DNA of 64,000 nucleotides, taken from Spongiibacter nanhainus (GTDB lineage Bacteria; Pseudomonadota; Gammaproteobacteria; Pseudomonadales; Spongiibacteraceae). This document shows positions 1 through 64,000 of this stretch, in pieces. The stretch spans positions 709,001 to 773,000 of the forward strand of contig NZ_CP066167.1 in the NCBI RefSeq assembly GCF_016132545.1, in the 5' to 3' direction. Each line of letters begins with the position of its first letter. Positions within the stretch are counted from its first letter, which is position 1. The notes beneath the pieces are model-generated. The model did no database searches, was not told the DNA's origin, and saw only the letters and a list, made by a program, of their open reading frames with translations. The position numbers and the translations under genes are program-made.

Positions 1-2
1 AG

Positions 3-2669
3 CCAGCCGTACGTGCCGAGTCGCTACGACGTTCCGCGGATCTTCGCATCGAGCGAGCAGAGCAGCTACAGATCGATGGTGAAGGGGGAGTCAGCACACA
101 ACTGGATGCGGCCATAGAGGCTTATCAATCTTTGCTGGGGGACTACCGAGATTACACAAATCGTGCCCAGGTCTACTATCAACTTGCCCGCGCTTACGAG
201 CTGTCGGGGGACCCGGAGCGCACCATTCACTACTTACTGGCGGCGTCAGAGGCGCCCTACAGCGGCGATATTGCCAGTGAGGCGCAATTCCGTGCCGCCG
301 AACTACTCGTTCAGGCAAAACGATATCAGCGAGCAACAGAAGTCTATTCAGCCGTACTCTTAGACGAAAATACTGAGTACAGCGATATAGCCCTCTACAA
401 GCGGGGCTGGAGTTTTTATCAGATGGCTGACTATCAAGCGGCATTGACCGATATGGGGGGGCTGTTTGAGCAGTTGTTAGCCAGCGAAACCACGACGGTA
501 GCACTTCCTGATCTGGCATCTCTAAGCGCGGAAGAAGCGGTTTCCCCTATAGAGATAATCAAGGAAGAAAACAGAGAAATGGCAAGGGATGCGATGAGGC
601 TGAGTGTCCTCAGCCTTGCTGCTGATACATCTCTGCTTCTGCAAGATAGCTTTACAACGCCCTCCGCACTCCGGTTTCGCGACGATATATACCACCAATT
701 GGGTGACTACTTATTAGAAAAAGAGCGCTATACCGATGCGGCCGATGTCTATCGAGGCATGGTTACTGTCAAGGGGCCGAGTGTTGACTCCGCACCTTAT
801 ATGGACAAAGCGATAGCGTCTCTGGAAGCTGGCGGCTTTGCTACCTTGGCTATTACCGCCAGAGAAGACTACATCGATCTGTTTGAGCCGTTGCTGGCGC
901 CAGAGCAAGGGGGAGTCGGAGAGAGCGGTGCTACAGATGAAGTGGCAGAAAATTGGGTTCGCTATTGTCTCGACATAGCCGCTTGGCGCCACAAAGAAGC
1001 GAAGGAAACACCTGAAGCGGAAGCTGACAAGCGCGCGAGCCGTTTCCTGGTGGCTGCCCAGTGGCATGCGCGACTACTGGATAAGTTCCCAAGTCACGCT
1101 GAAGCCGCGCAAACGGCTGTGTATTACGGTGATGCCTTGTACAACGCCGGCGACCTGCAATCCGCTGCCCTAGCCTATGCTCGGGCGGGGTACCAATACC
1201 CGGACTTTGAGGGGGCTGCGGATGCCGCGCTGGCCTCGGTGAAAAGTTATCGAGCGCTCTTAGACCTGGACGATGCCACTAGTGATGCTGGGCTAACGTC
1301 ATTTTTTGAGGCTAGCCAGCGCTTCGTTAACCACTATCCAGACCACAAAGACGCCACAAGTGTGCAGCTGGGGAGCCTTAATGTCCTGTACAGCCAAGAA
1401 CAGTACGAGGCGCTTATTTCGGCTTCTGCCTCAGTGTTGAAGAACCCCGCCCTGTCAGAGGGCCAGCGCGCTGAGCTGCTCGCGATGGTCGCGGAATCGA
1501 ATGTGACTTTGCAGCAGTACTCGGCGGCGGAGCAGGCCTTTTCCAAGCTACTGGCGCTGGAGTCTATAGCGGGTACGGCGCGTGCAGATCAGGTTCGCGA
1601 AAGGCAGGCCTTTGCAGTATACCGCTACGCTGAAACGTTGCGGGACAGTGGCCAAGCTCAGCAACGCACGATCGCTGCTGGCAAACTGCTAGAGGTTGTC
1701 GCCTTGTCCAGGGATGAGTCGATACGGGAGTCCGCTCTGTATGACGCTGCAGTGCTCCGCTATGAGCTGGAGCAATGGCGGGACAGTGCGGCCTTACTTG
1801 CCCGTTTTATGACGATGTTCCCATCCAGTGACCTAGTGCCGGACGCCAGAGGTTTGATCGCGTCTGCCTATGAAGAGGATGGAAATTACGTCGCGGCAGC
1901 GGAAGCCTATCGTCGAATTGCAATGCAGCAAAAGGTCGACCGGGAAATCCGTTTCAACGCCAGCCTAAAGGCGGCTGATCTCTATCGCCGCGACAACAAT
2001 ATAGCCAGTTTAATACTGACCTATGAAGAGCACCTGGAGCACTTCCCGGAACCTGTGGATCAGGCTCAGCGCATACGCTGGCAGCTCGTTGAGATTTTGG
2101 GTGAAGGTGGGGCGCTAGACGGTAAGGGGTATCGTCGGCAGCTGGAAAACATTGTAGCTGTAGATCAGCAAAACCCTGATTTGCCAGAGGACAGCCGATT
2201 GATCGCCGCCCAATCGAGCTTGGCATTGGCCCGTATTGATATCCAGCGAGCCCGGAAAATAGCCCTAAAACAGCCGCTGAAGGCCAGTCTGGCACGTCGT
2301 CGCGCTGCAATGGATGAGGCTATCGCTGCCCTTGATCGTGCCAGTCAGTATCAATTTGCATCAGTTAGCACCGCAGCCTCTCACGAGCTGGGTATGTTGT
2401 ACCTAGATTTTGCCAAGGCCCTGCTGCAGTCCGATCGACCCTCCGGCTTAGAGAGCGATGTCCTCGCTGAATACAGTATGTTGCTCGAAGAACAGGCCTT
2501 TCCTTTTGAAGAAAAAGCGATAGCTGTGTTTGAAGAGAATCTGTCCCGCTTATACAGCGGTATCTGGAATACCGAACTGCGAAAAAGTCTGGCGGCGTTA
2601 ACCCAGCTGGAACCCGCCCGTTATCGCAAGCAGCCTAAGCTGGAGGCCGTTTACGATGCGCTACGTTAA
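3..2669 (+). CDS. Large TPR-repeat protein (5' end outside window)
   Basis: The frame is open from the first bases of the window, so the true start lies upstream and about 889 residues are visible. The sequence is a long array of degenerate tetratricopeptide/Sel1-like helix pairs, with repeated patterns such as AxxxYxxAL and YxxAAxAYRRIA, and no catalytic motif. TPR arrays are protein-interaction scaffolds. The next seven genes encode a TPR lipoprotein, a small exported protein and a TolQ/TolR/TonB-like complex, so this is probably the periplasmic or outer-membrane scaffold of that envelope machine, resembling AglT-type TPR proteins next to Agl/Glt TolQR genes in myxobacteria. That assignment rests on context. 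The stop overlaps the next gene by 14 nt, which suggests translational coupling. Confidence 0.8.
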   Translation, partial: PAVRAESLRRSADLRIERAEQLQIDGEGGVSTQLDAAIEAYQSLLGDYRDYTNRAQVYYQLARAYELSGDPERTIHYLLAASEAPYSGDIASEAQFRAAELLVQAKRYQRATEVYSAVLLDENTEYSDIALYKRGWSFYQMADYQAALTDMGGLFEQLLASETTTVALPDLASLSAEEAVSPIEIIKEENREMARDAMRLSVLSLAADTSLLLQDSFTTPSALRFRDDIYHQLGDYLLEKERYTDAADVYRGMVTVKGPSVDSAPYMDKAIASLEAGGFATLAITAREDYIDLFEPLLAPEQGGVGESGATDEVAENWVRYCLDIAAWRHKEAKETPEAEADKRASRFLVAAQWHARLLDKFPSHAEAAQTAVYYGDALYNAGDLQSAALAYARAGYQYPDFEGAADAALASVKSYRALLDLDDATSDAGLTSFFEASQRFVNHYPDHKDATSVQLGSLNVLYSQEQYEALISASASVLKNPALSEGQRAELLAMVAESNVTLQQYSAAEQAFSKLLALESIAGTARADQVRERQAFAVYRYAETLRDSGQAQQRTIAAGKLLEVVALSRDESIRESALYDAAVLRYELEQWRDSAALLARFMTMFPSSDLVPDARGLIASAYEEDGNYVAAAEAYRRIAMQQKVDREIRFNASLKAADLYRRDNNIASLILTYEEHLEHFPEPVDQAQRIRWQLVEILGEGGALDGKGYRRQLENIVAVDQQNPDLPEDSRLIAAQSSLALARIDIQRARKIALKQPLKASLARRRAAMDEAIAALDRASQYQFASVSTAASHELGMLYLDFAKALLQSDRPSGLESDVLAEYSMLLEEQAFPFEEKAIAVFEENLSRLYSGIWNTELRKSLAALTQLEPARYRKQPKLEAVYDALR

Positions 2670-3273
2670 TTTGTACTTGCTGCTGATAGCAGTCCTGATG
2701 ATGACAGCTTGCGCCAGCCAGGGCGGCGGAGGAAGTGTTGCGACTACTTCCCGTACTTCTTCCGCGCTACCCCGGGTAAGTGTACAAGAACAGTACCAGC
2801 AGGCTTTGCAGCTGATGAAATCCGGCCGTAACAGCGAAGCTGAGGTGATCCTCACCAAATTGGTTAAGCGTCATCCCCGCTACACTGGACCGCTGACCAA
2901 TCTCGGCATCATGGCCGCTAAAAATCGCCAATTCGAGTCGGCCAAACGTTATTTTTCTAAAGCGATAGCCGCTAAGCGCGACAACATTATTGCGCTGACC
3001 TGGATTGCTCAAGTCTGTGAAGAGCTAGGTGAACTACAGGCGGCGGAAATGTGGCTTAAACAGGCGATTGCGCGCAAGCCAGACCACGCTACGGCTTACC
3101 TGAATTTAGCCATTCTCTACGATACCGGTCTCAGTCAGCCAGCTGATGCGCTGGAGTATTACCGTCAGTATCTTGAGCTTAACGGTGACAGCGAGTTACC
3201 TGTCGCGGCTTGGGCCAGAGATCTGCAGGAAAAATTGGAGAGCCGCCGTGTTGCTACGGCGGATGCCCGATGA
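2656..3273 (+). CDS. TPR-repeat lipoprotein
   Basis: This 205-residue protein starts with a lipoprotein signal peptide: a hydrophobic stretch of about 14 residues ending in the lipobox MTAC, with acylated Cys at residue 19. After a Ser/Thr-rich linker come three to four TPR units from about residue 45 to 185, with features such as LxxLGIMAAKN, LAxxCEELG and YLNLAILYD. It overlaps the end of the large TPR gene by 14 nt. The likely role is an outer-membrane-anchored assembly factor of the TolQR-like system downstream; this is inferred from neighbours. The +2 residue is Ala, consistent with outer-membrane sorting. Confidence 0.82.
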   Translation: MRYVNLYLLLIAVLMMTACASQGGGGSVATTSRTSSALPRVSVQEQYQQALQLMKSGRNSEAEVILTKLVKRHPRYTGPLTNLGIMAAKNRQFESAKRYFSKAIAAKRDNIIALTWIAQVCEELGELQAAEMWLKQAIARKPDHATAYLNLAILYDTGLSQPADALEYYRQYLELNGDSELPVAAWARDLQEKLESRRVATADAR

Positions 3274-3364
3274 CTCCGGGGTGGAAAAGCACAGTGGTAT
3301 TGAGTGGTGGTTTTCACCGGGGCTGGCCACTAACAGTTAGCGCTCACTCAGCGGGTGATTATTT

Positions 3365-3691
3365 ATGAAATTTACCAGTACAAGCCTAACGGCGCCGTTG
3401 TTGATCTTTAGTTTAACAGTGATGGCTGAGGGCACAGAGCCACCGGTAGAAGCAGAGCAAGCTATGACCAGTGCCGACGTGGGCACAAGAATATTTGGTG
3501 AGACAGAGCAGGCGACAGGTCTCTATCTAGTGCCCTGGGAAAATAGTCGGGCAAGCGATATTGACCGGCCACCCAGTTTACTGGATGCGCCGATGGTCGG
3601 ACTTAACGTCGAAGAGTTCGAGCGATATGCGCAATGGGTAAAAGCGCGCAAGGCCTACCGGCTGTGGCGATTAAACAGAAACAATTGGTAA
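3365..3691 (+). CDS. Small exported protein of the TolQR-like operon
   Basis: The 108-residue product has a signal peptide (about residues 1-21, ending MAEG) followed by an acidic, mostly hydrophilic mature part and a basic, aromatic C-terminus (KAYRLWRLNRNNW). I do not recognise a family. It sits 91 bp after the TPR lipoprotein and 65 bp before the TolQ-like gene on the same strand, so it is probably a periplasmic accessory protein of the same complex. Confidence 0.65.
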   Translation: MKFTSTSLTAPLLIFSLTVMAEGTEPPVEAEQAMTSADVGTRIFGETEQATGLYLVPWENSRASDIDRPPSLLDAPMVGLNVEEFERYAQWVKARKAYRLWRLNRNNW

Positions 3692-3756
3692 TACGCTGCG
3701 CAGACGCGGGCTGCCGAAGCGACTTGCTGTAGTGACTCTTAGTTGGAGGAAACAAC

Positions 3757-4404
3757 GTGGAATATGCATATTCAATTGTCGATTTTTTTGAGAAAGGGGG
3801 GCTGTTTATGTACCCCATTGCGGTGGTATTGGTGCTGACTCTCGCCATTGCCCTGGAACGTTTTCTGTTCTTGTGGAAGGCGACCCGGGAAAACAGTCGC
3901 TTTTGGTCGGATCTGTCAGCCCAACTCAAGGTCGGTAACTTTAGTGAGGCCGAGCAAATGACCGCGGGTTCGAAAGTGGCGGCAGCCCGGGTATTGAACG
4001 GTGGGTTTGAGCAGCGGCGAGTGGACCCCCGCCGCAGTGAACTCGAGCAAGCAGTGGAGGATGGTTTGCTGGAAATTCTACCGACCATTGAGCGCCGCAC
4101 CCATTACCTTGCGACTTTTTCCAATGTAGCGACCTTGTTGGGCTTGCTGGGAACGGTACTGGGTTTGATCACCGCGTTTTCCGCGCTGGGCAGTGCCGAT
4201 CCGGTTGAAAAAGCCAATATGCTATCCGCTGGTATCTCTGAAGCCATGAGCTGTACGGCCTTTGGTTTGATGGTCGCTATCCCCGCACTGCTGCTGCACT
4301 CCTGGTTGCAAAGTAAAACGATGACACTAATCGATTCCCTGGAAGCGGTCAGTGCTCGCTTTGTGCGCCTGGGCAGTGGTCAGACCATGGCGCTGGCGGC
4401 CTGA
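3757..4404 (+). CDS. MotA/TolQ/ExbB-family proton channel subunit
   Basis: The 215-residue integral membrane protein has an N-terminal transmembrane segment (about 18-38), a cytoplasmic loop, and two further segments (about 118-148 and 160-185). The MotA/TolQ/ExbB family motifs are present: LLGLLGTVLGLI, then GISEAMSCTAFGLMVAIPA. The family forms pentameric proton channels with two TolR/ExbD chains and drives a TonB/TolA-like rod. The GTG start is preceded by a strong GGAGG site. It is followed by two TolR-like genes and a TonB-like gene, the AglX/AglV/AglS-like arrangement, so it probably powers an envelope machine rather than the housekeeping Tol-Pal system, since no tolA, tolB or pal is present here. 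Confidence 0.88.
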   Translation: MEYAYSIVDFFEKGGLFMYPIAVVLVLTLAIALERFLFLWKATRENSRFWSDLSAQLKVGNFSEAEQMTAGSKVAAARVLNGGFEQRRVDPRRSELEQAVEDGLLEILPTIERRTHYLATFSNVATLLGLLGTVLGLITAFSALGSADPVEKANMLSAGISEAMSCTAFGLMVAIPALLLHSWLQSKTMTLIDSLEAVSARFVRLGSGQTMALAA

Positions 4405-4460
4405 TTGGTGACGGGCCAAAGTGCGTGTAGGCACGGGTAAATATCCTAGGGGGTGTGTAT

Positions 4461-5042
4461 ATGAGTAGCGGCGATGACGCTTTCCCGGTGGTCGGTTTTC
4501 CTGACACTGAAGATGACGCGTCCTCCAGGCGGAGCCGACGCCGAACGCGGCGTGATCAACGACGCAGCGCAATGCATCGCGGTACCCAGCTGAATATCGT
4601 GTCTCTGATTGATGTGTTCGCCGTGCTGGTTTTTTTCTTGTTGTCCGGCGCTTCGATAACCGCCGGGCGCTACCAGCAGCTGCCCGTTGCCATGCCTGCC
4701 ACCGCTCAGGCGCAAAACACGGAACTGGAATCCGAGCCTTTGCTTCTTTCGGTGACGCTATTAGAAGACAGTGTTGTTGTCGCCGACCACAGTGGTGAAT
4801 TGGCTCGCCTGCCCAGGACTGTTGAGCAGAGTGATTTACACCGATCCCTGAGCGATATGTTGGCGGGTATCAAAGCGGCAAATCCCGATGAGAGTCACGC
4901 GACTCTAAGAGTCGCCAGCGGCATCGCCTATGCCGATATTGTAAGTGTCATGGATATCATCAGCCGTTTCCCAGGGGAGACGAAGGCAATGTTCCCCGAT
5001 ATTTCACTGGGTGACGTTTTGGCTGGGGAGGTGATTCGCTAA
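4461..5042 (+). CDS. ExbD/TolR-family protein (first copy)
   Basis: The product has 193 residues: a basic, Arg-rich cytoplasmic tail (residues 20-40), one transmembrane helix (about 43-64) and a periplasmic domain. The helix carries the family signature LNIVSLIDVFAVLVFF, with the proton-pathway Asp at residue 51. The N-terminal tail is longer than usual for TolR. I chose the ATG at 4461, seven bases after an AGGGGG ribosome site; a GTG two codons earlier is possible. The stop codon overlaps the next start by one base (TAATG), so the two ExbD-like chains are probably translationally coupled. Confidence 0.87.
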   Translation: MSSGDDAFPVVGFPDTEDDASSRRSRRRTRRDQRRSAMHRGTQLNIVSLIDVFAVLVFFLLSGASITAGRYQQLPVAMPATAQAQNTELESEPLLLSVTLLEDSVVVADHSGELARLPRTVEQSDLHRSLSDMLAGIKAANPDESHATLRVASGIAYADIVSVMDIISRFPGETKAMFPDISLGDVLAGEVIR

Positions 5043-5557
5043 TGGCTGCAGCAAACCCCAAGCGTCAAAAGCGGGTCAATCGAATGCTGGCCCATACTGA
5101 AATCAATGTGGTGTCACTGATCGACATCTTCGCCATCTTGGTGTTTTACCTCTTGGTGAACGCACTGGTCGTGGTGGTGATACCCGAGTACGAGGAACTA
5201 AAGGTGCCTTTCTCGCAGGCGGAAGAGCGCGTAGAAGATAAGGTGGTCGTCGCCGTCAATCGCAGCCATATTTTTGTCAATGAAATACCTGTTATGCCCA
5301 TACCAGAACCGACGGAGGCTGTGGAGGCGACTGGGTTCCGAGAGCTCACCACGGCTCTTGGCGCAGAGGATATCACCACGGGAAGTGGTGCGCTGGCAGC
5401 GACGACGGCGTCGCCCCGAGCGCTCAATGTCGTGGCCGATCAAGGTACCCCCTACCACCTCCTCAAGCGAGTGCTGGCGAGTTGTTCAGAGGCTGGCTAT
5501 ACCAAGGTTTCGCTAGCCCTGCGTGAAGCCGCGCAGGTGGACAAAGGAGGGGCGTGA
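5042..5557 (+). CDS. ExbD/TolR-family protein (second copy)
   Basis: The 171-residue product has a short basic N-terminus and one transmembrane helix (about 22-43) with the signature INVVSLIDIFAILVFY, conserved Asp at residue 28. The periplasmic part ends with YTKVSLALREAAQ, similar to the C-terminal strand-helix of ExbD. Two non-identical ExbD/TolR chains beside one TolQ is characteristic of Agl/Glt-like and some Exb2-like systems, and suggests a heterodimeric peptidoglycan-binding element. The stop overlaps the start of the following TonB-like gene. Confidence 0.87.
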   Translation: MAAANPKRQKRVNRMLAHTEINVVSLIDIFAILVFYLLVNALVVVVIPEYEELKVPFSQAEERVEDKVVVAVNRSHIFVNEIPVMPIPEPTEAVEATGFRELTTALGAEDITTGSGALAATTASPRALNVVADQGTPYHLLKRVLASCSEAGYTKVSLALREAAQVDKGGA

Positions 5558-6591
5558 TGGCGGGGGAGCTGCAACTTGATACGGGGCAATTTGGCGGAGA
5601 CCGATGGGGGTTGGCCAAGGAGGCGGACAAACGTTTCCGCCGATTGGTTTTGTCATTTTGTCTGCTACTTGTCGCCACGGCACTGTGGTCGCGTTTGTTG
5701 CCGCCATTGGTGTTGGAGCCAGAGGAACAAGAACCGATCGAGCGGGTTGTTCAGTTGTTGCTGGCGCCGCCGGTTCCCGAGGCCAAGCCACAGGTGGAGC
5801 CGGAGTTGCCGGAAATCGTTGAAGAGCCACCTATCAGTCAGGTGCCGGACGAGGAAATCGCGGCGATAGCACCGCCACCCGTCATTGAAAACAAAGTTGC
5901 TGAAAAAGCGACACCACAGCCACGCAATGAGCCCAAGCCACTTGCTCCGCCGCCCAAGAGTGCCCGAGAGCAAGCCAGAGACGCCGGGCTGTTAGCCATG
6001 CAGCAGGACTTACAGTCCCTCCGCAATGCCGATAGTCACATGCGGTCTGCCAGTGGCCAACTGCGGGACGATGCCGATATCGCTCGGCGAGGGCTGCAGG
6101 GGCCAGACATCGATGATGCCGTCCGTGCTGATGCAGTGCGGCGTAGCGCCGGTAGTCAGCAGTTCAAGGCGGAGCGCGTTGCCGGCCCGGTATCAGATGC
6201 CCAGCTGGCCTCCCATGTGGCTGATTCTAATATTCAGCGGGAGCTTCCAAGTACCGTTGCGTCGTCGAGGCCGTCCGCCGCTGCGTCGGGCCGGTCGGGG
6301 CGAAGCTTAGAGGAAATACAACTGGCATTTGACCGCAATAAGAGCGCTTTCTCTGCGATTTTTAGTCGGGCTGCACGTACCGATGGCAGTATCGACTCCG
6401 GCGCAATCGTGGTGAGTTTAACGATTTCACCCAGTGGCGACGTTGTTGATTGCCGCTTGGTGTCGTCTAGCTTTCAAAACCCAAGCTTGCATCAACGCAT
6501 CCTTGCTCGCGTGAAGATGCTGCGATTTGAACCTAAAAATGTACCGCAATTTACCTACCCCAGTTATCCCATCAATTATGTGCGTTCATAG
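5557..6591 (+). CDS. TonB-like AgmX/PglI C-terminal domain protein
   Basis: The 344-residue product has a short cytoplasmic tail, one transmembrane helix (about 29-48), then a Pro/Glu-rich periplasmic stretch (about 50-140) like the TonB spacer, a low-complexity linker and a C-terminal domain (about 250-344) with GAIVVSLTISPSGDVVDCRL and LRFEP. This is the TonB/AgmX-PglI fold, in which an energised rod contacts an outer-membrane partner. I prefer the ATG at 5557, six bases after AAAGGAGG, over the GTG just before it. It is the likely force-transmitting arm of the TolQ/TolR-like motor encoded upstream; its outer-membrane partner is not in the window. Confidence 0.8.
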   Translation: MAGELQLDTGQFGGDRWGLAKEADKRFRRLVLSFCLLLVATALWSRLLPPLVLEPEEQEPIERVVQLLLAPPVPEAKPQVEPELPEIVEEPPISQVPDEEIAAIAPPPVIENKVAEKATPQPRNEPKPLAPPPKSAREQARDAGLLAMQQDLQSLRNADSHMRSASGQLRDDADIARRGLQGPDIDDAVRADAVRRSAGSQQFKAERVAGPVSDAQLASHVADSNIQRELPSTVASSRPSAAASGRSGRSLEEIQLAFDRNKSAFSAIFSRAARTDGSIDSGAIVVSLTISPSGDVVDCRLVSSSFQNPSLHQRILARVKMLRFEPKNVPQFTYPSYPINYVRS

Positions 6592-6678
6592 TGCCCGCGA
6601 TTTCCACCAAGTAGTCGCGGTAGCCGTGAGCAAAGATAACAGTGGCGTGAACTTAGGGGTGTTGTTACCGGAGGAACC

Positions 6679-7368
6679 ATGAAAAAAACGTTTACTGGCT
6701 ACACTCATGCGCTAGGAAGAAGCGTAGTCATCGGTATGTTGTCGAGCTCGGCACTGGCGGGAGAAGTCACCATTGACGGCTATTCGTTTAAACCGGAAAA
6801 AATAACCGTGCAGGCCGGTGAAACGGTCACCTGGACCAGTGATGCCTCTTCACGCCATACCGTAGTTGTTGAGGATAAAGAAAGCCGGCGATTACAGCGT
6901 GGCTCCACCTTTAGTCATACCTTTACATCGCCGGGGGAATATCCCTATCGATGTGGCGTTCATCGCTCAATGAAAGGTGTTGTGGTGGTAGAGGGAGAGC
7001 CCAAGGTGTCTGCTGCTGTACAGGGGGCTGTTTCGACGGTATCTACATCGGTGTCTGTATCGGCCCGGCCGACGCATGCGATGAAGTCGGGCGCGCCCAA
7101 CATGGCTGACAGTGATGAGGCCAAAATCATGATTGTGGATTTTATGCGTTTCGAACCTACTGAAATTACGGTGGAGGCGGGTACGACGGTTGTGTTTGAG
7201 AACCACGATGGCTCTAACCATATTATTTTGTTCGACGATAAGGTGAAGAGCCAGCGCTTGCGTCACGATGCCGCTTACTCACGTACCTTTGATCAACCTG
7301 GGGACTACCCTTTTATCTGCGCAATACACGGCAAGCGCATGTCGGGGACGGTACACGTAACGCCCTGA
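6679..7368 (+). CDS. Tandem cupredoxin-domain protein
   Basis: The 229-residue exported protein (signal peptide about 1-28, SALAG) has two plastocyanin-like domains. Domain 1 (29-107) carries the type-1 copper ligand set His60, Cys92, His95, Met98, with amicyanin-like spacing. Domain 2 (148-229) carries His181, Cys214, His217, Met221. A Ser/Thr/Ala-rich linker of about 40 residues separates them. Both sites look intact, so it probably binds two copper ions and acts in periplasmic electron transfer or copper handling. The ATG follows a GGAGG site. It lies 87 bp after the TonB-like gene, so it may be a separate unit. A perfect-arm terminator follows at 7443. Confidence 0.85.
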   Translation: MKKTFTGYTHALGRSVVIGMLSSSALAGEVTIDGYSFKPEKITVQAGETVTWTSDASSRHTVVVEDKESRRLQRGSTFSHTFTSPGEYPYRCGVHRSMKGVVVVEGEPKVSAAVQGAVSTVSTSVSVSARPTHAMKSGAPNMADSDEAKIMIVDFMRFEPTEITVEAGTTVVFENHDGSNHIILFDDKVKSQRLRHDAAYSRTFDQPGDYPFICAIHGKRMSGTVHVTP

Positions 7369-7442
7369 TTTTGTAGAACCTGCAACTGCTTAGTGCCCGC
7401 CACAATTTTACTCTTGCCCGGTTAATCCTGTTCCCGTGCCTT

Positions 7443-7470
7443 GGCCCATTCCCCAGATGGGCCCTTTTTT
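7443..7470 (+). terminator. Rho-independent terminator after cupredoxin gene
   Basis: A seven-base-pair stem GGCCCAT/ATGGGCC with a seven-base loop is followed by a run of six T. It lies 75 bp after the cupredoxin stop codon and ends the first operon. Confidence 0.85.
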
Positions 7471-7991
7471 CTAGCTATAAATCTGCCCTTAATTCCTAGT
7501 CTTCAACCTCACTGCCGCTCATGGCCATAAGGCTGTTGGCGTCGTGCTATTGCGCCGCTTAAATCTGTGGTCGCCATTCCGCTGGCAGGTTCGTGGTTTA
7601 TCGGGATGCGCACCGTTGGTGCAAAAGTGGTTCGCGGCAACCTTATTTGGCGGCTTTATTGTTGTGCGAAAAAAAGACCGATGCCTTTTTGTGGGTCGAT
7701 AGGCGGTGAATATATGCTGTGCAAAAATTAACCTAATTGAGAAAATTTGAATAAAAATATTTTTATTATTCTCTTTTGCGTTAGTAACTTGGCGAATTCC
7801 CCATTTTGGTGCGATCTGGGTTGGCATAACCTTTGCCATTGTGGTCGTCTATGGTGCATTTTCGACAACATCTACGCCAAAGCCAAAGACCCTTTACCCC
7901 GGTATTGCCGGGGCGCTTTTTGGGTTAACAACTCGGATTTACCGAGGTACTCGAGGCGCCATCGATCCGTCGAACAACAGAGGTTTAATAC
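7471..7991 (+). other. Long intergenic leader upstream of porin
   Basis: About 520 bp contain no convincing gene. The central part (7730-7770) is very A/T-rich, including TTGAGA at 7737 and long A and T runs, and is a plausible promoter area. A hairpin with a T-run at 7897-7921 sits 70 bp before the porin start. One frame here reads as a short hydrophobic peptide but has no usable start codon. Confidence 0.6.
7897..7921 (+). terminator. Hairpin plus T-run in the porin leader
   Basis: A perfect stem CCCCGG/CCGGGG with a five-base loop is followed by CGC and a run of T. It has the form of an intrinsic terminator and lies inside the porin 5' region, so it could end a small RNA or act as an attenuator for the porin. 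Confidence 0.6.
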
Positions 7992-9194
7992 GTGAGAAAA
8001 GGCATTCTTAACAACACAAAGGCGACTGTCGTGATCGCCACCCTCATCGCTGGCTATGCGCAAGCCGATACCATCGGTGATGCTGTTAAATCGGGAACAG
8101 CGTACGGGGATTTTCGTCTGCGCTACGAGTCTGTGGACCAGGACAATGCTGTCGATGATGCGACAGCGCTGACATTGCGGACAAAGCTGGGGTACACCAC
8201 CGCGGCAGTGAGTGGCTTCTCAGCGACACTGGAGCTTGAAGATAATCGCATTGTTGCCGGTGAAGGCGACTACACAGTAGGGCCAGCCGGCTACAAACCC
8301 GGGGAGTACTCGGTGATTGCCGACCCAGAGACCACGGAGCTGGATCAGGCTTTTGTGCAGTACAAGGGCGATATGTTTACCGCCAAACTGGGTCGTCAGG
8401 TATTGACCTACGACGGCCACCGTTTTGTCGGACACGTGGGCTGGCGCCAGGACAAGCAAACCTTCGATGGTCTGTCTTTCAGCATATCCCCCAGCAAGGA
8501 TTTGACCGTCAACTACGCCTATATTACCCAGCGCAACCGCATTTTTGCCGAGGCAGCGGATGAAGAGGTCAAGGACCATTTGCTCAATGTGTCCTATACC
8601 ACGCCGGTGGGCAAATTGGTGGCTTACTCCTACCGCCTCAAAAACGATTACGGCAACGATGCCACTATGGATACCTCCGGGGTGAGTTTTACCGGTGCGG
8701 CTGGTGACGACCTCAAAGTTTTGTATAGTGCCGAAATAGCGACCCAGAGCGCTGAGCCCAACAACACCGAATTTGATGCCGATTACCACAAGCTAGAGGG
8801 CGGTGTGAGTGCTTCGGGCATTACCGCAAAGTTGGGCTATGAAGTGCTGGGCTCAGATGACGGCAACTACGGTTTCCTGACGCCATTGGCAACACTTCAT
8901 AAGTTTAATGGCTGGGCCGATACCTTCATCTTTACGCCAGCGGGCGGGCTGGTAGACACCTATATCTCTGTGGCCGGTGGCCTTGCTGGAGGAAAGTGGA
9001 TGGTGGTTTATCACGATTTCAGCGCTGACGACGACAGTAGCGGTGTCGATAACTATGGCGATGAGATTAACGCCGTGTATAGCAAGAAGTTTGGCAAGTA
9101 CTACAATGCCGGCATCAAATACGCCTCATACTCCGCCGACGAGTTTGGTGTGGATACCGACAAACTTTGGGTGTGGGTGGGTATGAGTTTTTAA
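7992..9194 (+). CDS. Outer-membrane porin (alginate-export/OprD-like barrel)
   Basis: The 400-residue product has a signal peptide (cleavage near AQA-D, residue 25) and an alternating-hydrophobicity barrel with many Tyr/Gly/Asp-rich strands and turns (GDFRLRYE near the N-terminus, FNGWADTF near residue 305). It ends in Phe (WVGMSF), the outer-membrane insertion signal. The pattern with AKLGRQVLTYDGHRFVG resembles porins annotated as alginate-export family or phosphate-selective-like porins of marine gammaproteobacteria. Substrate cannot be assigned. The start is GTG at 7992; no strong ribosome site precedes it. It is monocistronic, with a palindromic terminator directly after it. Confidence 0.82.
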   Translation: MRKGILNNTKATVVIATLIAGYAQADTIGDAVKSGTAYGDFRLRYESVDQDNAVDDATALTLRTKLGYTTAAVSGFSATLELEDNRIVAGEGDYTVGPAGYKPGEYSVIADPETTELDQAFVQYKGDMFTAKLGRQVLTYDGHRFVGHVGWRQDKQTFDGLSFSISPSKDLTVNYAYITQRNRIFAEAADEEVKDHLLNVSYTTPVGKLVAYSYRLKNDYGNDATMDTSGVSFTGAAGDDLKVLYSAEIATQSAEPNNTEFDADYHKLEGGVSASGITAKLGYEVLGSDDGNYGFLTPLATLHKFNGWADTFIFTPAGGLVDTYISVAGGLAGGKWMVVYHDFSADDDSSGVDNYGDEINAVYSKKFGKYYNAGIKYASYSADEFGVDTDKLWVWVGMSF

Positions 9195-9256
9195 TGCCAG
9201 GAGTGCCCAGCGCTAGGGTTAGATAGCGCGTAGTGCTTGCGCCCCAGCGGTGCTAA

Positions 9257-9293
9257 CATGCCACGCAGTTTTAACTGCGTGGCATGTTTGTTT
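9257..9293 (+). terminator. 28-30 bp palindrome between porin and mpl
   Basis: Arms of 14 bases (CATGCCACGCAGTT and its exact complement) enclose TT and are followed by TTTGTTT. It is probably the porin terminator. It ends exactly where the mpl start codon begins. Confidence 0.75.
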
Positions 9294-10658
9294 ATGCACA
9301 TTCATATTCTGGGTATTTGCGGCACATTTATGGGGGGCTTGGCGATGCTGGCCCGGGAGCTGGGCCACACCGTGACCGGCTCTGACGCCAATGTTTACCC
9401 ACCAATGAGTACTCAGCTGGAGGCTCAGGGCATTACTCTCATGGAGGGCTATGAGCCCGCTCACCTCGACCCTGCGCCAGACATGGTGGTGGTGGGCAAT
9501 GCCATGTCCCGTGGCAACCCGGCTGTTGAGTACCTGTTGGATAGAGGCTTGCCCTATACTTCCGGGCCCCAGTGGTTAAGCGACCACGTATTGCAAGGGC
9601 GATGGGTGCTGGCCTGTAGCGGCACCCACGGCAAGACCACCACTAGCAGTATGTTGGCTTGGATTCTTGAGGACTGCGGCTATCACCCCGGCTTTTTGAT
9701 TGGCGGGGTACCTGCCGACTTTGGCATATCGGCCCGGCTCGGCGAGTCGGATTTTTTTGTCATCGAGGCCGATGAGTACGACAGCGCTTTCTTCGACAAA
9801 CGCTCAAAATTTGTCCACTACCGGCCGCGTACCCTGATTATCAACAATCTTGAATTTGATCACGCCGATATTTTTGACGACCTGGCGGCGATTCAGCGCC
9901 AATTCCACCACGTCGTTCGCACCGTTCCCGGCACCGGTCGTATTCTCTATCCCGCCAACACTCCCGCAATAGAAGAGGTGCTGGCAATGGGCTGTTGGAG
10001 CGAGTGCGAATCGCTGGGGGTGGAAGGGGATTGGCAGGTGCGCTCGCTCCAAGACGACGGCTCCCGCTTTGCTGTGTTGTTGGCCGGGCGTGAGCAGGGA
10101 ATTGTGGAGTGGCAACACACCGGTGCTCATAATCAGCAAAATGCCATTGCCGCGCTGGCTGCAGCCCGGCATGTTGGAGTGTCGCCGGCTGACGGTATTG
10201 CTGCGCTGTCGCGCTTTCAAGGTGTGAAGCGGCGCATGGAGTTGTTGGACACCATTGGTGGTGTGGCAGTGTATGACGATTTCGCCCACCATCCCACCGC
10301 CATTGAGACGACTCTGCAGGGCCTGCGGGGGCGTGTTAATAGTGGGCGGATTGTGGCGCTGATTGAACCGCGCTCCAACACCATGCGTATGGGGGTGTAT
10401 AAAGATCGGCTGGCACCCGCCACAGCCTGTGCCGACCAAGTGATCTGGTATCAGCCGCCGGGTTTGGACTGGTCGTTGGAATCAGTGATCGCCGCCAGCC
10501 CGGTGCCCGTGGAACTGAGTCATGATCTCGCGGCCACGGTGGCTGATTTGGCGACTTCCCTGCAAACTGGTGATCACCTGGTGATCATGAGCAATGGCGG
10601 TTTTGGCGGCGTTCATCAGCAGATTCTCAGCGCGCTGCGTCAGCGCAATACACAATAA
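9294..10658 (+). CDS. mpl: UDP-MurNAc:L-Ala-gamma-D-Glu-meso-DAP ligase
   Basis: Mpl recycles cell-wall peptides in the cytoplasm by ligating the tripeptide L-Ala-D-Glu-mesoDAP to UDP-N-acetylmuramic acid with ATP. The 454-residue product starts MHIHILGICGTFMGG, the typical Mpl N-terminal nucleotide fold, has the Mur-ligase P-loop GTHGKTTT at residues 110-117, then IEADEYDSAFFDKRSKF, NLEFDHADIF and AVYDDFAHHPTAI. All are Mpl/MurC signatures. I chose the ATG at 9294 because the conserved fold begins there; an in-frame upstream extension would run through the palindromic terminator. No obvious ribosome site precedes it, since that space is occupied by the hairpin. Confidence 0.94.
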   Translation: MHIHILGICGTFMGGLAMLARELGHTVTGSDANVYPPMSTQLEAQGITLMEGYEPAHLDPAPDMVVVGNAMSRGNPAVEYLLDRGLPYTSGPQWLSDHVLQGRWVLACSGTHGKTTTSSMLAWILEDCGYHPGFLIGGVPADFGISARLGESDFFVIEADEYDSAFFDKRSKFVHYRPRTLIINNLEFDHADIFDDLAAIQRQFHHVVRTVPGTGRILYPANTPAIEEVLAMGCWSECESLGVEGDWQVRSLQDDGSRFAVLLAGREQGIVEWQHTGAHNQQNAIAALAAARHVGVSPADGIAALSRFQGVKRRMELLDTIGGVAVYDDFAHHPTAIETTLQGLRGRVNSGRIVALIEPRSNTMRMGVYKDRLAPATACADQVIWYQPPGLDWSLESVIAASPVPVELSHDLAATVADLATSLQTGDHLVIMSNGGFGGVHQQILSALRQRNTQ

Positions 10659-10667
10659 ACACATAAA

Positions 10668-11315
10668 ATGGTGGAGTCGGTGGGAGACGCCAGAGTGGTG
10701 ACAACACAGAAGCCGGTAACCTTGGCCATGACCGGGGCATCCGGCGCTCAGTATGGCTTACGCTTATTAGAGTGCCTGTTACAGGCCGGTTGCCCGGTAC
10801 ACTTTATGATCTCTAAAGCCGCACTGCTGGTAGTGGCCACCGAGACAGAGCTGACTTTGCCCCCAAAGCCCGCCGCGCTGCAACAGATGCTGTGTGAACG
10901 CTTCGACTGTGCCGAGGGTCAGCTCCAGGTCCACGGCGCTGAAGACTGGATGGCGCCGGTAGCCTCGGGGAGTGGTGCGCCAACCTCCATGGTGGTGTGC
11001 CCGGCCAGCACCGGAACGCTGTCTGCCATTGCCTGCGGCGCCAGTAATAACCTGATAGAGCGGGCGGCGGATGTGGTGCTAAAGGAGCGTCGCCAGTTGA
11101 TTCTGGTGACCCGGGAAATGCCTTTGTCCACTATTCACCTTCAGCATATGTTGAGTCTTAGTCAAATGGGCGCCACCATCATGCCCGCGTCGCCCGGTTT
11201 TTATCGCCAGCCCCAGTCAGTGGAGGATCTGGTGGATTTTGTGGTGGCGCGGGTGCTGGATCACTTGGGTATAGATCAACAATTGGTGCCGCGCTGGGGA
11301 GAAGAGCGGGGCTGA
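10668..11315 (+). CDS. ubiX: Flavin prenyltransferase UbiX
   Basis: UbiX joins dimethylallyl phosphate to FMN to make the prenylated FMN cofactor of the decarboxylase UbiD in ubiquinone synthesis. The 215-residue product has the N-terminal flavin-binding motif [15 protein letters not shown], then [32 protein letters not shown] and REMPLS, all diagnostic of UbiX/Pad1. The N-terminus has about 15 residues more than the usual start; an internal GTG is possible. It lies 9 bp after mpl and is probably cotranscribed. Confidence 0.94.
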
Positions 11316-11422
11316 ATACCTAGCCCGTCCCACATCTGGGCTGGCATATACACCGACATAACGTAATTACTCCAAAACGCGATGGATTCGCTAACTCTAT
11401 TGCGCTAACTAAAGGATCTGTC

Positions 11423-14032
11423 ATGAGCTCACGGCTGGCTTCGCTCTACCAAACTCTGATTCTGAAACCGGCACCCTGGGTGCTGGTGATCCTGCTGGCA
11501 CTCATTGCCTGGCTGGGCAGCCATATTCCGCAAATGAAACTGGATGCCTCCTCAGAAGCGCTGGTGCTGGAGGGGGACAAGTCCCTGGAGTATTTTCGCG
11601 AGATCAGTAAACGCTACCAAACTGAGGATTATTTGGTGGTGACCTTCCAGCCCGAGGGCGACCTGTTCGCCCCCGCCCAACTTGAGACCCTGGAGAAGTT
11701 GCGGGATCGATTGGCGACCCTGCCCAACGTGTCCAAGGTCACCAGTATTCTCGATGTGCCGCTACTGCAGAGTCCGCCGGTATCTCTCACCGATGTCACC
11801 TCCGGCAATATCCCCACGATTGAAGGAGGCGGCGCCAATATCGACATGGCCCGTGAAGAGTTTTCCAATAGCCCCATTTATCGCTCACTACTCACTAGCC
11901 CAGATGGCAGCACTACTGCTTTACAGGTCAACCTAAAACGGGATACCCACTACTTTGATTTGTTAAACAAGCGGGACGCGTTGCGAGAAGCGGCAAAGCA
12001 AGAAGACTTTGATCGCCACCAGGAACTGGCCGCTGCTGAGAAAGCCTTTGACGACTACACCGTGGAAGTCCACGAGCGCCAGGAAGTATTGGTGGCTGAG
12101 GCCCGGGCGATTCTCGATGACTTCAGAGATGACGCCAAGTTGTTTCTGGGCGGTGTACCGATGATCGCCGTCGATATGATCGACTTTGTAAAAAGCGATT
12201 TGAAAAACTTTGGCGCTGGCATTCTCGGTTTTATTGTGGCGCTGTTGGTGGTGATTTTCCGCAGCCTGCGCTGGGTGTTGATACCCTTGCTGAACTGCCT
12301 GCTTACAGTGGTACTGATGCTGGGGCTGTTGGCGTTCCTGGACTGGCGGCTGACAGTGATTTCTGCCAACTTTGTCGCGTTACTGCTGATAATCTCGCTG
12401 GCCATCAATATTCACTTGGTGGTGCGCTATCGGGAAATTTCTGCTACCCAGCCCCAGTGGAACCAGTTTGAGCGGGTTGCCGAAACCGTGAGGGTAATGG
12501 CCCGCCCCTGTATTTACACTGCGTTGACTACCTTGGTGGCCTTTGCCTCACTGGTTGTAAGCGGAATCCGCCCGGTAATCGATTTTGGCTGGATGATGAC
12601 CATCGGCGTGGTGGTGGCTTTGCTACTGAGCTTCCTGGTTTTGCCCTGCGTGCTGATGTTGCTCAAACCCCGCCAGGAGAAAGGTGGCGCCGAGGGTGAT
12701 AGCTCTTTTACCCACTACTTTGCCATTGTGACCGAACGGGCCGGAGGTGTGGTGGTGCTGGTGTCGGTGCTGTTGCTGGGCACCAGTGCCTGGGGTATCA
12801 GCCAGCTGAAAGTGGAAAACCGCTTCATTGATTACTTCCATGAAGACACTGAAATCTATCAGGGCATGGAGACCATCGACGCTGAGCTCGGCGGCACCAT
12901 CGGCCTGGACGTTATCCTCGATCGCCCCAAGGTCGAACCGCAACTAGCCAGTGACCCGGCTGAGGACGAGTTTAGCGATGCCTTTGCCGAACCGGATGTG
13001 GCTGCAGCACCCGCCGAAGACGACTTCTCCTCCGCCTTTGATGAGCCGGCGGCGGATTTTGGCGACGATTTCGCTGACGATTTCAGCGATGATTTTGGGG
13101 ATGACTTCGGGGATGATTTTGGCGGCAGCAGTTCCAGTACGGCGCAAAGCCAATGGTTTACCGTAGCGGGGATGCAGCGGGTGCAGGAGGTACACGACTA
13201 CCTGGATAGCCTGCCGGAAACCGGCAAGGTGTTATCACTGGCCACCTTTTATGAACTGATGCAGATGGTCATGGGCAATGTTGACGATTTGCAGCTGGCA
13301 TTGGCGCAACGTTCCCTGCCGGAGTCCATCAACCAGATTCTGCTCGACCCCTATTTGGCCCCCGAGGTCGATCAGGCTCGTATTAGCCTGCGGGTCAAGG
13401 AAACCAGCAAAGAACTGCAACGCAACGAGTTTCTAAAAGAAGTGCGGGCCCATTTAATCAATGAATTGGGTTTCCAGGAAGAGCAGGTCCATCTCACCGG
13501 CATGCTGGTGCTCTATAACAATATGCTACAGAGCTTGTTTACCTCTCAGATTTTGACCTTGAGTGCCGTGTTTGTGGCTATTCTGGCGATGTTTATGGTG
13601 CTGTTCCGCTCTCTGCGTTTGGCGTTAATTGCTCTGGCGCCCAACCTGCTGGCAGCGGGGATGGTTTTAGGGGGCATGGGGCTGGTGGGTATTCCACTGG
13701 ATATGATGACCATCACCATCGCGGCGATTACGGTGGGTATTGGTGTCGACCATGCCATTCACTATGTTCATCGCTTTAAGGCGGAATTCCCAGACAGCGG
13801 CAATTACCTGGATACCATGTATCGCTGTCATGCCAGCATCGGCCGAGCCATGTACTACACCTCGGTCATTATCATTTTTGGTTTTTCGATTCTGGCCTTG
13901 TCCAACTTTACCCCCAGCATTTATTTCGGCTTGCTCACCGCCGGCGCAATGTTGGCGGCCCTGTTAGGCTCAATGATGTTGCTGCCCAAGTTGATTCTGA
14001 TCATCAAGCCTCTTGGCCCGGAAACTCAATAA
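11423..14032 (+). CDS. RND/MMPL-family exporter with acidic linker
   Basis: The 869-residue inner-membrane protein has the RND superfamily duplication: an N-terminal helix (about 17-36), a periplasmic domain, five helices (about 262-345 and 370-415), then a second half with helix 12 near 440, a second periplasmic domain and a helix block (about 700-860). GVDHAIHYVHRFK and the paired ALAPNLLAAGM segment resemble the MMPL/HpnN-like group of predicted lipid or hopanoid exporters. Between the halves (residues about 511-570) is a very acidic stretch of repeated DDF units, not part of the family core. The start ATG has AAAGGA upstream. No membrane-fusion protein gene is adjacent. Confidence 0.85.
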   Translation: MSSRLASLYQTLILKPAPWVLVILLALIAWLGSHIPQMKLDASSEALVLEGDKSLEYFREISKRYQTEDYLVVTFQPEGDLFAPAQLETLEKLRDRLATLPNVSKVTSILDVPLLQSPPVSLTDVTSGNIPTIEGGGANIDMAREEFSNSPIYRSLLTSPDGSTTALQVNLKRDTHYFDLLNKRDALREAAKQEDFDRHQELAAAEKAFDDYTVEVHERQEVLVAEARAILDDFRDDAKLFLGGVPMIAVDMIDFVKSDLKNFGAGILGFIVALLVVIFRSLRWVLIPLLNCLLTVVLMLGLLAFLDWRLTVISANFVALLLIISLAINIHLVVRYREISATQPQWNQFERVAETVRVMARPCIYTALTTLVAFASLVVSGIRPVIDFGWMMTIGVVVALLLSFLVLPCVLMLLKPRQEKGGAEGDSSFTHYFAIVTERAGGVVVLVSVLLLGTSAWGISQLKVENRFIDYFHEDTEIYQGMETIDAELGGTIGLDVILDRPKVEPQLASDPAEDEFSDAFAEPDVAAAPAEDDFSSAFDEPAADFGDDFADDFSDDFGDDFGDDFGGSSSSTAQSQWFTVAGMQRVQEVHDYLDSLPETGKVLSLATFYELMQMVMGNVDDLQLALAQRSLPESINQILLDPYLAPEVDQARISLRVKETSKELQRNEFLKEVRAHLINELGFQEEQVHLTGMLVLYNNMLQSLFTSQILTLSAVFVAILAMFMVLFRSLRLALIALAPNLLAAGMVLGGMGLVGIPLDMMTITIAAITVGIGVDHAIHYVHRFKAEFPDSGNYLDTMYRCHASIGRAMYYTSVIIIFGFSILALSNFTPSIYFGLLTAGAMLAALLGSMMLLPKLILIIKPLGPETQ

Positions 14033-14075
14033 AGGCAGAGCACGCTAACCAGTATTGGAGTAAAAGCACGACGGC

Positions 14076-14699
14076 ATGACAGATCAGCGTACCCGCTTAG
14101 AGGACAATCTCGACAATTACCCGCTGTTTCCCTTAGGTACTGTCCTGGTGCCCGGCGGGCGTATGGCCCTGCGAATATTTGAACGCCGTTACCTTGATCT
14201 GGTGCGGGACTGCATGCGCGAGGGCAGCAGTTTTGGTGTGGTCTGGCTGGAGGATGGTGGCAGTGAAGTTGCCAAACCCGGCGACGCACCGAGTCTGGCG
14301 GCAATCGGCACTGAGGCGATGATTGTCGACTGGGATCAAACCGACGACGGCTTGTTGAGTATTGTTATAGAAGGGCAGCGGCGGTTTTCACTATTGGCTT
14401 CCCGGCAGCTCGACAATGGGCTGAACGTTGGCGATATTCAGTGGCGGCCGTATGCCGGCGACTTGCCTCTAACTGACGCTAGCGAATCCTTGCTGGCTCT
14501 CCTGGAGCAATTAGGGGAGCACCCCCATGTCAAGCGCCTGGGTATGTCGATGTCGGCTTCCGGCATTGGCGATTTGGTATTTCGCCTCGCGCAGTTGCTT
14601 CCCCTGCCTCAAAAAGAGGTGTATGGCATGCTGCAGACCGAAGACCCCCGGCACCGCCTGGACATGCTTAACGACCTGGTGGAAATCCTCGCGTCGTAA
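14076..14699 (+). CDS. LON substrate-binding-domain protein
   Basis: This 207-residue protein matches the stand-alone LON N-terminal (substrate-binding) domain: LDNYPLFPLGTVLVPGGRMALRIFE at its start, then RYLDLVRDCM and IEGQRRFSLL. It has neither the ATPase nor the serine-lysine protease domain of Lon, so it is not a protease by itself. The family is widespread in gammaproteobacteria and its function is unclear; protein-substrate recognition is the usual suggestion. It lies 43 bp after the RND gene on the same strand and may be cotranscribed. Confidence 0.88.
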   Translation: MTDQRTRLEDNLDNYPLFPLGTVLVPGGRMALRIFERRYLDLVRDCMREGSSFGVVWLEDGGSEVAKPGDAPSLAAIGTEAMIVDWDQTDDGLLSIVIEGQRRFSLLASRQLDNGLNVGDIQWRPYAGDLPLTDASESLLALLEQLGEHPHVKRLGMSMSASGIGDLVFRLAQLLPLPQKEVYGMLQTEDPRHRLDMLNDLVEILAS

Positions 14700-15137
14700 A
14701 CGTCTTGTAAGATCTACTCCAATGTAGCCCTGCCAACCTTGACTCGCCGTGGTGCGTTGTGCGCCATGATCTTCCGTTTAATCACACCTAAACTTAGCTG
14801 CGACGCCCATTGTTAGTGCGATTCCGCTCAGGGCGGTGATGTCGCGCGCGTTACTACCGCTGTGGAGTCGAAGGGTGTTTGCAGAAACGATGGTCTGGAA
14901 ATGCGTTGAATTGTTGGCTTATTCCGCCAACTGCTGACAACTCTACGTTAGTCATCGATTAAAAATCCTTACTGTCAATACAGTGATTGTGAGCTGCGTC
15001 ACAAAAAGCTTCTGAAAATAAAAGACCATATTGGAATGGCACTTCCCTTGCTCATAACCGAGTTGCAGAAGAGATCAAAACATAACAACACATCTCCGTG
15101 GCAGTTAATTAAAAACCTTGGATTTAGGAGTTACGAA
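14700..15137 (+). other. 438-bp intergenic region with CRP/Vfr site
   Basis: No gene is supported here. The right half is A/T-rich and holds the CRP-like palindrome at 14988-15003 and the leader of the GDLLG-repeat gene. The left half shows nothing I can name. Confidence 0.6.
14988..15003. promoter_or_regulatory. CRP/Vfr binding site (TGTGA-N6-TCACA)
   Basis: The sequence TGTGAGCTGCGTCACA matches both half-sites of the CRP/Vfr consensus exactly and is flanked by A/T-rich bases. It lies 135 bp upstream of the ATG of the repeat protein. Class I or II activation would place a transcription start near 15037-15057, leaving a leader of 80-100 nt. Confidence 0.72.
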
Positions 15138-15815
15138 ATGAAAACCCTGAGAGTAATGGCGTTTTGCCTCAGTACCCTATTTGGCTTTGGTAGTACGGCC
15201 CACGCGGCACCGGGCCTACCTATCGTCGGCGATCTGCTCGGCGGAGACTTGTTAGGTGGGGATTTGTTGGGAGGCGGTATCCCCGTAGTGGGTGACTTGC
15301 TCGGTGGTGATTTGTTGGCCATCGTTCCTTTGGATGGACTGAGCGGTGGCGGCTTACCCGTTGTCGGTGACCTGTTGGGTGGCGACCTGTTAGGCGGTGA
15401 TCTGCTGGCCATTGTGCCTTTGGATGGGCTTGGTGGCGGTGGTCTGCCACTGGTTGGCGACTTGCTGGGTGGTGACTTGCTCGGTGGCGGCCTGTTGGGC
15501 GGTGATCTATTGTCCCTGGATCTTCTCGGTCCCAGTGGTTTGGACTTGATCCCCATCGTGCTGGGCTTGGTCACTGAAGTGGCGCCGATTCTGTCTGGTT
15601 TGCTGGGCGGTCAGGATTTGCCGGTCGGAGATCTGCTGGGTACCTTGGACCCAGTAAGTGTTGTGGGTGGCTTGCTGCCCACAGTGTTGCCCATTGTTAA
15701 CCCGCTTCTCACCGATACCGGTTTGGTCGTAATTGTGCCAACCCTGACAGGTGATCTGCTCGGCGGGCTTGATCTGCTGAGTGTAGTCGGCGGCTTGACC
15801 CCGGTTTTGCTGTAA
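15138..15815 (+). CDS. Secreted GDLLG-repeat low-complexity protein
   Basis: The 225-residue product has a signal peptide (about 1-24, ending AHA) and a mature part made almost entirely of Gly, Leu, Asp, Val and Pro. Tandem pentapeptides GDLLG occur in three larger blocks of about 28-30 residues, each starting GLP(V/I/L)VGDLLGG and two ending AIVPLDGL (mature residues about 28-145). A less regular tail (145-225) keeps the GGL..V..LLP pattern. There is no Cys and no catalytic motif. It looks like a surface or extracellular structural, adhesive or amphipathic protein; function unknown. The ATG at 15138 follows AGGAG; the longer in-frame start at 15036 would destroy the signal peptide. A CRP site lies upstream and a terminator downstream. 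Confidence 0.75.
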   Translation: MKTLRVMAFCLSTLFGFGSTAHAAPGLPIVGDLLGGDLLGGDLLGGGIPVVGDLLGGDLLAIVPLDGLSGGGLPVVGDLLGGDLLGGDLLAIVPLDGLGGGGLPLVGDLLGGDLLGGGLLGGDLLSLDLLGPSGLDLIPIVLGLVTEVAPILSGLLGGQDLPVGDLLGTLDPVSVVGGLLPTVLPIVNPLLTDTGLVVIVPTLTGDLLGGLDLLSVVGGLTPVLL

Positions 15816-15837
15816 TACTGCTTTAAGTTTATAAACG

Positions 15838-15860
15838 GGCGGCAGCCGCCGCCTTGTTTT
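15838..15860 (+). terminator. Terminator after GDLLG-repeat gene
   Basis: A stem GGCGGC/GCCGCC with a four-base loop is followed by TTGTTTT, starting 22 bp after the stop codon. Confidence 0.7.
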
Positions 15861-15884
15861 CAGCGACGCCCTTCTCCTTGGGTC

Positions 15885-15975
15885 TGTTCGCTAGGTCCGT
15901 TTGCTAGGTCCGGTCCCTAGGCCCATTCTCTGTGGCCGTTCCCTAGAACCACTCCCTAGGACCATTCCCTAGAAC
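15885..15975. repeat. Seven tandem 13-bp CTAG-containing repeats
   Basis: Seven consecutive 13-bp units (15885, 15898, 15911, 15924, 15937, 15950, 15963) follow the pattern C(G/A)TTCCCTAG(A/G)AC with substitutions. Six of the seven keep the tetranucleotide CTAG, which is usually rare in bacterial DNA. The array ends 25 bp before a TATACT -10-like element in front of proA. Confidence 0.85.
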
Positions 15976-16047
15976 CATAGTGGGCAAATCCACAATTCGT
16001 TATACTGGGCGCCTTTTTCTTCACAGATATAACGGGAAGACGGCGCG

Positions 16048-17304
16048 ATGGACGTCAAGCAGTACATGGAGCAATTGGGGCAGCGAGCCCGCCAATCCGC
16101 ACGGACCTTGTCGGCGGCGGAGAGCGGCATTAAAAATCGCGCGCTGCTGGCTATTGCCGAGACCATCAACGAGCAGCGCGAGGCGATTGCCAAGGCTAAC
16201 GCTGAAGACCTGGCTGCCGGGGAACGCTCCGGCCTGGACGCCGCGTTGTTGGACCGGCTGGCGCTGACGCCGGCGCGTATCGACGGCATGATTGAGGGCC
16301 TGCAACAAGTGGCGGCCCTGCCCGATCCAGTGGGCGCGATCAGCGACCTCAAATACCGCCCCAGTGGGATTCAAGTGGGTAAGATGCGGGTACCCCTCGG
16401 TGTGGTGGGTATCATTTACGAGTCTCGCCCCAATGTGACTATCGAGGCCGCCAGCTTGTGTCTCAAATCTGGCAACGCCGCCATTTTGCGCGGTGGCAGT
16501 GAGGCGATTCATTCCAATCAGGCGCTGGCGACCTGCATTCGTCAGGGTCTAGCGGCCGCCGGTTTGCCGGAAACTGCCGTGCAGGTGCTGGAAACCACCG
16601 ACCGCGCCGCAGTGGGCGAGCTGATCACCATGCCCGAGTACGTGGATGTGGTGGTGCCCCGGGGCGGCAAAGGCTTGATTGAGCGCATCAGCCGAGATGC
16701 CACGGTGACCGTCATCAAACATTTGGACGGCATTTGCCACGTCTATATCGATGACGACGCCGATGGTGACAAGGCGCTGGCCATTGCGGTGAACGCCAAG
16801 GCCCAGCGTTTTGGCACCTGCAACACCATGGAAACCCTGCTGATAGCAGAGTCCCGGGCAGAAGAACTGCTGCCGGGCATTGCCGAGGCGCTGCAAAAGG
16901 CCGGTGTCGAACTGCGGGGTTGCCCCCGTACCCGGCAGGTCTTGAATGGCGCCGTTGAGGCCAGTGACGAAGATTGGGCCACCGAATACCTGGCGCCCAT
17001 TCTGTCTATTAGGGTGGTGGCAGGCCTCGATGCGGCCATGAACCATATTGCCCAGTACAGCTCCGGCCATACCGAGTCTATTGTTACCGAGAACTACACC
17101 AAAGCCCGGCGTTTTCTGCGGGAGGTGGATTCCAGCTCGGTGATGATCAATGCCTCCACTCGCTTTGCCGATGGCTTTGAGTACGGCCTCGGCGCCGAGA
17201 TTGGTATTTCCACCGACAAAATTCATGCCCGTGGCCCGGTGGGCCTGGAAGGGCTGACCTCTCAGAAGTGGGTGGTCTTTGGTGACGGCCACATTCGCAC
17301 TTAA
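16048..17304 (+). CDS. proA: Gamma-glutamyl phosphate reductase
   Basis: ProA reduces gamma-glutamyl phosphate with NADPH to glutamate semialdehyde, the second step of proline synthesis. The 418-residue length is normal. Family marks include [28 protein letters not shown], the catalytic cysteine at residue 258 in FGTCNTMET, and [17 protein letters not shown] near the end. proB is not adjacent here. It is the first gene of the run proA-nadD-rsfS-rlmH-mrdA-rodA-mltB-rlpA-dacA-ybeD-lipB-lipA. The start ATG at 16048 follows ACGGGAAG. Confidence 0.96.
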
Positions 17305-17315
17305 GCGGTGATGTA

Positions 17316-17960
17316 ATGGCAAAGCGGGAACACATCGCGCTGTTTGGTGGCACCTTCGATCCGGTGCACATTGGCCATCTGCGCTCGGCCATTGAGGTTC
17401 GTGAAGCGCTGGCCGCCGACGAGCTGTGCCTGCTGCCCAATCATCAGCCACCGCTGCGGGGGGCGCCCGGCGCCGACAGCCGCCAGCGGCTGGCTATGGT
17501 GGAGGCGGCGGTGGCCCCGGAGCCCGGCTTAAATGTGGATGCCCGTGAGCTGCGCAGGGACGAGCCGTCCTACACTGTGGATACCCTGCGGGAGTTGCGC
17601 GGGGAGCTGGGCGCCGGCCCGGCCCTGACGGTGGTGATCGGCAGCGACGCCTTTAACAACCTCCATCACTGGCAACAGTGGCGTGAGCTATTCAGTCTCG
17701 CCCACCTGCTGGTGTTGAAACGCCCCGGCCATCCGCTGAGCGCGGACGACGCGGTGCGCGACGAGGTGGCCCCCCGCCGTCTGGCCGGCCCGTCGCAGTT
17801 TGCTATGGCGGCCTCCGGCGGTTTTTACGTAATGGAGCTGATTCAGCTCCCCATTTCCGCCACCGATATCCGCCGCCGGGTAGCCGAAGGCAAATCGATC
17901 CGCTACCTTGTGCCTGAGGCTGTGGCAGAATGCATTGACCAACAGGACTTATACCGATAG
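17316..17960 (+). CDS. nadD: Nicotinate-nucleotide adenylyltransferase
   Basis: NadD transfers AMP from ATP to nicotinate mononucleotide in NAD synthesis. The 214-residue product opens with the nucleotidyltransferase motif [15 protein letters not shown] (HxGH), and later has [15 protein letters not shown] and the substrate-binding [10 protein letters not shown] (the ISxTxxR motif). It lies 11 bp after proA, and its stop overlaps the GTG of rsfS by one base. Confidence 0.95.
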
Positions 17961-18358
17961 TGACTGACAGCAAGTCGCCCGAGCAACGGGCTTCAACACA
18001 GGCCAAAAACGTGGCTACCAGCAACCCGGACGCCCTGCGCGACATCATTGTCGAGGCGCTGGATGACATGAAGGGCAAAGAGATCGTGGTGCTTGATGTC
18101 CGCAATATCAGCGGCGTCACCGACTATATGGTGGTGTGCAGTGGCACCTCTAACCGTCACGTTAAGTCGTTGGCGGACAATGTCTGGGTGGAGGCCAAAA
18201 AGCAGGGCTACAGCCCCCTGGGGCTGGAAGGTCAGCAGTCCAGTGACTGGATCCTGGTGGATTTTGGCGATGTGGTAGCCCACGTGATGCTGCCCGAGGC
18301 CCGTCAATTCTATGACTTGGAGCGTCTCTGGCAGGTGCCCGCCAGCCATGAGAGTTAG
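17960..18358 (+). CDS. rsfS: Ribosomal silencing factor RsfS
   Basis: RsfS (YbeB/Iojap family) binds ribosomal protein L14 and blocks subunit joining under starvation. The 132-residue product has the family core [54 protein letters not shown] and a C-terminal YDLERLW. The start is GTG at 17960, overlapping the nadD stop by one base. The N-terminus is about 20 residues longer than in E. coli, so an internal start is possible. The end overlaps rlmH by 11 bp. Confidence 0.94.
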
Positions 18359-18815
18359 CCTTATTGGCATAGGTACTAAGATGCCCGCTTGGGTGGATGC
18401 CGGCGTCAGCGAGTACCGCAAGCGAATGCCGCCCGAAATTCAGTTTGAAATCAAAGAATTACCTTTGGCCAAACGGGGTAAGAACAGCGATATCGCCCGC
18501 GCCGTGCAGCAAGAGGGTGAGGCAATGCTGGCAGCGGTGGGCAAGGGCGACCGGATTATCGCTCTGGATGTCACCGGCAAACCCCTGAGTACGGAAGGCT
18601 TGGCGGCAGCATTGAAAGACTGGCAAATGGACGGTGACAACGTCAGCTTGCTGGTGGGCGGGCCCGACGGTCTCAGCCGGGACTGCCTGGCGGCCTCGGA
18701 GCGGCGCTGGTCGCTGTCGGCGATGACCCTGCCCCATCCCCTGGTGCGGGTGGTAATGGCGGAACAGCTCTACCGGGCCTGGTCGATTCTGGCCAATCAC
18801 CCCTATCACCGCTGA
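18348..18815 (+). CDS. rlmH: 23S rRNA pseudouridine-1915 N3-methyltransferase
   Basis: RlmH is a SPOUT-fold enzyme that methylates pseudouridine 1915 of 23S rRNA. The 155-residue product starts [19 protein letters not shown], and has the SAM-knot motif [10 protein letters not shown] and the C-terminal [20 protein letters not shown] with NHPYHR at the end. It overlaps rsfS by 11 bp, as usual in gammaproteobacteria, and is 9 bp before mrdA. Confidence 0.95.
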
Positions 18816-18824
18816 TAAGCAATT

Positions 18825-20696
18825 ATGCCCAAACCCCGTCAGCAGCTTAAGAACACCCAGCGAGAGCGGTTGATATACCGCCACCGGCTGATGCTGTCGC
18901 TACTGATTGTGTTTTTGCTAACCGGCATTGTGGTGTCCCGCTACACGCTACTGCAGATCGTTGACTACGAGATCTATAAGACCCAGTCCGATCGCAACCG
19001 CATTCAGTTGCTTCCCATTGCCCCCAAGCGGGGGCTGATTTTTGACCGCAACGGCGAGCTGCTGGCCGAAAACATTCCCAGTTACACCCTGACGGTGGTG
19101 CGGGAACGGGTCGATGACCTCGACCAGACTCTGGCGATTATCCAGGAGTTTGTAGAGCTCAGTGAGGAAGACATCGCGCAGTTCTACAAGGGCCTGCGGC
19201 GACGGCGACCCTACCAGGCGGTACCGCTCAAGTTCCGCCTCAGTGAGGAGGAGATCGCCCGGGTAGCGGTCAATCGCCACCGGGTGCCGGGGGTAGAGGT
19301 GGACGCGCAGTTGGTGCGGTCCTATCCCCACGGTGAGTTGTTTGCCCATGTGCTGGGTTACGTAGGCAAGATTAGCGAACGGGAACAGGAGCGGATCGAC
19401 CCGGTCAACTACAGCGGCACCCACTACATTGGCAAAATCGGCCTGGAAAAATACTACGAGGACTTGCTGCACGGTACCGTCGGCTATCAGAACGTGGAGA
19501 CCAATGCCCACGGCCGTATACTCCGGGTGCTGGACAGTCACGACCCGATTCCCGGCGGCTCCATCCGATTGCATCTGGATGCCCAGGTGCAAAAAGTGGC
19601 CACCGAAGCCCTGGGGGACAAGCGCGGCGCGGTGGTGGCGATTGACCCTCGCAGCGGCGGCATTATCGCCATGGTCAGTACCCCCAGCTATGATCCCAAC
19701 CTGTTTGTCAGCGGTATCAGCGGCACCGACTATCGGGCCCTGCAGGAAGACCCGGATCTGCCGCTTTATAATCGCGTGCTGCAGGGGCAGTACCCACCGG
19801 CCTCTACCATCAAACCCATTTGGGGCTTGGCCGGCCTTTATTATGGCGTGGTAACGCCCTCCACCCGGATCGCCGATCCCGGCTGGTTCAGCCTACCCGG
19901 CGGCAGCCATCGCTACCGGGACTGGAAGCGGGGCGGCCACGGCCTCACCGTGGACCTAGACGACGCCATCGTGCAGTCCTGTGACGTGTATTTTTATGAA
20001 CTGGCCTACAAGCTCGGGATCGACCGCCTGCACAGCTTTGGTCTGCGTTTTGGCCTGGGCGCCACCACCGGTGTCGACAACACCAATGAGCGGCGGGGCC
20101 TGATGCCCTCCCGAGAATGGAAACAGGAAAATCGCGGTACCCACTGGTATCCCGGTGAGACGATCAACGTCGGCATCGGCCAGGGCTTTATGCTGGTGAC
20201 GCCTCTACAGCTTGCGGTATCCACCTCGGTTATTGCCTCCCGGGGTGAATTACGTGCGCCGCGTTTGCTGGCGGCAGTGGGCGATTCGCCAGTACACGCG
20301 CCGTTGATGGGGCAGTTGGAGGATGTGCCTGAAGGCGCCTGGGAAACCGTTATCCGCTCCATGGAGCGGGTGATTCAGGGGGCCAGAGGTACTGCCCGCA
20401 TACTGGGCAAAGACCTCAAATACAGCCTAGCCGGCAAGACCGGCACCGCCCAGGTGGTCAGCATTGCCCAGGGTGAAAAATACGATGCCGAGGCCCTGGA
20501 GTTGCGCAAGCGCGACCACGCCTTGTTTGTCGCCTTTGCGCCGGTGGAGAATCCGGAAATTGCCGTGGCGGTGGTGATCGAAAACGGTGAGCACGGGGGC
20601 AGTGTGGCGGGTCCGGTGGCCCGCAAGGTGATGGATGCCTTCCTGTTGGATACCTTGGCGCCTATGCCTGAGATCTCCGGCGTGAGTGATGAATAG
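18825..20696 (+). CDS. mrdA: Penicillin-binding protein 2 (elongasome transpeptidase)
   Basis: PBP2 crosslinks peptidoglycan during cell elongation together with the glycosyltransferase RodA. The 623-residue product has one N-terminal membrane helix (about 21-43), a pedestal domain with PKRGLIFDRNGELLAENIPSY, and a transpeptidase domain with the active-site SxxK at Ser327-Lys330 (STIK), the SxD motif in QSCDVYFYELA and the KTGT motif at Lys538. It is followed 7 bp later by rodA, the classic pair. Confidence 0.96.
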   Translation: MPKPRQQLKNTQRERLIYRHRLMLSLLIVFLLTGIVVSRYTLLQIVDYEIYKTQSDRNRIQLLPIAPKRGLIFDRNGELLAENIPSYTLTVVRERVDDLDQTLAIIQEFVELSEEDIAQFYKGLRRRRPYQAVPLKFRLSEEEIARVAVNRHRVPGVEVDAQLVRSYPHGELFAHVLGYVGKISEREQERIDPVNYSGTHYIGKIGLEKYYEDLLHGTVGYQNVETNAHGRILRVLDSHDPIPGGSIRLHLDAQVQKVATEALGDKRGAVVAIDPRSGGIIAMVSTPSYDPNLFVSGISGTDYRALQEDPDLPLYNRVLQGQYPPASTIKPIWGLAGLYYGVVTPSTRIADPGWFSLPGGSHRYRDWKRGGHGLTVDLDDAIVQSCDVYFYELAYKLGIDRLHSFGLRFGLGATTGVDNTNERRGLMPSREWKQENRGTHWYPGETINVGIGQGFMLVTPLQLAVSTSVIASRGELRAPRLLAAVGDSPVHAPLMGQLEDVPEGAWETVIRSMERVIQGARGTARILGKDLKYSLAGKTGTAQVVSIAQGEKYDAEALELRKRDHALFVAFAPVENPEIAVAVVIENGEHGGSVAGPVARKVMDAFLLDTLAPMPEISGVSDE

Positions 20697-20703
20697 GTGA
20701 GCG

Positions 20704-21849
20704 ATGAATAACGGTGATTTTGTCCGGCAAATGCCCGGCGGTGGGCAGGGCATTCGCAGCGATCGAGGCCTGAGTCAGCGCTTGCGTATCGATATTCCCA
20801 TGTTGGTGCTGCTGCTGATGTTGTGCGGTGTGGGCTTAACGGTGCTCTACAGCGCCAGTGACTCCAGCTCGGCGGCAGTATTGCGTCAGGCTCGTTATAT
20901 GTCGGTGGCGGTGGTAATGATGTTGCTGGTGGCCCAGGTGCGCCCCGACGTGCTGCAGCGCTGGACGCCGCTGGCCTATGTGGGTTGCGTGGTATTGTTG
21001 ATTGCGGTGGCCTTCTTTGGGGTAGGGGCCAAGGGAGCCCAGCGCTGGCTGAGTTTGGGGGGCTTCCGCTTTCAGCCCTCGGAGCTGGCCAAGCTAGTGA
21101 TGCCCATGGCCATGGCCTGGTATTTTTCCTCCCACCCCTTACCGCCGCGCTGGCGCCATACCTTGACTAGCTTGGTGGTGATCGCCATTCCCACGTTTCT
21201 GGTGGCCCGGCAGCCCGACCTGGGAACCTCGATCCTGATTGCCATGTCGGGGTTGTTTGTGCTGTTTCTGGCCGGGGTAAGCTGGACCTTCATCCTCGCC
21301 GGTGCGGCGTCAATTCTGGCCGCGGCCTGGCCGATGTGGCAATTTGTGCTCCACGATTACCAGCGCCAACGTATCTTAACCTTACTCAACCCGGAAAGTG
21401 ACAAGCTGGGGGCGGGGTGGAACATCATCCAGTCCAAAACCGCCATTGGCTCGGGCGGGTTTGATGGCAAGGGTTGGTTGCACGGCACTCAGTCTCACCT
21501 GGATTTTCTGCCCGAGAGTCACACCGACTTTATCATCGCGGTGCTAGCGGAGGAATTTGGTCTACGGGGCGTGTTGCTGTTGCTGCTGCTCTACGGCTTG
21601 ATTATCGGACGCGGTATGTGGATTGCCGCCCAGGCGAAAAATAGCTTCGGCCGCTTGTTGGGCGGGAGTATTATCCTGACTTTCTTTGTCTATGTATTCG
21701 TCAACATGGGCATGGTGTCGGGACTGTTGCCGGTGGTGGGGGTGCCGCTGCCGCTGGTGAGCCAGGGGGGGACCTCGCTGGTGACATTGTTGGCGGGTTT
21801 TGGCATCTTGATGAGTATTCGCGCTGACGAGCGCCTTGTGCACCAGTAG
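20704..21849 (+). CDS. mrdB: Rod shape-determining glycosyltransferase RodA
   Basis: RodA is the SEDS-family glycosyltransferase that polymerises lipid II in the elongasome. The 381-residue product is polytopic (about 10 helices) with the SEDS motifs [55 protein letters not shown] (the conserved extracellular loop with the catalytic-site Asp) and the C-terminal GVPLPLVSQGGTSL. It lies in the mrdA-rodA-mltB-rlpA-dacA envelope block. Confidence 0.96.
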   Translation: MNNGDFVRQMPGGGQGIRSDRGLSQRLRIDIPMLVLLLMLCGVGLTVLYSASDSSSAAVLRQARYMSVAVVMMLLVAQVRPDVLQRWTPLAYVGCVVLLIAVAFFGVGAKGAQRWLSLGGFRFQPSELAKLVMPMAMAWYFSSHPLPPRWRHTLTSLVVIAIPTFLVARQPDLGTSILIAMSGLFVLFLAGVSWTFILAGAASILAAAWPMWQFVLHDYQRQRILTLLNPESDKLGAGWNIIQSKTAIGSGGFDGKGWLHGTQSHLDFLPESHTDFIIAVLAEEFGLRGVLLLLLLYGLIIGRGMWIAAQAKNSFGRLLGGSIILTFFVYVFVNMGMVSGLLPVVGVPLPLVSQGGTSLVTLLAGFGILMSIRADERLVHQ

Positions 21850-21895
21850 CGCGGCTGCCACGGCAGTTACACACATATTTAAAAGCGAGCAAAAA

Positions 21896-22915
21896 GTGAA
21901 TAAGACTCTGAAAATTAAAGGTATTTATGGCCGGCTGATGGCGGTGGTAGTGCTGGGTTTGGCGGCGCTGACGGCACGGGCGGATTACACCCAGCACGAC
22001 CTCTCCAGCGAGTTTGTGGACAAAATGGTGTCTGAGCACGGCTTTGATCGGCAGTGGGTGACCAATATTCTGCAGCAGGCAGAGCCCAAACAGTCCATTC
22101 TCGACGCCATGTCCCGCCCCGCTGAGTCAGTGATGACCTGGGGGCGCTACCGCCGCATTTTTATCCAGGAGTCCCGTATTCAGCAGGGCGTGGAGTTCTG
22201 GCAGGAGTACCGCGAGGCCTTGAATCGTGCCGAGGAAAAATTTGGTGTGCCGGCAGAGATGATCGTCGGCATTATCGGTGTGGAAACTCGCTACGGCCGC
22301 AACAAGGGTAGTTACCGGGTGGTGGATGCACTGGCGACCCTGGGTTTTGATTTTCCCCGTCGCAGCAAATTCTTCCTGGGCCAGCTGGAAGAATATTTGC
22401 TGATGGTGCGTGAGCAGCAGTTCGACCCCTTTAGCCTTAAAGGCTCCTACGCCGGTGCTATGGGCTATGGTCAGTTTATTCCCTCCAGCTACCGCGCCTA
22501 CGCCATCGACTTTGATGGCGACGGCCAGGCCGATATCGTCAACAACCCGGTGGATGCTATCGGCAGTGTCGCCAACTACTTTGCCCGCCACGGCTGGCAG
22601 CCCGGCGGCCCGGTCACCACCAAGGCAGTGTTGGCAGAGAATGTTGACGACAGCCTGTTTAACACCGGCCTTAAGCCCCGCACCACGGTAGCCAAGTTGG
22701 CCAAGGGGGGTATCAAGCCCAGCGAGGATTTGCCCGGTAAACTCAAAGCCACCGCCATGAAGCTAGACGGCGACGACGGTGATGAATACTGGATTGGCCT
22801 GAAGAACTTTTACGTGATCACCCGCTACAACCACAGTGCTATGTACGCCATGGCTGCCCATCAATTGAGCCAGTTGGTGGGGCAGCGCATGCGTGAAACC
22901 GTTGCCGCGCAATGA
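21896..22915 (+). CDS. mltB: Membrane-bound lytic murein transglycosylase B
   Basis: MltB cleaves the MurNAc-GlcNAc bond of peptidoglycan, leaving 1,6-anhydro ends. With the GTG at 21896 the product is 339 residues with a signal-like hydrophobic N-terminus (about 12-29). An upstream extension to 21836 would precede the signal peptide and overlap rodA. There is no clear lipobox Cys, so it may be periplasmic rather than lipid-anchored. The catalytic Glu is residue 130 in IGVETRYGR; SYAGAMGYGQFIPSSYR and DFDGDGQADI are further family motifs. Its stop overlaps the rlpA start by four bases. Confidence 0.93.
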   Translation: MNKTLKIKGIYGRLMAVVVLGLAALTARADYTQHDLSSEFVDKMVSEHGFDRQWVTNILQQAEPKQSILDAMSRPAESVMTWGRYRRIFIQESRIQQGVEFWQEYREALNRAEEKFGVPAEMIVGIIGVETRYGRNKGSYRVVDALATLGFDFPRRSKFFLGQLEEYLLMVREQQFDPFSLKGSYAGAMGYGQFIPSSYRAYAIDFDGDGQADIVNNPVDAIGSVANYFARHGWQPGGPVTTKAVLAENVDDSLFNTGLKPRTTVAKLAKGGIKPSEDLPGKLKATAMKLDGDDGDEYWIGLKNFYVITRYNHSAMYAMAAHQLSQLVGQRMRETVAAQ

Positions 22916-23718
22916 CGCGTCACGGTGTTTTACTTGCCGCGCTAATTACACTGCTGAGCGCCTGTGCTCAGCAGAGTACCCAGCCAGTGACCGGGGACGC
23001 TAAGCGACCTACTCAGGACGGAGCGCCCACTGCTACCCTCGATCCCAGCACGATCGTCAATGCCAAGCCTCGCCACGAGCTGCTAAAGCTGGCCGGCAAC
23101 ATGAGCCCCTACACGGTCAACGGCAAACAGTACCACCTGGTGGAGGATCACCGTGGCTTTCGGCAACGGGGAACGGCCTCCTGGTACGGCACGAAGTTTC
23201 ATGGCCTGCCCACCTCCAACGGTGAGATCTACAGCCTTTACGAGATGACCGCCGCCCACAAGACCTTGCCGATCCCGGTCTACGTGCGGGTCACCAATCT
23301 CAATAACAACCGCAGCGCCATTGTGCGGGTTAACGACCGGGGCCCATTCCACAGCGAGCGCATAATCGATTTGTCCTATGCCGCCGCCGTTAAGCTGGGC
23401 TTTGCCGATCAGGGCACCGCGCCGGTGGAAATTGAAGTCATTGAACCGGATAATAGCCAGTCGGCGGCGCCGACGGCGCGCTACTACCTACAGGTAGCCG
23501 CCTTTGCCCAGCGGGCCTCGGCCCTGAACCTGGAGCAGTCACTGCGACAGCGCTTGGATTTGCCGGTGACAGTCGCGGTCAATAACGACCCGGAACGGGT
23601 GCTACACCGGGTTCGCATTGGTCCGTTCAGCGACTTTCCCGCTGTACAGGCCGCCAAACGTCAGTTGCAGCAGAGCTGGAACGGCGAGCCCAGTCTGATA
23701 GTAGAAGACGACCACTGA
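22912..23718 (+). CDS. rlpA: Septal ring lipoprotein/lytic transglycosylase RlpA
   Basis: RlpA is an outer-membrane lipoprotein; in Pseudomonas it cleaves denuded glycan at the septum. The 268-residue product has a lipobox LSAC with Cys at residue 18, a double-psi beta-barrel (about 80-170) with RQRGTASWYGTKFHGLPTSNGE and VRVNDRGPFHSERIIDLSYAAA, and a C-terminal SPOR domain (about 188-265) that binds denuded peptidoglycan. The ATGA overlap with mltB indicates coupled translation. Confidence 0.95.
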   Translation: MTRHGVLLAALITLLSACAQQSTQPVTGDAKRPTQDGAPTATLDPSTIVNAKPRHELLKLAGNMSPYTVNGKQYHLVEDHRGFRQRGTASWYGTKFHGLPTSNGEIYSLYEMTAAHKTLPIPVYVRVTNLNNNRSAIVRVNDRGPFHSERIIDLSYAAAVKLGFADQGTAPVEIEVIEPDNSQSAAPTARYYLQVAAFAQRASALNLEQSLRQRLDLPVTVAVNNDPERVLHRVRIGPFSDFPAVQAAKRQLQQSWNGEPSLIVEDDH

Positions 23719-23746
23719 GCCACTATCGCGAGAACACTTTACCGTC

Positions 23747-24910
23747 ATGCAAAAAACACTGATCTTCGGCCTGTTGGCCAACCTGCTGCTGGCTGCCACA
23801 GCCTGGGCCCAGCCCGACATGGTCCCCGCGCCGCCCTCCATTGGCGCCAATGCCTACATTCTGATGGATGCCAACAGTGGCAAGGTGCTGATTGAGCACA
23901 ACGCTGATGAGCGCATGCCGCCGGCCAGCCTCACCAAACTGATGACCAGTTATGTGCTGTCCTACGAGCTGGAGCGAGGCCAGGTCACCAACGACGATAT
24001 GGTCACCGTGAGCAAAGACGCCTGGGCCCAGAACCCGATCTTTAAAGGCTCATCGCTGATGTGGATTGAGGTGGGCAAGCAGGTCTCCATTGGCGATCTG
24101 CACAAAGGGGTGGTGATCTCCTCGGGTAATGACTCTACGGTAGCCATTGCTGAACACCTTGCCGGTAGTGAAGCCGCCTTTGCCGACATTATGAACCGCC
24201 ATGCCCAGATGCTGGGGCTGGAGAACACTCACTTCGTCAACTCCCACGGCCTGCCCCATCCGGATCACTACACCTCGGCCCGGGATTTGGCGCTGCTGTC
24301 CAAAGCGATTATCGAATTCCCCAAGGAATACGCCCTCTACAGTGAGAAAGAATTTGTCTACAACGGCATCCGCCAGAACAACCGCAACGGCCTGCTGTGG
24401 AGCGACCCCAGTGTCGACGGCTTGAAGACCGGCCACACAGAAGAGGCGGGCTATTGCCTGGTGACCTCCGCCAAGCGGGACGGCATGCGGCTGGTCTCGG
24501 TGGTGCTGGGCGCCTCCAGCGAATCCGCCCGTGAGAGGGAGACCCAAAAACTGCTGTCCTACGGCTTCCGCTACTTTGAGACCCACCACCTCTATGCCGC
24601 TGGCACCGAGCTGACCCAAGCCAAAGTGTGGAAGGGTGCCTCCCCCAGCGTGGCCTTAGGCGTGCGGGACGAGGTCTACCTGACCATTCCCCGCGGTAAA
24701 AGCGATAAGCTGGATGCGCAGCTGGTGGTGGATGAAAACCTTACCGCACCATTAAATGCCGACCAAGTCTACGGCGAGATGGTGGTACAGCTGGATGGCG
24801 AGGAACTGATTCGCAAGCCGCTGGTGGCGCTGCAAAACGTCGAAGCCGGCAGCATCTTTAAGCGCCTGTGGGACAGCATTGTGTTGTTCTTCCTGGGGCT
24901 GTTTGCCTAA
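23747..24910 (+). CDS. dacA: D-alanyl-D-alanine carboxypeptidase (PBP5/6 type)
   Basis: The enzyme trims the terminal D-Ala of peptidoglycan pentapeptides. The 387-residue product has a signal peptide (about 1-22, AWA-Q), the active-site SLTK at Ser61-Lys64, the SGN motif in VISSGNDSTVAIAEHLAG, and KTG in DGLKTGHTEEAGYC. A PBP5 C-terminal domain follows, ending in a hydrophobic amphipathic anchor (LWDSIVLFFLGLFA) that holds it at the inner membrane. It lies 28 bp after rlpA. Confidence 0.95.
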   Translation: MQKTLIFGLLANLLLAATAWAQPDMVPAPPSIGANAYILMDANSGKVLIEHNADERMPPASLTKLMTSYVLSYELERGQVTNDDMVTVSKDAWAQNPIFKGSSLMWIEVGKQVSIGDLHKGVVISSGNDSTVAIAEHLAGSEAAFADIMNRHAQMLGLENTHFVNSHGLPHPDHYTSARDLALLSKAIIEFPKEYALYSEKEFVYNGIRQNNRNGLLWSDPSVDGLKTGHTEEAGYCLVTSAKRDGMRLVSVVLGASSESARERETQKLLSYGFRYFETHHLYAAGTELTQAKVWKGASPSVALGVRDEVYLTIPRGKSDKLDAQLVVDENLTAPLNADQVYGEMVVQLDGEELIRKPLVALQNVEAGSIFKRLWDSIVLFFLGLFA

Positions 24911-24925
24911 GCTGGTTGCCGAAAC

Positions 24926-25207
24926 ATGGGTGAAGTTATGACCGAACCAGATGCCCCTAAAATCGAATTCCCCTGCGATTACCCCATCAAGGTAATCGGT
25001 GAGAATGGTGTGGAGCTGCGAGAGCAGGTGGTGGCCATCATGCAGCGCCACGCTGGAGAAATCGACGAAACCCGTATTACCGAGCGAGTCAGCCGGGAGG
25101 GGCGGTTTGTGTCGGTTACCGTCACCATCGTCGCCACCGGTGAGCCCCAGCTTAAAAACATCCACGCCGACCTCAAGGCCACCGGCGTGGTAAAGATGGT
25201 TCTTTAA
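24926..25207 (+). CDS. ybeD: DUF493 / YbeD family protein
   Basis: The 93-residue product matches the small ACT-like YbeD/DUF493 family, found between dacA and lipB in many gammaproteobacteria. IEFPCDYPIKVIGENG and VSVTVTIVATGEPQLKNIHADLKA are typical. The structure is a ferredoxin-like fold; the function is unknown and a regulatory role near lipoate synthesis is only a guess. A second ATG four codons in, at 24938, is preceded by GGTGAAG and may be the real start. Confidence 0.9.
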   Translation: MGEVMTEPDAPKIEFPCDYPIKVIGENGVELREQVVAIMQRHAGEIDETRITERVSREGRFVSVTVTIVATGEPQLKNIHADLKATGVVKMVL

Positions 25208-25243
25208 AGAACCCGATATAGCCTAATCGAGAGCAGCACGACC

Positions 25244-25951
25244 TTGTCTGAATCCGCCCCCACTTCCACACCCAATTCCTCTGATACCCTCTGGGTCCGC
25301 CGCCTGGGTCGCCAGGCCTACGAGCCGGTGTGGCACGCCATGCAGGCCTACACGGCCGGGCGCGATGACAGCAGCCGCGACGAGCTGTGGTTTTTGGAGC
25401 ACGACGCGGTGTTTACCCAGGGCCAGGCCGGCAAGGCTGAGCACATCCTGATGCCGGGGGATATCCCGGTGGTGCAAGTGGATCGGGGCGGTCAGGTCAC
25501 CTACCACGGCCCCGGCCAACTGGTGGGCTATATTCTCATCGACCTGCGTCGCCGGGGGATCGGCATCCGCGATCTGGTCACCACTATCGAAGAGAGCATC
25601 GTCGAGGTGCTGGCGACGCTGGGCATTCCCGCGCATCCCCGCGCCGATGCGCCGGGGGTGTATGTAGAGAATGGCGCCAAAATCGCCCAGATCGGCCTGC
25701 GGGTCAGCAAGGGTTGCACCTTCCATGGTCTGAGCCTGAACACCGACATGGATCTGAGCGTATTCCAGCGCATCAACCCCTGTGGTCACGTGGGTATGGC
25801 GGTGACCGATATTCGCCAGCAAGGGGCCGATCCTGTACCATCGTTGGTCCAATTAACCGATCAGCTGGCACACATTTTAGCTGAGCGGTTGCGCTATACA
25901 GATTGCCGGGATTTTAGTGATGCATTGCCCGGCAGGGAGCAAACAGCATGA
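25244..25951 (+). CDS. lipB: Octanoyl-[acyl-carrier-protein]:protein octanoyltransferase
   Basis: LipB moves octanoate from ACP to lipoyl domains, the first step of lipoate assembly. The 235-residue product has [17 protein letters not shown], the Lys motif [19 protein letters not shown] and the thiolate Cys in NPCGHVGM. The start is TTG at 25244, because the conserved segment [15 protein letters not shown] begins close to it and no upstream ATG or GTG is available. The ATGA overlap with lipA is four bases. Confidence 0.94.
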
Positions 25952-26931
25952 GCACGGCAGAAAATAACACCGCTAAACCCAAGCCCAAAAAAGTTGTACA
26001 GGGCGAGAAGCTGCGCGGTGCCGACAAAGTAGCGCGGATTCCCGTCAAGGTGATCCCGACCGTAGAGCTGCCTGCCAAGCCTAAATGGATTCGCGCCAAA
26101 CTGCCCGCCAGCCCAGAAATTAGCCGCATTAAAAGCATCCTGCGCAAGCACAAATTGGCGTCCGTGTGTGAAGAGGCCGCCTGCCCTAACCTGGGTGAGT
26201 GCTTCAGCGGTGGTACCGCCACCTTTATGATCATGGGTGAAATTTGTACCCGTCGCTGCCCCTTCTGTGATGTGGCCCATGGCCGCCCTAACGCCTTGGA
26301 CGAAAATGAGCCCATCGAGCTGGCTGAAGCCATTGGCGAACTCCAGCTTAAGTACGTGGTGATTACCTCGGTAGACCGGGATGACCTCAAAGACGGCGGC
26401 GCCCAGCACTTTGCCGATTGCATCCGCGAAACCCGCGCCCGCACACCTGGCATCCGAGTGGAAGTGCTGGTGCCCGACTTCCGCGGACGTATGGACATAG
26501 CCCTGGACATCCTTGAGCAGGAACCGCCGGATGTTTTCAACCACAACCTGGAATCCGTGCCCAGCCTCTACAAAAAGATTCGCCCCGGCTCGGACTACCA
26601 GTGGTCCCTGGACCTGCTTAAAAACTACAAAGCCCGTCGCCCCGACGTGCTGACCAAATCCGGCTTGATGTTGGGTCTGGGCGAAACCGCCGACGAACTC
26701 ATCCAGGTGATGAAAGACATGCGGGCCCACGACATCGACATGATTACCATGGGCCAATACCTCCAGCCCAGCCGCGACCATCTGCCGGTTGATCGCTTTG
26801 TCACCCCGGAAGAGTTCGACGAGTTTGGCCGCATCGCCAAAGAGTTGGGCTTTAAGAGCGTGGCCAGCGGACCGATGGTGCGCTCCTCCTACCACGCCGA
26901 TAAGCAGGTCGATCTGAGCTTGCTGAAGTAA
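25948..26931 (+). CDS. lipA: Lipoyl synthase
   Basis: LipA is a radical-SAM enzyme that inserts two sulfurs into protein-bound octanoate. The 327-residue product has both iron-sulfur motifs: the auxiliary cluster [12 protein letters not shown] and the SAM cluster CTRRCPFC, plus SGLMLGLGE and the C-terminal RSSYHAD with the serine that ligates the auxiliary cluster. The N-terminal 50 residues are Lys/Pro-rich, longer than in E. coli. It is the last gene of the conserved run. Confidence 0.96.
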
Positions 26932-26980
26932 GCGACTCTGACTTAACTCGCTACCCGTGTAGTATCCCGCTCAATCGGCT

Positions 26981-26989
26981 GCGCATAAC
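26981..26989 (+). repeat. 9-bp box GCGCATAAC, copy 1
   Basis: This is an exact copy of the 9-mer that also occurs (inverted) at 27157-27165 and (direct) at 27718-27726, around the toxin-antitoxin module. The core GTTATGC on the other strand resembles the recombination boxes of some integron attC sites, but no full attC fold is demonstrated. Confidence 0.5.
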
Positions 26990-27156
26990 GCGCGCCCTGC
27001 TTGAACGCGTGGGTACAAGTCTCTGTCGTGTTCCATGTGCTGGGGGGTCTTTTGCCTTTTATTTCAATGCGTTATAGGCGGGGCATTAAGTGGCGATCAA
27101 TTGTCGTGACTTCACGATAATAATTATTATGAGGACGGAGACCTCATTATCAGGCT

Positions 27157-27165
27157 GTTATGCGC
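27157..27165 (-). repeat. 9-bp box GCGCATAAC, copy 2 (inverted)
   Basis: The reverse complement GTTATGCGC lies five bases beyond the yoeB stop codon. With copy 3 it forms an inverted pair bounding the yefM-yoeB module. Confidence 0.5.
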
Positions 27166-27169
27166 CAGG

Positions 27170-27424
27170 TCAGTAGTGGTAGCGAAGTTGGGCAATAAGC
27201 AGGGAATCTTGATGAATTTTATAAACCATTCGGTGCTCATCGTTAATCCTTCGAGACCAATACCCCGAAAGGGCATGTTTGAGCGGCTCTGGCTTTCCAA
27301 TGCCTTCGAATGGTTCTCGTTTGATTTCCTTGATAAGGGTATTAATACGTTTCAGTGTCTGTTTGTCCGTTTTTTGCCAGTACAGGTAATCCTCCCATGC
27401 CTTCTCTGCAAAAATTAACTTCAC
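27170..27424 (-). CDS. yoeB: YoeB-type toxin (mRNA interferase)
   Basis: YoeB is a RelE-fold ribosome-dependent endoribonuclease. The 84-residue product has AWEDYLYWQKTDKQTLKRIN at its start, PFEGIGKPEPLK in the middle, and the catalytic C-terminal pattern LSGYWSRRINDEHRMVYKI...LRYHY, with the conserved Glu, Arg, His and terminal Tyr. Its start overlaps the yefM stop by four bases, the normal antitoxin-first layout. It lies convergent to lipA. Confidence 0.94.
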   Translation of the reverse strand: MKLIFAEKAWEDYLYWQKTDKQTLKRINTLIKEIKREPFEGIGKPEPLKHALSGYWSRRINDEHRMVYKIHQDSLLIAQLRYHY

Positions 27425-27672
27425 TCAATCAATTCCTTTTCTTGGCCTTTGCCGTCCTCAAGCTCGGCAATAGACTCGATCAGGCGTCGGGTATTTTTGG
27501 GGCTCCGAAGCAGATATGCCGTTTCTTCCAAGGCTTGGTAGTCGTCCATAGAAATCATCACAACGGCACCTTCGCCCTTGCGGGTAATAGCAATGGGCGC
27601 ATGGTCGTTACAGACCTGCTCCATAGTTTTCGCCAAGTTGCTCCTGGCGGCGGTATAGCTTATACTGTCCAT
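27421..27672 (-). CDS. yefM: YefM-type antitoxin
   Basis: YefM neutralises YoeB and represses its own operon. The 83-residue product starts MDSISYTAARSNLAKTMEQV, the Phd/YefM DNA-binding fold, followed by ITRKGEGAVVMISMDDYQALEET and a charged C-terminal toxin-binding tail. I place the start at the ATG ending at 27672, because the family begins there and the upstream in-frame sequence is the operator. The TGTACA repeats just upstream match the known YefM operator design. Confidence 0.93.
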   Translation of the reverse strand: MDSISYTAARSNLAKTMEQVCNDHAPIAITRKGEGAVVMISMDDYQALEETAYLLRSPKNTRRLIESIAELEDGKGQEKELIE

Positions 27673-27682
27673 TGTCTTTTCC

Positions 27683-27706
27683 TGTACATGTACAATAATA
27701 TGTACG
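27683..27706. promoter_or_regulatory. YefM operator: TGTACA repeats
   Basis: Two abutting palindromes TGTACA (27683-27688 and 27689-27694), six bases, and a third near-copy TGTACG (27701-27706). The second and third are 12 bp apart centre to centre, the spacing described for the E. coli yefM-yoeB operator. It lies 11-34 bp before the yefM start codon, so bound repressor would cover the promoter. Confidence 0.8.
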
Positions 27707-27717
27707 TGAGTATAGCA

Positions 27718-27726
27718 GCGCATAAC
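27718..27726 (+). repeat. 9-bp box GCGCATAAC, copy 3
   Basis: Exact third copy, about 45 bp upstream of the yefM start codon, inverted relative to copy 2. The two enclose the toxin-antitoxin operon and its operator. Confidence 0.5.
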
Positions 27727-27757
27727 AAGTACAGGCAAGCGACCCGTTTTCCACTGC

Positions 27758-28059
27758 GGAATCTCCCCCCCAAGTAGTAGACGCCTATCTCAACCTGGAG
27801 GTAGGCAAGTATGGCAAAGATTCACAGCAAAGAACGCGTCATTGAATACGCAGTTGATTTCAAAATCAAAGTGGTCGAGCTGACCGAAAAGCTCGACGCA
27901 GACACACTCCAGATTGCTGATATATTGGGTCTCCACCCAGTGATGGTTTATCGTTGGGGGCAGGAGTACCGTGAAGGTAAATTGGTTGCGACCCCGACGA
28001 GGCGAATTCATATGAAGAACGAAGAAGCTGAACCCAAGCCTACTGAGCGGCTACGCTAA
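27758..28059 (+). pseudogene. IS3-family OrfA remnant
   Basis: The 82-residue frame from the ATG at 27811 has the helix-turn-helix part of an IS3-family OrfA (VDFKIKVVELTEKL, IADILGLHPVMVYRWGQEYREGKL) and then stops soon after RRIHMKNEE, before the leucine-zipper end of a full OrfA. There is no OrfB with a DDE catalytic domain downstream. A C-rich stretch near 27763 followed by AAGTAGTAGACG resembles the usual IS3 left end, and GGAGG precedes the ATG. I conclude it is the left end of a decayed element. No right terminal repeat was found. Confidence 0.65.
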
Positions 28060-28418
28060 TACATATCACGCTGGTCTGTTTATTGAGTTTTGCAAAGGCT
28101 CATACGGGCAGTTGGCTCAGGGACCTCGTCCAGTCATGGATGCGTATCAGTCGGCGGTTTCAGGCTGGCTGAAAACGAATTATGTGTCATCGTTTGTTCC
28201 TGAAGGTGGGTACAAGGCGTTGGTATTCGATACCTGTTTTGTAATCTGCAAGTCAGTCGTCGTGACGGAAAATAGCCGCTAACTGAGGGCTGCAGCGGAC
28301 CGCTTTTCCGGCGCAGTACGGCTCCAAATCTCCCTATGAACACAGACGTTGGGTTATATCAAAGCTAACGCATAGAATTAGGCGAGCTGTGTGTCTAAAA
28401 TATGATCAATACATTGCG
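28060..28418. other. Gap with no recognisable gene beside the IS remnant
   Basis: One frame on the plus strand (about 28015-28280) stays open and reads like protein (VMDAYQSAVSGWLKTNYVSS), but has only internal start codons and matches nothing I know. It may be a fragment of a gene broken by the IS insertion. The rest shows nothing supportable. Confidence 0.4.
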
Positions 28419-29573
28419 CTAAAACCGCCGCTGACTTAACGGCAACATCAGCAGCGCAGCGCCCACCAGCGCTATGGCGGCACCCAGCAAGCCGGGCGCA
28501 AAACTGCCACTACTTTCCAGCATTCTGGCGGTGACCACTGGCCCCAATATCTGCCCAACGCCATAGCAGGCGGTGAGGGCGCCCAATGCCATGCTTGGGG
28601 CGTGGGGGGCGAGCTGGCGGCCGCAATACATGCTCAGTGCCACTACGGCTGTGAATGTACCTCCTACCAGCAGGCCGCTGACAACCAGACCAGAGAGACC
28701 CGGTATCCAGGCGGGAGCGCTAACGCCACTGGCTTGCACCACCAGCGCCATCATCAGCGCGTTGCGTTCACCGGCATGGCTGGCCAGCCTGCCCCACAGC
28801 AGGTTGGCGGGGATGGCCGCGAGGCCAACGGCCAGCCAAGTATAGAAGGCGGCGTTGTCCAGGCCGGGCAGTTGTTGACGAGCGATCACTGGCAGGTAGG
28901 TAGTGCTGGTAATATAGCCGAAACCGGCCAGGGTATAGCTGGCGATCAGCAAAGTCAGTGCCTTGCGATTAACAGGGGTACGGGTGTGGGCGTGTTCGCT
29001 GGCGTGGGGCAGTGCAGGGATAACGCGCAGGAAGGCCATCAGTAAAAGCGCAATCCCCCCGCAGGCAAACCACATGACGGGGTAGCTTCCGGACAGCGAT
29101 TCGATCAGCGCCACGGTGAGCGCGGCGATGCTGATGCCCAGACCAATACCCGCATAGTGGATGTTGCCAAGTCGGGCACGCAGGTGATTGGGCAGGGCGC
29201 CCAGTACCAGGGCAGAGCCGTTGACCATGATGATGGCGCTGGCCACGCCCGCCAGAAAGCGGTTGATGGCCCAGGGGATAAAGGTATCGCTGAGCGCCAT
29301 AAGCAGGCTGGTGATTGCACTTACCCACAGGGCGCACCAGAACGCGCTGCGGGCTCGGTGGGAGGGCACCGCCATGGCAAGCATGGCGCCGAGCAGGTAG
29401 CCGCCGTAATTCACTGCTGCCAGGTAGCCACCGCTGACGGCGTTGAGTGTGGTGCTAGCAATCATGTCCGGCAAGGCCGGCGTAAACAGGAAGCGACCGA
29501 TGCCCAAGGCAATGACCAAGCTAAAGGCGCCGGCCAGGGCAATGCGGAGGGCGCCGTTGTCGTGTGGGGCCAT
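28419..29573 (-). CDS. MFS transporter, YbfB/YjiJ type
   Basis: The 384-residue polytopic protein has about 12 transmembrane helices and opens with ALAGAFSLVIALGIGRFLFTPALPDMI, the signature of the YbfB/YjiJ (MFS_4) group, in which GIGRF is characteristic. Motifs such as GGYLAAVNYGGYLLGA in helix 2 support this. Substrate is unknown for the group. It is transcribed away from the GNAT gene at 29769, with about 180 bp between them. Confidence 0.87.
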   Translation of the reverse strand: MAPHDNGALRIALAGAFSLVIALGIGRFLFTPALPDMIASTTLNAVSGGYLAAVNYGGYLLGAMLAMAVPSHRARSAFWCALWVSAITSLLMALSDTFIPWAINRFLAGVASAIIMVNGSALVLGALPNHLRARLGNIHYAGIGLGISIAALTVALIESLSGSYPVMWFACGGIALLLMAFLRVIPALPHASEHAHTRTPVNRKALTLLIASYTLAGFGYITSTTYLPVIARQQLPGLDNAAFYTWLAVGLAAIPANLLWGRLASHAGERNALMMALVVQASGVSAPAWIPGLSGLVVSGLLVGGTFTAVVALSMYCGRQLAPHAPSMALGALTACYGVGQILGPVVTARMLESSGSFAPGLLGAAIALVGAALLMLPLSQRRF

Positions 29574-29768
29574 GGTCGTTCCCAGTTGGTGATAAAGGGC
29601 TGTGGCGTATTGGATGCAGTGTAGGCTAGCAGGTCATGGCCTATTGCTCTGCACATCAAAAATGATGTTCATTATTTCTCGCAGTGATAATTCGCCTTTG
29701 GTCGCAAGGGCCGTGGAATTCTTCTACCATGCTGGCGCAAAAGGGCTTTCGAGGGTGTGGTCATAGGC

Positions 29769-30248
29769 ATGGAAAAGCTGATTGTTCGAAAAATGAAGCC
29801 AGGGGAGGAAGCATCGCTCGTGGCGATATTCCGTGAGGCCGTTCGTCGCATAAACCGGCATGATTACAGCGCGGAACAAATAGACGCCTGGGCACCCCAT
29901 GACCTGGATATGGCAGCGGCCTGTCAGCGTATTCAGTGCAATCAGCCCTTTGTGGCAGAATACGAGGGGCAAGTTTGTGCCTACGCTGATCTCCAACCTG
30001 ACGGCTATATTGATCAGTTTTTCTGTCACCCAGATTACTTGGGCCGGGGTATTGCTAGCCAGCTGTTCTCGCATCTGCAGCGCGTTGCCGATGCGGGTGG
30101 TATCACAAGCCTCTACGCCAATGTCAGCATTACTGCGCGCCCGTTCTTTGAGCGTATGGGGTTTAGGGTATTGGAGGAACAGCGCGTAGAGGTGAGGGGG
30201 CAGGTTCTAACGAATTATCGAATGGTGGCTGATTTCACCAAAAGCTGA
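29769..30248 (+). CDS. GNAT-family N-acetyltransferase (YafP-like)
   Basis: The 159-residue product has the GNAT fold: MKPGEEASLVAIFREAVRRI, the acetyl-CoA pyrophosphate loop in PDYLGRGIASQLFSHL (V/LGRGI/xA), and ARPFFERMGFRVLEEQ near the end. It is similar to YafP-type acetyltransferases, including the YSAEQIDAWAP motif. The acceptor is unknown. I prefer the ATG at 29769 to the GTG at 29757, because the conserved fold begins right after it. Confidence 0.88.
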   Translation: MEKLIVRKMKPGEEASLVAIFREAVRRINRHDYSAEQIDAWAPHDLDMAAACQRIQCNQPFVAEYEGQVCAYADLQPDGYIDQFFCHPDYLGRGIASQLFSHLQRVADAGGITSLYANVSITARPFFERMGFRVLEEQRVEVRGQVLTNYRMVADFTKS

Positions 30249-30526
30249 AGTGCCGGTTAATCAGAAAACGTCGGAGGATATGAAGGTCATGGATGAGCAA
30301 GGCAATAGAAGTGTGGTGCGTCGATATTTATCGGCTCTGCAGGAGGGTGTGTAGTTGGGGAGGGGTTGGCGTTTTTTTTGTGACGATATATGCCAAATAG
30401 AATACCCGAACCAGCTCAATAAACATGGCCAGAAAAGCGATCTTGCTGGAATATTGGAGTGCTCTGTGAGGGGGCGCAGTGTTGAGCGACCTGCTCGAGA
30501 GGTTTGGTAAAGGTAAGTAGCTGTAA

Positions 30527-31255
30527 ATGGTGAAAAAAATATATGTATTAAAAGTGGGAACCACCTTTCCTGCTGTCGAGGCGCAGTTTGGTGACTTTGA
30601 CGATTGGACGGCCGCGGCTTTAGGTTCGGGCACAGCCGTTGGGCTTGTCGACGTGGAGGGGGGAGACGACCTACCACCAGTGGCGCACTGCGCCGCAGTG
30701 GTGATTACCGGCTCTCACGCAATGGTGACCGACAACCTGCCCTGGAGCGTTGCCTTAGAGGCCTGGCTACGCGCGGCTCTGGAGACCGATCTGCCGATAT
30801 TGGGGGTCTGCTATGGTCACCAGCTGCTGGGTCGCGCTGCGGGTGGAGAAGTGGGAGACCACCCAAAGGGTAAAGAAATCGGCACCGTTGACCTTACCCT
30901 GTTGCCCGAGGCCGAGAGCGATCCACTGTTTGAAAATCTGCCCAAGACGTTTCCTGTTCATACCACGCACCGGCAGAGCGTATTGCGCTTACCCGAGGGG
31001 GCGACCCGGCTGGCCAGTAATGCCTACGAGCCGAATCATGCCTACCGTCTTCGGGAAATGGCCTATGGTGTGCAGTTTCACCCCGAGTACAACGTCGACA
31101 TTATGCGGGCCTATATCGAGGGTCAACGGGAGGAGTTGGAAAAGGCCGGCAAAGATGTCGCGGCGCTACTGGCTGAGGTCCGCGATACGCCCGTTGCTGC
31201 GCAACTTATTCGCCATTTTGCCGCCATGGTCAGCCTGCGAGAGGGCGGCGATTAG
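30527..31255 (+). CDS. Class I glutamine amidotransferase-like protein
   Basis: The 242-residue product is a stand-alone GATase1 domain of the GMP-synthase-like group. The nucleophile is Cys95 in GVCYGHQLLG, with the His186/Glu188 pair in GVQFHPEYN, so the triad is intact. No synthetase domain is attached. Such proteins hydrolyse glutamine for a partner or act on gamma-glutamyl compounds; the actual substrate cannot be told. Its stop codon overlaps by four bases the end of a convergent small gene. Confidence 0.86.
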   Translation: MVKKIYVLKVGTTFPAVEAQFGDFDDWTAAALGSGTAVGLVDVEGGDDLPPVAHCAAVVITGSHAMVTDNLPWSVALEAWLRAALETDLPILGVCYGHQLLGRAAGGEVGDHPKGKEIGTVDLTLLPEAESDPLFENLPKTFPVHTTHRQSVLRLPEGATRLASNAYEPNHAYRLREMAYGVQFHPEYNVDIMRAYIEGQREELEKAGKDVAALLAEVRDTPVAAQLIRHFAAMVSLREGGD

Positions 31256-31443
31256 CTCTCGTTCTCTTCATTGTTAAATACCTGCTCCATCCAGTCCGGC
31301 CCCAGGTTCTGTTCAATATATTCCCGCATAAACTGCCGAATTTTCTGGGACGGGGTGACGTCCTCCTGATTGCAGAGCTTTTCAAAGGCGGCTTTTTTCT
31401 GGGGGTCGACTAGCACGGTCAGTCTGGCTGTGCGTTTTTCCAT
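31252..31443 (-). CDS. Ribbon-helix-helix (CopG-like) small DNA-binding protein
   Basis: The 63-residue product, from the ATG ending at 31443, reads MEKRTARLTVLVDPQKKAAF, then PSQKIRQFMREYIEQN. This is the strand-helix-helix pattern of ribbon-helix-helix repressors, with an acidic tail. There is no toxin gene next to it. It lies between pckA and the amidotransferase on the same strand as pckA. Regulation of a neighbour is possible but unproven. The longer upstream reading contains no conserved sequence. Confidence 0.78.
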   Translation of the reverse strand: MEKRTARLTVLVDPQKKAAFEKLCNQEDVTPSQKIRQFMREYIEQNLGPDWMEQVFNNEENES

Positions 31444-31540
31444 ACTTTTATCCTGATTAATGTGCAACAGAGCGCGGCTTTGCAGGTCGTGTGCGCCGGA
31501 TTGTAATGGGTGGCCCGGCAGTCGTCGACACAGCCATAGG

Positions 31541-31583
31541 CCCATACTGGCAATGGCGGAGCGAACGCGCCATGCAGTATGGG
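31541..31583 (-). terminator. Long imperfect hairpin between pckA and RHH gene
   Basis: Arms CCCATACTG (31541-31549) and CAGTATGGG (31575-31583) enclose a second pair ATGGCG/CGCCAT, making a stem of about 15 bp. No T-run follows on either strand. It lies 14-56 bp after the pckA stop, so it could be an mRNA stabiliser or processing site rather than a true terminator. Confidence 0.45.
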
Positions 31584-31596
31584 GCATGCCCTTGTT

Positions 31597-33213
31597 TTAC
31601 GATTTGCTGACTGGGCCGGCACTGACCAGATCCGCGCCCTCCGGGGTGTCGGTAAACTGCGCGAAGTTGGCGATAAATTTCTGGGCTAGAGAGGCGGCTT
31701 TCTCTTGCCACTGCTCGGGCTGGGAGTAGCTTTGTCGAGGGTCGAGCAGTTCGCTGTCGATACCGGCCAGGGCCAGGGGGATATCCAGATTGAAGGTGGG
31801 CAGCACCGAAAACTCTGCCTGCTCAATACTGCCATCCAAAATGGCGTCGATAATCTGTCGCGTCGCTTTGATGGAGATTCGCTTGCCACTGCCGTTCCAG
31901 CCGGTGTTGACCAAGTAGGCTTGGGCGCCAGACTGCGCCATGCGCTGGTTGAGGACCTGCGCGTATTGGGTGGGGTGCAGGCTGAGAAAGGCTGCGCCAA
32001 AGCATGCCGAAAACGTCGGGGTGGGCTCGGTAATGCCGCGCTCGGTGCCCGCCAGTTTGGAGGTGTAACCGGAGAGAAAGTAGTAGCGTGCTTGTTTCTC
32101 GCTGAGTCGGGCAACAGGTGGCAGTACACCAAAGGCATCCGCCGTCAGGAAGATGACCTTGGTGGCGTGACCGCCCACCGAGGTCGGTTTAACAATATTG
32201 TCGATATGGTAGATGGGGTAGGAGACTCGGGTATTCTCGGTTTTACTGCCATCGGCGTAGTCGATCTGACCGTTGTCGTTGACGGCAACATTTTCCAGCA
32301 GGGCGTCGCGCCGGATGGCCGCATAAATCTCCGGTTCTTGCTCCTGGCTCAGGTTGATGGTCTTGGCATAGCAGCCGCCCTCGAAGTTAAACACCCCATT
32401 GTCGTCCCAGCCGTGTTCGTCGTCGCCAATGAGAGCGCGTTTGGGGTCGGTGGAGAGGGTGGTCTTACCGGTGCCCGACAGGCCAAAGAAGATGGCAGTG
32501 TCGCCGTCCTGCCCGACATTGGCAGAGCAGTGCATGGAGGCGATGCCTTTTTGCGGCAGCAGGTAGTTCATCACTGAAAACATACCCTTCTTCATTTCGC
32601 CGCCATACCAGGTGCCGCCGATCAGTTGCATGCCCTCGGTCATATTAAAGGCGACAAAGTTTTCCGAATTCAGTCCCTGTTCCCGCCAATGGGGGTTGCT
32701 GGTTTTAGCGCCGTTGAGGACGACAAAGTCAGGTTCAAAATCTTCTAGCTCGGCCTCGGTGGGGCGAATAAACATGTTTTTTACAAAGTGAGCCTGCCAG
32801 GCAACTTCGGTAACAAAGCGTACTTTCAGGCGGCTGGCGGGGTTGGCACCGCAGAATAGGTCGACGACAAACAGGCGCTTGCCACTGAGCTGCTTGCCAA
32901 CCTCAGCCTTCAGGGATTGCCAAACCTGTGGGCTGATGGGCTTGTTGTCGTTGTTGCCCTGATCTGACCACCACAGGGTGTCGCGGGTCGTATCGTCCTC
33001 CACAAAGTACTTATCTTTTGGCGAGCGGCCGGTAAAGATGCCAGTGTCGACGGCAACGGCGCCGCTCTCGGTGATGCGGCCCGCTTCGTAGCCCGACAAC
33101 TCAGGGCGGGTTTCCTCCGCAAACAGTGTGTCGTAATCGGGGTTGTAGATCAGGGTATCCGGCTTGGTAATACCGTATTGCTCAAGCGCTTGAAGAAGGT
33201 CGGTTTGCGGCAT
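31597..33213 (-). CDS. pckA: Phosphoenolpyruvate carboxykinase (ATP)
   Basis: PckA converts oxaloacetate and ATP to phosphoenolpyruvate, the entry to gluconeogenesis. The 538-residue product has [12 protein letters not shown], the metal-binding WYGGEMKKG, the kinase-1a P-loop [36 protein letters not shown], and ENTRVSYP. All are diagnostic of the ATP-dependent enzyme. I chose the ATG ending at 33213 ([14 protein letters not shown]); the longer frame runs into the promoter area. A palindrome 58-76 bp upstream may be its operator. Confidence 0.96.
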
Positions 33214-33270
33214 GGGGTTAATCCTGTTGCTGGCAGTCGGAAGCAAGGGGTTCGTGTATATCCTCATTGA

Positions 33271-33289
33271 ATGATAACGATATTATCAT
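33271..33289. promoter_or_regulatory. Palindrome upstream of pckA (ATGATAA-N5-TTATCAT)
   Basis: Perfect seven-base arms lie 58-76 bp before the pckA start codon, in an A/T-rich stretch that on the minus strand includes TATGAT-like -10 sequences. It is a candidate operator for gluconeogenic control. The regulator is not identifiable. Confidence 0.55.
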
Positions 33290-33470
33290 ATAATGTGCAT
33301 TCAGTAAGGCTCAGGATTGCTGGACAAGGCGATTAGGAAAAGGCGATTAGGAAAAGCGATTGCGGGGAAGCCAGGTTGCTACGGCGGCTGACCTTGGCGC
33401 TGCCGACGCGAATTGGCCGACTCGTGCCACGGCGAGGTGCTTGCTGAGATATAGGGCTAGGAGGAGTGCG

Positions 33471-35144
33471 GTGCCTCACCGTAAACATCTATTTTCTTTG
33501 CGAATAGGCTACGCCTTGAGGGAGGCGCTGGCTGAGGGTTACGACCGCCGTCAGCTGCTGCGCGACCTAATTGCCGGGGCGACAGTGGGGGTGATTGCCA
33601 TACCGCTGGCCATGGCGCTGGCCATCGCCAGTGGCGTGCCACCGCAATACGGCTTGTACACGGCTATTATTGCTGGCGCCATCATCGCTGTGACCGGTGG
33701 CAGCCGTTACAGCATCTCCGGGCCCACCGCGGCGTTTGTGGTGATTTTGCATCCTTTGACGGAACAGCATGGTTTGGCGGGGCTGTTGCTGGCCTCCGTC
33801 ATGGCCGGTTTTATCCTTATCGCCATGGCCTACGCCCGCTTGGGGCGTTTTATTGAATATATCCCCGAGTCGGTCACCCTGGGGTTTACCGGCGGCATAG
33901 CGATAGTCATCGCGGTGCTGCAAATCCCCGACTTTGCCGGTCTGGCGGTCGGCGACCTGCCCTCCCATTTTGCCGATAAAATTGTGGTGATCGGCGCCAA
34001 CCTGATCCAGCTCGACCCGGGGAGTACCGGGGTGGCGGTGTTTACCCTGGCAGTGATGTTGCTTTGGCCGCGTCTGGGTACGCCGGTGCCGCCACACTTG
34101 CCGGCGCTGGTGCTGGCCGGACTGCTGGGCTGGGTCCTCGGCGGCGTTGGGGTGGAGGTCGACACTATCGGTTCGCGCTTTCACTATCTGCTGGCCGACG
34201 GCTCCGAGGCGCCGGGTATCCCGCCCTACCTGCCAACATTCGAGTGGCCGTGGTTGCGGGGAGACGCTTCCGGGCAGCCGCTGGAGTTATCGTTATCGCT
34301 GATTTCAGAGCTGCTGCCGTCGGCCTTCGCCATCGCCATGTTGGGGGCCATCGAGTCATTACTGTGTGCGGTGGTGCTGGGCGGCATGTCGGGCAAGCGC
34401 CACAGCGCCAACAGTGAGCTTTTGGCGCAGGGTATGGCCAATGTGGTCGCTCCCTTCTTTGGTGGCATCACCGCGACCGCCGCCATTGCCCGTTCGGCGA
34501 CCAACTACAAAGTCGGCGCGGTGTCGCCACTGGCGGCGCTCACCCACGCTGTTGTGGTATTGATGGGGCTACTGTTGTTAGCGGGGGCGCTGGCCTATGT
34601 ACCAATGCCGGCTATGGCCGCTTTGTTGATGGTGGTGGCCTGGAATATGAGTGAGGCTCACAAGTCGGTCAAGTTGGTGAAAAAGTCGCCCTCAAGCGAT
34701 GTGTTAGTGTGGCTGACCTGCCTTGGTCTGACGGTGTTTTTTGATATGGTCATCGCCATTACGGCGGGGATTCTGCTGGCGTCGATACTGTTTATGCGGG
34801 AGCTGGCGGAGCTCACCCACGTGGTGGAGGTGACCGATAATCGCGATTTTGTCCATCAGAAACTACCCGCCGGCTGGCGGGTGTTTAAAATTAACGGCCC
34901 GCTGTTTTTTGCCGCCGCCGAGCGGATTTTTGGCGAGTTGTCACAGCGCACCCGCGATGTCGACGGGCTGATCCTGCATATGCGCTACAGTGCCTACCTG
35001 GATGCCGGTGGCCTCTCTGCTATTGAGCGGCTGATATCCCAGTGTCAGCAGCACGATATCGCTATCCGGTTTTCGGCCTGGCAGTTTCAGCCGCTGAAAA
35101 CACTCGCCAAGGCCCGGGGCCACGGCACGAGTCCTCTGGACTGA
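33471..35144 (+). CDS. SulP-family anion transporter with STAS domain
   Basis: The 557-residue product is an SLC26/SulP transporter: about 14 membrane helices from residue 30 to 435, with DLIAGATVGVIAIPLAMALAIASGVPPQYGLY and TGGSRYSISGPTAAFV at the start, and a cytoplasmic STAS domain (about 455-545) with FKINGPLFFAAAERIF. Substrates in the family are sulfate, bicarbonate or dicarboxylates; no carbonic anhydrase gene is adjacent. The GTG at 33471 is preceded by AGGAGG with six-base spacing, and the family sequence begins soon after; the frame upstream to 33360 has no conserved residues. Confidence 0.93.
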   Translation: MPHRKHLFSLRIGYALREALAEGYDRRQLLRDLIAGATVGVIAIPLAMALAIASGVPPQYGLYTAIIAGAIIAVTGGSRYSISGPTAAFVVILHPLTEQHGLAGLLLASVMAGFILIAMAYARLGRFIEYIPESVTLGFTGGIAIVIAVLQIPDFAGLAVGDLPSHFADKIVVIGANLIQLDPGSTGVAVFTLAVMLLWPRLGTPVPPHLPALVLAGLLGWVLGGVGVEVDTIGSRFHYLLADGSEAPGIPPYLPTFEWPWLRGDASGQPLELSLSLISELLPSAFAIAMLGAIESLLCAVVLGGMSGKRHSANSELLAQGMANVVAPFFGGITATAAIARSATNYKVGAVSPLAALTHAVVVLMGLLLLAGALAYVPMPAMAALLMVVAWNMSEAHKSVKLVKKSPSSDVLVWLTCLGLTVFFDMVIAITAGILLASILFMRELAELTHVVEVTDNRDFVHQKLPAGWRVFKINGPLFFAAAERIFGELSQRTRDVDGLILHMRYSAYLDAGGLSAIERLISQCQQHDIAIRFSAWQFQPLKTLAKARGHGTSPLD

Positions 35145-35199
35145 TCGTATTCCAGTTTGGATGAGGCAGTTGGCGATGTGTGCCACGGAGGCGAACCAC

Positions 35200-35430
35200 G
35201 TGAAACTGGATGAGGCGGTGTTGCTGGGCAAACAGGGAGAGTGGGTCGAGGTACAGGTGAGGGGGAATCCCTCCGATTTACAGCAGTGGTTTGTGATGCT
35301 GCGCAACCGCGATAACAAATCCTACATTCTGGCCGACAACGACGATGAGCCGATCGCGATGGCAGACTTGAATGCGCTGACTCAGCTTATCCAGTGTATT
35401 GGTGCCAGCGAATTTACCGTTTTTATATAA
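35200..35430 (+). CDS. Small hypothetical protein
   Basis: With the GTG at 35200, eight bases after CGGAGG, the product is 76 residues: VKLDEAVLLGKQGEWVEVQV, then FVMLRNRDNKSYILADNDDEPIA and a hydrophobic end TQLIQCIGASEFTVFI. It is acidic, without signal peptide or membrane helix. I do not recognise the family. It sits between the SulP gene and phnA on the same strand (55 and 21 bp gaps). A longer start at 35161 is possible but lacks a ribosome site. Confidence 0.65.
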   Translation: MKLDEAVLLGKQGEWVEVQVRGNPSDLQQWFVMLRNRDNKSYILADNDDEPIAMADLNALTQLIQCIGASEFTVFI

Positions 35431-35451
35431 CTTCTTGCTAAGGAGCAAGCC

Positions 35452-35793
35452 ATGAGTGATTTACCTCCCTGTCCTCAGTGTCAGTCCGTTTTCGCCTATG
35501 AAGACCGCGATATGCTGGTCTGCCCCGAATGTGGCCATGAATGGAACCCCGCTGGTGACTCGGCTGACGAGGTCGCCGTTGTGAAGGATGCCAATGGTAA
35601 CGACCTGTTTGAGGGGGATAACGCCACCCTGATCAAGGACCTGAAGGTGAAAGGCAGTTCAAGTGTGTTGAAAATTGGTACTAAGGTGAAAATCAATCGT
35701 ATCGTTGAGGGCGATCACAATATTGATTGTCGAGTCGAGAAGGTCGGTGAAATGATGCTGAAGTCGGAATTTGTAAAAAAGGCCAACGCCTGA
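35452..35793 (+). CDS. yjdM: PhnA/YjdM family zinc-ribbon protein
   Basis: The 113-residue product matches YjdM (PhnA): an N-terminal zinc ribbon with CPQC and CPECGHEW (four Cys), then the family core [41 protein letters not shown]-like, ending [11 protein letters not shown]. Despite the old name it is not needed for phosphonate breakdown in E. coli, and its role is unknown. AAGGAG precedes the ATG. Confidence 0.92.
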
Positions 35794-35889
35794 GGTGAGT
35801 TGGCCAGTGGTGTCGGCGGGAGATTGCCTTCACCACAAGGTGATGGTATCTGCTATCGTAATACCGCCTGTCACCATGGAGATCCGATT

Positions 35890-36705
35890 ATGCAGAAGCC
35901 GCGAGTTGCACTGTTTTTATCCCACGGTGGCGGCCCACTGCCTCTGCTGGGAGATGGCGCCCACTCAGAAATGGTGAGCTGTTTGCAGCGTATTGCCGCC
36001 AGTATCCCGCGGCCTTCGGCCATTGTCGTGGTCAGCGCCCACTGGGAGGCAGCAAAGCCTACTCTGACGGCTGGGGCCCAGCCTGAGCTGATCTACGACT
36101 ATTATGGCTTTCCACCCGAGTCCTACGACATTACCTACCCCTGTGCGGGCCACCCCGCTTTGACCCAGCGTATTGCCAAGCAGCTGCGGGCTACAGACAT
36201 TGATGTCAGCCTGGATGATGAGCGGGGCTTCGATCACGGTCTGTTTGTTCCCCTGAAAATTATGTATCCCCAGGCCGATATCCCCTGTGTGCAGTTGTCC
36301 TTGGTTGAGAGCCTGGATCCTGCCCAACATATCGCCATGGGCCGGGCATTACAGGGTTTGAATGATCCCTCGATCTTGCTGATTGGTTCGGGGTTTTCCT
36401 TTCACAATATGCAGGCGTTTTTTGCACCGGAAACCGACGCCACTCGGTCCGCCAATCAGGCATTTGATCATTGGTTGCAGGACACTTGTGGTAAAAGCGG
36501 GCTGAGTGAAGCTGAGCGAGAGCGGCGTTTGCTAGAGTGGGAGTCCGCACCTTCGGCTCGCTACAGTCACCCCCGGGAAGAACATCTTCTACCCTTGCAT
36601 GTGTGCTATGGCTACACCGAATCAGCGTGCACCACAGCGTATCAACTGCAGATTCTCAATAAGCAATCGAGCATGTTTCTGTGGGGAGGGCATGCGGATG
36701 ATTAG
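35890..36705 (+). CDS. DODA-type extradiol dioxygenase (LigB fold)
   Basis: The 271-residue product belongs to the class III extradiol dioxygenases related to plant DOPA 4,5-dioxygenase and E. coli YgiD. Likely metal ligands are in LSHGGGP near the start, VVSAHWEA and GFDHGLFVPL, with SGFSFHN later. The family opens catechol-type rings with Fe or Zn at the active site; the natural bacterial substrate is uncertain. The ATG at 35890 (MQKPRVALFLSHGG) fits the family start; the frame upstream to 35800 is not conserved. Confidence 0.87.
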   Translation: MQKPRVALFLSHGGGPLPLLGDGAHSEMVSCLQRIAASIPRPSAIVVVSAHWEAAKPTLTAGAQPELIYDYYGFPPESYDITYPCAGHPALTQRIAKQLRATDIDVSLDDERGFDHGLFVPLKIMYPQADIPCVQLSLVESLDPAQHIAMGRALQGLNDPSILLIGSGFSFHNMQAFFAPETDATRSANQAFDHWLQDTCGKSGLSEAERERRLLEWESAPSARYSHPREEHLLPLHVCYGYTESACTTAYQLQILNKQSSMFLWGGHADD

Positions 36706-36777
36706 CCCACGAGGGTTTGGGTAAGGGAGCCATGACCTGCTATCTTTAGCGACTCCTTGCCTATGGAGTAACTCTCT

Positions 36778-37221
36778 GTGAACAACAATGCATTTGTGCT
36801 TAGCCCGGAACAGCGTCAAGACGCGTTGAATGTGGTGGGAACAAAGGTGGCAGTGCTGGGCAGTGCCGAGGCGATGCAGGATTTGCAGGTCACCCTGCAA
36901 TCCGGCCAGGCGGGGATGGGGCCGCCTCCCCACAGCCACGACTGGGATGAGTCATTCTACGTCACCAAGGGTGTGGTGGTGTTCAATTGCAATGGCGAGG
37001 CCACCGCCTGCTCTGCGGGCACCCTGGTACATGTGCCGGCGGGGACGGTACACGCATTTAGCTACGGTCCTGACGGGGGCGAGATGTTGGAAATGACCGG
37101 TAAGGGCAGTCAGGCAGTGAAAATGTTTACCGCTCTGGATCGGGAGGTGCCGCCGGGGCCGCCGGATATCCCCAAGGTCATTGAGGTGCTGGCTGATCAC
37201 GGTGTTACCACATATCTATAG
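36778..37221 (+). CDS. Cupin-domain protein
   Basis: The 147-residue product is a single cupin barrel: motif 1 PPPHSHDWDESFYVTKG (His-x-His and Glu ligands) and motif 2 HVPAGTVHAFSYG. The metal site looks intact. These small cupins can be dioxygenases, isomerases or sugar-binding proteins, and no function can be chosen. The GTG start follows TATGGAGTAA. Confidence 0.82.
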   Translation: MNNNAFVLSPEQRQDALNVVGTKVAVLGSAEAMQDLQVTLQSGQAGMGPPPHSHDWDESFYVTKGVVVFNCNGEATACSAGTLVHVPAGTVHAFSYGPDGGEMLEMTGKGSQAVKMFTALDREVPPGPPDIPKVIEVLADHGVTTYL

Positions 37222-37299
37222 CGGCAGGCTTGCCGGGCCCGCGCCTGACTGTCCGGCTCATGGCTCGGGCGGTGATCATGACTGCCTGCAGGCGTATTG

Positions 37300-37809
37300 A
37301 TGTCAGAAATTGAATACCTTGGCTTTGATGCCCTTGAGCCCAGGGCTTTTTTAGCCCTGCTTAACCGCGCCAAAGTCCGGCGCCACCTGGTTCAACATCA
37401 ACAGTTTGATGAGCCTGCCGCGGTCCAGTGGGTGTCGGAGAAGCTGTCGATCGATTCAATGCCCGGGTGCCGCTTGCGGGCGGTGTGTACGGATGGCGAG
37501 TTGGCGGGCTGGTGTGGCATTCAGCCGGATGCCGACGGCTACGAACTGGCAGTGGTGTTGGATGCGGACTATTGGGGCATTGGCCTCAAGGTCTATAAGA
37601 CGATGATGGAGTGGGCGCAGGAGTTTGGCCATCACTTCGTTAATATCCACTTGTTAGCGTCCCGGCCCGAGTATCGGTTTTTGCGAAAGATGGCCACATC
37701 GGTGACCCGCAGTGAATGGCAGGGCGAGGTGTTTGTCAGCTACCGTATTGCGGTACTCCAGGCCGATCTGAATGCCACCGCGAAACCACACGAAAGTGAC
37801 AGTCCTTAA
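37300..37809 (+). CDS. GNAT-like acetyltransferase
   Basis: The 169-residue product has a GNAT-like layout: RRHLVQHQQFDEPAAVQWVSEKL, a central strand pair LAGWCGIQPDADGYELAVVLD, then the helix YWGIGLKVYKTMMEWAQEFG, where the usual RGxGxG loop is reduced to WGIGLK. The acetyl-CoA site is therefore weak and the activity uncertain. The ATG at 37300 is used; a TTG one codon earlier is possible. It precedes a thioesterase gene by 15 bp. Confidence 0.7.
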   Translation: MSEIEYLGFDALEPRAFLALLNRAKVRRHLVQHQQFDEPAAVQWVSEKLSIDSMPGCRLRAVCTDGELAGWCGIQPDADGYELAVVLDADYWGIGLKVYKTMMEWAQEFGHHFVNIHLLASRPEYRFLRKMATSVTRSEWQGEVFVSYRIAVLQADLNATAKPHESDSP

Positions 37810-37824
37810 GAGAATAAACCTTCG

Positions 37825-38250
37825 ATGACTGCGACAAAGGTAAGCAAAGAACAACTATCCACATTTTTTGCCGAGGAGTTCCCCCAGGCCGATATTATTG
37901 TGGACGCGGTGGGCAATAAGTCAGCGACGCTGCGCAAAGCGATAGATCACCGCCATTTGCGCCCCGGCGGCACGGTGTCGGGGCCGACCCTGATGGCGGT
38001 GGCCGACGCGGCGCTTTACGCCGCTATTCTCGGTGAAATTGGCCTGGTGGCCCTGGCGGTGACCACCAACCTCAATATCAATTTTCTGCGCAAGCCCGCC
38101 GCCGACCGGGATGTCATTGCCGAGTGCCAGCTGATCAAGGTGGGCAAGGTGCTTATTATCGGCGAGGTCTCGCTGTATTCAGAGGGCATGGATGAGCCGG
38201 TCGCCCACGTGGTGGGCACCTATTCAGTGCCACCGCGCAGGGGCTATTAA
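37825..38250 (+). CDS. PaaI-family hotdog thioesterase
   Basis: The 141-residue product is a hotdog-fold acyl-CoA thioesterase of the PaaI/YiiD type: HRHLRPGGTVSGPTLMAVADAALYAAIL holds the long helix and the catalytic Asp/Glu region, followed by TTNLNINFLRKPAADRDVIAECQLIKVGKVLIIGEV. The natural acyl-CoA substrate is unknown. It ends just before the hairpin cluster at 38256. Confidence 0.9.
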   Translation: MTATKVSKEQLSTFFAEEFPQADIIVDAVGNKSATLRKAIDHRHLRPGGTVSGPTLMAVADAALYAAILGEIGLVALAVTTNLNINFLRKPAADRDVIAECQLIKVGKVLIIGEVSLYSEGMDEPVAHVVGTYSVPPRRGY

Positions 38251-38255
38251 CCTGG

Positions 38256-38463
38256 CAATCAAATAGTTGAATCCATCACTATTTGATTGTCGCCCCTAAA
38301 AACCGGCGGAATTTGCGAAATCCCTTGATTTTTAGGGGCTCGCGCAGGCTTGCAGCCTGCGGCGACACGTAACCTACATGGATGTAGGGAATGCAGGTTT
38401 TGCAGGAGCAAAAACCTGTCCATGTGCCGCATATTAATTCGGCTAAAGGCTTGCCGAATTAAT
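38256..38463. repeat. Cluster of six consecutive inverted repeats
   Basis: Six hairpins occur in 208 bp between convergent genes. (1) arms CAATCAAATAG/CTATTTGATTG, 38256-38289; (2) GCCCCTAAAAA/TTTTTAGGGGC, 38292-38339; (3) CGCAGGCT/AGCCTGCG, 38343-38361; (4) CCTACAT/ATGTAGG, 38373-38388; (5) CAGGTTTTGC/GCAAAAACCTG with one bulge, 38394-38418; (6) ATTAATTCGGC/GCCGAATTAAT, 38433-38463. No frame here looks coding. It resembles palindrome-rich mosaic repeats of marine gammaproteobacteria, and parts may end both flanking transcripts. Confidence 0.85.
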
Positions 38464-38488
38464 AGCAATTGGTCGCGGCTCGGTTCGC

Positions 38489-39523
38489 TTAGGGCGCTGG
38501 GTTGGGATGTTGCTGGTGAATGGCCTCAATCCCTTTTAGCACCTCTTCACTCAAGGTCATCTCGCTGCTGGCGATATTGCTCTTGAGCTGATCCATGGCG
38601 GTGGCGCCAATAATGTTGCTGGTCACAAAGGGCTGCTGGTTGATATAGGCCAGCGCCATCTGCGCGGGGTCCAGCCCGTGTTGCTCGGCCAGCTGACAGT
38701 AAGCTTCAGTGGCGGCCACTGACTCCGGTTTGTTGTAGCGGCTAAAGCGCTCAAACAATGTCAGACGAGCGCCCTCCGGCCGCTGATTATTGCGGTATTT
38801 ACCGCTGAGCATGCCAAAGGCCAGGGGCGAATACGCCAGCAAGCCCACCTGTTCCCGGATCGACATCTCTGCCAGCCCCACCTCAAAAGTGCGGTTGAGT
38901 AGGCTGTAGGGGTTTTGAATGCTGACGACCTTAGGCAGGTTGTACTTGTCGGCCAGGCGCAGGTACGTCATCAGGCCCCAGGGGGTTTCATTGCTGATGC
39001 CGATGCTGCGCACCCGGCCCTGTTGAACCAGCTCGGCCAGAGTGCGGAGAATGTCGTGGATTTCGGCGTCGGCATCCTTGTACTCACTGTGGGTATAGCC
39101 CAGCTTGCCAAAGAAGTTGGTGCTGCGGTTGGGCCAGTGGATTTGGTAGAGGTCCACGTAATCGGTTTGCAAGCGCTCCAGGCTACTGTCGAAGGCCTGC
39201 AGGATGCCCTCACGGGTAAGGGGGCCGCCACCGCGGATATGGGCATTGCCCGGGCCAGTGGCTTTGGTGGCCAGTACGATATCGTCTCGCTTGCCGCGCT
39301 CCTTCAGCCATTTGCCAATGTACACCTCGGTGAGCCCTTGGGTTTTGGCAACTGGCGGCACGGGGTACATCTCGGCGGTATCAAAAAAATTGATGCCGCA
39401 GTCCACCGCATAATCCATCTGCTCAAAGGCTTCCTCAATGGTGTTCTGTTCACCCCAGGTCATGGTGCCCAGGCAGATTTTACTTACGCGAATATCGGTA
39501 CCACCCAGATTCTGGTAATCCAT
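38489..39523 (-). CDS. tas: Aldo/keto reductase, Tas-like
   Basis: The 344-residue product is an NADPH-dependent aldo/keto reductase similar to E. coli Tas: LGGTDIRVSKICLGTMTWGEQNT, FFDTAEMYPVPP, the catalytic-region YVDLYQIHWPNRSTNFFG, and GISNETPWGLMTYL. Residue order and length match Tas. The physiological substrate is unknown. The ATG ends at 39523 and the gene is divergent from arsR, with about 170 bp between them. Confidence 0.92.
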   Translation of the reverse strand: MDYQNLGGTDIRVSKICLGTMTWGEQNTIEEAFEQMDYAVDCGINFFDTAEMYPVPPVAKTQGLTEVYIGKWLKERGKRDDIVLATKATGPGNAHIRGGGPLTREGILQAFDSSLERLQTDYVDLYQIHWPNRSTNFFGKLGYTHSEYKDADAEIHDILRTLAELVQQGRVRSIGISNETPWGLMTYLRLADKYNLPKVVSIQNPYSLLNRTFEVGLAEMSIREQVGLLAYSPLAFGMLSGKYRNNQRPEGARLTLFERFSRYNKPESVAATEAYCQLAEQHGLDPAQMALAYINQQPFVTSNIIGATAMDQLKSNIASSEMTLSEEVLKGIEAIHQQHPNPAP

Positions 39524-39636
39524 GTTGCCCTCTCGTCGTCAAATACAGCTGCAAAGCGAGTTATTGTGGATCAGGGGGTGAGTGGCTAACAAGGGTTGGG
39601 GGCGTTGTGAGGCCAGTAGTGAACCATCTATTGTGT

Positions 39637-39656
39637 ATATATGGATATGCATATAT
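39637..39656. promoter_or_regulatory. ArsR operator-like palindrome
   Basis: ATATATG, six bases, then CATATAT: an A/T-rich inverted repeat of the size bound by ArsR-family repressors. It lies 35-54 bp upstream of the preferred arsR start and is preceded by TTGTGTA, which could be a -35 region. Confidence 0.65.
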
Positions 39657-39690
39657 TCTGACAATTCTATTCGATCAAAACCCCAAGTCG

Positions 39691-40062
39691 ATGATGTCTA
39701 CGCCTGCTGCGCCGAGAACCATGGCGCCCAACCAATTTTTTAAATGCCTGTCCGACGAGACGCGGATGCTGTCGATGATGCTGATCGCCCAGCAGGGAGA
39801 GCTCTGTGTCTGCGAGTTGATGGTGGCTCTGGACGACAGCCAACCCAAGATTTCCCGCCATCTGGCCCAGCTACGCAATTGCGGCCTGCTCAGCGACCGG
39901 CGGGACAAGCAGTGGGTGTACTACTCGCTGCCAGCGGATTTGCCGGATTGGGCACGGTCCCTACTGGACACCCTCTGTCAGCAGCAAGCGGTGTTATTGG
40001 AGCAGCCCTGCAAGCGGCTGGAGAATATGTCGGACCGGCCGGTGCGCTGCGCGGCGTGTTGA
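39691..40062 (+). CDS. arsR: ArsR-family arsenic-responsive repressor
   Basis: The 123-residue product is a winged-helix ArsR/SmtB repressor: FFKCLSDETRMLSMMLIAQ, the metalloid-sensing ELCVCEL motif (two Cys), then the recognition helix QPKISRHLAQLRNCGLL and a C-terminal CAAC. It should release DNA on binding arsenite. The start at 39691 is chosen because an upstream start at 39607 would put the operator inside the gene; the ATG at 39721 is also possible. First gene of arsR-arsC-acr3-arsH. Confidence 0.92.
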   Translation: MMSTPAAPRTMAPNQFFKCLSDETRMLSMMLIAQQGELCVCELMVALDDSQPKISRHLAQLRNCGLLSDRRDKQWVYYSLPADLPDWARSLLDTLCQQQAVLLEQPCKRLENMSDRPVRCAAC

Positions 40063-40093
40063 CCAGCCTTAGAGTCACCCTTAGGACGAAGTC

Positions 40094-40600
40094 ATGAAAC
40101 TGCTGTTTATCTGTACTCACAATCGCTGCCGCAGCATTCTCTGTGAAGCGATCACCCGCCATATGGCCAGCCAGCATGCCAATGGCAGTACTGTCGAGGT
40201 CGCCAGTGCCGGCAGTCAGCCGGCGGGAGAGGTTCACCCCCGCACCCTGGAGGCCCTGGCCCGCCACGGCATCTCTACCCAGGGGCTACGCAGCCAGTCC
40301 TGGGACGACTTTGCCGACTTTAATCCCGATGTGGCGATTACCGTGTGCGACAGTGCGGCCGGCGAGTCTTGTCCTCTGTGGATGGGGCGTAGCCAGAAAG
40401 TGCATTGGGGCTTGAGTGACCCCTCCAAAGTCACCGGCAGCGAGGACGAGGTGCGGGCCGCCTTTGATCGCACTATCGAGTCGATTCAGGCCAGGGTCTC
40501 TGCGCTGCTGGCGCTGGATTGGGCGGAGCTTTCCGGAGCGGCATTGGCCGACGCGCTGCGGGATATTCACCACACCATTGGGCAACAGGAGAATCAATAA
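40094..40600 (+). CDS. arsC: Arsenate reductase, low-molecular-weight PTPase type
   Basis: The 168-residue product has the protein-tyrosine-phosphatase loop CTHNRCRS (Cys7, Arg13), then [25 protein letters not shown] and the DPS motif in [10 protein letters not shown]. It reduces arsenate to arsenite for export by the next gene. The TAATG overlap with acr3 is one base. Confidence 0.93.
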
Positions 40601-41622
40601 TGGGATTTTTTGAGCGCTATCTCAGCGTCTGGGTGGGGTTGTGCATCGTTGCCGGTGTGACCCTGGGGGTATTGTTTCCGCCCTTGTTTCAAGCCTTTGC
40701 CGCCATGGAGGTGGCCCACGTTAACCTGCCAGTGGCGCTGTTTATCTGGTTAATGATCTACCCGATGATGGTGCAGGTGGATTTCTCCTCTATCAAGGAT
40801 ATTGGCAAGAAACCCAAGGGACTGGTGCTCACCCTGGTGATCAACTGGTTGATCAAGCCCTTTACCATGGCCGCCCTGGGCTGGCTGTTTTTTAAGGTAA
40901 TCTTTGCCGACCTGGTGGACCCGCAGACCGCCAGCGAATACATCGCCGGCATGATTCTGCTGGGGGTGGCGCCCTGCACGGCGATGGTATTTGTGTGGAG
41001 CCAGCTCACCAAAGGCGATGCCAACTACACCCTGGTGCAGGTGTCGGTGAACGACGTCATCATGATCTTTGCTTTTGCGCCCATCGCCGCCTTTTTATTG
41101 GGTGTCAGCGATGTGGCCGTACCCTGGGAAACCCTGTTGCTGTCGGTCGTGCTATACGTGGTGATCCCGCTGGTGGCCGGGGTGCTGACCCGCTCGGCGC
41201 TGGATCAGGCCAACGACCACCGCCGCTTAAATCAGTTTTTGGAGCGCATCAAGCCAATCTCGGTGAGCGGTCTGTTGGCAACGGTGGTGCTGTTGTTTGG
41301 TTTTCAGGCCGAGACCATTCTCTCTAAGCCGGTGGCGATTGTGCTGATCGCCATCCCGCTGTTGCTGCAAACCTACGGTATTTTTGCCCTGGCCTATGCC
41401 GGCGCCAAGGCCTTGAAGCTGCCCCACAATATCGCTGCGCCGGCCTGCATGATTGGCACCTCCAATTTCTTTGAGTTGGCAGTGGCGGTGGCTATCTCCC
41501 TGTTTGGTCTGCAGTCCGGCGCGGCACTGGCCACGGTGGTGGGGGTGCTGGTGGAGGTGCCGGTGATGTTGTCGTTGTGCGCCTTTGCCAATCGCACCCG
41601 GCACTGGTTTGAGGAGGCCTAG
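40600..41622 (+). CDS. acr3: ACR3-family arsenite exporter
   Basis: The 340-residue, ten-helix membrane protein begins [23 protein letters not shown], and has the ACR3 marks [26 protein letters not shown] (the conserved Cys of helix 4) and [19 protein letters not shown]. It extrudes arsenite using the proton gradient. I chose 40600 over the longer frame because the family begins there and the start overlaps the arsC stop. Confidence 0.95.
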
Positions 41623-41625
41623 CTC

Positions 41626-42330
41626 GTGGATGACTTGCCAAATATAGATCGGGACTGCATTCGCCCCGTCGAGATCGACAAGCTCTATCAGCCCCAGGAT
41701 CACCAGCCCCGTATTCTGCTGCTCTATGGTTCGCTGCGGAAACGCTCCTTCAGTCGTTTGGCAACGGAAGAGGCGGCGCGCTTGCTGCAGTATTTTGGCG
41801 CCGAGACCCGCACCTTTGACCCTTCAGGTTTGCCCTTGCCGGACGACAGTGACGACAGCCATCCGAAGGTACAAGAGCTTCGGGGGCTGGCTACCTGGAG
41901 TGAGGGCATGGTGTGGTGTTCCCCGGAGCGCCACGGCGCCATGACCGGCATCATGAAGGCACAAATTGACTGGATTCCGCTATCGATGGGGGCGGTGCGC
42001 CCCACCCAGGGCAAAACCCTGGCGGTGATGCAGGTGTGCGGCGGCTCCCAGAGTTTTAATGCGGTAAACCAGATGCGGGTGCTGGGGCGTTGGATGCGGA
42101 TGCTGACCATCCCTAATCAATCTTCGGTGCCCAAGGCCTGGATGGAGTTTGACGACGATGACCGCATGAAGCCCTCATCCTTCTATGACCGCATCGTCGA
42201 TGTGATGGAAGAGCTGGTGAAGTTCACCCTGCTTACCCGGGGCAGCAAAGACTACTTTGTCGACCGCTATTCCGAGCGCAAGGAAAGCGAAGCCGCATTC
42301 AGAGCCCGCATCGATCAGCGGGCTATGTAA
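41626..42330 (+). CDS. arsH: ArsH NADPH-dependent flavoprotein
   Basis: The 234-residue product is ArsH, an FMN-binding oxidoreductase that gives resistance to trivalent (often organic) arsenicals. It has [21 protein letters not shown] (FMN-phosphate site), [53 protein letters not shown] and [16 protein letters not shown]. The GTG start follows GAGGAGG inside the end of acr3. It completes the four-gene ars operon. Confidence 0.94.
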
Positions 42331-42355
42331 TGGGTGTGAACAGGCCTGGCACAGC

Positions 42356-43348
42356 CTACAGGGTCGGTGACCACACCTTGTCGGGGTGGTGGGCCAGGAA
42401 CTCCGGGCGCCGACGGGGCGCGGCATAGGGCTCGCGACACACGTTGTCACGCCGGTTGTAGACAAAAAACACATTGGAGCGCGGGTCCGGCGACATGTTG
42501 GCATTGGAGCCGTGCAGGGTGTTGCAATCAAACAGCAGCAAGCCCCCGGCGCGACCGGTGGGCGCCTGGATGCCGCGGCGTTCTATCAGGGTTTGCAGCG
42601 CCTGTGGGCTGGGTGTGCCCAGTTCCTGTTTCTTCAATGACTGTTTGTAGTTGTCGGCAGGGGTCTCTCCCATGCAGGGGACAAACACCTGATGTGAGCC
42701 CGGCACCAGCATCAGCGGGCCGTTAAAGGCGTGGTTGTCGGTGAGAATGATAGAGGCGCTCACCGCCCGCATTTCCGGCATGCCGTCTTCGGCGTGCCAG
42801 GTTTCAAAGTCGGAGTGCCAGTTAAAGCCTTTGCCCTCAAAACCCGGTTTGTAATTAATCCGGGATTGGTGGATATAGCTTTCGCCCCCCAGCAGTTGCT
42901 CGGCGCGACTCACAAGTCTCTCGTCCCGGGCCAGGGCCATAAAGGCATCGCTGAGGAAGTGCACGCCGAACAGCGAGCGGATGGCGTTGCTGCCGGGTTC
43001 GGTAATGGCAAACTCACGCCCGCGGAAGGCCGGGGTCTCCAGCAATTCCTTCAGCACCGACTGGAAATGGGTCACTTCGGCGTCAGACAGGAAGTCCGGC
43101 TCGAATAAAAAGCCGTCTCGGGCAAAGTTTTGCAATTGTTGGGAATTTAGCGGGCCTGTGGCGCTGGAGCCGATCGGGGGCAGTGTCGCCCGGCGCGGCA
43201 GAAACAGTGTTTCTGGGGGATGCGGCAGCCGTGTGGGGTAAGGGCCGCCGGGATTCCGGTCCCCAGTGTGCAAAGCATGCGGTGCCGTGTGTGGGTTAAA
43301 GGTATGCTCATTTAAAGCCTCATAGCGGGACGAAGCTTCAATGTACAT
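42356..43348 (-). CDS. ectD: Ectoine hydroxylase
   Basis: EctD is an Fe(II)/2-oxoglutarate dioxygenase that makes 5-hydroxyectoine from the osmolyte ectoine. The 330-residue product has the EctD signature around FNWHSDFETWHAEDGMP, with iron ligands His178, Asp180 and His279 (in LHGSNANMS). It is longer than the usual 300-310 residues, because of an N-terminal Pro/His-rich stretch. ectABC are not in this window. The start (MYIEASSRYE) follows AGGAGG on the minus strand. Confidence 0.92.
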   Translation of the reverse strand: MYIEASSRYEALNEHTFNPHTAPHALHTGDRNPGGPYPTRLPHPPETLFLPRRATLPPIGSSATGPLNSQQLQNFARDGFLFEPDFLSDAEVTHFQSVLKELLETPAFRGREFAITEPGSNAIRSLFGVHFLSDAFMALARDERLVSRAEQLLGGESYIHQSRINYKPGFEGKGFNWHSDFETWHAEDGMPEMRAVSASIILTDNHAFNGPLMLVPGSHQVFVPCMGETPADNYKQSLKKQELGTPSPQALQTLIERRGIQAPTGRAGGLLLFDCNTLHGSNANMSPDPRSNVFFVYNRRDNVCREPYAAPRRRPEFLAHHPDKVWSPTL

Positions 43349-43499
43349 AGTCAGAACCTCCTTACTGTGCTGTGTTTCTCCTCGATAGGTGTCTGTGATA
43401 GGTGTGGCGTAAGTAAGGGTGAGCCAGGGCAATTTCAAGTGGGCTTTAATGGCTCTCAAGAAATCTGCCGCAAAATTACCGAATTCGTGTCGACTCGCA

Positions 43500-43505
43500 T
43501 ATAAT
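43500..43505 (+). promoter_or_regulatory. Consensus -10 box before purE
   Basis: TATAAT lies 31 bp before the purE ATG. No good -35 hexamer was seen at the right distance, so activation by a factor is possible. Confidence 0.4.
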
Positions 43506-43535
43506 GGCCGGTTTTCACGCGACGAGAGCTAAGCG

Positions 43536-44027
43536 ATGACGGCAAAAGTGGCCCTGATTATGGGCTCGAAAAGTGATTGGGACAGCATGCGTCCCGCCGC
43601 CGAAATCATGGACCAATTGGGTGTGCCCTACCATGTTGAGGTGGTGTCGGCGCACCGCACCCCCGACAAGCTGATCAGCTTTGCCGAGCAGGCGGTGGAT
43701 CGCGGCTTTTCGGTGATTGTGGCCGGCGCTGGCGGCGCCGCCCATTTGCCGGGGATGGTGGCCGCCAAAACCCGCTTGCCGGTGCTGGGTGTGCCGGTAC
43801 AGAGCAAGGCTCTCAGCGGTTTAGACAGTTTGCTGTCCATTGTGCAAATGCCGAAAGGTATCGCCGTGGGCACCCTGGCCATCGGCACCGCCGGCGCCTT
43901 CAATGCCGGTTTGCTGGCCTGCCAAATCATCGGTCTGACCGACAGCGATATCGCCGAGAAGGTCGAGCAGTTCCGCCTCGACCAGAGTCAGGCCGTTCTC
44001 GATAACCCCGATCCAAGAGAGCAGTAA
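43536..44027 (+). CDS. purE: 5-(carboxyamino)imidazole ribonucleotide mutase
   Basis: PurE moves the carboxyl of N5-CAIR to C4 in purine synthesis. The 163-residue product has [10 protein letters not shown] (phosphate site), [11 protein letters not shown] and [24 protein letters not shown], then [15 protein letters not shown]. All are class I PurE marks. It overlaps purK by one base. Confidence 0.97.
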
Positions 44028-45100
44028 TGGCAAAGGTGTGGGTACTGGGCGCCGGACAATTGGGCGCCATGTTGCAGCAGGCCGCCTATCCCCTGGCGGT
44101 TGAAGTTACGGCCTTACCGCCGGAGCAGGAGGCCTTGCCGGAGATCGCGCCCCAGGACTGGGTCACCGTAGAGCGAGAGCAGTGGCCGGATACCCCGATG
44201 ACCCGCCACCTGGCGGAGCAACCCGGATTTCTCAATCGCGACGTGCTCTACCGCATTGCCGATCGTCTCTATCAAAAGCAGATGCTGGACGAGTTGGGCA
44301 TTGCCACTGCGCCCTGGTGTAACGTTGACGAGCAGGCCCACGCCGAGTCGATTCACCAGCAACTGGGCGAAGACGTGCTGTTGAAGCGCCGCCAGGGTGG
44401 CTACGACGGCAAAGGCCAGTTCTGGCTGTACCAGGATCAGGGCGATGAAATCCCCGGCGACTGGCTGGGTGCGGCGATTGCCGAGAAAAAAATTCCCTTC
44501 ACCGAAGAGCTGTCGTTGATCGGTGCCCGGGACAGTCAGGGCAACACGGTTTTTTATCCGCTGACCCTCAATCTGCACCGCAACGGTATTTTGATGGCGT
44601 CGGTAGCGCCACTGGGACGCGTCGCCGCGTTGCAGTCCCAGGCGGAAGCCATGCTGGGCAAGATTCTGGATGCTGCCAACTACGTTGGCGTGATGGCTAT
44701 GGAGTGCTTCCGGGTGGGCGACACGCTGATGGTGAACGAGCTCGCGCCCCGAGTGCACAACAGTGGCCACTGGACCCAGGCCGGTGCCTGCGTCAGCCAA
44801 TTTGAAATGCACTTGCGGGCGGTGGCGCAGTTGCCTATCAAGGCACCGGAGGTCCGTGGCCAGAGCGTGATGATTAATGTGATCGGCATTGAGCGTAACA
44901 CCCAGTGGATGACCGTGCCGGCAACCCAGTGCTATTGGTATGGCAAAGACGTGCGTCCCGGCCGCAAAGTCGGCCATATCAATATTAATCACCCGGAAAA
45001 ATCAGCGGTGAAAGCCGCATTGGCCGATCTGCGACCACTACTGCCAGAAAACTACGGCGAAGTCATCGACTGGGTGCTTGAGCACTTGCCTAAGGCTTAA
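44027..45100 (+). CDS. purK: 5-(carboxyamino)imidazole ribonucleotide synthase
   Basis: PurK is an ATP-grasp enzyme that makes N5-CAIR from AIR, bicarbonate and ATP, feeding PurE. The 357-residue product begins VLGAGQLGAMLQQAAYPL, with the ATP-grasp motifs LLKRRQGGYDGKGQ and NELAPRVHNSGHWTQAGACVSQFE. The start overlaps the purE stop. Confidence 0.96.
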   Translation: MAKVWVLGAGQLGAMLQQAAYPLAVEVTALPPEQEALPEIAPQDWVTVEREQWPDTPMTRHLAEQPGFLNRDVLYRIADRLYQKQMLDELGIATAPWCNVDEQAHAESIHQQLGEDVLLKRRQGGYDGKGQFWLYQDQGDEIPGDWLGAAIAEKKIPFTEELSLIGARDSQGNTVFYPLTLNLHRNGILMASVAPLGRVAALQSQAEAMLGKILDAANYVGVMAMECFRVGDTLMVNELAPRVHNSGHWTQAGACVSQFEMHLRAVAQLPIKAPEVRGQSVMINVIGIERNTQWMTVPATQCYWYGKDVRPGRKVGHININHPEKSAVKAALADLRPLLPENYGEVIDWVLEHLPKA

Positions 45101-45129
45101 TACCTATCGCTAACATCAAGGTTTTGTCG

Positions 45130-45161
45130 CCCGCACAGAGTCCATCGGCGGACTCTGCGGG
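45130..45161 (+). terminator. Hairpin after purK
   Basis: Arms CCCGCA-C-AGAGTCC and GGACTCTGCGGG with a six-base loop, 30 bp after the purK stop, followed by only TTGAT. It is a probable plus-strand terminator of weak type. Confidence 0.5.
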
Positions 45162-45179
45162 TTGATATGCACCAGAAAT

Positions 45180-45211
45180 AAAAAAAGAAGGGCGGGTGAC
45201 CCCGGCCCTTC
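45180..45211 (-). terminator. Terminator of the amide-utilisation operon
   Basis: Read on the minus strand, a stem GAAGGGC/GCCCTTC with an inner G/C pairing is followed by seven T. It lies 59 bp after the fmdB stop and ends the minus-strand urt-ami-fmd transcript. Confidence 0.85.
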
Positions 45212-45269
45212 AAGCCTCCCCTTGGGAGTATGGACTCTTTGGACGCGTGAGCGCCGACTGACCCGTGGT

Positions 45270-45662
45270 TTAGTGGCTAATCATCCACGGCCGCTGTGAT
45301 GGAAAAATCTTGCTGCCATCCGCCAGTAATACCGCTTTTTGACTCAGCGCGCTGCGATCTGCCTCCGGTGAACCGTGGGATTTACAGCCACACGAGGCGT
45401 GCTGCTGGGTCCAGATTTTGCGTTCCTGAGCTTCTGCGCGGCTGTCCACGGTGGAGTGCCTGGGCGCATGTCTGGAGGCCTCGTTGGCGGCCTCTGCTTT
45501 GCGGCGCTCCGGCGCCATGGCCAGTATCTCTGGCGGGATCATCACCACCCGCGCACTCTGTTTTCCGCACTGGGGGCATGGGCAGGGCATGTGCGCCCTG
45601 TCCATGCTGGCCAGCTCGTGGAACAGCCCGTGCTCCTGACATTTATAGTCGTAGACTGGCAT
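45270..45662 (-). CDS. fmdB: FmdB-family zinc-ribbon protein
   Basis: The 130-residue product has the FmdB N-terminus MPVYDYKCQEHGLFHELASM, then the second half of a zinc ribbon CPCPQCGKQ and a charged C-terminal tail with one CGC. In Methylophilus, FmdB is encoded next to formamidase FmdA and was proposed to regulate it. Here it is likewise 10 bp after fmdA. The role is not established. Confidence 0.9.
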   Translation of the reverse strand: MPVYDYKCQEHGLFHELASMDRAHMPCPCPQCGKQSARVVMIPPEILAMAPERRKAEAANEASRHAPRHSTVDSRAEAQERKIWTQQHASCGCKSHGSPEADRSALSQKAVLLADGSKIFPSQRPWMISH

Positions 45663-45672
45663 TGTTAACTCC

Positions 45673-46902
45673 TTACTTGTCCGGTGACAGTGGCACGTCG
45701 ACGCTGCCGTCCAGTTCGACGGTGGGGCCGTCGGCAGTGGGGTTCACGTCGAACTCAAAGATATCGGTGGGCAACCACAATGTGGCGCAGGCATTGGGTA
45801 TATCTACCACGCCGCTGATATGTCCCTGCACCGGCGCCACGCCGAGAATGGCGTAAGCCTGAGCTTTGGTATAGCCAAACTTGGTAAGATACTCAATGGC
45901 GTTGAGACAGGCCTGGCGGTAAGCCACGTGCACGTCCAGGTAGTGTTGCTTGCCGTACTCGTCGACCGAAATCCCTTCAAAAATCAGATAGTCGTCGTAC
46001 TTGGGCGTGATGGGGCTGGGCTTGAAGATGGGGTTTTTGATGCCGTACTTGGACATGCCTTCTTTTACCAGGCTGACCCGCATATGAATCCAGCCGGCCA
46101 TTTCGATGGCGCCGCAGAAGGTAATTTCGCCGTCGCCCTGGCTAAAGTGAAGGTCGCCCACACTCAGGCCAGCGTCTTTAACGTAGACCGGGAAGTATAC
46201 TTTTGAGCCCCGGGACAAGTCTTTGATATCGCAGTTACCACCGTGCTCCCGAGGCGGAACGGTACGTGCCCCTTCGGCGGCGGCCGCTTTGGCGGCGTCA
46301 CCGGTCATTTTACCCATGTGGGCGGTGTCGGCGTAGGGCAGGGTAGCCAGTTCGGGAACTCGCTCGGGGTCGGTGTCCACCAGGGCTTTTTCCCGGGTGT
46401 TCCACTCATTGAGCATCTCCTTGGAGGGCAGACAGCCGATCAGCCCCGGGTGAATCAAACCGGCAAACTCCACGCCGGGTACGTGGCGGGATTTGGTGAA
46501 CATGCCGTTGAAATCCCAGATGGATTTCTGCGCTTCGGGGAAGTGCTCGGTCAAAAAGCCGCCGCCATTTTGCTTGGAGAAGAAACCATTGAAACCCCAC
46601 TGGCTTTCATCAAAGGCGCCGATATCGAGTATCTCTACCACCAGCAAGTCGCCGGGCTCGGCGCCTTCTACCCCCACTGGGCCCGAGAGAAAGTGCACTT
46701 TACTCAGGTCTACGTCCCGGACGTCGTCAGCGGAATCGTTGTTCTCAATCTGCCCGCCGGTCCAGTCCACACACTCAATGATAAAGTCGTCGCCGGGCTT
46801 GACCATGGCAGCCATGGGGATGTCTGGGTGCCAGCGGTTGTGGATCATCTCGTTGTCGTAGGCAGACTTACTAAGATCAACTTTTATAATGGTTTCGGCC
46901 AT
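45673..46902 (-). CDS. fmdA: Formamidase
   Basis: FmdA hydrolyses formamide (and weakly acetamide) to ammonium and formate. The 409-residue product is in the acetamidase/formamidase family: IKVDLSKSAYDNEMIHNRWHPDIPM at the start, SGPVGVEGAEPGDLLVVEILDI, the motif GGNCDIKDLSRGSKVYFPVYVKDAGLSVGDLHFSQGDGEITF with acidic metal or catalytic residues, and PNACATLWLPTDIFEFDV. It follows amiB after a 307-bp gap that holds a palindrome, so fmdAB may have its own promoter. GGAGAAC precedes the ATG. Confidence 0.95.
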   Translation of the reverse strand: MAETIIKVDLSKSAYDNEMIHNRWHPDIPMAAMVKPGDDFIIECVDWTGGQIENNDSADDVRDVDLSKVHFLSGPVGVEGAEPGDLLVVEILDIGAFDESQWGFNGFFSKQNGGGFLTEHFPEAQKSIWDFNGMFTKSRHVPGVEFAGLIHPGLIGCLPSKEMLNEWNTREKALVDTDPERVPELATLPYADTAHMGKMTGDAAKAAAAEGARTVPPREHGGNCDIKDLSRGSKVYFPVYVKDAGLSVGDLHFSQGDGEITFCGAIEMAGWIHMRVSLVKEGMSKYGIKNPIFKPSPITPKYDDYLIFEGISVDEYGKQHYLDVHVAYRQACLNAIEYLTKFGYTKAQAYAILGVAPVQGHISGVVDIPNACATLWLPTDIFEFDVNPTADGPTVELDGSVDVPLSPDK

Positions 46903-47209
46903 AACAGTTCTCCTGATAGCAGAGGAAAGTCCGGCAAAGCAGCGTCGTCATGGCGGTGCTCAGCGGGGAAGAATTTGAAGCTCTACTATCTAAAAACCGC
47001 GCTTGCATCACCATTCGGCAACCGACCGGGGGCTTTACGTCAATTGACGTAGATAAGGCAGAAATGCGCCAAGCAGCCATACTGAAACGGCCTGCGAACG
47101 GGACAATGACAACAGGACGAGGGAGGACGAATCAGTGGTGATGACCTCGATAATTTCAACATAGTAGGATCGTTTTGATGGACGTTGTGTCCGGGGTTGT
47201 GAACAGGCC
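46903..47209 (-). other. Gap between amiB and fmdA
   Basis: These 307 bp have no convincing gene. They hold the 16-bp palindrome at 47036-47051 and the fmdA ribosome site. The size of the gap inside an otherwise tight operon suggests an internal promoter. Confidence 0.6.
47036..47051. promoter_or_regulatory. 16-bp perfect palindrome upstream of fmdA
   Basis: TACGTCAATTGACGTA is fully self-complementary and lies about 135-150 bp before the fmdA start. TTGACG within it could also serve as a -35 element. It is a candidate operator for fmdAB. Confidence 0.55.
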
Positions 47210-48274
47210 CTAGACGGATGGGGCGGGCTGCACTGTCAGGGTATCGCCGGTCAGAGAGACGGAAAACTCAGTCGCACTGGGTGCGGCTAACATGGCTTTG
47301 GCTAGGCTGGGCTCCAGGGTTTTCCGGAGGCGGCGGGCCAGATCCCGGGCGCCAAACCTGGGGTCGTATCGCTGCAGTATAAAACGCCGGCTGGCGTCGT
47401 CGAGTTCCAAGTCGACACCTCGCTTCTGCAGTCGATGGCGCAATTTTTCCAGCTCGATGTCCAGCAGCGCTGGCAGCTCGGCCTCCCCCAGCCGTCGATA
47501 GGTAAGGATACGGTCGATGCGGTTGATAAACTCGGGATCAAAGCGCTGGTGAAGTGCCTTGTCCAGAGCCTTGTCCTGGGGGCGATGAGTGCGGCCTGCG
47601 CTGGTCAGTGCCCTCAATGCGCGCTTCCAAGGCCTGTCAGTATAAGTGGCTTCCTGTATTTGCTTGGCACCGACGTTACTGGTCAAAAACAGCAGGCTGT
47701 TGCGGAAGTCAATGTGACGATTGCCGGAGGCCAGGTGCAGCCGGCCCCGTTCCAGCACATTCATCAGGGCGCGAATCACTTCGTCGCTACCTTTCTCCAG
47801 CTCGTCGAAAAGCACAATGCCGGGTTTGCTGAAGCTGCCCTTAATCAGGGACTCATCTAGCAGGGTCTGGCTTTCTTTGCTGCCCACATAGCCAGGCGGC
47901 GCGCCGGTGAGAGAGGCGGCATAGTGGGATTGTGAGAGGGTGTTCATGTCGATACGGCAGACGGCGTCTTTGCTGCCGTGGATCGCTTCGGCAAGCAAGC
48001 GCACCGTTTCGGTTTTGCCGGTGCCGGTAGGGCCCAGCAACAGGGATACGGCCAGCGGTCGGTCGCTGTCGACAATGTCGGCTTTGACGATATGCAGCAT
48101 ATCATCAAGGGCATCCAGCACGGTTTTCTGGCCCACAATCCGCGACCGCAGCTTTGCCATTACAGCATCTGGCTCGAAGACAAAGCGGGAGACCCGTATA
48201 TCCTTGACTCGGTAGTCGGGGCTGCTGGCTATTTGCCGCTCTTGCTCGGCAAGGCGGTCGTTAATAAAGGGCAC
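47210..48274 (-). CDS. amiB: AmiB-like Clp/AAA+ ATPase
   Basis: The 354-residue product is a single AAA+ module of the ClpA/ClpB D2 type: Walker A GPTGTGKTETV, Walker B IVLFDELEKG, sensor-1 LLFLTSNVG, the box FDPEFINRIDRI and a Clp C-terminal small domain with YDPRFGARDLARRL. The central GYVGSKE loop matches the Clp pore loop. It lacks an N-domain and no ClpP partner is nearby. In Pseudomonas aeruginosa a similar ATPase, AmiB, lies directly after amiE in the amidase operon, as here, so I assign it by similarity and position. Its function in amide use is not known. Confidence 0.82.
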   Translation of the reverse strand: MPFINDRLAEQERQIASSPDYRVKDIRVSRFVFEPDAVMAKLRSRIVGQKTVLDALDDMLHIVKADIVDSDRPLAVSLLLGPTGTGKTETVRLLAEAIHGSKDAVCRIDMNTLSQSHYAASLTGAPPGYVGSKESQTLLDESLIKGSFSKPGIVLFDELEKGSDEVIRALMNVLERGRLHLASGNRHIDFRNSLLFLTSNVGAKQIQEATYTDRPWKRALRALTSAGRTHRPQDKALDKALHQRFDPEFINRIDRILTYRRLGEAELPALLDIELEKLRHRLQKRGVDLELDDASRRFILQRYDPRFGARDLARRLRKTLEPSLAKAMLAAPSATEFSVSLTGDTLTVQPAPSV

Positions 48275-48300
48275 CGTACTGCTTCATTTGGTCTGAGAAT

Positions 48301-49344
48301 TTAGCCCGCCTCCTGCTCTTTACCCTCCACTGGGAGCTCGCCCACCGGGCATTGGGCTACACCGATGGTGGAGCGGGTGATGGACTCTACCTGCTCCTGA
48401 GTGGCTTTGGCATCCATCACCCAGCTGCGATAAAAATCGAAGGGGCAATCGGCAATGCCTTTGTCGCCATCGCCGGAGTTGTAGACTCCCGAGTAACCGC
48501 GGTGCAGCAGTTTAAATAGATGGTTCTGCGATTGGTCATTGGCGCGGGCGTCACGAATCTGGCTGACAGAAAGCTGTGCATACTGTACGCCCATATCCTC
48601 CTCGCCACACTCGCCCAATGTGCGACCGTCAAAGCCGATTACGGCGGAGTGGCCAAAGTAGGAATACACGCCGTCAAAGCCAGTGGCGTTGGCGACCGCC
48701 ACGTAGCTGTTGTTGGCCCAGGCCATGGTTTTGGCCATCATGATCTGCTGTTCCTTGGCGGGGTACATATAGCCCTGGCAGCGGATAATCAGCTCGGCGC
48801 CCTTCATGGCGCAGTCTCGCCAGATCTCAGGGTAGTTGCCGTCGTCACAGATGATCAGACTGATTTTAAGGCCCTTGGGCCCTTCGGAGACGTAGGTGGT
48901 GTCGCCGGGATACCAGCCTTCGATCGGACACCAGGGAATACATTTGCGGTACTTCTGAACGATCTCGCCGTGATTGTTGATTAGCACCAGAGTGTTGTAG
49001 GGCGCCTTGTTGGGATGGTCTTCATGGCGCTCACCGGTGAGGGAAAACACGCCCCAGGTATTGGCTTCCCGGCAGGCGGCGGCAAAGATGTCAGTCTCCT
49101 CGCCGGGAATGGTGGCGGCGGTGGCCATCATTTCATCCGGGTCGTACATGATGCCCATGGTGCTGTATTCGGGGAATATCACCAGATCCATGCCGGGCAG
49201 ACCGACCTTCATACCCTTGATCATTTCGGCGATGTCCCGGGCATTGCTCAAGACTTCGGCCTTGGTGTGCAGGCGGGGCATATTGTAATTGACCACCGCC
49301 ACGCCGACGGTATCGTCACTGCTGGAAATATCACCGTGTCGCAT
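48301..49344 (-). CDS. amiE: Aliphatic amidase
   Basis: AmiE hydrolyses short aliphatic amides such as acetamide and propionamide to ammonium and acid. The 347-residue product has the nitrilase-superfamily triad at the same numbering as the Pseudomonas enzyme: Glu59 (FPEY), Lys134 and Cys166 (ICDDGNYPE). The start [20 protein letters not shown] is the family N-terminus, and the length is normal. It lies between the ABC importer genes and amiB. Confidence 0.97.
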
Positions 49345-49387
49345 AGTGCTCTCCGTTTATCGAGTATCGAGATAAGTTCTAGGGGGC

Positions 49388-50077
49388 TTACACCGAGAGA
49401 TAGGCTTTGATCTTGTCGGTATCGACCTCGTCCCGGGTGTTTTCGTGAATAAAGTTGCCCTTGTCGATGACGATAATCCGGTCCGCCACCGTCATGGTGA
49501 AGCTCAGCACCTGCTCCGAGACCACAATGGTGATGTCGCGGAGCTTTTTGATTTCGTTAAGAACATTGGCGATATCTTTAATGATGGAGGGCTGGATGCC
49601 CTCGGTGGGCTCATCCAACAGCAAGACCTTGGGATTGGTGACCAGCGCCCGCGCTATGGCGAGCTGTTGCTGTTGCCCCCCTGACAAATTACCGCCTTTG
49701 CGTTTACGCATCTCCGCCAGTACCGGGAACAGCGCGTAAATATCGTCGGGAATACGTTTTAGCTTGGAGACGTTCATGCCGGTCTCAATATTTTCCTGCA
49801 CGGTGAGGTTGGGGAAAATCATCCGCCCTTGTGGCACGTAGGCAAGGCCGCTCTGCACCCGTTGGAAGCTCTCCTTCTTGGTGACATCGTCGCCATCGAC
49901 GCTAATGCTGCCACCAGAATTGGGCATAACTCCGATCAGGGACTTAAACAGCGTGGTTTTACCCATCCCGTTGCGGCCCATAATGGCCAGAGTTTGGTTT
50001 TTGGGCACTTCAAAGTTAAGGCCATGGATGACTTCGCTTTGGCCGTAACTGACTTTTAAATTTTCGACATTTAACAT
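49388..50077 (-). CDS. urtE: Urea/amide ABC importer ATPase, UrtE type
   Basis: The 229-residue product is the LivF/UrtE-type ATPase: Walker A GRNGMGKTT, signature LSGGQQQQLAIARAL, Walker B LLLDEPTEGIQPSI. The EGIQPSI variant is typical of UrtE. It energises import with UrtD through the permeases UrtB and UrtC. It lies 43 bp before amiE. Confidence 0.92.
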   Translation of the reverse strand: MLNVENLKVSYGQSEVIHGLNFEVPKNQTLAIMGRNGMGKTTLFKSLIGVMPNSGGSISVDGDDVTKKESFQRVQSGLAYVPQGRMIFPNLTVQENIETGMNVSKLKRIPDDIYALFPVLAEMRKRKGGNLSGGQQQQLAIARALVTNPKVLLLDEPTEGIQPSIIKDIANVLNEIKKLRDITIVVSEQVLSFTMTVADRIIVIDKGNFIHENTRDEVDTDKIKAYLSV

Positions 50078-50144
50078 GGGGGTATCCTTCTGCTCAGTTC
50101 TTGCAGCTCAATTCTTGGGCCTTGTGGCGCAGCCAGTCGGGTAA

Positions 50145-50897
50145 CTAGTGGCCCAGGTAAACTTCTACAACGTTGGGATCCTTCTGAACGTCTTCCATGG
50201 GGCCGGCGGCAAGGATTTTTCCCTGGTGGAGTACAGTTACTTTGTGGGCGATGCGGGCGACAAACTCCATATCGTGTTCGATAACCAGCACCGAGCGACC
50301 ACTACTGATTTTGTTGAGCAGCTCGGCGGTTTGCTCCCGCTCCTTCACACTCATACCGGCGACGGGTTCGTCCAACATCAGTAGTTGTGGGTCCTGGATC
50401 AGCAGCATGCCGATCTCCAGCCACTGTTTTTGACCGTGACTGAGCAGGGCGGCCTCGGTATCGATAAAGTCCTCCAGCATGATTTCGGCGGCGATTTCCC
50501 GGACCTTGCTATCCACCTCGTCATCCCGTTGGAAAACCAGCGAGCCAAACACCCCGCGGCCCCTGGGGAAGGACACCTCTAGATTCTCGTAGACCGAGAG
50601 GTTTTCGTAGATCGATGGGGTTTGGAATTTGCGGCCAACGCCGGCCCGGACAATTTCGTGCTCGGCTAGTTTGGTCAGTTCCTTGTTCATAAACTTGATG
50701 CTGCCGGAAGTGGCTTTGGTCTTGCCGCAGATCAAATCCAGTACGGTGGTCTTGCCGGCGCCATTGGGGCCGATGACGACATGCAGCTCGTTCTTGTCCA
50801 GGTAAAAATTCAAACCGTCCACGGCCTTGAAGCCGTCGAATGACACCGTCAGATCTTCGATCGACAGGGTAAAATCGGTGTTGGTGCTCATATTCAT
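50145..50897 (-). CDS. urtD: Urea/amide ABC importer ATPase, UrtD type
   Basis: The 250-residue product is the LivG/UrtD-type ATPase: GPNGAGKTT Walker A, LSHGQKQWLEIGMLL (a modified signature characteristic of UrtD), Walker B LLMLDEPVAGMS. Partner of UrtE in the importer. Confidence 0.93.
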   Translation of the reverse strand: MNMSTNTDFTLSIEDLTVSFDGFKAVDGLNFYLDKNELHVVIGPNGAGKTTVLDLICGKTKATSGSIKFMNKELTKLAEHEIVRAGVGRKFQTPSIYENLSVYENLEVSFPRGRGVFGSLVFQRDDEVDSKVREIAAEIMLEDFIDTEAALLSHGQKQWLEIGMLLIQDPQLLMLDEPVAGMSVKEREQTAELLNKISSGRSVLVIEHDMEFVARIAHKVTVLHQGKILAAGPMEDVQKDPNVVEVYLGH

Positions 50898-50949
50898 AAT
50901 GTTCTCCTGAAGGCTTTGGGCTGATTGATACGGCTTAGGTCGATCTTAA

Positions 50950-52101
50950 TCAGCTGGTGCCCTCGAGTTTTTGATCGCTCAAGGTATTCGGAGACTTGTC
51001 GAAGAAGCGAGTGATAAAGCTGAAGCGCTTTTTGACCAGGTGTCCGTAGTCTTCCCACAGCCCGGCCAGGCCATTGGGGAAGAACATCACCACGGCGATA
51101 AACAGACCGCCCATCAGGAACAGCCACAGCTCGGGGAAGGTTTCCGAGAAGGCGGTCTTACCAAAGTTGATCAGTAGACATCCGTAGACCGCGCCGATCA
51201 GCGACATCCGACCGCCCACTGCGGCAAAGATAACCATCTCAATGGAAGGCACGATGCCGACGAAGGAAGGCGACATAAAGCCGACAACCAAGGTAAACAT
51301 GGCGCCGCCGACCGCAGAGATAGCGGCGGCGACACAGAAAATAAAGATTTTGAAGTTGGCGACGTCATAGCCGGAGAAGCGCACTCGGTCTTCTTTATCC
51401 CGCATTGCCAGCAACAGGCGGCCAAACTTACTGGTGAGGATATAGCGTCCCCCCATGACGGCGGCGATAAGCAGGAAGCAGGTGATGTAGTAGAACACCA
51501 GCTTGGCGGTGTCCGAAGTGATATCCATACCTTTCAGAGTGCGCAGGTCAGTGATGCCGTTAATGCCGCCGGTATAACCCTGCTGGCCAACGATGAGCAC
51601 CGTGAGGATCAGGGAGATAACCTGGGTGATAATGGCAAAATACACCCCGCCCACCCGGCGTTTAAACATCGCTACGCCAATGATGTAGGCAAATAGGGTA
51701 GGTACGACCAGGATGGCGATCAGGGTAAAGGTCAGGCTGTTGAAGGGCTCCCAAAACCACGGCAGCGCCGTTAGCTGGTTCCAGTCCATAAAGTCGGGAA
51801 TACCGGGGGTGGACTGAATGGCCGTGGCCTCTGGTGTAGACGCCTCCAGCTTAAGGAACATGGCCATCGCATAGCCGCCAAGGCCAAAGAAGATACCCTG
51901 CCCTAAACTCAGTGTGCCGCCGTAACCCCACAATAGGACTAGGCTGATCGCTGGAAATGCATAAGTTAAGTATTTGGCAACCAGATTGAGCCGAAAGGCA
52001 TCAAGGAACAGCGGAAACACCACCAGTATTATCGCTGAAAGTATTAGCAGGGCGGTGGTGCCGCTTTTGCCGCCCAGTACTTTTTCGTAAAAGAAGTTCA
52101 T
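50950..52101 (-). CDS. urtC: Urea/amide ABC importer permease, UrtC type
   Basis: The 384-residue product is a LivM/UrtC-type permease with about 10 helices: LLWGYGGTLSLGQGIFFGLGGYAMAMFLKLE near the start, RRVGGVYFAIITQVISLIL in the middle and the EAA-like loop region RFSGYDVANFKIF. I prefer the ATG ending at 52101 (MNFFYEKVLG), preceded by GAGAGA, over the longer frame. Confidence 0.92.
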   Translation of the reverse strand: MNFFYEKVLGGKSGTTALLILSAIILVVFPLFLDAFRLNLVAKYLTYAFPAISLVLLWGYGGTLSLGQGIFFGLGGYAMAMFLKLEASTPEATAIQSTPGIPDFMDWNQLTALPWFWEPFNSLTFTLIAILVVPTLFAYIIGVAMFKRRVGGVYFAIITQVISLILTVLIVGQQGYTGGINGITDLRTLKGMDITSDTAKLVFYYITCFLLIAAVMGGRYILTSKFGRLLLAMRDKEDRVRFSGYDVANFKIFIFCVAAAISAVGGAMFTLVVGFMSPSFVGIVPSIEMVIFAAVGGRMSLIGAVYGCLLINFGKTAFSETFPELWLFLMGGLFIAVVMFFPNGLAGLWEDYGHLVKKRFSFITRFFDKSPNTLSDQKLEGTS

Positions 52102-52164
52102 ATCTCTCTCCCAATAACGGTTCGCGGCCAATGCCCGGGATGGGCCCGCGAGAAAGGCCCGCGA

Positions 52165-53088
52165 TTAGCGGCGGACCTTGCTGGCAAATAGACCCTCGGG
52201 CTTAAACATCAAGATGATGACCAGAGTCAGTAGGGTGAATACCTTGGCCATGGAGCCGCTGATAAAGAACTCCAGAATGGATTGTGCTTGAGCGATGGAG
52301 AAGGCCGATGCAATTGTGCCCAGTAGGCTGGCTGCGCCGCCAAAGACCACCACCATAAACGTGTCGACAATGTACAGGGTGCCCGTGGTGGGGCCGGTTG
52401 AAGCAATGGTGGTAAAGGCCGCACCGGCTACACCGGCGATGCCACAGCCCAACGCAAAGGTCATGCGGTCAACGTTTTTGGTGTTGATACCCACTGCACC
52501 ACTCATCAGACGGTTTTGGGTAGTGGCGCGTACTTTTAAGCCCCAGGATGATTTAAACATCAGATAGAACACACCCAAGGTGATGAACAGGGTCAGGCCC
52601 AGTACGAACATGCCGTTGATGGGAATGTCGATCATGTCGGTGGGTTGCAGCGAGCCCATCAGCCAGTCGGGCAGAGTGGGGCTAACTTCCCGGGCACCGA
52701 AGATGGAGCGGTAACCCTGCTGCATAATCAGGCTCAGACCCCAGGTCGCCAGCAGCGTATCCAGCGGTCTTTTGTAGAGAAATCGTATTAACGCAAATTC
52801 GGCGATATAGCCCAGTATCGCGGCGACAAAGAACGCGGCGACAATGGCAAAGACGAAGTAGTACGGCATAAAACTGGGAAAGTAATTCTCGGTAAGGCTT
52901 GAAAGCAGGTAGGTGGTGTAGGCCCCTGCCGCCATAAATTCACCGTGGGCCATATTGATCACGCCCATTTGGCCAAAGATGATGGCCAGTCCTAACGCCA
53001 TAAGTAAGAGGACGCTGAACAAACTGATGCCGGCAAACCCCTGCATGGCGAAAATCGCACCTAACTCGCTGTATGTATATCCAAACAT
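52165..53088 (-). CDS. urtB: Urea/amide ABC importer permease, UrtB type
   Basis: The 307-residue product is a LivH/UrtB-type permease with about 8 helices: GLAIIFGQMGVINMAHGEFMAAGAYTTYLL (the motif of the family), RPLDTLLATWGLSLIMQQGYR, and GCGIAGVAGAAF. UrtB and UrtC form the membrane pore. Confidence 0.93.
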   Translation of the reverse strand: MFGYTYSELGAIFAMQGFAGISLFSVLLLMALGLAIIFGQMGVINMAHGEFMAAGAYTTYLLSSLTENYFPSFMPYYFVFAIVAAFFVAAILGYIAEFALIRFLYKRPLDTLLATWGLSLIMQQGYRSIFGAREVSPTLPDWLMGSLQPTDMIDIPINGMFVLGLTLFITLGVFYLMFKSSWGLKVRATTQNRLMSGAVGINTKNVDRMTFALGCGIAGVAGAAFTTIASTGPTTGTLYIVDTFMVVVFGGAASLLGTIASAFSIAQAQSILEFFISGSMAKVFTLLTLVIILMFKPEGLFASKVRR

Positions 53089-53178
53089 GGTGGCGTCCTC
53101 TAAAAACGCGTGTACTTAACTGATCTTTTGAACGTATCGCGTGGGGCCTGGCTGACCCGGCGATGTCGGAAATAAGTG

Positions 53179-53220
53179 GGCGGACTGGTCCTTGTCCGCC
53201 CCTTGGCTGAGTGCTCAGCC
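53179..53220 (-). promoter_or_regulatory. Two hairpins between urtA and urtB
   Basis: Arms GGCGGAC/GTCCGCC with an eight-base loop (53179-53200) and GGCTGAG/CTCAGCC with a two-base loop (53205-53220), 16-57 bp after the urtA stop. With no T-run they look like mRNA stabilisers that allow more binding protein than permease to be made. Confidence 0.6.
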
Positions 53221-53235
53221 GTAGTGCCGGAGGGC

Positions 53236-54477
53236 TTACTGGTAACCTTCGGGGAAAGGATCGGGCTCGATCAGGTCAGAGGTGTAAACCACTTCAGCCT
53301 GGCCGTCTTTCTTCCATTTACCTACGCGTGCTTTGCTCCACAAGTGGTGGTTGGGGTGCAGTTTTACGTAGCCTTCAGGCGCGGTATCCAGCTCGATTTC
53401 ACCAGACTCAGAGACTTCTACCACTTTGTCGACGTCGAAGGAGCCGGCTTTTTCCACTGCAGCCTTCCACAGCCAGGGGCCGAGATAGGCAGCTTGGGTC
53501 ACGTCACCGATCACACTGTCGTCGCCCCACATCTCTTTAAAGGCCTTAACAAACTTCTTGTTGTTCTCGTTGTCGAGACTTTGGAAGTACTTCATGATGG
53601 AGTAGAACCCTTCCAGGTTTTCACCACCGATACCCAGTACTTCGTCTTCGGTCACTGAGATGGTCAACAGGGTTTGCTTGTCGCTGGTGATGCCGGCGGC
53701 TTTGAGCTGTTTAAACCAGGCCACGTTAGAGCCACCCACCACCGCGGCGTAGATCACGTCGGGCTTTTTCAGGCGGATTTTGTTGATGACCGAGCCAAAT
53801 TGGGTATCGCCCAGAGGCTTGTACTCTTCACCCACGACTTTGCCACCCAGCACGTTTTCAATGTGCTTGCGGGCGATTTTCATGGAAGTTCGCGGCCAGA
53901 TGTAGTCAGAACCAATCAGGTAGAAGGTTTTTGCCTTCTTCTCTTTGGCTACCCAGTTGAGACCGTCGAGAATCTGCTGGGTCGCTTCCTGGCCGGTGTA
54001 GATTACGTTGTGGGATTGTTCCAGTCCTTCGTAGAAGGTGGGGTAGTAAAGCAGACCGTTTTCTTTCTCAAAAACCGGCAGTGCCGCTTTCCGGGATGCC
54101 GAAGTCCAGCAGCCGAAGACCGCCGCGACCTTGTCTTTTACCAGCAGCTTGCGGCTTTTCTCGGCAAAGGTAGGCCAGTCACTGGCACCGTCTTCTTGGA
54201 TAATCTTAATTTGGCGGCCTAGCACGCCTCCCATTTCGTTGATTTGCTTGATGGCCAGTTTTTCTGCTTCCTGGGCACCGGTTTCACTGATTGCCATGGT
54301 GCCAGTCAGGGAGTGTAGAATCCCTACAGTGACCTCATCATCGGTCACTGCAAGGCCGGTAGTATTCACTTCGGCGAAGCAGAGCTGGGATGCCAGGATG
54401 GCCCCTGCCGGTATCATCGCCAGGCACTGAAGTACCTTGCGGCGCCCCCAGCGACGAAGCTCTCTTTGATCACGCAT
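53236..54477 (-). CDS. urtA: Urea/short-chain amide-binding protein, UrtA/FmdD type
   Basis: The 413-residue product is the periplasmic binding protein of the importer. It has a Tat-like signal (GRRKVLQ at Arg12-Arg13) and then VTVGILHSLTGTMAISETGAQEAEKLAIKQINEMGG, AVFGCWTSASRKAALPVFE and LLYYPTFYEGLEQSHNVIYTG, motifs shared by UrtA, FmdD and the amide sensor AmiC. Because the operon encodes amidases and no urease, short-chain amides are the more likely ligand. It is the first gene of the operon. Confidence 0.92.
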   Translation of the reverse strand: MRDQRELRRWGRRKVLQCLAMIPAGAILASQLCFAEVNTTGLAVTDDEVTVGILHSLTGTMAISETGAQEAEKLAIKQINEMGGVLGRQIKIIQEDGASDWPTFAEKSRKLLVKDKVAAVFGCWTSASRKAALPVFEKENGLLYYPTFYEGLEQSHNVIYTGQEATQQILDGLNWVAKEKKAKTFYLIGSDYIWPRTSMKIARKHIENVLGGKVVGEEYKPLGDTQFGSVINKIRLKKPDVIYAAVVGGSNVAWFKQLKAAGITSDKQTLLTISVTEDEVLGIGGENLEGFYSIMKYFQSLDNENNKKFVKAFKEMWGDDSVIGDVTQAAYLGPWLWKAAVEKAGSFDVDKVVEVSESGEIELDTAPEGYVKLHPNHHLWSKARVGKWKKDGQAEVVYTSDLIEPDPFPEGYQ

Positions 54478-54632
54478 TAGGTTGTCTCCTACGTTTGACG
54501 GGTTCGGTATCAGTCTCGGTATTTGCGATCAATAAGAAAATTCGCCGGATGCTCCCCCTCATTACGTTAGATGACGTATATCCCTCCAAGATGCCAATCG
54601 GTTAGTTTTCAGCCCAGTCAATGACCCACTTG

Positions 54633-54666
54633 TGGCAGCGTGCCAGGCCTAAAATAGGCATTGGCA
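54633..54666. promoter_or_regulatory. Nested inverted repeats in the divergent promoter region
   Basis: TGGCA-GCG-TGCCA (54633-54645) is followed by GCCTA-AAA-TAGGC (54647-54659) and a further TGGCA at 54662-54666, which pairs with the TGCCA. The half-site TGGCA/TGCCA occurs three times in 34 bp, a plausible binding site for the response regulator encoded at 58324. Confidence 0.5.
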
Positions 54667-54886
54667 CTAAGCTGCGCACCTTAATGTTAATAATCGCTCT
54701 CAGGTGGTTCGGCTTTTGCTTCTGTTGGTTGTAGTGCTGGATGTAGTGCTGGATTCAATGCGGTTAATATTGGCTCCGAATGGACGGGGCAGCACGCAGC
54801 AGCCGAGGTCGGGGCAGGGATGGAGCACCTCACACAGACGAAACGCCAGCGTGAATAGGCACTACACCCTCTAGTTTTCTAACGCC

Positions 54887-54892
54887 TATAAT
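54887..54892 (+). promoter_or_regulatory. -10 box before the sensor kinase gene
   Basis: TATAAT 49 bp before the GTG start. No consensus -35 was seen. Confidence 0.35.
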
Positions 54893-54940
54893 GCGCTGCG
54901 ATAGCTAACGCCAAAGAGCCCAACCCAACGAGCCAAAACA

Positions 54941-57900
54941 GTGCAGCAACCACAGGCGCCATCAGACCCGGGTCCCGCCCAGCAACATATTTTCAGGGTG
55001 CGGCGTAGCTATAACCGCTGGGTAGCCAACCAGACCCTCGAGGACTATGCGCTGCGTTTCACCGCCAAGCGGGCTCGGCGCTGGTCTACCGCCAGGGTGT
55101 CTAATACGGCACTGGGGGCGATTTCCTTCCTAGCTCTGGAGGCTATTGGCGGCGCCATTACCCTGAGTTACGGCTTCAGCAATGCGGTGGCGGCAGTCAT
55201 GGTGGTGGGGGCCATCATCTTCTTGACCGGTCTGCCGATTTGCTATCATGCTGCAAAACAGGGCGTTGATATCGATTTGCTCACTCGTGGTGCAGGCTTC
55301 GGCTATATCGGCTCAACCTTAACCTCTCTGATCTACGCCTCGTTCACTTTTATCTTCTTTGCTCTGGAGGCGGCGATTATGGCGCTGGCTCTGGAGTTGA
55401 CCCTCAATATTCCCCTTTCCATTGGCTATATCATCAGCTCAGTGGTGGTCATTCCCCTTGTCACCCACGGCATCACCTTAATCAGCCGCTTCCAGGTCTG
55501 GACGCAGCCATTGTGGATTGTGCTACAGCTGGTTCCTCTGGCGGTGATTGCCTTTCAGGCCGATGGGGCGGTGGCCCAGTGGCGCGGCTACGTTCCCGAG
55601 GATCAGGGGCCGGGGCTCAATGTATTGGCCTTCGGCGCGGCGTCGGCGGTACTGTTCTCGCTCATTGCCCAGATTGGCGAACAGGTCGATTTCCTGCGTT
55701 TTCTGCCCCATCAGAAAAAACCGGATCGGCGTTGGTGGCTGGCAATGATTGCCGCTGGCCCCGGCTGGATTATCAGCGGGGTCGTCAAGGTATTGATCGG
55801 ATCGTTTCTGGCGGTTCTGGCGTTGAACCACGGGATTCCCGTTAGTGAGGCTTCTGACCCAAACCGTATGTACCTCACCGCATTTGGTTACTTGAATGTC
55901 GGCCCAGAGCTAACCCTGTTGCTATGCGGGGTATTTGTGGTGTTGTCGCAGCTGAAGATCAATGTGACTAACGCCTACGCGGGTTCTATCGCCTGGTCCA
56001 ACTTCTTCTCTAGGCTTACCCACAATCACCCCGGTCGGGTGGTATGGCTGGTATTTAATGTCGCCATTGCGCTGACTCTGATGGAATTGGGTATCTACCG
56101 GGTGCTGGAGGACATTCTCAGCGTTTACTCCATTATTGCTCTGGCCTGGGTGGGTTCGCTGGTGGCGGATCTGGTCATTAACCGCCCACTGGGGCTACGC
56201 CCCAAAACCATGGAGTTTAAGCGCGCCCATCTCTATGACATTAACCCGGTGGGGGTGGGTTCGATGATTATTGCCTCGGTGTTGGGCTTTATGGCTCACG
56301 CCGGACAGTTTGGTGACATTGCCCACGCGCTGTCCTCCTTTATTGCGTTGGGAGCGACCTTTATCTGCGCGCCAGTGATTGCCTGGGTGACTAAGGGCAA
56401 GTACTACATCGCCAGGGAGCCGGTCTCCTTTGGCGAGAAGGAAGATGCCCGCTGCTGCATTTGTTATCACTACTTTGAGCCCGAGGATATGACATACTGC
56501 CCCGCCTATTCGGGGGCGATATGTTCCTTGTGCTGCTCATTGGACAGTCGTTGTCACGACATGTGCAAGGAAAACTCCCGTTTGCAGGAGCAATTGATTA
56601 ACGCTCTGGGGGTGCTGGTGCCACGCCATTGGGTAAAAGTGCTCAATACCCGTACCGGCCATTTCCTGGGCTTGTTTTTACTGACCAGTTTTATGATCGC
56701 CGGGGTGCTGGGGGTAGTCTATATCCAGATTACCACCGATGAGGGCATGGACCCGGCAGCCGCCGCCAGTGCGCTAAGCAATGTCTTCTTTATTTTGCTG
56801 ATTGTCTGTGGGGTGTTGGCGTGGATGTTTGCCTTGGTCCACGACAGCCGCCGAGTGGCCCAGGAGGAGACCGAGCGGCAGACCGAATTGCTTACTGCAG
56901 AAATCAAGGCCCACATCCAGACTGACCTTAAGCTCCAGCAGGCCAAGGAGGCGGCTGAAGCGGCTAACAATGCCAAGAGTCGCTATTTGACCGGTATCAG
57001 CCATGAGTTGCGATCTCCCCTGAATGCCATATTAGGTTACGCTCAGTTGTTGGAAAAGGACCCGGCGATCCCGGAAAACCGCCGCCAGGCCCTGAATGTG
57101 ATTCGCCGCAGTAGCGACCACCTGGCAGACTTGATCGAAGGTTTGCTGGATATCAGTCGAATTGAGGCTGGCCGCCTGGATTTGAGTCGCAACGATGTCA
57201 ACCTGAGTGCCTTGTTGGATCAGATCGTCGGCATGTTTCAAATCCAGGCCAACAGCAAGGGAATCGGCTTTAGTTTTGACCGTTTGACGCCTCTGCCCGA
57301 GACCATTCGAACAGACGAGAAACGTTTGCGGCAGATCTTGATAAACCTACTGTCCAATGCCATTAAGTACACCCACCAGGGCGCGGTGACCTTTACCGTG
57401 AGCTACCGCAATCAGGTGGCGGAATTTCACATTCGCGATAGCGGAGAGGGCATCGCCTCCGAGGATATGGACCGGATTTTTCACCCCTTTGAGCGGGTCC
57501 GTAAAGCGGGTTCACCCCATATAGCCGGTACCGGCCTGGGGCTTACCATTACCCGGCTGCTGTGCGACATGATGGGTGGCGATCTCAGTCTGTCCAGCGA
57601 AGAGGGGCGCGGTACCCATGCCAAGGTATCGCTGATGTTGCCCTCCAGCGATAAATTGGTCAGTCGCTCGGTTCAGGAGCAGCAGATTTGGGGCTACGAG
57701 GGTGAAGAGAAAACCGTGTTTGTGGTGGACGACGAGCCTGCGCACCGAAGCCTGATCTGCGACTTGCTTGGCCCGCTGGGTTTTAACATGGTGCAGGCGA
57801 CAGATGGGCCAACATGTCTGGATATGTTGGATATCTGCGATGAGCGGCCGGGTATATACCTGCTCGATGTGTCCATGCCGGGGATGTCTGGCTGGCAGTT

Positions 57901-58327
57901 GGCCAAGCGCTTGAGGGGGATGATGCCCGATGCCTGCATCATCATGATCTCTGCCAATGCTATAGAGTCGCCACCTGACGATATTGGCGCAGCGCCTCAC
58001 AGTGCCTACTTACTTAAGCCGGTGAGAATCAATCACTTGTTGAAGAGTCTTCACGACCATGCGGGGATAGTCTGGCGGAGCCGACCTGCGCCGCAGGAGC
58101 CTTCGCAGCCCACTCAACTGAGTACCTCGATTCAAATTCCCAGCGAGGAGCGGGCTGAGTTGCTGCGGCTCGCTAAAATTGGATATGCCAAAGGAATGCA
58201 GCAGTGCTTGGACAATATAGAAGCGGAAGCGACGCTTCCCGCCGAGCAGTTCCGCATACTGCGGGAGCTCGCCAATCGTTTTCAATTCAGCGCCCTGACC
58301 CGGCTGCTGGAGGGGGAAAGCGCGTGA
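54941..58327 (+). CDS. NCS1-permease-like hybrid histidine kinase
   Basis: The 1128-residue product joins several modules. Residues about 40-490 are a 12-helix domain resembling nucleobase/cation symporters (NCS1, CodB/Mhp1-like; EDYALRFTAKRARRWS, ALEAIGGAITLSYG). Residues about 502-545 are a Cys-rich segment with at least ten Cys (CCICYHYF, CPAYSGAICSLCC, CHDMCKE), zinc-finger-like. Two more helices follow (about 570-595 and 608-632), then a coiled coil, HisKA with His688 in SHELRSPLNAILGY, HATPase with IKYTHQG and GTGLGLTITRLL, and a receiver domain with Asp976. The start is GTG at 54941. It is divergent from the amide importer operon and overlaps a response-regulator gene. I infer a transporter-like sensor of amides or a related nitrogen compound. 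Confidence 0.85.
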   Translation: MQQPQAPSDPGPAQQHIFRVRRSYNRWVANQTLEDYALRFTAKRARRWSTARVSNTALGAISFLALEAIGGAITLSYGFSNAVAAVMVVGAIIFLTGLPICYHAAKQGVDIDLLTRGAGFGYIGSTLTSLIYASFTFIFFALEAAIMALALELTLNIPLSIGYIISSVVVIPLVTHGITLISRFQVWTQPLWIVLQLVPLAVIAFQADGAVAQWRGYVPEDQGPGLNVLAFGAASAVLFSLIAQIGEQVDFLRFLPHQKKPDRRWWLAMIAAGPGWIISGVVKVLIGSFLAVLALNHGIPVSEASDPNRMYLTAFGYLNVGPELTLLLCGVFVVLSQLKINVTNAYAGSIAWSNFFSRLTHNHPGRVVWLVFNVAIALTLMELGIYRVLEDILSVYSIIALAWVGSLVADLVINRPLGLRPKTMEFKRAHLYDINPVGVGSMIIASVLGFMAHAGQFGDIAHALSSFIALGATFICAPVIAWVTKGKYYIAREPVSFGEKEDARCCICYHYFEPEDMTYCPAYSGAICSLCCSLDSRCHDMCKENSRLQEQLINALGVLVPRHWVKVLNTRTGHFLGLFLLTSFMIAGVLGVVYIQITTDEGMDPAAAASALSNVFFILLIVCGVLAWMFALVHDSRRVAQEETERQTELLTAEIKAHIQTDLKLQQAKEAAEAANNAKSRYLTGISHELRSPLNAILGYAQLLEKDPAIPENRRQALNVIRRSSDHLADLIEGLLDISRIEAGRLDLSRNDVNLSALLDQIVGMFQIQANSKGIGFSFDRLTPLPETIRTDEKRLRQILINLLSNAIKYTHQGAVTFTVSYRNQVAEFHIRDSGEGIASEDMDRIFHPFERVRKAGSPHIAGTGLGLTITRLLCDMMGGDLSLSSEEGRGTHAKVSLMLPSSDKLVSRSVQEQQIWGYEGEEKTVFVVDDEPAHRSLICDLLGPLGFNMVQATDGPTCLDMLDICDERPGIYLLDVSMPGMSGWQLAKRLRGMMPDACIIMISANAIESPPDDIGAAPHSAYLLKPVRINHLLKSLHDHAGIVWRSRPAPQEPSQPTQLSTSIQIPSEERAELLRLAKIGYAKGMQQCLDNIEAEATLPAEQFRILRELANRFQFSALTRLLEGESA

Positions 58328-59232
58328 CAGATAAGCTGCGTAAACGCGACGTGGTGTTGGTGGTGGACGATTCGCCGGAGACGCTGGGTATGCTCAATGA
58401 GACTCTGGAGCAGGCCGATGTCACGGTGTTGGTGGCATTGGAAGGCAATCAGGCGCTGACTATCGCCAACAGTATTACGCCGGATGTGATTTTGATGGAT
58501 GCCATCATGCCGGGGATGGACGGTTTTGAGACCTGCCGGGAAATCAAGAACAACCGCGATCTGGCCCATATCCCGGTAATCTTTATGACCGGACTCAGTG
58601 ATTCGGAAAGTATCGTCAAAGGTTTTGAGGCCGGCGGCGTGGACTACATCACCAAACCGGTCAACGGCGACGAGTTAATCGCCCGGATGAAGGTGCACCT
58701 CAATAACGCTCGGCTGACGCTCAGTGCCAGAATGGCACTGGATTCGGCTGGGCAGTACCTCATTTCGGTGTCGCCAAAGGGGGAGCTGTTGTGGGCCACG
58801 CCCCAGGCTTATCATCTGTTTGAGCATGTGGGGCTGGAGCAAGAGTGGATTGAAACGAGTCTGCCGGCGCAGCTGAGCCAGATTCTTGAGCCCCGCTACA
58901 ACAAGGAAAAGCCCTTGTTGCTAGAGTCCGGTAACGCGCCACTGGAAGTGCGTTATATCAGTCAAACTGAGCCCAATGAATACTTGATGCAGCTGGTGGA
59001 TTTGGAGCGCCCCAGCGATGTGGAAGTGCTGCGAGCGGCGCTGCCTCTCACCGAGCGGGAGGCCGAGGTCTTGTTGTGGATCGCCCGGGGTAAAACCAAT
59101 CGCGAGGTGGGAACTATTTTGGGGACCAGTCCCAGGACGGTGAATAAGCACCTTGAGCAGCTATTCAGAAAGCTCAATGTAGAAAATCGCACCGCCGCTG
59201 CGGTAATCGCGCTGAAGTATCTCCGGGATTAA
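58324..59232 (+). CDS. Response regulator with LuxR-type HTH
   Basis: The 302-residue product has an N-terminal receiver domain (acidic pair at 15-16 in VVDDSPETLGML, phospho-acceptor Asp59 in ILMDAIMPGMDGFE, Lys in YITKPVNGDE), a middle part of about 100 residues that may be PAS-like (LISVSPKGELLWATPQAYHLF), and a C-terminal LuxR/NarL helix-turn-helix (LTEREAEVLLWIARGKTNREVGTILGTSPRTVNKHL). The GTG overlaps the kinase stop (GTGA), so the two are coupled. It is the probable partner that controls the divergent amide operon. Confidence 0.9.
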   Translation: MTDKLRKRDVVLVVDDSPETLGMLNETLEQADVTVLVALEGNQALTIANSITPDVILMDAIMPGMDGFETCREIKNNRDLAHIPVIFMTGLSDSESIVKGFEAGGVDYITKPVNGDELIARMKVHLNNARLTLSARMALDSAGQYLISVSPKGELLWATPQAYHLFEHVGLEQEWIETSLPAQLSQILEPRYNKEKPLLLESGNAPLEVRYISQTEPNEYLMQLVDLERPSDVEVLRAALPLTEREAEVLLWIARGKTNREVGTILGTSPRTVNKHLEQLFRKLNVENRTAAAVIALKYLRD

Positions 59233-59308
59233 TCGCATTGCCCTTAACGTTGTTGCCGTCCTGATCTTCTGTTAAAGGTATCGGTGTGTCAGGCAGCAGG
59301 GTGACGTC

Positions 59309-59629
59309 ATGAAGTACCTCTTTGAAGTACATATCAAGCCCGGCTATACCGCCGAGGATTATGCCGATGCCTGGGTGCGGGCCAGCGAGATTATCCAGCA
59401 GGCGCCGGGTGCCAGGGGCACGCGCTTGCACCGCAAGTTGGACGATCCCAATTGTTTAATTGCCATCGCCAGTTGGGAGAGCAAAGCCCAGCGAGACGCC
59501 ATGGAAGGGCAGCACAATGAGCGGGTGGCGGAGATTATTCGCAGTGCGGCGCCCTGTTGTGAGATTCGGCCCATCGGTGAATTCGACGAGCCGGAGTGGG
59601 TAGTGTTACCCCCACACATGAAACCGTAG
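59309..59629 (+). CDS. ABM-fold (antibiotic biosynthesis monooxygenase-like) protein
   Basis: The 106-residue product has the ferredoxin-like dimeric fold pattern: YLFEVHIKPGYTAEDYADAWVRASEIIQQAPGARGTRLHRKL, then IAIASWESKAQRDAM and a His/Glu-rich second half. It resembles small ABM-like proteins. Function is unknown. The stop lies immediately before the first GTAGGGCGGACA repeat. Confidence 0.75.
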   Translation: MKYLFEVHIKPGYTAEDYADAWVRASEIIQQAPGARGTRLHRKLDDPNCLIAIASWESKAQRDAMEGQHNERVAEIIRSAAPCCEIRPIGEFDEPEWVVLPPHMKP

Positions 59630-59657
59630 GGCGGACACCGTTTTTGTGTCCGCCGTA
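59625..59657 (+). repeat. GTAGGGCGGACA hairpin repeat, copy 1
   Basis: CGTAGGGCGGACA, a short spacer ending in T-rich bases, then TGTCCGCCGTA. The arms GGCGGACA/TGTCCGCC are perfect. It begins within the last codons of the ABM-like gene and may act as its terminator. Confidence 0.85.
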
Positions 59658-59678
59658 TTCGATTACCCCTTCCGGTTT

Positions 59679-59712
59679 CGTAGGGCGGACATAGCTTTTA
59701 ATGTCCGCCGTA
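59679..59712 (+). repeat. GTAGGGCGGACA hairpin repeat, copy 2
   Basis: Same arms and orientation as copy 1, with a different ten-base spacer, 21 bp further on. Confidence 0.85.
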
Positions 59713-59756
59713 TATACCCGCTTTCTCTCCAAGGTGGTGGTGCCGACCGCTGGATC

Positions 59757-59791
59757 GACGCGGCGGACACAAAACTGTGTCCGCCCTACGG
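59757..59791 (-). repeat. GTAGGGCGGACA hairpin repeat, copy 3 (inverted)
   Basis: Same element in the opposite orientation (GGCGGACA to TGTCCGCCCTACG), overlapping the last bases of trmB. Confidence 0.85.
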
Positions 59792-60490
59792 GTCTTTTCG
59801 GAATAATAAATCCCACACGCCGTGGCCCAGGCGCTCGCCGCGTTTCTCAAATTTGGTCATGGGCCGGAAGTCGGGGCGGGGCGCGTAGTGACCGGGGCCC
59901 TGCATATTGCTGAAGCCCTCCGCGTCGCTCATCACCGCCATCATATGTTCGGCATAGTTCTCCCAATCCGTGGCCAGGTGGATAATGCCGCCGGGGAGTA
60001 ATTTTTGCCGCAATAACTGGATAAACGCCGGCTGGATCAGTCGGCGTTTGTGATGGCGCTTTTTGTGCCAGGGGTCGGGAAAGTAGACCTGAACACGGCT
60101 CAGGCTGGCGTCGGGGATGCGTTGCTCCAGTACCTCTACGGCATCGTCGCAAAACACCCGCAGGTTGGTCAGACCCTGATCTTCTGCCAGGCTCATCAAG
60201 CGCCCGACGCCGGGGCTGTGTACCTCGACGCCGATAAAGTCCTTGTCGGGTTCCGACGCTGCCATTGCGGCCAGAGAGTCCCCCATACCAAAGCCAATCT
60301 CGAATACCCGGGGCGCTTCGCGGCCGAATACGTGCTGGTAATCCAGCAGATCTGGGCTGAGTTCCAGGCCAAGTTGCGGCCACAGCCGGGCATAGGCCTT
60401 TTTCTGGCCATCAGTCATGCGGCCGGTACGCAGCACAAAGCTGCGGATACGGCGCAGCGGTTGTTGGTTTTCGCTCACAGTGCTTTCCAT
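59786..60490 (-). CDS. trmB: tRNA (guanine-N7)-methyltransferase
   Basis: TrmB methylates G46 of tRNA using SAM. The 234-residue product (ATG ending at 60490) has [18 protein letters not shown] (SAM site), [20 protein letters not shown] and the C-terminal [19 protein letters not shown], the family hallmarks. The start overlaps the upstream DUF423 gene by 16 bp. The stop lies inside the third repeat copy. Confidence 0.95.
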
Positions 60491-60849
60491 CCTGCGACGG
60501 CCAGGCACAGCCAGCCGATCAGAAATAATGTCCCGCCGATGGGGGTAATGGCGCCCAGCACCCGGATTTCGGTAATAGCCAGCGCGTAGAGGCTGCCGCT
60601 AAATATCACAATGCCCAGGGTAAACAGCCACACTGTGGCTTTCAGGGCGCCGTGGCTGAGCCCTTGTGCCAGCAGTACGGTGACCCCCAGCAGGGCCAGG
60701 GTATGAAAAAAGTGATACTGCACGGCGGTGTGGTAGACCGCCATCATCTCCGGGCTGAGTTTGTCTTTAAGCCCGTGGGCGCCAAAGGCGCCCAGCGCCA
60801 CCGCCAAAAAGCCAAATATTGAAGTTAGTACCAGGCTGATGGACGCCAT
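60475..60849 (-). CDS. DUF423 membrane protein
   Basis: The 124-residue product has four transmembrane helices and the DUF423/YgdD pattern [43 protein letters not shown] with [15 protein letters not shown] and [15 protein letters not shown]. The function is unknown. I use the ATG ending at 60849; the longer frame to 60912 has no conserved residues. Confidence 0.92.
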
Positions 60850-60967
60850 AGCTGCCTCGCTCAGGTCTGCCAAAAAAGGAGTTTCCACCGGGAAGCCGGC
60901 TATTGTAGTCAAAACCGCCTTGAGACCCCAGTGCCGCTGGTGGATTGTTAGGGTTTTCGCACAGATA

Positions 60968-60994
60968 CAAAAAAGCCCCGCTGTGTGCGGGGCT
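60968..60994 (-). terminator. Terminator of rpoH
   Basis: On the minus strand, a stem AGCCCCGC/GCGGGGCT with a five-base loop is followed by six T, about 24 bp after the rpoH stop. Confidence 0.88.
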
Positions 60995-61017
60995 TTCAGA
61001 GCAAGGGGAGAGAGGCC

Positions 61018-61866
61018 TTAGGCTTCCATACTGGCCCGCAGTTTTTTCATCGCGGCCTGCTCCAGCTGGCGAATGCGCTCGGCAGACACCCCGTAGCGAT
61101 CGGCCAGTTCGTGGAGTGTGGCCTTGCTCTCGGCCAACCAGCGGCTTTGCAGGATGTCCCGGCTGCGCTCGTCCAGTTCAGACATGGCCAGAGTAAGGGC
61201 TTGGTGGCTGGTTTCTTCCCAGTTGTCCGCTTCCAGTACGGCGGCAGGGTCACCGCTTTTGTCTTCCAGGTAGTAGACCGGCGCCACCACACCACTTTCG
61301 TCGTCGGCATCGGCGTCAAAACCCACATCCACCGAGCTCAGACGACCCTCCATGCGGCGCACTTCGTTGACGTCCACACCCAGGTCGTTGGCCACCGCTT
61401 TGGCCTCGTCGTTGCTGAGCCAGGCCAGTTGTTTTTTTGCGCTGCGGAGGTTGAAGAACAATTTGCGCTGGGCCTTGGTGGTGGCCACTTTGACAATACG
61501 CCAGTTGCGCAACACGTACTCGTGAATCTCCGCCTTGATCCAGTGGACGGCAAAAGACACCAGGCGCACACCCTTGCTGGGGTCAAAGCGCTTGACGGCT
61601 TTCATCAGGCCCACGTTGCCTTCCTGAATCAGGTCGGCCTGGGGCAGGCCGTAGCCGCTGTAGCTTTTGGCAATGTGCACCACAAAACGCAGGTGGGACA
61701 TAACCAGCTGACGGGCCGCTTCCAGGTCGCCCTGATAGTGGAGATCTTCCGCCAGTTCGCGCTCGCGCTCGGCGCTGAGCACCGGAATACTGCCAACGGC
61801 TTGAATATATGCCGAGAGGTCACCACCTGGTACTAGCTGCTGCATGGGCTGCAGATGGCCGCTCAT
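61018..61866 (-). CDS. rpoH: Heat-shock sigma factor RpoH (sigma-32)
   Basis: RpoH directs RNA polymerase to heat-shock promoters. The 282-residue product has region 2 ([37 protein letters not shown]), the RpoH box QRKLFFNLR, which binds core and chaperones, and region 4 ([29 protein letters not shown]). The usual ftsYEX neighbours are not upstream; mutM is. The ATG is preceded by AGGAGG. Confidence 0.96.
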
Positions 61867-62009
61867 CGCACATCCTCCTAAAAAAGATCGTTTTTAAACC
61901 AGCTCACTATTAGATGCTGTTATAGGCAAAAGTTCAAGTGCGCCAGATCAATAAATTGCCGCAAAGCGTTGTGGGGCGTGGGTTTGCGGCGATTTCTGAA
62001 GCCCGGGGC

Positions 62010-62825
62010 TCAGCGTTGGCAGCGGGGGCAAAATACGGTGCTGCGCTGGGCCAGACGGATTTCTTTCAGGGGGGTAGCGCAGCTGGGGCAGGGCTTGCCG
62101 GCCCTGCCGTAGACCTGCAGCTCCTGCTTGAAATAGCCGGGCTTGCCGTCGCCGCCGATAAAATCCCGCAGTGTGGTGCCGCCCTGGTCGATGGCTTTTT
62201 GCAGCACCGCTTTGGACGCCGCCACCAGCGCCTGGTAGCGGGCCCGGCTAATGCGGCCCGCGGCCCGGTCCGGGCGGATGCCGGCCATAAACAGGGCTTC
62301 ATTGGCGTAAATGTTGCCGACGCCCACCACGATATGCCCGTCCATAAGCAGGCTTTTGACCGGGATTTTGCGCCCCCTTGCACACTGGTAGAGATAGTCG
62401 CCACTAAAGTCGTCCGATAGCGGCTCGGGACCCAGTTTGACCAGCAGGGGGTGGCTGTTTGGCTCCGCATCGATCCAGATCACGGCGCCGAAGCGGCGCG
62501 GGTCGGTGTAGCGCAGCACCCGTCCGCTGCCAAGCTGCCAGTCAATATGATCGTGGATGCCGGCGGGGGTCTCCGCCGGTACAAAATACAACCGACCAGA
62601 CATGCCCAGATGAATCATCAAATGGCCTCGATCCAGTTCCAGCAGCAGGTACTTGGCACGGCGCCGCACCCCTCGGATGGTGCGCCCGGCTAGCCGTTGC
62701 GGCAAGTCATCCAGTACTGGCCAGCGCAGGCGGGTGTCCCGCACGGTGACAGCATTGATGGTTTGATCGAGCAGGTGGGGGCTGACGCCCCGGCGGACCG
62801 TTTCGACTTCGGGCAATTCTGGCAA
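62010..62825 (-). CDS. mutM: Formamidopyrimidine-DNA glycosylase
   Basis: MutM (Fpg) removes 8-oxoguanine and formamidopyrimidines from DNA. The 271-residue product starts MPELPEVETVRRG, with Pro2 as nucleophile and Glu3, has the H2TH motif GVGNIYANEALFMAGIRPDR, and a C-terminal zinc finger with CPSC and CPRC plus QRSTVFCP. Length is normal. Confidence 0.97.
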   Translation of the reverse strand: MPELPEVETVRRGVSPHLLDQTINAVTVRDTRLRWPVLDDLPQRLAGRTIRGVRRRAKYLLLELDRGHLMIHLGMSGRLYFVPAETPAGIHDHIDWQLGSGRVLRYTDPRRFGAVIWIDAEPNSHPLLVKLGPEPLSDDFSGDYLYQCARGRKIPVKSLLMDGHIVVGVGNIYANEALFMAGIRPDRAAGRISRARYQALVAASKAVLQKAIDQGGTTLRDFIGGDGKPGYFKQELQVYGRAGKPCPSCATPLKEIRLAQRSTVFCPRCQR

Positions 62826-62939
62826 GGGTTATTCCTCGGGTGTGGCAGACTCGGTGTATTCGGAGGCATGACATTGTGCTGAGCAGCGGCGACAATGGCA
62901 ATTCTGTTTTTCCGCAATTCCAGTGATCTGACCCAGCCT

Positions 62940-64000
62940 ATGACCCGCGCACAGACGTATTCGAGTCCGCCCACGATTTTTCTTGGGGTGGATACCGGCG
63001 GTACTTTCACCGACTTTGTCGCTGTGGAGGGCGACAAGGTGCGCTTACACAAGTGTCTGTCTACTCCCGCTCAGCCCGAACAGGCAATACTGCAGGGGAT
63101 CGCGGCCCTGGGCTTGGATCAGGTGGCGCAGGCAGGGCGCCTGGTGGTGGTGCATGGTTCCACAGTGGCGACCAATGCCGCCCTTGAGGGCAAAGGCGTG
63201 CGTACCGTGTTTATCAGCAACCGGGGTTTTGCCGACATGCTGACGCTGGGGCGGCAAACCCGGGACCAGCTATACCAACTGCGTCCCGCCCTTAAACATC
63301 CGCCTGTACCCCGGGATCTGTGTTTACAAACCGGGGGGCGTCTGGCGGCGGATGGCAGTGAGGTTGAGCCACTGACCCAGGCGGATTTGCAGACTCTGCG
63401 GCGAGAGGTCGAGGCGTTGCAGCCGGAGGCGGTGGCGATCAACCTGTTGTTTTCCTTTATTGACGACCGCTTCGAACGAGCCATTGCTGAGGCCATGCCG
63501 GAGTCGGTGTTTGTGTCCCGCTCCTCGGCGGTGCTTCCTGAATATAAAGAGTATGAGCGGGGGATGGCCACGTGGCTCAATGCCTGGCTGGGCCCCTTGG
63601 TGGCCAGTTATTTACAGCGTTTGCAGCATGCTTTGGCCGATGTGCCGCTGGCGGTGATGCAGTCCTCGGGGGGCACCATTGATGCTGCCGGCGCCGGCCA
63701 GCGGGCGGTGAACTTGTTGTTGTCCGGTCCTGCTGGCGGTCTGGCAGCGGCGCGACAGTTGGGGCAGTGGGTGGAGCGACCCCGCTTGATGACCTTCGAC
63801 ATGGGGGGGACCAGCTCTGATGTGGCCCTGATTGACGGCGATATCGCACTGACCTCAGAGGGCAAAATCGGCCCCTATCCGGTGGCGGTGCCGATGGTGG
63901 ATATGCACACCATCGGTGCTGGCGGCGGTTCTCTGGCCTACGTGGATAGTGGTGGCGTGTTGCAGGTGGGGCCCGAATCTGCCGGCGCCGACCCCGGTCC
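62940..64000 (+). CDS. Hydantoinase/oxoprolinase-family protein (3' end outside window)
   Basis: About 353 residues are visible before the window ends, in a frame without a stop. FLGVDTGGTFTDFVAVEGDKVRLHKCLSTP is the HyuA/oxoprolinase ATP-binding start, followed by VVVHGSTVATNAALEGKG and the actin-like MTFDMGGTSSDVALIDG. The family hydrolyses cyclic amides such as hydantoins or 5-oxoproline with ATP, usually with a HyuB subunit. Which substrate applies cannot be told from this half. The ATG at 62940 is the first in-frame start. Confidence 0.9.
   Translation, partial: MTRAQTYSSPPTIFLGVDTGGTFTDFVAVEGDKVRLHKCLSTPAQPEQAILQGIAALGLDQVAQAGRLVVVHGSTVATNAALEGKGVRTVFISNRGFADMLTLGRQTRDQLYQLRPALKHPPVPRDLCLQTGGRLAADGSEVEPLTQADLQTLRREVEALQPEAVAINLLFSFIDDRFERAIAEAMPESVFVSRSSAVLPEYKEYERGMATWLNAWLGPLVASYLQRLQHALADVPLAVMQSSGGTIDAAGAGQRAVNLLLSGPAGGLAAARQLGQWVERPRLMTFDMGGTSSDVALIDGDIALTSEGKIGPYPVAVPMVDMHTIGAGGGSLAYVDSGGVLQVGPESAGADPG

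Follow-up and report, generated by a model that had tools for sequence, protein, structure and literature searches.

The analysed window, a 64,000-nt stretch of Spongiibacter nanhainus in whose positions all coordinates are given (the host genome measures 4.08 Mb), carries a hybrid histidine kinase and a LuxR-type response regulator divergent from a urtABCDE-amiE-fmdA gene row (Table 1), in keeping with an earlier proposal that the neighbouring genes point to amide or nitrogen signals. The ATPase between amiE and fmdA is AmiB-like, the name being that used for the ami operon of P. aeruginosa. Domain order, fold class, conservation, synteny, kinase-free relatives and palindrome placement were all obtained by computation.

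Table 1. Genes, protein domains and predicted regulator sites at the kinase locus (positions in the window).
Feature	Position	Strand	Basis
FmdB zinc-ribbon protein	45270..45662	-	NF053663, TIGR02605
Formamidase FmdA	45673..46902	-	NF045496, 787.8 bits (cut-off 500)
Second predicted regulator site TACGTCAATTGACGTA	47036..47051	.	Perfect match; 134-149 bases before fmdA start codon (listed ORF)
AAA/Clp-type ATPase, AmiB-like	47210..48274	-	Pfam AAA_2, ClpB_D2-small
Aliphatic amidase AmiE	48301..49344	-	NF009802, 708.3 bits (cut-off 427)
UrtE ATPase	49388..50077	-	TIGR03410, 339.4 bits (cut-off 285.8)
UrtD-type ATPase	50145..50897	-	Sequence and position/synteny, without family-model scan
UrtC permease subunit	50950..52131	-	TIGR03408, 431.2 bits (cut-off 296.2)
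UrtB permease subunit	52165..53088	-	TIGR03409, 397.8 bits (cut-off 250.3)
UrtA-type substrate-binding protein, urea/amide ABC importer	53236..54477	-	TIGR03407, 521.7 bits (cut-off 492.75)
Predicted regulator site TACGTTAGATGACGTA	54563..54578	.	13/14 match; 86-101 bases before urtA start codon (listed ORF)
Hybrid histidine kinase with permease-like sensor	54941..58327	+	1128 aa, GTG start; full-length relatives
NCS1-like permease domain, about residues 20-490	54998..56410	+	AlphaFold2, Foldseek, NCBIfam CodB (weak), hhalign
Eight-cysteine module, residues 505-542	56453..56566	+	C505, C508, C520, C528, C531, C532, C538, C542
Two further long helices leading into HisKA, residues 571-651	56651..56893	+	AlphaFold2 secondary structure
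HisKA, phospho-acceptor H688	56972..57172	+	Pfam, residues 678-744, 9e-19
HATPase_c (N806, D833, G863)	57311..57637	+	Pfam, residues 791-899, 4e-26
Receiver domain (Response_reg), D976	57716..58051	+	Pfam, residues 926-1037, 3e-16
Response regulator, receiver and LuxR-type HTH	58324..59232	+	Pfam Response_reg, GerE

The kinase reading frame runs uninterrupted from its start to its stop codon, while the opposite strand contains many stops, and the protein qualifies as a hybrid histidine kinase with HisKA, HATPase and receiver domains whose catalytic residues are present; the joining of these modules to a permease-like N-terminus, as the first-pass annotation had it, is confirmed. Across related kinases, H688, N806, D833, G863, D976 and K1026 were kept in 122/122, as were nine residues of the permease-like domain (E67, E143, K339, I340, N341, N344 and, in TM6, E247, D250 and R253), and because both sets are retained throughout, the architecture is not a product of chance. 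The response regulator, present in 112/121 related loci, likely starts at a GTG with a 4-base overlap with the kinase stop; in the ORF list it begins at 58204.

Direct assignment of the sensor domain by Pfam failed, with nothing credible for kinase residues 1-520 even at E<10, no direct match to PF02133, and 0/41 members of our alignment A1 matching PF02133 at E<0.1; a search of the PDB by sequence or profile, as distinct from fold, likewise gave no credible match. Structure prediction, which the first-pass annotation had proposed to compare with Mhp1 and CodB, gave for residues 1-652 a model with pLDDT 79 and pTM 0.79, whose predicted helices can be counted as those of a 12-helix permease with the first membrane helix broken. 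Foldseek placed CodB and Mhp1 at ranks 1-5 among 606 PDB matches at E<=10 (7qoa, 2jln, 2x79 and 4d1a, with target TM 0.65-0.77). The NCBIfam cytosine-permease (CodB) model matched residues 34-452 weakly (1.7e-6, 27 bits against a curated cut-off of 326), and a stand-alone permease that is 28% identical over residues 31-495 itself matches PF02133 at 2.6e-9, which ties the sensor domain to that family. Profile comparison with hhalign against six PF02133-positive permeases gave a probability of 93.7 (E 1.8e-7, 363 columns). We conclude that the modelled sensor domain is an NCS1-like permease fold despite the failed Pfam assignment, so that the earlier description of the first ~490 residues as a 12-helix NCS1-like permease holds.

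The SLC5 domain has a LeuT-type fold, and an SSS (SLC5) origin of the sensor was also considered. It was rejected, as PF00474 gave no match, hhalign against 24 SSF proteins gave a probability of 12.6 (the SSF set against the same six permeases gave 28.3), and SSS structures ranked under CodB and Mhp1.

Fold kinship makes it conceivable that the sensor takes hydantoin, allantoin or cytosine, the classical NCS1 ligands, as its nitrogen signal, the closest solved folds being cytosine and hydantoin permeases and CodB the sole NCBIfam match of residues 1-520 at E<0.01. In Mhp1 we take W117 to be the ring-stacking residue that with W220 forms the aromatic substrate sandwich, together with the glutamine Q121, and S312/T313 to be the Na2-site pair. 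W117 aligned with kinase F139 (F in 30/33 and L in 3/33 aligned kinases) and Q121 with E143, whereas the W220 column of the same alignment could not be aligned; S312/T313 became K339/I340 in 33/33 kinases and 11/11 kinase-free relatives aligned, and in 122/122 kinases overall, such that Mhp1-type Na2-site residues are absent from the sensor domain. These replacements, and the amide, urt or urease genes found at 111/121 related loci, make classical ligands very improbable. A permease (L072) does share a gene row with a HyuA-like gene, but it is distant and lies outside the kinase clade. The first-pass annotation therefore stands in its NCS1-like fold, its kinase fusion and its amide/nitrogen context, whereas its hydantoin, allantoin or cytosine ligands are not supported, given the replaced residues and the formamidase, aliphatic amidase, urt and urease genes nearby.

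Between permease and kinase lie an eight-cysteine module, which gave no credible Pfam match and may bind metal, and a helix pair. Residues 490-660 had no Pfam match above cut-off, with PF20136 (DUF6526) sub-threshold at 579-667, in a model library that may or may not include STAC. Neither module nor helix pair figured in the first-pass annotation. Since each of the eight cysteines is present in 122/122 kinases, one could imagine a permease domain that serves only as a silent membrane anchor, with input coming from the UrtA-E importer, from the intracellular nitrogen state, or from redox or zinc through this module; however, nine unchanged permease residues exceed what an anchor needs, and four loci retain the kinase without adjoining urtABCDE, so we consider such an arrangement unlikely.

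Relatives of the kinase are widespread, with at least 593 stretches of a bacterial and archaeal genome collection encoding one (593/598 candidates among the matches listed), and plasmid records name relatives 'ATP-binding protein', 'response regulator', 'hybrid sensor histidine kinase/response regulator' or ArcB. Among 121 related loci, which as such are not independent samples, amide genes were present at 86, urt alone at 12, urease alone at 10, urt together with urease at 3, and none of these at 10, such that urt and/or urease genes occurred in 25/121. Loci L224-L226, outside the 121, have a kinase without an amide or urea neighbour. The tree shows at least 3 changes of gene context between amide and urea, from which we take the shared factor to be a small amide-like molecule. 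Together with the kinase-free relatives, the gene neighbours suggest small amides (formamide, for example) or urea as the sensor ligand.

These kinase-free relatives were of two types. One adjoined urease genes in 8/8 examined, and the other (4/4) was divergent from the kinase-regulator pair, followed by fmdA-fmdB-amiE, and replaced urtABCDE. In the best tree 11 kinase-free relatives were nested inside the kinases, which formed one clade in 0% of 200 bootstraps; the opposite order was not rejected by an AU test (p 0.41), and the outgroups are very long. The full eight-cysteine tail was retained in 4/11 kinase-free relatives, and these four look, in that tree, as if the kinase had been shed. 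K339 and E143 are common to kinases and kinase-free relatives and so do not mark receptor function. Occupation of importer positions by the kinase-free forms, which lie within urease operons or substitute for urtABCDE, gives some credit to a true transceptor, whose domain would transport amide or urea while its kinase part reads the flux, a reading that overlaps our preferred one. TM1 differs between the forms, with E67 in 122/122 kinases as against F or Q, with D one position earlier, in the two kinase-free relatives displayed, and we hold flux reporting to be a real but lesser possibility. Similarly tentative is the view of one NCS1 transceptor family, whose domain would act as urea/amide receptor where a kinase is attached and as importer where none is, lineages having passed from one form to the other.

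Regulator control of the urt, ami and fmd genes is proposed from synteny and from the placement of a palindrome, TACGTCAnnTGACGTA. The host genome has 3 exact occurrences of it, as against 0 for its reversed control; two of them precede urtA and fmdA, and the third, an unexplained one, sits between ADH-like and MOSC genes. The palindrome was found at >=11/14 in 56/82 intergenic regions versus 0.45 expected, a count from the same regions that yielded the consensus, so that independent evidence comes from the fmdA and distant-genome sites alone. At >=12/14, 128 loci held 95 sites, 90 of which lay <=450 bases upstream of kinase, urtA, permease or fmdA, 21/95 preceding fmdA; in 4/4 loci of the urtABCDE-replacing type a 13/14 palindrome sat between the kinase-free permease and the kinase-regulator pair. 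In genome G193 the arrangement is in trans, with the kinase on contig C3 and the sole strict-pattern match on C1, ~160 bases before urtABCDE-ureDABC, and G065 and G150 had one strict match each, before urtA. G048 had no strict-pattern palindrome and a single half-site before urtA. G044, which encodes the kinase and gave no match for urtA, urease alpha or FmdA, had the strict pattern at 3 places versus 1 for the reversed control, none before such genes and the one closest to the kinase preceding a transglutaminase-like gene. No palindrome was found in the 3.4-kb stretch read at the host urease (C1:3820335). A sigma-54 promoter was also sought in the urtA-kinase region and dismissed, with 0 matches there and 4 in the window (<=1 mismatch) versus 4.02 expected.

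Our preferred reading, to which we assign a probability of roughly 0.7, is that the sensor kinase derives from a transporter and responds to short-chain amides, while relatives respond to urea. A small amide would be bound by the NCS1-like domain in a pocket of E143 and the lysine K339 at the former sodium site, probably independently of Na+, and the bound conformation would reach HisKA by way of the eight-cysteine module and the helix pair. Phosphate would then pass to the LuxR-type regulator, which may bind the palindromes before urtA and fmdA and presumably turns on uptake (UrtABCDE) and hydrolysis (AmiE, FmdA). Counting against this reading are the failed Pfam assignment, the kinase loci L224-L226, the exceptions in G044 and G048, the third host palindrome, the host urease without one, and the sharing of K339 and E143 with kinase-free relatives.

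Transporter-kinase fusions are already known, among them CbrA and an Amt-kinase, the Kuenenia ammonium sensor kinase whose short name we take to be Ks-Amt5, and an NCS1-type sensor was not found among those reported in the open-access literature covered. CodB and Mhp1, the best fold matches, are themselves without a kinase. As far as the available parts of the papers describe it, CbrA of Pseudomonas likewise starts with a full permease domain, joined through a linker module to its histidine kinase part, and substrate binding and transport have been demonstrated for it (PMC7096432, PMC13022988, PMC7918813), but its domain is SLC5 rather than NCS1, it has STAC and PAS in place of the eight-cysteine module and helix pair, its ligand is histidine, and it lacks a receiver. 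In the part of PMC7096432 available, CbrA transported L-histidine while its kinase activity in vitro was not significantly affected by it. Being the closest functional analogue, CbrA counts against our amide-sensor reading through this missing substrate effect, which favours a silent permease domain; as transporter and kinase at once, it also lends weight to flux reporting. The accessible descriptions of CrbS/MxtR, PrlS and RpuS show transporter-type sensors on kinases (PMC7918813, PMC9100948, PMC5715377), CrbS/MxtR and PrlS being hybrid kinases as here and PrlS also having a LuxR-type regulator, but with SLC5 domains and acetate, ionic strength or pyruvate contexts. The Kuenenia kinase, from what the source gives, also fuses a nitrogen-compound transporter to a histidine kinase, but with an Amt/Rh fold and for ammonium (PMC5764959).

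Comparable gene rows appear in the available portions of three papers, with urtABCDE adjoining fmdA in Bradyrhizobium blr0968-blr0973 (PMC3098086, with amiE), P. veronii Yu15 (PMC13209695, with amiE) and E. guguanensis G3 (PMC13296017), whose urea-gene figure shows an HK and a LuxR regulator, the regulator beside the urtABCDE operon; unlike our analysis, those portions do not mention a permease-type sensor, kinase-free relatives or a binding site. In open-access literature, judged mainly by title and abstract, we found neither an NCS1-type histidine kinase nor a comparable urea/amide sensor described.

For transporter-like sensors in general, signalling may follow occupancy or flux, and the evidence from CbrA is ambiguous. 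Natural pairs exist in the present family, where one locus can contain both the kinase and, divergent from it, a kinase-free permease related to its sensor, with the predicted site as a read-out. The kinase is also a candidate urea/amide sensor, and its kinase-free relatives candidate NCS1-type urea permeases, in a protein that is widespread.

In the hybrid histidine kinase, Pfam identifies HisKA, HATPase_c and Response_reg modules, but residues 1-520, which hold the sensor, its N-terminal permease-like part, drew no credible hit at a threshold as loose as E<10; PDB sequence searches likewise gave no credible match. An AlphaFold2 model of residues 1-652, built from an alignment of 41 sequences (pLDDT 79, pTM 0.79), revealed 12 permease helices by our count, with the first membrane helix broken at residue 63. 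Foldseek comparison of the sensor model to the PDB (606 matches at E<=10) placed CodB (7qoa) and Mhp1 (2jln, 2x79, 4d1a) at ranks 1-5 (E 1.2e-8 to 8.9e-7, target TM 0.65-0.77), with the other LeuT-type folds Nramp, SSS and LeuT ranking below. At the sequence level, the NCBIfam CodB model matched residues 34-452 at 1.7e-6 with only 27 bits (cut-off 326), while a stand-alone permease sharing 28% identity over sensor residues 31-495 matches PF02133 at 2.6e-9. Profile alignment (hhalign) joined the sensor, over 363 columns, to six permeases that match PF02133 (prob 93.7, E 1.8e-7) versus prob 12.6 with 24 SSF proteins and prob 28.3 for the SSF set against the same six permeases; PF02133 itself had no match in the own genome at E<=0.001. 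Because CodB and Mhp1 are the nearest structures, the CodB model matches weakly and sequence links lead to PF02133 permeases, the sensor is NCS1-like, as the first-pass annotation had proposed, yet too remote for Pfam.

The conserved substrate- and sodium-site residues, which that annotation had singled out for checking, were compared with Mhp1 by alignment. Under the functional roles that we take these Mhp1 residues to have, N314 and N318 are retained as N341 and N344, whereas W117 aligns with F139 (F in 30/33 kinases, L in 3/33), Q121 with E143, S312 with K339 and T313 with I340, and W220 has no alignable counterpart column. Permease residues E67, E143, K339, I340, N341, N344, E247, D250 and R253 are each invariant in 122/122 kinases, as are each of eight cysteines within residues 505-542 and each of H688, N806, D833, G863, D976, S1004 and K1026 in the kinase and receiver parts. 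Six of the 127 fetched loci were left out: L071-L074 lack a kinase of this kind, and in two others (L107, L135) it is split across two frames; the remaining 121 and the window make up these 122. The lysine at the former sodium site (K339) suggests that the sensor is sodium-independent, and it is no mark of receptor function because kinase-free relatives have it too, with E143, K339 and I340 identical in 11/11.

The kinase stop is overlapped by 4 bases by the likely start of the LuxR-type regulator gene, which is present at 112/121 kinase loci, and the minus-strand genes upstream are those for UrtABCDE (UrtD assigned by position), aliphatic amidase, AAA ATPase, formamidase and FmdB. Among GTDB relatives, 194 genomes from the order were compared and 51 gave a match (E <1e-100 for 47 of the 51); at class level, with the kinase-free permease rather than the kinase as query, 18 genomes out of 369 matched, one weakly. 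Across bacterial and archaeal genomes, a relative is encoded in at least 593 candidate stretches (593 of 598 listed). From these, 80 loci were retained, their record titles naming gamma-, alpha- and beta-proteobacteria, and the nearest among the matches listed is from Zhongshania (81%). Neighbours at the 121 kinase loci, counts that are not independent because some loci are near-copies (e.g. L031/L079, L039/L083), were amide genes in 86, a divergent urt operon in 12, urease in 10, urt plus urease in 3, and neither in 10 at the thresholds used. Among these last ten, L050 and L076 have ureEFG, L068 has urtDE, and L118, L122, L126 and L149, all short contigs, carry the kinase close to or right at the end. 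The other three (L053, L059, L061) have no amide, urt or urease genes within the fetched stretch; at genome level, urtA was placed ~20 kb from the kinase in G048 (L053) and on a contig other than the kinase's in G193 (L061), with no urtA hit in G044 (L059). Amide and urea context labels switch at least 3 times on the FastTree tree. In a plasmid collection, 532 records match the sensor, 342 of these from Klebsiella; on Klebsiella oxytoca pKOX26_2, the one Klebsiella plasmid record examined, IS elements surround the kinase, urtABCDE and a formamidase gene, and clpK/hsp20 heat-survival genes lie a few kb away.

Coordinates of features in the window, the own genome (G000) and loci with relatives (L-numbers)
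Feature	Location	Strand	Remarks
Hybrid histidine kinase	54941-58327	+	Intact ORF, 1128 aa
Helix pair	Kinase residues 571-651		Two long helices, AlphaFold2 model
Response regulator	Likely GTG start 58324	+	Receiver and LuxR-type HTH (Pfam); directly 3' of kinase
Predicted regulator site	54563		Before urtA; own-genome palindrome search
Predicted regulator site	47036		Before fmdA; own-genome palindrome search
Third own-genome palindrome	G000:C1:611921-611936 (L197:4422-4437)		Between ADH-like and MOSC genes
Urease alpha gene	G000:C1:3820335-3820685		Own genome, far from kinase locus
Presumed arsenic cluster	39607-42330		Resembles ArsR, ArsC-type phosphatase, ACR3, ArsH-like
Presumed HyuA-type hydantoinase/oxoprolinase-like gene	62895-63998		Start of gene, at window edge
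Kinase-free permease	L199:8950-10557		Acinetobacter lwoffii plasmid; 535 aa, 43.7% to sensor, without kinase
Distant stand-alone permease	L072:7547-8902		R at former sodium site; same gene row as HyuA-like gene

The intergenic region between urtA and the kinase carries a palindrome, TACGTCAnnTGACGTA, the predicted regulator site. It was found at >=11/14 in 56 of 82 regions versus 0.45 expected from dinucleotide shuffles, and at >=10/14 in 78 of 82 versus 5.15, an enrichment that is partly circular because the consensus itself derives from those 82 regions (the window and 81 loci with divergent urtA; four regions >700 bases trimmed to 700). Counted as independent of those regions, a search of the own 4.08-Mb genome with one mismatch allowed gave three sites (reversed control 0); the own-genome urease had no palindrome in the stretch examined. 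Across 128 loci (2.49 Mb), 95 sites reached >=12/14, with 69 before kinase, urtA or permease, 21 before fmdA and 5 elsewhere. In G193, whose kinase and urt genes lie on separate contigs, the sole strict-pattern match is ~160 bases before urtABCDE-ureDABC, and G065 and G150 each have one, before urtA; in G048 the strict pattern finds no site, and a single half-site precedes its urtA. G044 possesses kinase and regulator with no match for urtA, urease alpha or FmdA, and none of its three strict-pattern matches (reversed control 1) precedes such genes. A 12/14 palindrome in that genome (L059, L261, L262) precedes the gene for a 535-aa transglutaminase-like protein.

Kinase-free relatives of the sensor fell into two types. 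The first comprises the L199 permease, which directly precedes ureEFGJDABC (the one record examined among nine from Acinetobacter plasmids), and its relatives at 64-71% identity in seven genomes of one family (L222, L245-L249 and L253, the last with a broken frame), and urease genes adjoin in 8/8 examined. In the second (L223, L250, L251, L252), the permease gene is transcribed away from those of kinase and regulator and has fmdA-fmdB-amiE after it, a 13/14 palindrome lies between permease and kinase, and urtABCDE is absent from the stretches, each in 4/4. Here the sensor's own relative occupies the place held elsewhere by the ABC importer. The second type retains all eight C-terminal cysteines, the first just CxxC...CSLC. 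The best tree groups the 11 kinase-free forms as a single clade (100/98) nested inside the kinases, although an AU test did not reject the reverse order (p 0.41). Against the pattern, neighbours of the amide or urea kind are missing at three kinase loci near this clade (L224-L226).

Transporter-kinase fusions are already an accepted kind (CbrA, CrbS/MxtR, Amt-kinase), and we found no description of an NCS1-type histidine kinase in the open-access literature. The term "NCS1" is absent from PMC13022988 and PMC7918813, the accessible portion of PMC11109136 deals with S-components and STAC, and PMC13296017, in the excerpt available, names the regulator and shows an HK in its drawing of urea genes, the sensor passing without comment. 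Amide transport by urt operons of such an amide-linked type has been inferred in PMC3098086 and PMC13209695, as far as their available sections go. CbrA transports histidine, and in the abstract of PMC7096432 histidine had no significant effect on CbrA kinase activity in vitro, by analogy a real caution for a substrate-sensing proposal. For amide or urea sensing we infer the ligand chemistry, the coupling and the sign of control as follows: most likely, the permease pocket would be occupied by a small amide at this locus or by urea at other loci, its conformational state would reach HisKA by way of the cysteine module and the helix pair, and the LuxR-type regulator would then switch the uptake and hydrolysis genes.
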